A stretch of 19,654 nucleotides of DNA from positions 1 through 19,654 of the forward strand of contig MIAC01000165.1 in assembly GCA_001830475.1 (NCBI GenBank). The letters are read 5' to 3'. This DNA comes from Rhodospirillales bacterium RIFCSPLOWO2_12_FULL_67_15. Its GTDB lineage: Bacteria; Pseudomonadota; Alphaproteobacteria; Rhodospirillales; 2-12-FULL-67-15. The translations under genes were made by a program, and so were the position numbers. This document shows, one piece after another, positions 1 through 19,654 of this stretch (position 1 is its first letter; each line of letters begins with the position of its first letter). Below the pieces are notes generated by a model. That model was given only the letters and a program-made list of their open reading frames with translations. It had not been told where the DNA came from and made no database searches.

Positions 1-1
1 A

Positions 2-247
2 ATGGCCGGCGTAGGCTACACCTTCGCCGGTGTCTGCAAAGCGGTGACAAAGGCCGGGACACCATGCCGGCATCGGACTGTCTATGCAAACGGCTACTGT
101 CAGCAGCACGGCGGCGATTCGTCGGAATTTATGCGCGAGAGGATCGAGAAGATCAAGGCAAAGGCGGTGCGCCGTCTAAGGCGATGGAAGAAACGAGCGG
201 CTCGCGCAGCGCAGCACCGACAAGGCGAAGTAAGGGAACGATGGTAG
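2..247 (+). CDS. Small phage-type CCCH zinc-finger-like protein (possibly truncated at the window edge)
   Basis: An 81-residue basic protein that I recognise only by motif. Cys12, Cys22, Cys33 and His36 form a C-x9-C-x10-C-x2-H pattern within the arrangement KAVTKAGTPC ... YCQQHGG, which suggests a small zinc-binding fold. The C-terminal half is helical and highly charged (many Lys/Arg) and could contact nucleic acid. The same motif order recurs in the next gene only 4 bases downstream, so the two look like tandem paralogs. Similar small GTPC...HGG proteins are common in phages and prophages. The function is unknown. The ATG lies at the second base of the window, so the true start may be further upstream. 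No ribosome binding site can be seen. Confidence is moderate because the gene is short and at an edge. Confidence 0.55.
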   Translation: MAGVGYTFAGVCKAVTKAGTPCRHRTVYANGYCQQHGGDSSEFMRERIEKIKAKAVRRLRRWKKRAARAAQHRQGEVRERW

Positions 248-251
248 GCAC

Positions 252-500
252 ATGGCGCGCATGTATGGACTGTTCTTGCGTGACCTCTATCCGGAGGGGC
301 GCTGCCTCGCCAAGACCCGGAAGGGAACGCCGTGCAAGATCAGGGGTGAGGTATTCAAGTGCAAGAACGGCAAGCTGCGCTGCCGCTATCACGGCGGACT
401 ATCCACTGGACCAAAGACACCCAAGGGCAAAATGCGGGCGCTAAAGGCTCTACGTGAAGGCTGGAAGCGCTGGCAGGAGAAGGTGAAGGTGAAGGGGTAG
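252..500 (+). CDS. HGGxSTG-motif phage-associated small protein
   Basis: An 82-residue basic protein with the sequence HGGLSTGPKTPKGK at residues 47-60. This is the hallmark of the HGGxSTG family of small proteins found in phages, prophages and genomic islands, sometimes close to terminase genes; their role is not established. It is preceded by GTPC and by Cys18, Cys28, Cys44 and His47 in a C-x9-C-x15-C-x2-H layout like that of its neighbour. An extra Cys37 lies in the longer loop. The C-terminus (KALREGWKRWQEK) is predicted to be a charged amphipathic helix. The start is 4 bases after the stop of the previous gene, so the pair is probably co-transcribed. It is the best evidence that the left edge of the window is prophage-derived. 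No other phage gene is in view. Confidence 0.75.
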   Translation: MARMYGLFLRDLYPEGRCLAKTRKGTPCKIRGEVFKCKNGKLRCRYHGGLSTGPKTPKGKMRALKALREGWKRWQEKVKVKG

Positions 501-554
501 GTAGTCATCGCGTGCGCGTCATGGGGTCCGAGCGTGAGGTAACGGGTGGTGCGC

Positions 555-602
555 GGGGGCAACTCTGGGGGCAACTGCCACTGCTATGACGTAGCACTGC
601 TA
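555..602. repeat. Cluster of short direct repeats (possible attachment-site DNA)
   Basis: GGGGGCAACT occurs at 555-564 and again at 567-576, a 12-base period. CACTGCTA occurs at 579-586 and again at 595-602, a 16-base period. Between the latter copies TGCTA and TAGCA (582-586 and 592-596) form a 5-bp inverted repeat. Such clustered short repeats resemble arm and core sites of a tyrosine-integrase attachment region, but no integrase or matching second att site is visible, so the role is inferred. Confidence 0.4.
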
Positions 603-658
603 GTATTCATGCGGGTTGCCGATGACTATTCGGTAGCCTGACTCCCACCATAAATAAC

Positions 659-691
659 AAGGGGTTAGCGCCGAGTAAGTGCTAACCCCTT
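659..691. terminator. Perfect 11-bp inverted repeat, hairpin (terminator- or att-like)
   Basis: AAGGGGTTAGC (659-669) is the exact reverse complement of GCTAACCCCTT (681-691), with an 11-base loop. It lies downstream of the two small phage-type genes and could terminate their transcript. No clear T-tract follows on the plus strand and only a short purine/T mix on the minus strand, so an intrinsic terminator is not certain. A structured end of an integrated element is the alternative. Confidence 0.45.
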
Positions 692-1096
692 AGCCTTTGC
701 GCGGCACGGGCGGGGCAAGCAGATACAAATCCGATCGATGCCAGGCCAGCCTGGTTTGCGCGCGTACAGCCTTGGCGCGCGCGACGTGACCGGGCTGCTC
801 TTGGCATCGTTCATGAGCATCTCTTAACTGAAGCCGAATGACAGCAACCACGTCTCTGTGGTGGTGCCGCTCGCGAACCGCGCGCCCCGGATCGAGAGTT
901 TGCAGCATTGCGTCTTTCGTATCGATCACCATGCCCCGCATCATGATCGATCACAGCGGTACGTTCAGACTCATACCCCCGTTGCAGAAGGCTGGTGCTT
1001 GCAAGCCACTTGCTGTTGGAGTAGGTTTGTTTCCCGCAAGAATCGACGGTGCGCCCGCCGGGCGGACCCCGGTGACCTTTCTACCGACTGGATACG

Positions 1097-1702
1097 ATGA
1101 GCAAAAATACCCGCGACTGGGAACAGGAGTACACCGACCGGTGCCTCGACTTCCTCGACCGGCCCCACGAACAATTGCGGCATGCGGTGATCTCCTGCCT
1201 AGTCTCCCAGCATGCCCCGGGGGAGATGATCGACCTGGGTTGCGGTCGCGGCCATCAGCTCTTGTGGCTGCGCCCGGAGGACGTCACGCGCTATATCGCC
1301 GTCGATCTGTCCCCGACGGCACTGAGCCGCTTGCCGCACAGCGCGATCCCGGTCGAGACGGTCGTCAGCTCGATCGAGGACTACCATCCGCCGGCACGCG
1401 ACTTCGGCGCCATCGTCTGCGCGGAGGCGCTGTATTTTCTCGACGATCCGGTCGGCCCACTGCAGCGCATCTCACGAGAGACCCGGTCGGCCAAGGCACT
1501 GATCTTGTCGCTCGTCGTGCCGAACGAACGCAAACCGAACTGGCGCAAGAGGGTCGACTTCGTCTGGAACGCCGTCGAGCGGTCCGGCCTGCCGCGACTC
1601 GACCGGGTCCGGGTCGAGAGCAGCGCAGCGGGAATCGCGTGGGACGTTGGAATCTACCGGCTGGATCGAAACGGGAACGACCAGCCTCGGGACGCTCCGT
1701 AA
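1097..1702 (+). CDS. Class I SAM-dependent methyltransferase
   Basis: A 201-residue protein with a Rossmann-type methyltransferase core. Motif I reads IDLGCGRGH at residues 45-53 and the second acidic strand reads YIAVDLSPTAL. The post-motif strand (GAIVCAEALYFLDDP) resembles NodS-like and other small-molecule methyltransferases. The substrate cannot be read from the sequence. The length fits a minimal single-domain enzyme, and the last strand (WDVGIYRLDR) is present, so the gene seems complete. The ATG at 1097 has no strong Shine-Dalgarno sequence. It is transcribed towards the end of the large minus-strand operon, with about 220 gene-free bases (1703-1921) between them and no clear terminator. 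It may modify the operon's glycan or small-molecule product, but that is only a guess from position. Confidence 0.85.
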   Translation: MSKNTRDWEQEYTDRCLDFLDRPHEQLRHAVISCLVSQHAPGEMIDLGCGRGHQLLWLRPEDVTRYIAVDLSPTALSRLPHSAIPVETVVSSIEDYHPPARDFGAIVCAEALYFLDDPVGPLQRISRETRSAKALILSLVVPNERKPNWRKRVDFVWNAVERSGLPRLDRVRVESSAAGIAWDVGIYRLDRNGNDQPRDAP

Positions 1703-1921
1703 TACGCCAGATCCCAGCGCACGAAATGCTCCAATCCGACCCGCAGCGGCGGCGTCGGCGCGACGCGTGTTTCGGGACCGCGGATCGATGCAACCGCACA
1801 CGGCTGCGCAAGGTCGTTGACGCCGAGATCCGAGGATACAGCCACCGGGTGGTGCTCTACACGCCCGAGCCGGAATGAACCGCACGCGCCTCCCGCGACC
1901 AAGCCCGCCGGCGAAGCACGG

Positions 1922-2377
1922 TCAGTTCGGCACCGATGGCGCGGCGCCCCTGAGCTGAGCCGTGGTTCTGGCCAGCCGCGCGGCCAGGATTCCGATCAAT
2001 TCGAGCGCCGCGTCCGGATTCTGCCGAACGACGCCGATGAGATGATCCTTCGCGATGCGCAGCGCCACGACCCGCGACAATGTCGTGACCGTCGCTGTTC
2101 TGGGCACGTCGCCAAAGACCGCGATCTCGCCGAGGATGTCGCGCGGACCGAGCGTGGCCACTTTGAGCGGCCCCAAGGGGGTCGGCACCGTGACCTCCGC
2201 ATGCCCCTCGATCAGGACGTAGGCGGAATCGCCCGGGTCTCCGGCGTTGAAGATCACCTGGTCCTTTTCGTAACTCAGCCGCTCGCTGCTGAAACACAAC
2301 AGCTTGAGCATCGCAAGGTCGATCTTCCTGAAGATCGGATAGCGCCGCAGCAATTCCACTTCATTGTCGATGCTCAT
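1922..2377 (-). CDS. Stand-alone cyclic-nucleotide-binding domain protein
   Basis: A 151-residue protein that is essentially one Crp/PKA-type cNMP-binding beta-barrel with short flanking helices. The phosphate-binding cassette reads LGEIAVFGDVPRTATV, giving Gly83-Glu84 and Arg93-Thr94-Ala95, the residues that usually hold the ribose and cyclic phosphate. Ligand binding therefore looks intact. Upstream, NAGDPGDSAYVLIEG (44-58) matches the conserved barrel turn. There is no helix-turn-helix, kinase or channel domain, so it is not a Crp-like transcription factor. It starts 2 bases after the stop of the ABC-exporter-like gene, so translation is probably coupled and the two products may form a complex. 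It would then act as a regulatory subunit sensing cAMP, cGMP or another cyclic nucleotide. The N-terminus (LLRRYPIFRKID) is the usual helical lead-in. This is the last gene of the operon. Confidence 0.93.
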   Translation of the reverse strand: MSIDNEVELLRRYPIFRKIDLAMLKLLCFSSERLSYEKDQVIFNAGDPGDSAYVLIEGHAEVTVPTPLGPLKVATLGPRDILGEIAVFGDVPRTATVTTLSRVVALRIAKDHLIGVVRQNPDAALELIGILAARLARTTAQLRGAAPSVPN

Positions 2378-2379
2378 GA

Positions 2380-5106
2380 TCAGCCCCCTGAATTCGAACC
2401 TAAGAGTTTCTGCAGAACACCGCCGCTGCTGCGGAGGTGCTCAAAGCGCCCGCGCTCGACCAATCGGCCTTCCTGCATCACGACCACGTGATCGAAAAGT
2501 TCGCCGAGTTCGAGTTGTCGCAGTGCCCAGATCACGCACTGCCCTTTGCGATGTTCGAGCAGGCTGGTGACGAAGCGCCTCTGCGCCGCCAGATCGAGCA
2601 CGGCCACGGCTTCGTCCAGAACCAACACGGTGGGCCGCTTGAGCAGCGCACGTGCAATCGCTACCCGTTGGCGGTCGTCGATCGTCAGCCGCGTTGCGCC
2701 CACCCCGACGCCGTACTCGAGCCCGATGCGTATCACGAGTTCGCGCAGCCCCTGCGCATCCAGCATTTCGCGCAGCAACTGGGCGATGCGCGCCGCTGCG
2801 CCTGCCTGCGTCGTGACGACCTTGCCGAACAGAATGTTGTCCTGCAGCGATTCGGCGCTGTTGTAGGCCAGCGGATCGAAGAACTGCACTGTTCCGCGCA
2901 GTTCCGCGGGAAGGTGCCGCGCGAAATGGCGGCGCGCCTCGAGCAGCCGCGCCTGCATCGCTTCGTCGATCAGGCCGAGGCGGTGCCGCGATGTAATCAG
3001 CTTGAATGTCAGCGCGAGCAAGCGCGTGCCGTCCGCCTCTTCGATCCGCTCCGACTCGCCCCCCGACACCCTCGCGAGCAGTTCCCTGAAATACCCGAGA
3101 TCATCCGGGCGGATGAAGCTGAATCGCTCGAACATCTCGTGCTCAGGGGGCAGTCCGCTGAACAGTTCGACCATCGTTTCGGCCACCTTCCGTCCGGCCT
3201 CGAGCAAGTCGTCCTCGAGCCCGGTCTCCCTCAACACTCGACGAACGTAGGCGTTGCCCGCCATGTTGTCGGCATTGAGCGACGCGTCGTCCGATGTGCC
3301 GAAGAGCAGGTTCTCGGCGAGCGTCGCGTTGCCGAGGTAGCGCTCCGGATCGAACCGTTCCACCAAACCCTGGAGGTCCGTCGCGGAGGAAAGTTCGGCC
3401 AACGCCGCGCGCGCGCGGATCACGCGCTCGACCATTCCCGGGTAGCGGGCCGGATCCGGCGCGCTTCGCAGTCCAAACGCGAGGATGGTTTCCTCCAGGC
3501 CGGCGGTACGCAGAATCTCGTCGATACGCGCGTCCAGTCCCTCCTCGTTGTCGGCCCCGGCCGCCGTGTAGTCGATCCAGTCCGCCTTGATGTCGAGCAT
3601 GCTGTTGCCCGAGCGCTCCGCCTCTCGCTGTTCCCGCCCGTGCTCGGCGGCCTGGTCCGCGGCGTAGCGCGCTTCGCGCAACGGGAAATGCTTGAGACCG
3701 TAGAGCAGGTTCTCGCGAACCGTCGTGGGAAACAGATACGCAGCGTTACCCACGTAACCGAGCGCGCGTCCGTTGACGGCCTCCGGCGCGCCGGTCACGT
3801 CGATACTCCCGACCGACACCGTGCCATGGGTCGGGACGACCAGGGCGGCAATCATCTGCGCGAGTTCGCTGCCCCCGCCACGGTGGTCGCCGAGCAGGGC
3901 GACATGCTGCGTCAAGGGAATCTCGAACGATACCGAGGCGACGAGCTCGTCGCCGGTGTCGCCGGTCAGGGTGAGATTGGAAACCTTGACGCTTCCGGCA
4001 GCCGGCAGCGCGGGCGCCGGAAGCGGCTGCTGGCGTTTCTCCGCAAGCAGATCATCGGCGGTGAACTGTTCGACCACCTGTGCGTACTTCATCGAGACGT
4101 CCAGGCGCTCCTGGTCCCAGTCGATCAGCTCCTTCACGGGCGAGGGAAGATCCTTGTACGCGGCGATCACGGCGACCAAGGCACCGATGTCGAGGCGTCC
4201 GACGATGACCAGGTAGCCACCGAGCGCGTAGAACAGGAACGGCGTCACCTGCGAGAGGAAGTTGTTGATGAACTTGATGAAGAACTTGCGCTGATAAAGC
4301 TCGAGCCGGATCTGCAACAGGACCCCGAGACGCGACGAGATCTCGGCGCGCTCGTAATTCGAGGTGTCGTTCGCGTGAATTTCCACGATCCCGTCGACGC
4401 ACTCGCTGATGCGTCCGGCGAGTTGGCGCCCCCCGAGCTGGCGCTGCCGACTGAGCACCAGGAGGCGGCGGCGCAGGCGCGGGATCAGCACCGCCTGAAT
4501 TACTACCACGAATACCGCGATCATGCCCAGCATCGCATGCTGGACGAGAATGAAGATCACCGCAGTGATCGCCTGGCCACCGAGAAACAGCGGTGTGATC
4601 AGCGCCTCGCCGATGAAGCCGCCCAGGGGTTCGACTTCGTCCTTGATCATGGTCGCGACTTCGGCCGACTTGACGCGCCGGAAACGCGGCAGCGGAAAGC
4701 GCAGCATCCGATCGAACAGAATGAAGCGCAGCCGGCGAAGCATGCGTTCGCCCATCCAGCCCTTCATCGTGTTGATGCGGACCTTGAGCAGTCCGTTCAC
4801 GACGATCAGGCCGAGAAAGACCACACTCAGCGCAAGCAGAAATGGTACACGCTCAAGCGAGAATCCGTCGAACAGCGTGAGCGTGCCCCCGCCGAGAAAC
4901 CCGGGCCAATCGAATTGCAGCCGAAACAGCGGCGCCGTTGCGCCAGGGGTCGTGAAACTGCGGCCTTGGATCGCTTCATTGATGATGATCTTCGGCAAAT
5001 CGAGCGAGAAGAAATAGACCACCATTGACGCCACCACCAGGGGCACGATAGCGATCTGCTCCCGCTTGCTGTAGCGCAGTATGAAACCGAACAGGCTATG
5101 TTCCAT
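2380..5106 (-). CDS. ABC-exporter-like protein with degenerate, expanded nucleotide-binding domain
   Basis: A 908-residue protein, about 300 longer than a normal half-exporter. Residues 15-320 look like an ABC type-1 membrane domain with about six helices (near 17-35, 86-106, 166-190, 192-210, 285-302, 305-317). The nucleotide-binding domain begins near 372. Walker A is GDHRGGGS (406-413), with Gly412 in place of the essential Lys. The signature reads LTIDDRQ (807-813) instead of LSGGQ. The H-loop region (CVIWALRQLE) has no His. Walker B and the catalytic Glu survive (LVLDEA, Glu832), as does the D-loop Asp838. Between Walker A and the signature lie about 390 residues holding three ENLLYG-type segments (465-470, 598-603, 756-761). 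Two are clearly followed by a GLE helix, the third by a weaker GLR version. A GGGGAG ribosome binding site lies 9 bases before the ATG. Substrate unknown; ATP hydrolysis is doubtful. Confidence 0.93.
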   Translation of the reverse strand: MEHSLFGFILRYSKREQIAIVPLVVASMVVYFFSLDLPKIIINEAIQGRSFTTPGATAPLFRLQFDWPGFLGGGTLTLFDGFSLERVPFLLALSVVFLGLIVVNGLLKVRINTMKGWMGERMLRRLRFILFDRMLRFPLPRFRRVKSAEVATMIKDEVEPLGGFIGEALITPLFLGGQAITAVIFILVQHAMLGMIAVFVVVIQAVLIPRLRRRLLVLSRQRQLGGRQLAGRISECVDGIVEIHANDTSNYERAEISSRLGVLLQIRLELYQRKFFIKFINNFLSQVTPFLFYALGGYLVIVGRLDIGALVAVIAAYKDLPSPVKELIDWDQERLDVSMKYAQVVEQFTADDLLAEKRQQPLPAPALPAAGSVKVSNLTLTGDTGDELVASVSFEIPLTQHVALLGDHRGGGSELAQMIAALVVPTHGTVSVGSIDVTGAPEAVNGRALGYVGNAAYLFPTTVRENLLYGLKHFPLREARYAADQAAEHGREQREAERSGNSMLDIKADWIDYTAAGADNEEGLDARIDEILRTAGLEETILAFGLRSAPDPARYPGMVERVIRARAALAELSSATDLQGLVERFDPERYLGNATLAENLLFGTSDDASLNADNMAGNAYVRRVLRETGLEDDLLEAGRKVAETMVELFSGLPPEHEMFERFSFIRPDDLGYFRELLARVSGGESERIEEADGTRLLALTFKLITSRHRLGLIDEAMQARLLEARRHFARHLPAELRGTVQFFDPLAYNSAESLQDNILFGKVVTTQAGAAARIAQLLREMLDAQGLRELVIRIGLEYGVGVGATRLTIDDRQRVAIARALLKRPTVLVLDEAVAVLDLAAQRRFVTSLLEHRKGQCVIWALRQLELGELFDHVVVMQEGRLVERGRFEHLRSSGGVLQKLLGSNSGG

Positions 5107-5132
5107 CGATAGAATCTCCCCTTTCGGCGACC

Positions 5133-5138
5133 ATTCTA
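5133..5138 (-). promoter_or_regulatory. Possible -10 element for the exporter/cNMP gene pair
   Basis: On the minus strand the sequence TAGAAT lies about 27 bases before the exporter ATG, one mismatch from TATAAT. No good -35 box sits 16-18 bases upstream, so this is only a candidate. It would give the last two genes of the operon their own promoter, downstream of the hairpin at 5175-5196. Confidence 0.25.
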
Positions 5139-5174
5139 GCGCGTTCGCACTCCAGCAGCAGCAGGTGTGCGGGC

Positions 5175-5196
5175 GGGCGCGCCCCCGGCCGCGCCC
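5175..5196 (-). terminator. GC-rich hairpin directly after the permease stop codon
   Basis: GGGCGCG (5175-5181) and CGCGCCC (5190-5196) pair perfectly over 7 bp around an 8-base loop. The repeat touches the stop codon of the permease gene (5197-5199). No U-run follows in the direction of transcription, so it may be a pause, attenuation or RNA-processing/stability element rather than a full terminator. Confidence 0.45.
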
Positions 5197-6381
5197 TTAC
5201 TTCGTGGCGCTACTGTAGGGATCCGCCGCGTCCCTCAGGCCGTCACCCATGAAGTTGAACGCGAGCACCACGATCAGCACAGGCACGCCGGCCAGCATCA
5301 GCCACGGGTACAGCGCGACGACATTGATGTTTTGCGCTTCGTTGAGCAGAACGCCCCAACTGGTCACGGGAGGACGCAGGCCCAAGCCGAGGAACGACAG
5401 CGCCGTCTCGCCCATGATCATGCCCGGCACCGATAGCGTCGCCGAAGCGATCAGATGGCTGGTGAAGCTCGGTAGCAAATGACGGCCGATGACGCGCCCC
5501 GGGCCAGCGCCCATCAGCACCGCCGCGGTGACGAAGTCCTCCTCGCGCAGCGCCAGCAGCTTGGACCGCACCGCCCGAGCAAGCCCCGGCCAGTCCAACA
5601 GCCCGAGGATGATGGTGATGCCGAAGTAAACCAGGATCGGGCTCCAGTTCACCGGAAGTGCCGCCGAAAGTGCCATCCACAGGGGCAATTCCGGAAAGGA
5701 GCTCACCATCTCGATGAACCGCTGGATGAGAGTGTCGATCCGGCCGCCGAAATAGCCGGATATACCCCCGAGCGTGATTCCGATCGTGAAGCTCACGATG
5801 ATCCCCAGCAGGCCCACGGTGAGCGAGATGCGCGTGCCGTAGACGATGCGCGAGAACAGGTCGCGGCCCAGGCGGTCGGTCCCCATGAGAAACACCGTAC
5901 CGCCCTGCGCCGGGCAGAACAGGTGGACGTTGGCCTCGACCAGGCCCCAGAAGCGATACGCGTCGCCGCGACAGAAGAAACGCAGCGGCTGCACCTGGCC
6001 GGTATTCGGCGTGTATCGTCGAATCAGCGCGTCCATGTCGAGCTGCATGTCGTAACCGTAGACGAAGGGGCCGACCAAGCGACCCTCGTGAAACAGGCGC
6101 AGTTCCTGCGGCGGCGCGTAGATGTGCGTGATGTTGCGGGTGGCGACACCGTACGGCGCGATCAGTTCGCTGACCAGCGTGGATGCGTAGAACAGCGCCA
6201 GAATAACCGCGGCGATGACCGCCACGCGGTGGCGACGGAACTTCCACCACATCACCTTCCATTGTGACGCGCGGTAGAACCGTTCCTGTTCGCGGGTAAG
6301 CTGCTCGTCCTCGTGCGGCGCGAACGGCTCCGGAGAGACGAAATGCTCCAGCTTGCCGTCCCCGCTCGGCGCCGTGCTCAT
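5197..6381 (-). CDS. ABC importer permease, DppC/OppC/YejE-type
   Basis: A 394-residue inner-membrane permease of the peptide/nickel/oligosaccharide importer class. A long cytoplasmic N-terminus (about 50 residues) precedes the first membrane helix (VAVIAAVILALFYASTLV). An extracytoplasmic insert of roughly 100 residues follows (from IAPYG to GGTVFLMGTDRLGRD), then five more helices. The EAA loop that docks on the ATPase is in EDFVTAAVLMGAGPGRVIGR, and the C-terminal signature FLGLGLRPP..SWG is typical. The start ATG at 6381 overlaps the stop of the upstream permease by 4 bases (ATGA), which fixes the start; the reading frame is open further upstream but that part only shadows the other permease. 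From memory, the long insert with PFVYGYD and RFFCRGDAYRFWGL resembles rhizobial importers of this class. I infer it imports peptides or oligosaccharides. Confidence 0.95.
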   Translation of the reverse strand: MSTAPSGDGKLEHFVSPEPFAPHEDEQLTREQERFYRASQWKVMWWKFRRHRVAVIAAVILALFYASTLVSELIAPYGVATRNITHIYAPPQELRLFHEGRLVGPFVYGYDMQLDMDALIRRYTPNTGQVQPLRFFCRGDAYRFWGLVEANVHLFCPAQGGTVFLMGTDRLGRDLFSRIVYGTRISLTVGLLGIIVSFTIGITLGGISGYFGGRIDTLIQRFIEMVSSFPELPLWMALSAALPVNWSPILVYFGITIILGLLDWPGLARAVRSKLLALREEDFVTAAVLMGAGPGRVIGRHLLPSFTSHLIASATLSVPGMIMGETALSFLGLGLRPPVTSWGVLLNEAQNINVVALYPWLMLAGVPVLIVVLAFNFMGDGLRDAADPYSSATK

Positions 6382-7403
6382 TTGACCGAACCACCAGACA
6401 ACCGGATGCGCGGGTCGAGCGCCGCCAGCAGCAGATCGGAGATGAACATCCCGAAGACGGTCAACAGGGACATGAACATCAGGAACGAGCCCGCCAGATA
6501 CTGGTCCTGGCTCCGCAGCGCACTGAGCAGCATCGGGCCGGCGGTCTGAAGGGAGAGCACCACCGCGACGATGGCCGACCCGGAAACGATGCTCGGAAGC
6601 AGGTTGCCGATGTCCGCGATGAACGGGTTCAGCGCCATTCGCAGCGGATACTTGATGAGCAGGCGCAGGCGCGGCACGCCCTTGGCCCTGGCTGTCACGA
6701 CATACTGCTTCTGCAGTTCGTCGAGCAGATTGGCGCGCAGCCTGCGGATCATGCCCGCGGTGCTGGCGGTTCCGATCACGATCACCGGGATCCAGAGGTG
6801 CTTGAGGACCGACGCGACCTTGTCCCAGGACCACTGCTGTCCCAGGTACTGCGGGTCCATGATGCCGCCGATGCTCATGCCGAAGTGCACGTTGGCGAAA
6901 TACATCAGCACCAGCGCCAGCAGAAAGCTGGGCGTCGCCAGACCGACATAGCCGAGCAGCGTGAGTCCGTAGTCTCCCCAGCTGTACTGGCGAGTCGCCG
7001 AATACACGCCGATGGGAAAAGCCACCAGCCAGGTGAACAGGATGGCGGAGAAGTTGAGGATGAAGGTAAGTATCAGACGGTCGCCGACCACCTCACCGAC
7101 CGGCAGGTTGTATTCGAACGACCACCCCCAGTCGCCCTGCAGCAAACCGGAGAACCCCCGCTCCCCAGGCCAGATCCCGACCCAGGTCGCATATTGCTCG
7201 ATGAAGGGGCGGTCGAGACCGTATTGCTTGCGCAGAAACGCGGCCCTTTCGAGGGCGCTGCGGTCGCCCTGACTCTGCAGCTCGGCAATTTGGTTCGACA
7301 GGAAATCGCCGGGGGGCAGCTTGATGATGGTGAACGTCAGCAGACTGATCACGAGCAATGTCGGGATCATGATCAGGATGCGTCTAATCGTATAGTTCAA
7401 CAT
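6378..7403 (-). CDS. ABC importer permease, DppB/OppB/YejB-type
   Basis: A 341-residue inner-membrane permease, partner of the DppC-type permease encoded next. The N-terminus (LNYTIRRILIMIPTLLVISLLTF) is the classic first helix of this family. It is followed by a periplasmic loop (about 40-110) and five further helices. The ATPase-docking loop lies around VVTARAKGVPRLRLL and YPLRMALNP. The length is close to the usual 310-360 residues. It starts 49 bases after the stop of the binding-protein gene, the larger of the two gaps inside the importer set, and ends in a 4-base overlap with the next permease. No strong Shine-Dalgarno sequence is visible, only CCGGA near the ATG. The substrate is set mainly by the binding protein and cannot be read here. 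Confidence 0.95.
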   Translation of the reverse strand: MLNYTIRRILIMIPTLLVISLLTFTIIKLPPGDFLSNQIAELQSQGDRSALERAAFLRKQYGLDRPFIEQYATWVGIWPGERGFSGLLQGDWGWSFEYNLPVGEVVGDRLILTFILNFSAILFTWLVAFPIGVYSATRQYSWGDYGLTLLGYVGLATPSFLLALVLMYFANVHFGMSIGGIMDPQYLGQQWSWDKVASVLKHLWIPVIVIGTASTAGMIRRLRANLLDELQKQYVVTARAKGVPRLRLLIKYPLRMALNPFIADIGNLLPSIVSGSAIVAVVLSLQTAGPMLLSALRSQDQYLAGSFLMFMSLLTVFGMFISDLLLAALDPRIRLSGGSVK

Positions 7404-7452
7404 GGTCCGGAGTTGCGCCGCGATGCGCCCAATGGTCCGCGCTGCCCGCTGT

Positions 7453-9375
7453 TCATTTGAACCACATCAAGTCCGGCCGGAACATGCCGAAATAGGCGCC
7501 CGGCTCCCAACTGTAGAGCTCGCTGGTCGGTACGTTCATCAGCGTCGTGCTCGCCACGACCGGTTGTGGAATCCTATTCACGGTGCCGATGACGAACTGT
7601 TGCTCGGCGTGAATGCGCAGCATCCTGCGCCACACCGCGGCGCGCTCGTCGTTGCTGGCGGCATTGCGCCATTCCGAGAGCAAATCCGCCAGTTCCCGCA
7701 CTTCCGGTATGTCGGGTGCTGCGCCCTGGTTGCCGCTGTTCTCGTAGAACTGGCCGAACTTCGGCCACTGCAACTGCTGCTGCGAAGATGGTGCGAGTAC
7801 CTCCGGGCTCATCTCCGCGGTTGCCACCGCATTGTCCAGCCCTTTCCAAACCGACATCATGGTTTCGCCGGAAAAGATCCGGTTGCGAAAAACCTCCCTT
7901 TGCGACGGTTTGACGAACAATTTGATGCCGACCTCGCGCCAGGTTTCGCGGATCAACTCCAGGATGTCGGTATCCTCCGTGCCCTCCCCTGCCGACTCGA
8001 CGATGATTTCCAGCGGACGGCCGTCGGGCAGCCGGCGCACGCCGCCCAACGCACGCTTGAGTCCGATCTCATCGAGCAGCCGCTGCGCCGCTTCCCGGTC
8101 GTAGCTCGCCCAAAGGCTCTGGTCGCGCGCCTCGAACAAAGCGCTTTCGGCCAGCATCGTATTGTTGGATTCGGTCGCCAAGCCGAAATACAGCACCTGG
8201 TTGATCAGCGATCGATCGATGGCGAGCGAGAGCGCGCGCCGAAAGCGAACGTCGCGCATCAGCTTGCGCCAGACCGGATCATTGACGTTCAGATTGGGAT
8301 AGAGCGCCAACTGTGACCCAATGCCGGAACGCCAGAGCAATGTCCGGTAGCCACGGCCTTTCTCGTTCTTCTTGAGAAACGTGTAGTCCTTGAAATCCAG
8401 CGCCTGCGCCTGCAGATCCGACTCGCCGGTGCCCGCCTTCACCGCGATCAGCTTGTCATCCGCGATCACCAGCTCGACCCGATCGATGTAGGGCAATTGC
8501 CGCCCCGCGCCGTCGACGCGGTGGAAGTAGGGGTTACGCACGGCTACGAACCGGTCCGCCGGCGGCCTCACGGTGTTAAACCAGGGCTGCAGCGTGGGCA
8601 GGTCGGGGTTGTCGAACCGGTACATGTTGTCCTTGTTGTTGTGCTGTCGCGCCCAGCTGAGCAGCCGGTTGCCTGCGTGCGTGCGCGCAAGCAGACTCTT
8701 CGAGTATCTAACGTGGAACTTCTTCAGGTAGTGTGCCGGACGGTAGATCAGGAGCGGCGACGCACCCGCCAGCCGCGCAAGGAAATCGGGATTCGGCTGC
8801 GTCCAGCGGTATCGTACCGTGGCCGCGTCGATCACCCCGAATTCTGGCCGCTCGCCGTTCACGATCAGGTCGCTCGGTGGGCCGGTCGGATTCAACTCCC
8901 GATTATTGGCAACGTCTTCCCAGTAGTAACGAAAATCCTCGGCGGTGAACGGATGACCGTCCGACCAACGATGTCCCTTGCGCAGATGCAGGGTGAATTC
9001 CCGGTTGTCGCGCACGTCGACACGCGCCAGGATGTCCGGCACGAGTTCCAGGTTCTGGTTGTACCCGACCAGGCGGGCATACCCGTAGACGAACAACAGG
9101 CGCACGTCGCGCGCACGTCCGATCAGCGTGCGTAGCGTGGCGCCGTGCTTGCCAAGTTGGATGACCTGGTGGTCCGGGACGCTGGTCATGGGAACGTCCG
9201 GCAGCCGCTTGCCGATCGGCGGCAGCCGGCCCGCCTTCACGTCGGCGATAAGTGACTCGGTCTCTACCATCGCCACGCCAGCCACCCCGATCGTGCTGCG
9301 CAAGACCAGCCACGTGCCGACGATCAGCGTCAATATCACGCCCTGCGGGCATCGCCGGCGCAGTGTCGCGCTCAA
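7453..9375 (-). CDS. Periplasmic solute-binding protein, SBP_bac_5 (peptide/oligosaccharide) family
   Basis: A 640-residue secreted binding protein. I place the start at a TTG (9375) that overlaps the stop of the ATPase gene (TTGA), because it gives a plausible signal sequence: RRR, then VILTLIVGTWLVL, then GVAGVA before MVETES near residue 36. The family hallmark WSDGHPFTAEDFRYYWED (137-153) is intact, as are later features such as RRALSLAIDR. At 640 residues it is longer than DppA/OppA (about 530) and closer to YejA and to rhizobial oligosaccharide binders such as AgpA. The substrate is therefore unsettled between peptides and sugars. It acts in the periplasm, handing its ligand to the two permeases encoded just downstream. 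Whether the signal is cleaved or stays as an anchor is uncertain. Confidence 0.93.
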   Translation of the reverse strand: MSATLRRRCPQGVILTLIVGTWLVLRSTIGVAGVAMVETESLIADVKAGRLPPIGKRLPDVPMTSVPDHQVIQLGKHGATLRTLIGRARDVRLLFVYGYARLVGYNQNLELVPDILARVDVRDNREFTLHLRKGHRWSDGHPFTAEDFRYYWEDVANNRELNPTGPPSDLIVNGERPEFGVIDAATVRYRWTQPNPDFLARLAGASPLLIYRPAHYLKKFHVRYSKSLLARTHAGNRLLSWARQHNNKDNMYRFDNPDLPTLQPWFNTVRPPADRFVAVRNPYFHRVDGAGRQLPYIDRVELVIADDKLIAVKAGTGESDLQAQALDFKDYTFLKKNEKGRGYRTLLWRSGIGSQLALYPNLNVNDPVWRKLMRDVRFRRALSLAIDRSLINQVLYFGLATESNNTMLAESALFEARDQSLWASYDREAAQRLLDEIGLKRALGGVRRLPDGRPLEIIVESAGEGTEDTDILELIRETWREVGIKLFVKPSQREVFRNRIFSGETMMSVWKGLDNAVATAEMSPEVLAPSSQQQLQWPKFGQFYENSGNQGAAPDIPEVRELADLLSEWRNAASNDERAAVWRRMLRIHAEQQFVIGTVNRIPQPVVASTTLMNVPTSELYSWEPGAYFGMFRPDLMWFK

Positions 9376-11255
9376 GGGCGCAACTCCGCGGCGTCCGCGC
9401 TGGGTCGAGCGCGCACCCAATGACCACCGCCGATATCGACCAGGTCGGGACCATCCGATCCCACGCGAAACACCTCGGACCATGCCAGCGGATCGGAGGC
9501 TCTGCCGTCCATGAGCGCGTCGAAATCGAGCCTGCGCGCCAGATCCGGATGGGGGACGGCGGCGAGCAGCGCCTTGGTGTACGGATGGACCGGATTAGCG
9601 AACAGGGCGTCGCGGGTGCCGGTCTCCACGATGCGTCCGGCGCACATCACGGCGATCCGGTCCGCGATGTAATGCACGACCGCCAGGTTGTGCGTAATGA
9701 AAAGGTAGGTCAGGTTGAGGGCCTTGCGCAGGTCGCGCAGCAAATTGAGCACCTGAGCCTGAACCGAAACGTCGAGCGCCGATACCGGCTCGTCGCAGAT
9801 CAGCAGGTTCGGGCTCAGCGCCAGGGCTCGGGCAATGCCGATGCGCTGGCGCTGACCGCCGGAGAAACTGTGCGGATAACGGCGCATGAAGCGGATATCG
9901 AGCCCCACCAAGGTCATGATTTCCTTCACCCGCTGGTAGCGTTCGTCCGCGTCGCCGATCCCGTGGATGACCAGAGGTTCGGCAATGACGTCGAGCACGC
10001 TCATGCGCGGATCCAGCGACGCGAACGGGTCCTGGAACACGAATTGCACCTGGCGCCGGTAAGCGAACAGCGCTTCGCCCTCGAGCGCCAGCACGTCGCG
10101 CGCCTCGCCCATCGTGTTGTAGGTGATCTCGCCGCTGTCGGGTGCAACCGAACGCAGCAGTATTCTCGCCGTGGTGGTTTTTCCGCAACCCGACTCGCCA
10201 ACGAGCCCGAGGCACTCACCGGCGCCGATATCGAAGCTCACGTCGGCGACGGCGACGACCTGCGCTCCGGGCCTGGCGCCGAACAGTCCGCGGCGGCGCG
10301 TACTGAATCGTTTGCTCAAACCCCGCACACGCAACAATGGCTCCTCGCTGTCACCCGCGCCCGGCCGCGGTCCCGCGGACACCAGGCGGCTGGTGTCGAC
10401 CTCGATTTCCCGAATTGGCGTCAGCCGCTCTTCGGGTGCCATATCGAATCGAGGCACGGCGCGCATCAGTGCCTTGAGGTACGCGTGCCTGGGTGCGCTG
10501 AAGATGTCTTCGACCGAACCGGCCTCCATCACGCGCCCGTTGTACATCACCACGACCTCGTCCGCCATGTTGGCGACGATGCCCAGATCGTGGGTGATCA
10601 TCAGCATCGCCATTTGCAGCTCGCCCTGCAGCTGTTGGATCAGCTGCAGGATCTGGGCCTGGATGGTCACGTCCAGGGCGGTCGTCGGTTCATCCGCGAT
10701 CAGCATCGCCGGGTGGCAGACCAGCGCCATCGCGATCATGGCACGCTGGCGCAGTCCGCCGGAGAGCTCGAACGAGTAGGCGTGTTCCGCGTGGGCGGGG
10801 TCCTTGAACCCCACCAGACGCAGGATCTCGATGACCGCCTCGCGTCTCTGCGCCGATCCGAGCCCGCGATGCAGCGCGATGACTTCCCCGATCTGGTTGC
10901 CGATGGTGTGCAGCGGGGAAAGCGCGGTCATCGGCTCCTGAAAGATGATCGAGATGCGCCCGCCTCGAATCGCCTGCAGCACGGCGCCATCCGGGTCCTG
11001 CCGCGCGATGTCGATCTCCGACCCGGGCCGGGACGGGTCCATGAACACCACCTCCCCGCTCACGATGCGGGCGATGCGCGGCAAGATGCCCATGATGGTC
11101 TGGGCGACGACCGACTTTCCGGACCCCGATTCACCGACCAGGGCCACCGTGCGCCCTTGAGGAACGCGGAACGACACACCGTCGACCGCTTTCACGATGC
11201 CGGCGTCGACGTCCAGATGGACCCGCAGGTCGCGCACGCGCAGCAGATCAGGCAC
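9372..11255 (-). CDS. Fused double ATPase of a peptide/oligosaccharide ABC importer (GsiA/YejF type)
   Basis: A 627-residue cytoplasmic protein with two complete nucleotide-binding domains in tandem, equivalent to DppD plus DppF. Domain 1 has Walker A GESGSGKS (41-48), signature LSGGL (164-168), Walker B LIADE and H-loop His222. Domain 2 has GESGCGKTT (353-361), FSGGQ (464-468), LICDE and His522. All catalytic residues are present, in contrast to the exporter-like protein encoded later in the same operon. The oligopeptide-family C-terminal tail follows domain 1 ([17 protein letters not shown]) and domain 2 ([17 protein letters not shown]). The GTG start at 11255 is chosen because GAGGAG lies 6 bases upstream and homology begins immediately. 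It overlaps the preceding gene by 8 bases and the binding-protein gene by 4. The last 45 residues are an extra tail of unknown role. Confidence 0.95.
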
Positions 11256-11781
11256 CGTCTGCTCCTCGAACGACAGTGCCCGGCGCGTAACCTGCCGCGC
11301 CGCCGACATCGATGCTGAGCGATGCAAGATTGATGCGGGTGCGTTCGTGGAACGGCCGCCCGAGCTGCAGCGCCCGGCGCGATGCGGTGGCCACGATCCG
11401 ATCGAAACCGTCGATGTCCGAGTCGACGCGGATCGCCTTGCCCGGGCCGCGGATCACCAGTTGCATCCAACCGGCGCCGCGGTCGCGACGCGTGGAGTAG
11501 TAGGCGAGCTCGACCGCACGCAGGCGGTCCCAGCCGATCGTGACGCCGAATAATCCGAGCACGCGGATCCCGGCATCGTCGACGACCAGTTTCATCGCGT
11601 GGCGCCCGGCGCATCTCGCGCCGTCGATCAGAAACAGCGTCGCGCCCACGGTGAGTGCCACACCCACCCACAGCGCGGGCTGCATGACCCCGAGGGGCAG
11701 CAAAGTACAGGACAGGCCGAGCGCTGTACGCGCATAGCCGATGACAATCGCGCGTCGACCATAGCGATGCAGGCGCGTCAT
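11248..11781 (-). CDS. Small membrane protein with possible PH-like domain, function unknown
   Basis: A 177-residue protein that I do not recognise by name. Two hydrophobic segments near the N-terminus (about 11-31 and 36-53) probably form a membrane hairpin. The soluble part has alternating beta-type strands (AMKLVVDDAGIRVLGLFG, then IGWDRLRAVELAYYS, then GWMQLVIRGPGKAIRVD) and a closing helix (GFDRIVATASRRAL). This is the layout of small bacterial PH-like membrane proteins. The ATG overlaps the stop of the deacetylase gene (ATGA), and its own end overlaps the ATPase gene by 8 bases. It therefore sits exactly between the glycan-modifying genes and the importer genes. An accessory or scaffolding role for either part is possible, but nothing in the sequence proves it. 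Confidence 0.8.
   Translation of the reverse strand: MTRLHRYGRRAIVIGYARTALGLSCTLLPLGVMQPALWVGVALTVGATLFLIDGARCAGRHAMKLVVDDAGIRVLGLFGVTIGWDRLRAVELAYYSTRRDRGAGWMQLVIRGPGKAIRVDSDIDGFDRIVATASRRALQLGRPFHERTRINLASLSIDVGGAAGYAPGTVVRGADGA
11262..11267 (-). promoter_or_regulatory. Ribosome binding site for the double ATPase
   Basis: GAGGAG on the minus strand, 6 bases before the GTG at 11255. It lies inside the end of the upstream gene and decides the start; open frame continues upstream but without homology to the family. Confidence 0.7.
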
Positions 11782-12551
11782 GCGCCAGCCACCACGTGAA
11801 AGACGTCAACCGCGCGCAGCCAACGCACCGTGCCATGGGATGCCGTGAACCGAAACAGGCGATCGAGGAATGACCAGAGCGGTTCGTCGTGCAAGGCATG
11901 GTGCGTGAGCCAGCCGGTCGGCTCGCCGGGATCGACACGATTCTCCCGGCGTGCGCGCAGGTGTTCGACCGCTTCGGCGAGCGCCTTGGCCTCACCGACG
12001 AATACCCGCCCGCGCCGCCACGCGATCAGATCCACATGAGTGTTCACCTGGCGCACGCCGAGTACCAGTTCGGCTGCGGGTCGCGCAGAGAAGCTGCTGA
12101 ATCCGCAAATTCCCAGACTGGGCAGCATGCCGATCAGCTCGGGGGCGAATCGATTCCATGGCGGCACGAGCACCGGGAGCAATCGCGCCCCTGCCAGCAG
12201 CTGCAATCGAGCGCGCCCGCCTGCGAGACGAGCCAGTGCGGAGTCGACGTGCGCGCCACTCGGAAATTCGCAGGCCCGGGCACCCTCGGGCGCCCGATTG
12301 CAATGATCGACGCCATGCTGCAGCACTTCGACGGTCTCCGGAAGGTCCGAAAAGATCGCCTCCTCCGCGTCCGCTGGAATGGCGGCCAGCGCGAGCGGCA
12401 CACCACAACGGCCGGACAGCGACGCGAGACGAGCCAGGGAGGCCGTGGGATGCGCAGCATCATCGTCGCGCCACCAGAAGTCGGCGATGCGGCCGGCATC
12501 GCGCCAACGATCGAGTTCATCGCCGAACTCGCGCCAAGGCGCCGAGGTCAC
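11778..12551 (-). CDS. Polysaccharide-deacetylase-like protein (divergent NodB-type fold)
   Basis: A 257-residue protein with features of the carbohydrate esterase 4/NodB superfamily. There is an Asp cluster after a strand (FWWRDDDA, Asp29-31), a likely metal-binding pair in LQHGVDHCNR (His79 and His83), and a conserved loop VPPWNRF (129-135) where the fold has its substrate-facing Arg/Trp segment. Such enzymes remove acetyl groups from N-acetylated sugars using a divalent metal. No signal peptide is seen, so this one may act in the cytoplasm, perhaps on a nucleotide- or lipid-linked sugar. I prefer the GTG at 12551 (GTGA overlap with the upstream stop) because GAAGAG lies 8 bases before it; a GTG at 12560 is the alternative. 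Placed after four glycosyltransferase genes, it probably trims the glycan they build. The sequence is divergent, so activity is inferred. Confidence 0.82.
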   Translation of the reverse strand: MTSAPWREFGDELDRWRDAGRIADFWWRDDDAAHPTASLARLASLSGRCGVPLALAAIPADAEEAIFSDLPETVEVLQHGVDHCNRAPEGARACEFPSGAHVDSALARLAGGRARLQLLAGARLLPVLVPPWNRFAPELIGMLPSLGICGFSSFSARPAAELVLGVRQVNTHVDLIAWRRGRVFVGEAKALAEAVEHLRARRENRVDPGEPTGWLTHHALHDEPLWSFLDRLFRFTASHGTVRWLRAVDVFHVVAGA

Positions 12552-13789
12552 CGTCGACACTCTTCGACCCAGCGCGCGATCAGCTCTGCGCTGCGCTGGG
12601 CGCCGTTCAAGTCAAGCGCGGACCCAGACCGACGTTGGTGCGTGGCGGCGCGATCGATCGCTTGGGCCAGCGTTTCGGGGCTGAGGTGTGACTCCTCGAC
12701 CACATGCAGCAGGCCGCGCTCGGCCAACAACCCGGCGCGCAGCGACTGCTCGGTCTCGGCGCCTGCAGCGAACGGTACGACGACGGCACGCGCATTCTCC
12801 CCCAATAACTCCATGACGGTATTGTAACCCGCCTGACTGACCGAGACGGCACAGTTGGCCAATCGAGTAACGAAGTCATCGCGCGTGCGCTCGACGATCA
12901 CGCGTCCCTGCCCTTCCTGCGCGGCGAGCAGCTCGATCGCCGCAAACTCCTGCGCCGGCGCGTTGACGCCCGTCAGTACCCGCCAGATTCGCTGCGCCAG
13001 CCGTGTGCGGTGACGCGCCCGCAGCGCGGTTTCGAGCAACGTCCGGCCGACTGCGCCGCCGCCCGCGGAAACGATGACCTCATCGCGGCCCGCGGCCGGA
13101 TCACTACCGACGCTCGCGGCACGATCCACGACGTAACCGGTGTAATGCAGGCGCGCACCCAACTCATCCGCAAGGCCGAAGCTGCGACCGAAGGCAATCA
13201 GCGATGGGTCGCCATGCACCATGACTTGGTCGAAATAGCGCTCCACGAGGGCGAGCGTTTCGCGCTGCCGCGCCGCGTCGCGCTGACCACCGCCGACGAT
13301 GTCGCGAACCGACGACACGATCAGCGGTCTTGGCTGCGCCACGGCGGCGGCTTCCAGCAGGGGGAGGATCTCGAAGCGCATCTGCCGTCGGCCGAAGGGA
13401 AACAGCTCGACGATCAGCACCTGCGGATCGACGCGATGATAGGCGTTCAGGAGCGCTTCGCAGCGTGCCCGGCGCCAGGCGTCGTCGATCGGTTTTCCGG
13501 CGGCGTCGAGCAACGACCTGAACGTGACATCGGCCGCACCCGTAGGCGGCAGCTGCACCACGTCGATCTCCTCTGCCGCCAAGCCCGGGACTTCGAATCC
13601 GCCGCTTGCCAGCGTCACCCGCAATCCCCGGGCCTGCAGCGCGCGCGCGAGCGTCAGCGCCCGCTTGAGGTGGCCGATACCGAGCAGATGCTGGACGTAA
13701 AGGAATACGCGCGGCCGCGGCGACATCGTCATCGCGCCGATCGAATGCGCAGGATCGCGCACCTCTTGCGCCCGCTCGTCAGCACCCAT
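12548..13789 (-). CDS. GT-B glycosyltransferase, MurG-like/COG4671 type (second copy)
   Basis: Up to 413 residues, with a GT-B fold. The N-terminal Rossmann half opens with RVFLYVQHLLGIGHLKRA, carrying the Gly-rich G-x-G-H loop of MurG-like enzymes. The C-terminal donor-binding half has VSQAGYNTVMELLGENARA, in which the Glu typically contacts the sugar nucleotide. The product probably transfers a sugar from a nucleotide donor to a growing glycan at the inner face of the membrane. The ATG at 13789 has GGAGAGG about 10 bases upstream and overlaps the previous gene by 11 bases. An ATG at 13732 starts closer to the domain and cannot be excluded. It ends inside the start region of the deacetylase gene. 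It is a distant paralog of the first gene of the operon. Donor and acceptor are unknown. Confidence 0.86.
   Translation of the reverse strand: MGADERAQEVRDPAHSIGAMTMSPRPRVFLYVQHLLGIGHLKRALTLARALQARGLRVTLASGGFEVPGLAAEEIDVVQLPPTGAADVTFRSLLDAAGKPIDDAWRRARCEALLNAYHRVDPQVLIVELFPFGRRQMRFEILPLLEAAAVAQPRPLIVSSVRDIVGGGQRDAARQRETLALVERYFDQVMVHGDPSLIAFGRSFGLADELGARLHYTGYVVDRAASVGSDPAAGRDEVIVSAGGGAVGRTLLETALRARHRTRLAQRIWRVLTGVNAPAQEFAAIELLAAQEGQGRVIVERTRDDFVTRLANCAVSVSQAGYNTVMELLGENARAVVVPFAAGAETEQSLRAGLLAERGLLHVVEESHLSPETLAQAIDRAATHQRRSGSALDLNGAQRSAELIARWVEECRR
12560..12565 (-). promoter_or_regulatory. Ribosome binding site deciding the deacetylase start
   Basis: GAAGAG on the minus strand, 8 bases before the GTG at 12551. 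It overlaps the alternative GTG at 12558-12560, which would be too close to use it, so the downstream start is favoured. Confidence 0.5.
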
Positions 13790-14948
13790 CGACCGGCCGC
13801 CTCTCCGCCCCCATCACACGGGCCAGGCAACCGCCCAGATGCGAGGACGCCACTGCCGTGCTGCGCTCGGTAGCGACGAACCGCGCGGCCTCCGCGCCGA
13901 GCTGCTGGCGCCGCACGCGATCTTGCAGCAGGCCGCGAGTCGCCTCCGCAAGCGCACGGGTATCGCCGCCCGCAACCAGCTGCCCGGTGCGCTGATGGAG
14001 TACCACATCGGGCACCCCTCGCACGCCGCACGACACCACAGGTAGACCGGCGGCCTGTGCTTCCAGCAAGACCATGCCGTAGGCTTCGTTGACGGCCGGC
14101 CACAGCAAAAGATCACATGCGCCATACGTGGACGCCAGCGCGGCCGCACCGAGCTCACCCAGCCATCGAATGCGTCCCGGAACGGCCCCTTCCAGCACCG
14201 CCTCGACCTCATCACGGGCCGGACCGTCACCGGCGACCAGCAGCGTCCAGCGCTCCTCGCGCAGGTGTGCAAGCGTTGCGGCGAGTTCACGGTAGGAAGC
14301 GAGCTTGTCGCCGGGGCGCATCATCGCAGCCGCAAGGATCCACGGTTCACCCTGGTCGACGCGATGCTGCCGCGCGAGACTTGTCCGGTGCACGTCGCGC
14401 GCGTCCCAGGCGGCACGATACGGCGAGGGTTCGAGAAACGGCGGCAGATGCACTACGCGTTCGCCCGAGCCAAGCAGGTGTTCGATCGAGGGGATATCGT
14501 CGCGCGAGGGGCACAGCACCAATGCTGCCTGCCGGATCGCGTCCTCGCACGCCTGGTGACCAATCGCCCAAGGCCCGCCGGCACGCTTCGCCGAGTGGGA
14601 AGCCTCTGCGATTACATAGGGAATGTTCAACAGGCGACTGAGCCTGGGTCCGAGCCAGTCGGGGGCCTTATAGTAAAGGTGGTAGGTGAACCAGAGGTCG
14701 GGGCGCCCGATCGGCGGTCCCGACTGCCACTGCGCGGCGAGCTGCGCGGCGAGCGCGATCCCTTGGTCGCGCAGCGCGGCCTGGCGAGCCGCGTCTCCGT
14801 CGCGATCGAGACTGCGAAAGGTCGACACCATCTCGACCCGGTGACCGCACGCCTGCAGCGCGTCGAGAAGCAGGCCCGCGACCCGCCGATCCCCCGACGG
14901 CGTGCCGTGGGTCGGGGACTTGAGAGGAGCGTAGAACGCGATATGCAT
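13779..14948 (-). CDS. GT4-family glycosyltransferase
   Basis: A 389-residue GT-B enzyme of the glycosyltransferase 4 group. The N-terminus MHIAFYAPLKSPTHGTPSGD is the usual first strand plus Gly-rich loop. The C-terminal half has the E-x7-E donor site in NEAYGMVLLEAQAAGLPVV, followed by GVPDVV and a tail helix. Retaining transfer from a nucleotide sugar is expected; the donor is unknown. The ATG at 14948 is 14 bases after the stop of the upstream glycosyltransferase. There is open frame far upstream, but it only shadows that gene. No clear Shine-Dalgarno sequence precedes it, so translational coupling is likely. It overlaps the next glycosyltransferase gene by 11 bases if that one starts at 13789. 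Nothing seems broken or missing. Confidence 0.93.
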   Translation of the reverse strand: MHIAFYAPLKSPTHGTPSGDRRVAGLLLDALQACGHRVEMVSTFRSLDRDGDAARQAALRDQGIALAAQLAAQWQSGPPIGRPDLWFTYHLYYKAPDWLGPRLSRLLNIPYVIAEASHSAKRAGGPWAIGHQACEDAIRQAALVLCPSRDDIPSIEHLLGSGERVVHLPPFLEPSPYRAAWDARDVHRTSLARQHRVDQGEPWILAAAMMRPGDKLASYRELAATLAHLREERWTLLVAGDGPARDEVEAVLEGAVPGRIRWLGELGAAALASTYGACDLLLWPAVNEAYGMVLLEAQAAGLPVVSCGVRGVPDVVLHQRTGQLVAGGDTRALAEATRGLLQDRVRRQQLGAEAARFVATERSTAVASSHLGGCLARVMGAERRPVDGC

Positions 14949-14962
14949 GGCCGCGGGACCGG

Positions 14963-16243
14963 CTAGCTCGCCGCCACGCGCGCCACCGGACGCGGTGCGT
15001 GCTCGAGGCCGAACTTCACGGCGAGGCGCCCGATATTGTCGTCGATGTCGAATTCGGAGGCGACCCGTGCGCGGCCGCGCTCTGCCATCTGGCAGCGACG
15101 CGCCGGATCCAGGATCAAGGACTCGATGGCACGCGCGAGAGCCTCCGGCGACTCGGACGGCACCAGCAGACCACTGCTGCCGTCGCGTATTAGCTCCGGG
15201 ATCGCTGATACCATCGTCGCAACACAGGGCAATGCCTGGCTTTGTGCCTCCACCAGCACGTTGGGCAAACCGTCGCGATCGCCGTCGGCAGCGATCCGAC
15301 ACGCAAGCGCGAACAAATCGGCGCGCTGATACTCGGGCAGCAATTCGTTCTGGGACAGGGAGCCTCGCCAAGTGACACGATCGGCGACCCCGAGCCGCCT
15401 CGCCTGCGCTTCGAGAGCCGAGCGCAGCGGCCCGCTGCCGACATGCATGAAGCGCCAGTGCAACGCCGCCGGCAGACGCGCAAGCGCCGCCAGCAACACG
15501 TCGAACCCCTTCTTTTCCACCATGCGTCCCACGGAAAGGATAAGCACTGGGTCGGCCGGGTTGCGTCCGTCGCGCGCCGCGCGCTGGCGCGGCGGAGGAG
15601 GAAACCGCGCGAGGTCCAGGCCGTGATATACGAGTTCGACCCGGCCCTCCGGCGCGAGCGCGGCAAGGTGCGCGCGGTTCGCCTCAGTGCAGGTGACGAG
15701 CCAATCGCAGGCGGCGAGCTTCTGGCGAAGTTCCCACTCGGGCGACGTCCAGATGTCCTTGGCATGCGCGGATCCCGACCAGGGCAGGCCGCGCAGCAAG
15801 GCCGCGTAGCGGGTCACGGATGCTGGCGAATGCAGGAAATGGACATGCAGCCGCGCGATTTCCGGCGGGAGTTCGCAGGCGAGCACCATCGCTTGTCCGA
15901 AACGCCGGAACCGGCTCGGCGTGGGGTCGCGCAACAGGTCCTTCAGCCAGAGAGAGCGCACCTGCCGGTACACGGCGAACTGGCGCGCACGCCACCACGC
16001 GCGCAGCACCCGCATCGGTTCGCGCAGCAGGTACTCGGGCAGGTACAGCAGGGGCGCCCGGATCTCGCGATGGACGGGATGGATACTCTCGTCCGTCGGG
16101 CGCCGCATCGAAATGATCTGGATATCCAGGCCGCGTTTTTCGAGCGCGGCGATCTCCTGGGCGATGAAGGTTTCGGACAGTCGTGGATAGCCTTTGAGAA
16201 CCATGCCTACGCGTCCGCCACGACTGCCGGATCGCGCGTTCAC
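14963..16243 (-). CDS. GT4-family glycosyltransferase, WcaL/exopolysaccharide type
   Basis: A 426-residue GT-B enzyme. Its N-terminus carries LKGYPRLSETFIAQEIAALE, the K-x-x-P-R-x-SETF signature of the WcaL/AmsK-like enzymes used in colanic-acid-type and other exopolysaccharide pathways. The C-terminal half has VGRMVEKKGFDVLLAA and the donor loop GDRDGLPNVLVEAQS. In that loop the first Glu of E-x7-E is Asp or shifted, as is common in this subgroup. The start is taken at GTG 16243, which overlaps the stop of the preceding gene (GTGA) and has AAGGA 5 bases upstream; longer open frame upstream lies inside that gene. This is the clearest sign that the operon builds a surface or secreted polysaccharide. 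The sugar is unknown. Confidence 0.93.
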   Translation of the reverse strand: MNARSGSRGGRVGMVLKGYPRLSETFIAQEIAALEKRGLDIQIISMRRPTDESIHPVHREIRAPLLYLPEYLLREPMRVLRAWWRARQFAVYRQVRSLWLKDLLRDPTPSRFRRFGQAMVLACELPPEIARLHVHFLHSPASVTRYAALLRGLPWSGSAHAKDIWTSPEWELRQKLAACDWLVTCTEANRAHLAALAPEGRVELVYHGLDLARFPPPPRQRAARDGRNPADPVLILSVGRMVEKKGFDVLLAALARLPAALHWRFMHVGSGPLRSALEAQARRLGVADRVTWRGSLSQNELLPEYQRADLFALACRIAADGDRDGLPNVLVEAQSQALPCVATMVSAIPELIRDGSSGLLVPSESPEALARAIESLILDPARRCQMAERGRARVASEFDIDDNIGRLAVKFGLEHAPRPVARVAAS

Positions 16244-17466
16244 TTGATCCTTCGCCGATCGATGGTCCGGGCCGACTTGCCGCCGCCGAGCCAGGGTGCG
16301 ATCTGACGCGCAAGGTTCGCCGAACCATCGAGCAAGCCCGGCACGATCACCTCGGAGGGGGCCTTCTGCTGCGGCAGGGCACGCAGGGCCGCCGCCATCG
16401 TCGAGGGCTCCAGGCTCTCGTCCGCGGTGAGCATGCTGACCAGTCCCAGTTCTGCCGCCCACGACGCGCGAATATGCTGCTCCAGGCGCGGGACGATGCG
16501 AGGAATGATGAGCGCGCGCTTGTCGAGCGACAGCACTTCGCAGAACGTGTTGTAGCCGCCCATGGCCACGACCCCGACTGCGCGCGCCACCAGGATCTCC
16601 ATGGGGCTGTAGAAGGTGATAGCCTCGACCCGACCGAGCTTCGCGGCGCGCTCCTGATACCGGGCGCGCAATTCCGGCGCCATGAACGGTCCAAGGACCA
16701 GCAACGCCGCGTACGGCAGCGCTTTATCGTACTCATAGGCGCGCAGTACCGCTTCGATCAGCTGATCGCCATCACCGCCGCCGCCGGTCGTGACGAGCAG
16801 ATAGGGCTGACCGGTCAGTTGGGGGAGCGCCTGGGTACTTGCGTGCACCGGCAAATCGCGAGGCAGATAACCCACGTAGGTCATCTTCTCGCGCACATCC
16901 GCGGGTACTGCGATCCCCTTGAGCGGGTCGTAGATTTCCCGCAAACCGTAGACCCAGATCTCGTCGTACAGGTCGCGCAGTGCAGGTACTGCCCGCTTGC
17001 GCCGCCACTCCCGCGCGAGCAGCTTGGGCTCGTCGAGGACGTCGCGAAGTCCGAGCACGAGACGCGTCCCCCGGGCCTTGAGCATCTCGAGCGTCTCTTT
17101 CACCTCGCCACCCAGGCCCAGGGGTTCCTTGTCGACGATGAATACATCCGGTCGGAAGGCATCGGCAGTGTGGCGAATGATGGAGGCGCGCATCGCCAGG
17201 GTTTGAGTGACATCGATGTGCAGGCCGAGCGAAGTGTAAGCGCCATTGCGCAGCTTGATCACGCCCGGAATGCGGACGAAGTCCACGCGCATCCTGAAAT
17301 CGAAGCTGCCGATGATCGGCGAACCGGACAGGATCAGAACGGACAGGCCCTTGTACCGGCCGACGAGAGCATGGGCGATTGCGCGGCAGCGTCTCAGATG
17401 CCCGAGGCCGAAGGTGTCGTGGCTGTAGATGAGTACCCGGCTCTCCTTACGCGGCTTCCGCGGCAT
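16240..17466 (-). CDS. GT-B glycosyltransferase, MurG-like/COG4671 type (first copy, first gene of operon)
   Basis: A 408-residue protein with the order RVLIYSHDTFGLGHLRR (N-terminal G-x-G-H loop), a central linker, TTGGGGDGD starting the second Rossmann half, and VVAMGGYNTFCEVLSLDKRA as the donor-binding helix. This matches the predicted glycosyltransferases of COG4671, relatives of MurG and UDP-GlcNAc-type enzymes. The ATG at 17466 has GGAGG 6 bases upstream, a near-ideal site that fixes the start; open frame continues 22 codons further but without homology. It is the first gene of the minus-strand series, facing an AT-rich divergent region, so the main promoter should lie at about 17480-17560. 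A second enzyme of the same type is encoded three genes on. Donor and acceptor are unknown. Confidence 0.88.
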   Translation of the reverse strand: MPRKPRKESRVLIYSHDTFGLGHLRRCRAIAHALVGRYKGLSVLILSGSPIIGSFDFRMRVDFVRIPGVIKLRNGAYTSLGLHIDVTQTLAMRASIIRHTADAFRPDVFIVDKEPLGLGGEVKETLEMLKARGTRLVLGLRDVLDEPKLLAREWRRKRAVPALRDLYDEIWVYGLREIYDPLKGIAVPADVREKMTYVGYLPRDLPVHASTQALPQLTGQPYLLVTTGGGGDGDQLIEAVLRAYEYDKALPYAALLVLGPFMAPELRARYQERAAKLGRVEAITFYSPMEILVARAVGVVAMGGYNTFCEVLSLDKRALIIPRIVPRLEQHIRASWAAELGLVSMLTADESLEPSTMAAALRALPQQKAPSEVIVPGLLDGSANLARQIAPWLGGGKSARTIDRRRIK

Positions 17467-17472
17467 GCCGAC

Positions 17473-17477
17473 CCTCC
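17473..17477 (-). promoter_or_regulatory. Ribosome binding site of the first operon gene
   Basis: GGAGG on the minus strand, 6 bases before the ATG at 17466. It decides between this start and the upstream in-frame ATG at 17532. Confidence 0.75.
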
Positions 17478-17728
17478 ATTCCCCTGTAATAGAAGCGTAC
17501 GTTGAATGAAATAAGCGATAATACCTATGCAATGTACTCTACACGAGTGAAATTACGCAACCCGGGTTCGTTCGGGCAGTCTGGCAGGTTGATGCAAAAT
17601 CCCGTTCGCACTGAGCGCAACGCCGAAGGCGCGGAGTCGACGTGCTGCAGCGTATTGAATTCGTTGGACCCGACACTCCGATCTTCAGCGCCGCGGGCAA
17701 ATTATGCCGACCCGCGGTTTGCCGACTC
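17478..17728. promoter_or_regulatory. Divergent regulatory region between the operon and the PP-loop gene
   Basis: About 250 bases between divergent genes. The part at 17500-17560 is much richer in A+T than its surroundings, as expected for promoters. Leftward, TATTAT (complement of 17518-17523) could be a -10 box, but no convincing -35 partner sits at normal spacing. Rightward, TTGAAT at 17502-17507 resembles a -35 box without a good -10. I see no riboswitch or clear operator. The segment 17642-17728 could instead belong to an N-terminal extension of the PP-loop protein. Confidence 0.35.
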
Positions 17729-18373
17729 ATGGCCGTGGGTGACCCGGTGACCACCCTCGTGATGTTCTCCGGTGGCATGGACAGCACCGCCATGCTGTTG
17801 CAGCTGCTCACGCAAACCGTCGATGAGCTTCGGGTCCACCACGTCCATATGGTCAACCTCGAGGGTCGCGCGGAGGCCGAGCGGGTCGCCGTCGAGCGCA
17901 TCGTCGAAGTGTGCCGCCGGCGTTATCGCCCCTTCCGTTATTCCGAGTCGGCGCTCGATTTCTCCGGGCTCGAGGCGATCCCGATCGATTGGATGGCGAT
18001 AGCTTACGTGGCCTGCCAGGTGGCCATCGACACACCGCGCTGCGATCGTATCGCAGTTGGAGCGCTCGCCACCGACACGGATATCGTCAACCGTTGTGCA
18101 CGCCAGCGCCGCCTCTTCGAAGCCATGTACGAATGCTACCGGGCGCGCAAACTGGGTGAACCCAGAATCGAGTGGGTCTACCCTGTGTTCGAGACGCCGA
18201 AGGCAGCGCTCGCGGCCCTGCTACCGCCCGAACTCCTTGATCTCACGTGGTCCTGCCGCACGCCGGTGCGCACCACGACGGGGTTCCTCGCTTGCGGAAC
18301 GTGCAAGGCATGCCGAGCGCGGGCCGGGGTGGATGCTCCGCATTTATCGGATCCCGGCGAGGTAACCGGCTGA
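17729..18373 (+). CDS. QueC-like PP-loop ATPase with four-cysteine zinc site
   Basis: A 214-residue protein of the adenine-nucleotide alpha-hydrolase (PP-loop) superfamily. The PP-loop is FSGGMDST (13-20). The C-terminal Cys176, Cys189, Cys192 and Cys195 (SC, then ACGTCKAC) match the zinc site of QueC, which makes preQ0, the precursor of queuosine and of deazaguanine DNA bases. Such enzymes adenylate a carboxylate and then amidate it or join it to another group. The GGMDS form and low similarity elsewhere suggest a QueC paralog rather than the housekeeping enzyme; no queD, queE or queF is nearby. The start is uncertain: ATG 17729 lies just before the PP-loop, while a GTG at 17642 has GGAG 5 bases upstream but leads through 29 codons with less GC at third positions than the body. 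It diverges from the large operon. Confidence 0.85.
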   Translation: MAVGDPVTTLVMFSGGMDSTAMLLQLLTQTVDELRVHHVHMVNLEGRAEAERVAVERIVEVCRRRYRPFRYSESALDFSGLEAIPIDWMAIAYVACQVAIDTPRCDRIAVGALATDTDIVNRCARQRRLFEAMYECYRARKLGEPRIEWVYPVFETPKAALAALLPPELLDLTWSCRTPVRTTTGFLACGTCKACRARAGVDAPHLSDPGEVTG

Positions 18374-18462
18374 TTGGGGTTCAAGCGTTGGCCGGATTGT
18401 AGCCCACCCGCAGCGCCCGGCCCGTCGTACGCGGATTGAGGTGCGGGCGAGCCGGTGCGAAG

Positions 18463-18990
18463 CTACCTGCCCGTGCCGGCCTGAGCTCTGGGCGAGTAGC
18501 GATAGATGTAGTAGCGGTCTTCGCGCGCGCCCGCGGGCAGCGGCAGGCGCGTGGTGCCGGGAACGGCGAGCGGCAGGTCCGACAGGATGAGCGCGCCCTC
18601 CGCGAGCGCCAGCGCAAGGTGCGCCGACACCAGGCCCGCCATCGCCGCGTTGTGTTCCTGCGAAAACGAGCCGATATCCGAATGCGCGAGCACCACCTGC
18701 CCGGCGAAGCGCCGCGCGGCCTCGGGCAGCGTGCTGGCGAGCTCGCCCACAATCATGCGCTCGGGCGTCGGCGTGCAGTCGGGGTAGCTATTGACTTCGC
18801 GGTCGAACACGTAGATGTTGCGATCGGGGAGATATTGCCGCAGGTGGTGGAAGGTGCGGCCGTGGCCGAGCCCCATTTCAAACACGATACCGGGCTTGTC
18901 GGCGATCTCCCGGAACGCCCAGGCAAGGCAGGCGACCTGCGCCTCCATCCTGAACAGCAGCTTCTCGAGCCTCGATATGCGTTGGGTCAT
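18463..18990 (-). CDS. Small class I SAM-dependent methyltransferase (Methyltransf_17-like)
   Basis: About 175 residues. A helical lead-in (RISRLEKLLFRMEAQVACL) is followed by SAM-binding motif I, IVFEMGLGHGRTFHHLR, and an acidic residue after the second strand (NIYVFDREV). A later strand VVLAHSDIGSF is compatible with motif IV. The overall plan resembles the small bacterial family known as Methyltransf_17, whose substrate is unknown to me. The start is uncertain: ATG 18990 fits the helical start, while ATGs at 18999 and 19026 are in frame and none has a good Shine-Dalgarno sequence. It converges with the PP-loop gene across about 90 bases without an obvious terminator, and diverges from the exported-protein/miaB pair. 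It looks complete. Confidence 0.83.
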   Translation of the reverse strand: MTQRISRLEKLLFRMEAQVACLAWAFREIADKPGIVFEMGLGHGRTFHHLRQYLPDRNIYVFDREVNSYPDCTPTPERMIVGELASTLPEAARRFAGQVVLAHSDIGSFSQEHNAAMAGLVSAHLALALAEGALILSDLPLAVPGTTRLPLPAGAREDRYYIYRYSPRAQAGTGR

Positions 18991-19048
18991 GGCGCGCATT
19001 GTCAGTGAGTACGAACCGGTTGGCAAGCGCCCGGCATGGCATCTCGGT

Positions 19049-19054
19049 TATAAT
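19049..19054 (+). promoter_or_regulatory. Consensus -10 box upstream of the exported protein and miaB
   Basis: A perfect TATAAT, 36 bases before the ATG at 19091. TTGGCA at 19020-19025 is one base from a consensus -35 but sits 23 bases away, which is too far for standard sigma-70 spacing. It probably drives the small exported protein and miaB together. Confidence 0.45.
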
Positions 19055-19090
19055 GCAGGGGACTGATTTCACAAGAGTTTCGTATACATC

Positions 19091-19435
19091 ATGAGTTACG
19101 GGCCTGGTTCGATGCGTAACCTGCTGCGGTTATTGATAGTTGCGAGCTTGCTGCTCGCGGGAACGGGCCACGCGCAATTGCGCACGCTGCCCGCCGCTGC
19201 GAAGCGCGCGACCGTCGGGGATAGGCCACATGCGCTGCCCCACGTGGAGCTTAACGGCAAAGTGGTCAGGCTCGCACCGGGCGGCGTCATTTACGATCAG
19301 AACAATCGCACCCTCGTGCATGGCGCGCTGCCGCCGGGCGCCGATGTCGCATTCACCACCGACATGCACGGCGATATTGCCCGCATCTATATCCTGACGC
19401 CGCAGGAACAGACGCAACTCGACCAACGCAGGTAG
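19091..19435 (+). CDS. Small exported protein, function unknown
   Basis: A 114-residue protein with a clear Sec signal peptide: [21 protein letters not shown] followed by QLRTLP. The mature part is only about 85 residues and contains [20 protein letters not shown] and a [13 protein letters not shown] segment, suggesting a small beta-rich periplasmic domain. I do not recognise the family. There are two possible starts, ATG 19091 and ATG 19112; the second gives a more standard signal peptide, and neither has a strong ribosome binding site. Its stop lies 5 bases before the miaB start, so the two are probably co-transcribed from the promoter near 19049. No link to MiaB function is evident. Confidence 0.75.
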
Positions 19436-19440
19436 CGCAC

Positions 19441-19654
19441 GTGCCCACCAAGCTTTACATCAAGACCTTCGGCTGCCAGATGAACGATTACGACTCGGAC
19501 AAGATGGCCGAGGTGCTCAACGCCGCGCACGGCATGACCGTGACCGATGAACCGGAGCAGGCCGATGTGATCCTGTTCAATACCTGTTCGGTGCGCGAGA
19601 AAGCGCAGGAAAAAGTTTTTCACGACCTCGGCCGCGTCAAGCACCTGAAGCAGG
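19441..19654 (+). CDS. miaB: tRNA-2-methylthio-N6-dimethylallyladenosine synthase, 5' part
   Basis: The first 71 codons of miaB; the gene runs off the window. MiaB is a radical-SAM methylthiotransferase that adds a methylthio group to i6A37 of tRNAs reading UNN codons. The N-terminal MTTase domain is recognisable from IKTFGCQMN (Cys12) and [12 protein letters not shown] (Cys49), two of the three cysteines that bind the auxiliary iron-sulfur cluster. The third and the radical-SAM CxxxCxxC motif lie beyond the window. The GTG start follows the exported-protein stop by 5 bases with only a weak AGG upstream. Its presence shows that this side of the window is core chromosome. Confidence 0.97.

Follow-up and report, generated by a model that had tools for sequence, protein, structure and literature searches.

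The 908-aa ABC exporter-like protein encoded in the stretch of DNA analysed here (the window: 19,654 nucleotides of contig MIAC01000165.1 from Rhodospirillales bacterium RIFCSPLOWO2_12_FULL_67_15) belongs, to judge from aligned sequences, to a conserved and widespread family with incomplete ATPase motifs, and is not a product of gene decay. Its nucleotide-binding domain (NBD) is both degenerate and enlarged, and the members of the family would carry out no productive ATP hydrolysis. The protein could well be a second-messenger-gated pseudo-ABC exporter, i.e. a protein with the ABC exporter fold that lacks the normal ATP cycle and is controlled instead by a dedicated cyclic-nucleotide-binding (cNMP) domain. 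The features on which this reading draws are given in Table 1.

Table 1. Features of the ABC protein and of the neighbouring genes in the window
Feature	Position	Strand	Remarks
Cyclic-nucleotide-binding (cNMP) protein, 151 aa	1922..2377	-	starts 2 bases past the ABC stop codon
ABC exporter-like protein, 908 aa, NBD degenerate and enlarged	2380..5106	-	ATG start, open frame
Transmembrane domain, residues 1-340	4087..5106	-	Pfam ABC_membrane 90-314; best-conserved part of the family
Degenerate Walker A GDHRGGGS, residues 406-413	3868..3891	-	window translation and alignment
Unit 1, residues 446-549: Q-loop position (Gln lost), ENLLYG segment, helices	3460..3771	-	
Unit 2, residues 550-705: FDPERY...NATLAENLLFG, helices	2992..3459	-	
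Unit 3, residues 706-806: FFDPLAYN...AESLQDNILFG, running into the signature	2689..2991	-	
Degenerate signature LTIDDRQ, residues 807-813	2668..2688	-	window translation and alignment
Walker B (D831/E832) and D-loop D838, residues 826-838	2593..2631	-	VLVLDEAVAVLD = 827-838
OppC-like permease	5197..6834	-	ORF; true start probably further in
OppB-like permease	6378..7403	-	
SBP_bac_5 substrate-binding protein	7453..9483	-	
OppDF-like double ATPase	9372..11327	-	Walker A and SGGL/SGGQ intact
177-aa protein, label 'PH' only	11248..11781	-	no Pfam match; homologues within the cluster in 11/20 longer stretches
Polysaccharide-deacetylase-like protein	11778..12560	-	no Pfam match
Four glycosyltransferase-like genes, ORF bounds	12548..17532	-	GT1 12548-13789, GT2 13779-15371, GT3 14963-16462, GT4 16240-17532

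An enlarged NBD with incomplete ATPase motifs

The 908-aa protein has both an exporter membrane-domain fold and an NBD fold, and is matched above the Pfam cut-offs by ABC_membrane (residues 90-314) and, in two stretches, by ABC_tran. The top NCBIfam model is MsbA (TIGR02203), at 160 bits, and the equivalog cut-off of 602 bits is not reached. The top solved relatives, ABCB and MsbA-type exporters, align in two blocks (approximately residues 78-485 and 795-902), which indicates an insert of about 300 residues between these blocks. The AlphaFold model contains a complete canonical NBD together with about 300 further residues, and SUR2B is found among the solved structures that match this model.

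The NBD appears to have grown through repetition of a segment comprising the Q-loop and the helical subdomain, and this proposal, already made in a sequence-only reading of the window, is supported by profile comparison. The window translation contains the three TVRENIxxG-type segments on record (TTVRENLLYG at residues 461-470, NATLAENLLFG at 593-603 and AESLQDNILFG at 751-761) as well as the two FDP segments (585-587 and 743-745). Unit profiles were compared by hhalign, with 60 column shuffles per pair, of equal stretch lengths, as a control. Units 2 (550-705) and 3 (706-830) match over 81 columns (probability 98.4, E 8.5e-15, score 88.0), and the match spans the helix that precedes FDP, the FDP-x-x-x-Y-N stretch, the E/D-N-hydrophobic-hydrophobic-F-G segment and then a helix. 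The matches of unit 1 are weaker, both with unit 3 (unit 1 taken as 440-575; E 3.7e-6, score 39.1) and with unit 2 (unit 1 taken as 440-549; E 5.8e-5, score 32.3). The real scores of all three pairs lie above the shuffle maxima (20.6 for units 2-3, 20.6 for units 1-3 and 23.1 for units 1-2), and scores of 10-21 were obtained when five other segments of the ABC protein were compared with units 2 and 3. By these profile comparisons, the insert is made of repeated units and not of unrelated insertions, the alternative that had been envisaged. The repeat cores (N599, L601, G603, N757, L759, F760 and G761) are invariant in a 57-sequence alignment.

The ATPase motifs were followed in an alignment of 134 rows, which consists of 27 homologues (of 120 listed), 29 order-level loci and 78 of the 80 genome loci, the other two having been dropped as truncated. 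One protein (P0001) is included twice, so that 133 are distinct, and one order-level locus (L023) is partial. P0001 serves as the reference row; 8 of 908 residues distinguish it from the window protein, all of them outside the motifs discussed. The residues previously read from the window (GDHRGGGS, LTIDDRQ, Glu832, Asp838 and a missing H-loop His) are all found in its translation. GDHRGGGS departs from the Walker A consensus GxxGxGK[S/T], with Gly412 at the position of the Lys, and the aligned H-loop position is occupied by Arg863 within WALRQLE (860-866).

Across the family, the complete SGG of the LSGGQ signature is present in none of the 134 rows. Position 412 is Lys in 72 of them and mainly Arg, Gly, Thr, Ala, Val or Ser in the others; the change of Lys412 to Gly, for which conservation among homologues had been in question, is therefore not family-wide. 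Ser or Thr is found at position 413 in 28/134 rows and is combined with Lys412 in 2/134. An H-loop His occurs at the aligned position in 5/134 rows, and at this site or at most two positions from it in 9/134. At the Walker B Asp position, 48 rows have Asp and 85 have Asn; Glu832 is kept in 64, and the two acidic residues are jointly present in only five. The Q-loop Gln is retained in 56/134 rows, the D-loop Asp in 124/134, Arg812 in 131/134 and Gln813 in 133/134.

These losses vary by lineage, and every one of the 134 rows is incomplete. The window protein and its nearest relatives (five rows, one of them a duplicate) keep the Walker B Asp and Glu and have lost the Lys; the Q-loop Gln is also lost in those of the nearest relatives whose sequence was displayed. 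A further 55 rows have Lys and Glu832 without the Walker B Asp and without a His at 863, and the relatives from Azospirillum and Ruegeria have no recognisable Walker A. Both copies are degenerate in each of the two loci read that carry two copies (L121 and L130). The full motif set was found neither in the 134 aligned rows nor in nine further sequences read. Homologues with an intact Walker A and LSGGQ, which would have pointed to a single decayed copy, are thus absent from this sample, and degeneracy emerges as a family trait, of the same kind in the relatives from Alphaproteobacteria and Betaproteobacteria. The OppDF ATPase encoded nearby in the window, which has intact motifs, provides an internal control for sequence quality and makes sequencing error an unlikely cause of the losses. 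Since Lys412 and Glu832 persist in many rows, some nucleotide binding may remain.

Distribution of the family and relatives devoid of an NBD

In a large protein set, 6929 sequences were matched at E <= 0.001, and many are probably ordinary exporters; among the matches listed (120 of 6929), proteins of 888-925 aa are 61-99% identical to the query over 97-100% of its length. In the order of the window, 108 of 297 sampled genomes were matched at E <= 1e-60, its own genome included. At E <= 1e-40, 32 of the 398 genomes of the phylum sample were matched, again counting its own; the others are 30 genomes of its class, among them three of its order, and one from outside the class. The single match outside the class covers the membrane domain only. 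The named records include Betaproteobacteria, Reyranella, Kiloniella and Dongia. Family matches are carried by 262 plasmids, mostly from rhizobial symbionts (Rhizobium 144, Sinorhizobium 80). The S. meliloti homologue is located on pSymB. The genome loci considered here are 80 kept out of at least 545 relatives (at least 593 stretches) and do not constitute a census.

The membrane domain is more conserved than the NBD, with a mean top-residue frequency of 0.68 against 0.56-0.58 for the NBD core. Columns conserved at 90% or more number 91 of 340 in the membrane domain, 62 of 325 in the insert and 26 of 210 in the NBD core. The NBD generally ranks as the best-conserved part of working exporters, and by this comparison with general knowledge the order of conservation is reversed here. 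Furthermore, four loci contain a frame of 382-425 aa that is 35-36% identical to the membrane domain over 327-359 columns; no NBD lies within these frames and no adjoining ORF is matched by the ABC or OppDF proteins of the window. One of the four, L180, starts at a contig edge. The protein of another, L179, scores 26.0 bits on ABC_membrane, just below the cut-off of 28, and its gene neighbours multicopper oxidase, CopB, YHS, cytochrome c, permease and P-type ATPase genes; the next gene on the same strand in L177 likewise encodes a multicopper oxidase. When the class was searched with the L179 protein, 95 of 289 genomes were matched at E <= 1e-30, for the most part within frames of at least 876 aa. 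Among these matches, 11 frames are shorter than 450 aa, some of them perhaps cut by contig ends.

A cNMP partner within a glycosyltransferase and Opp gene cluster

The gene that follows the ABC gene, which was absent from the sequence-only reading, encodes a protein matched by Pfam cNMP_binding (PF00027; E 1.7e-19, 70 bits against a cut-off of 27.5). This protein keeps the phosphate-binding cassette GEIAVFGDVPRTATV, and its best PDB matches are domains of cGMP-dependent protein kinase. A cNMP gene lies directly after the ABC gene in 78/78 near-full genome loci (the 80 genome loci minus two truncated ones). In four of these 78, the stop-to-stop cNMP frame starts far upstream and ends 444-471 bases past the ABC frame, so that here again the cNMP part comes directly after the ABC part. 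Of the 29 order-level loci, 18 have the cNMP domain fused to the ABC protein and 11 have it as a separate protein inside the flank. A fused class of 1190 aa carries a GGDEF-family domain after the cNMP domain (Pfam, L033); the GGDEF letters are lost in the sequences of this class inspected by eye. Among the cNMP domains detected in the loci at E <= 1e-10, 92 of 99 have the cassette GE...RTA. The Glu and Arg of this cassette are ligand-binding residues, and a Thr after the Arg favours cGMP in several known domains. The suggestion that the ABC protein might be an ATP sensor is not supported in that form, because its ATP-binding residues vary with lineage while the repeat motifs are fixed, and because each relative examined comes with a cNMP domain as its sensor. 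A gated scaffold and a transporter with a new cycle, the other roles suggested in the sequence-only reading, are both conceivable.

The minus strand of the window is, by its gene content and order, a single conserved cluster in which the genes for glycosyltransferases, an oligopeptide importer, the ABC protein and the cNMP protein are arranged as GT4-GT3-GT2-GT1-deacetylase-like-'PH'-OppDF-SBP5-OppB-OppC-ABC-cNMP. The deacetylase-like protein is 38-41% identical to the products of 'polysaccharide deacetylase family' genes of Sinorhizobium and Azospirillum, and the Opp, GT1, GT3 and GT4 proteins have homologues in plasmid clusters of Rhizobium/S. meliloti. Glycosyltransferase or Opp homologues were found in 69/80 genome loci and 15/20 longer stretches; neither was found in 11/80 and 5/20, respectively, where some contigs end early. 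In many relatives, GT1 and the deacetylase-like gene flank the ABC gene, or the ABC gene has the reversed orientation. An ORF of more than 180 aa with intact Walker A and SGG, Opp ATPases counted, is present in only 14 of the 80 loci, so that an intact partner is not regularly linked. The host genome also carries other exporter-like ABC genes.

A cyclic nucleotide is the likeliest ligand of the cNMP domain, as suggested by the cyclase and Apyc1-type MBL genes that neighbour some loci. Homologues of class III cyclases (E <= 1e-6 to rhizobial cyclases) were found in 13/100 loci, near full length in five; no match was found in the flanks of the other 87, which are of unequal length, nor in the window. 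Of the cyclase matches in the 100 loci, a Pfam scan covered that in L091 and two in L132, and all three scored above the cut-off. About two per 100 loci would be expected from a background rate that is itself a guess, made from three above-cut-off matches in 2.1 Mb. The cyclase gene directly precedes the Opp genes on plasmids of R. hidalgonense and R. etli CIAT 652, and S. meliloti has it 1.3 kb ahead of them, with one unlisted locus tag in between. The host genome has three class III cyclase matches above the cut-off, elsewhere than in the window. The gene directly before the fused ABC-cNMP gene encodes, in two loci, an MBL protein that scores 100-104 bits on the Apyc1 Pfam model (cut-off 50), and relatives of the MBL-fold hydrolase genes of L129 and S. 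meliloti occur in 11/80 genome loci. The Apyc1 family is known to degrade cyclic nucleotides.

Possible modes of action and significance

The reading as a second-messenger-gated pseudo-ABC exporter can be drawn as follows. A class III cyclase, of the kind encoded near some relatives, would make a cyclic nucleotide, which would be bound by the cNMP domain through the conserved Glu and Arg of its cassette. The signal would then reach the enlarged NBD, in which the three Q-loop/helical units may offer a larger version of the surface that usually contacts the coupling helices. The membrane domain would switch state without ATP hydrolysis, and would either open a path for a glycan or glycolipid, the product of the neighbouring glycosyltransferases, or regulate its assembly. 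It is possible, and proposed here tentatively, that this applies to a widespread bacterial class with the ABC exporter fold, which would form a cyclic-nucleotide-gated membrane device without ATP hydrolysis, would use the triplicated helical subdomain as a signal-coupling scaffold, and would include one branch that is free of NBD and located beside copper-resistance genes in the loci read.

Other explanations have to be weighed against the same data. A decaying or dead gene is hardly credible: the window copy has indeed lost catalytic residues, and two other genomes of its genus (81% and 96% complete) gave no match at E <= 1e-60, but its 908 codons form an open frame beside an intact OppDF gene, the listed homologues are close and nearly full length, and their degeneracy is shared between two classes, a family-wide conservation that weakens this explanation. 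An ATP-driven exporter with an unusual cycle, which would rely on its own non-canonical site or on heterodimer formation with an intact half-exporter whose gene lies elsewhere, appears improbable. Heterodimeric exporters with one degenerate site are established, the genome does encode other exporter-like ABC proteins, and the Walker A Lys, Glu832 and especially the D-loop Asp are often kept. However, the SGG is lost in 134/134 rows, the H-loop His is absent from the aligned position in 129/134, and Lys with Ser/Thr is almost never found; moreover, no intact partner is regularly linked, the two-copy loci (L121 and L130) contain only degenerate copies, and there are relatives without any NBD.

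It is also doubtful that the protein is a receptor or scaffold similar to SUR, which would move nothing and would report the cyclic-nucleotide state to the glycosyltransferases or to the Opp importer. Such a role would agree with the loss of the ATPase residues, the linkage of a cNMP domain in all loci examined, the association with enzymes and an importer, and the presence of SUR2B among the structural matches of the model. The high conservation of the membrane domain, however, fits a path or a binding site at least as well, and some members have neither Opp nor glycosyltransferase homologues in view.

SUR and CFTR are known examples of the ABC exporter fold in non-pump use, as a regulator or a channel; they bind nucleotide and are eukaryotic, and to our knowledge neither repeated helical units nor a cNMP partner have been described for them. 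Type IV ABC exporters (MsbA, TmrAB, TM287/288, IrtAB, ComA NBD) differ from the proteins studied here, in which the catalytic motifs are incomplete in each row examined, two more Q-loop/helical units are included in an addition of about 300 residues, and a cNMP partner is present. The family resembles Pycsar systems in that a class III cyclase gene can be found near that of a cNMP-domain protein. PycC models are matched by four cyclases encoded in the neighbourhoods, and PycTIR models by the cNMP protein, but these scores probably come from the common cyclase and cNMP folds, and a defence island is made less likely by the linked glycan cluster. A precedent is HetC of Nostoc, reported to be a peptidase-containing ABC exporter with an N-terminal cNMP domain that binds ppGpp and is needed in vivo, and to have a C39 peptidase as well as an essential ATPase residue (PMC10986499). 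The two share the link between an ABC exporter and a cNMP domain, whereas the window protein has lost its ATPase motifs and, like two fused relatives, has no Pfam match to a C39 peptidase domain.

ABC exporters are generally taken as ATP-driven, and this family keeps their fold, not their motor residues, together with a second-messenger sensor. No paper describing the ABC family or its glycosyltransferase cluster was found in the part of the literature that was searched, and the family ties cyclic-nucleotide signalling to this conserved cluster. If the proposed reading is true, the membrane domain of an exporter can work without any ATPase, and the family would be a bacterial counterpart of SUR and CFTR, in which the behaviour of the membrane domain uncoupled from ATP would be directly testable.

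Domain variants among relatives of the ABC protein

L033 and the other 1190-aa relatives carry a GGDEF-family domain fused at their C-terminus, after the cyclic-nucleotide-binding (cNMP) domain. Inspected by eye, it lacks the GGDEF letters and would thus be a second degenerate enzyme domain within these ABC-cNMP proteins. Four other relatives (L177–L180, frames of 382–425 aa) have no nucleotide-binding domain (NBD) in frame and share 35–36% identity with the window membrane domain over 327–359 columns. The NBD-less gene is flanked by CopB on one side and YHS, cytochrome c and P-type ATPase genes on the other in L179, and adjoins a multicopper oxidase in L177. Here, copper-resistance-type genes neighbour an exporter membrane domain that is apparently used alone.

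Neighbouring genes

The Apyc1-family gene precedes the fused ABC-cNMP gene at two loci, both from one genus. By eye, neither cyclase homologue has lost its metal-binding Asp residues or its Asn/Arg pair, but in both Ser replaces the usual base-selecting Lys/Glu, so their cyclic nucleotide product is not predictable. The DUF3095 gene has further homologues in L142, L088, L113 and L116. The window QueC-family gene falls below NCBIfam cut-offs and adjoins the glycosyltransferase cluster.

Features in the window and in loci of relatives (L-numbers)
Feature	Position	Strand	Remark
MBL-fold gene, Apyc1 Pfam family	L122:8978-9847	+	directly before fused ABC-cNMP gene
MBL-fold gene, Apyc1 Pfam family	L136:11224-12030	-	directly before fused ABC-cNMP gene
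QueC-family gene	window 17642-18373	+	Pfam 32.5 bits, cut-off 22
NBD-less relative	L177:6943-8217	-	
NBD-less relative	L178:6616-7827	+	
NBD-less relative	L179:6532-7797	+	
NBD-less relative	L180:1-1146	+	
Cyclase homologue	L138:1784-3127	+	
Cyclase homologue	L139:4745-6094	+	
DUF3095 gene	L139:1787-2989	+	near Sinorhizobium cyclase

Origin of the ABC–OppB segment

The ABC gene is missing from those genus mates of the window genome that were searched. The window ABC protein matches Betaproteobacterial loci at 57–64%, whereas own-order genomes reach at most 46%; for the permease OppB, the values are 79–86% versus 60–66%. Horizontal transfer of window 2380-7403 is possible.
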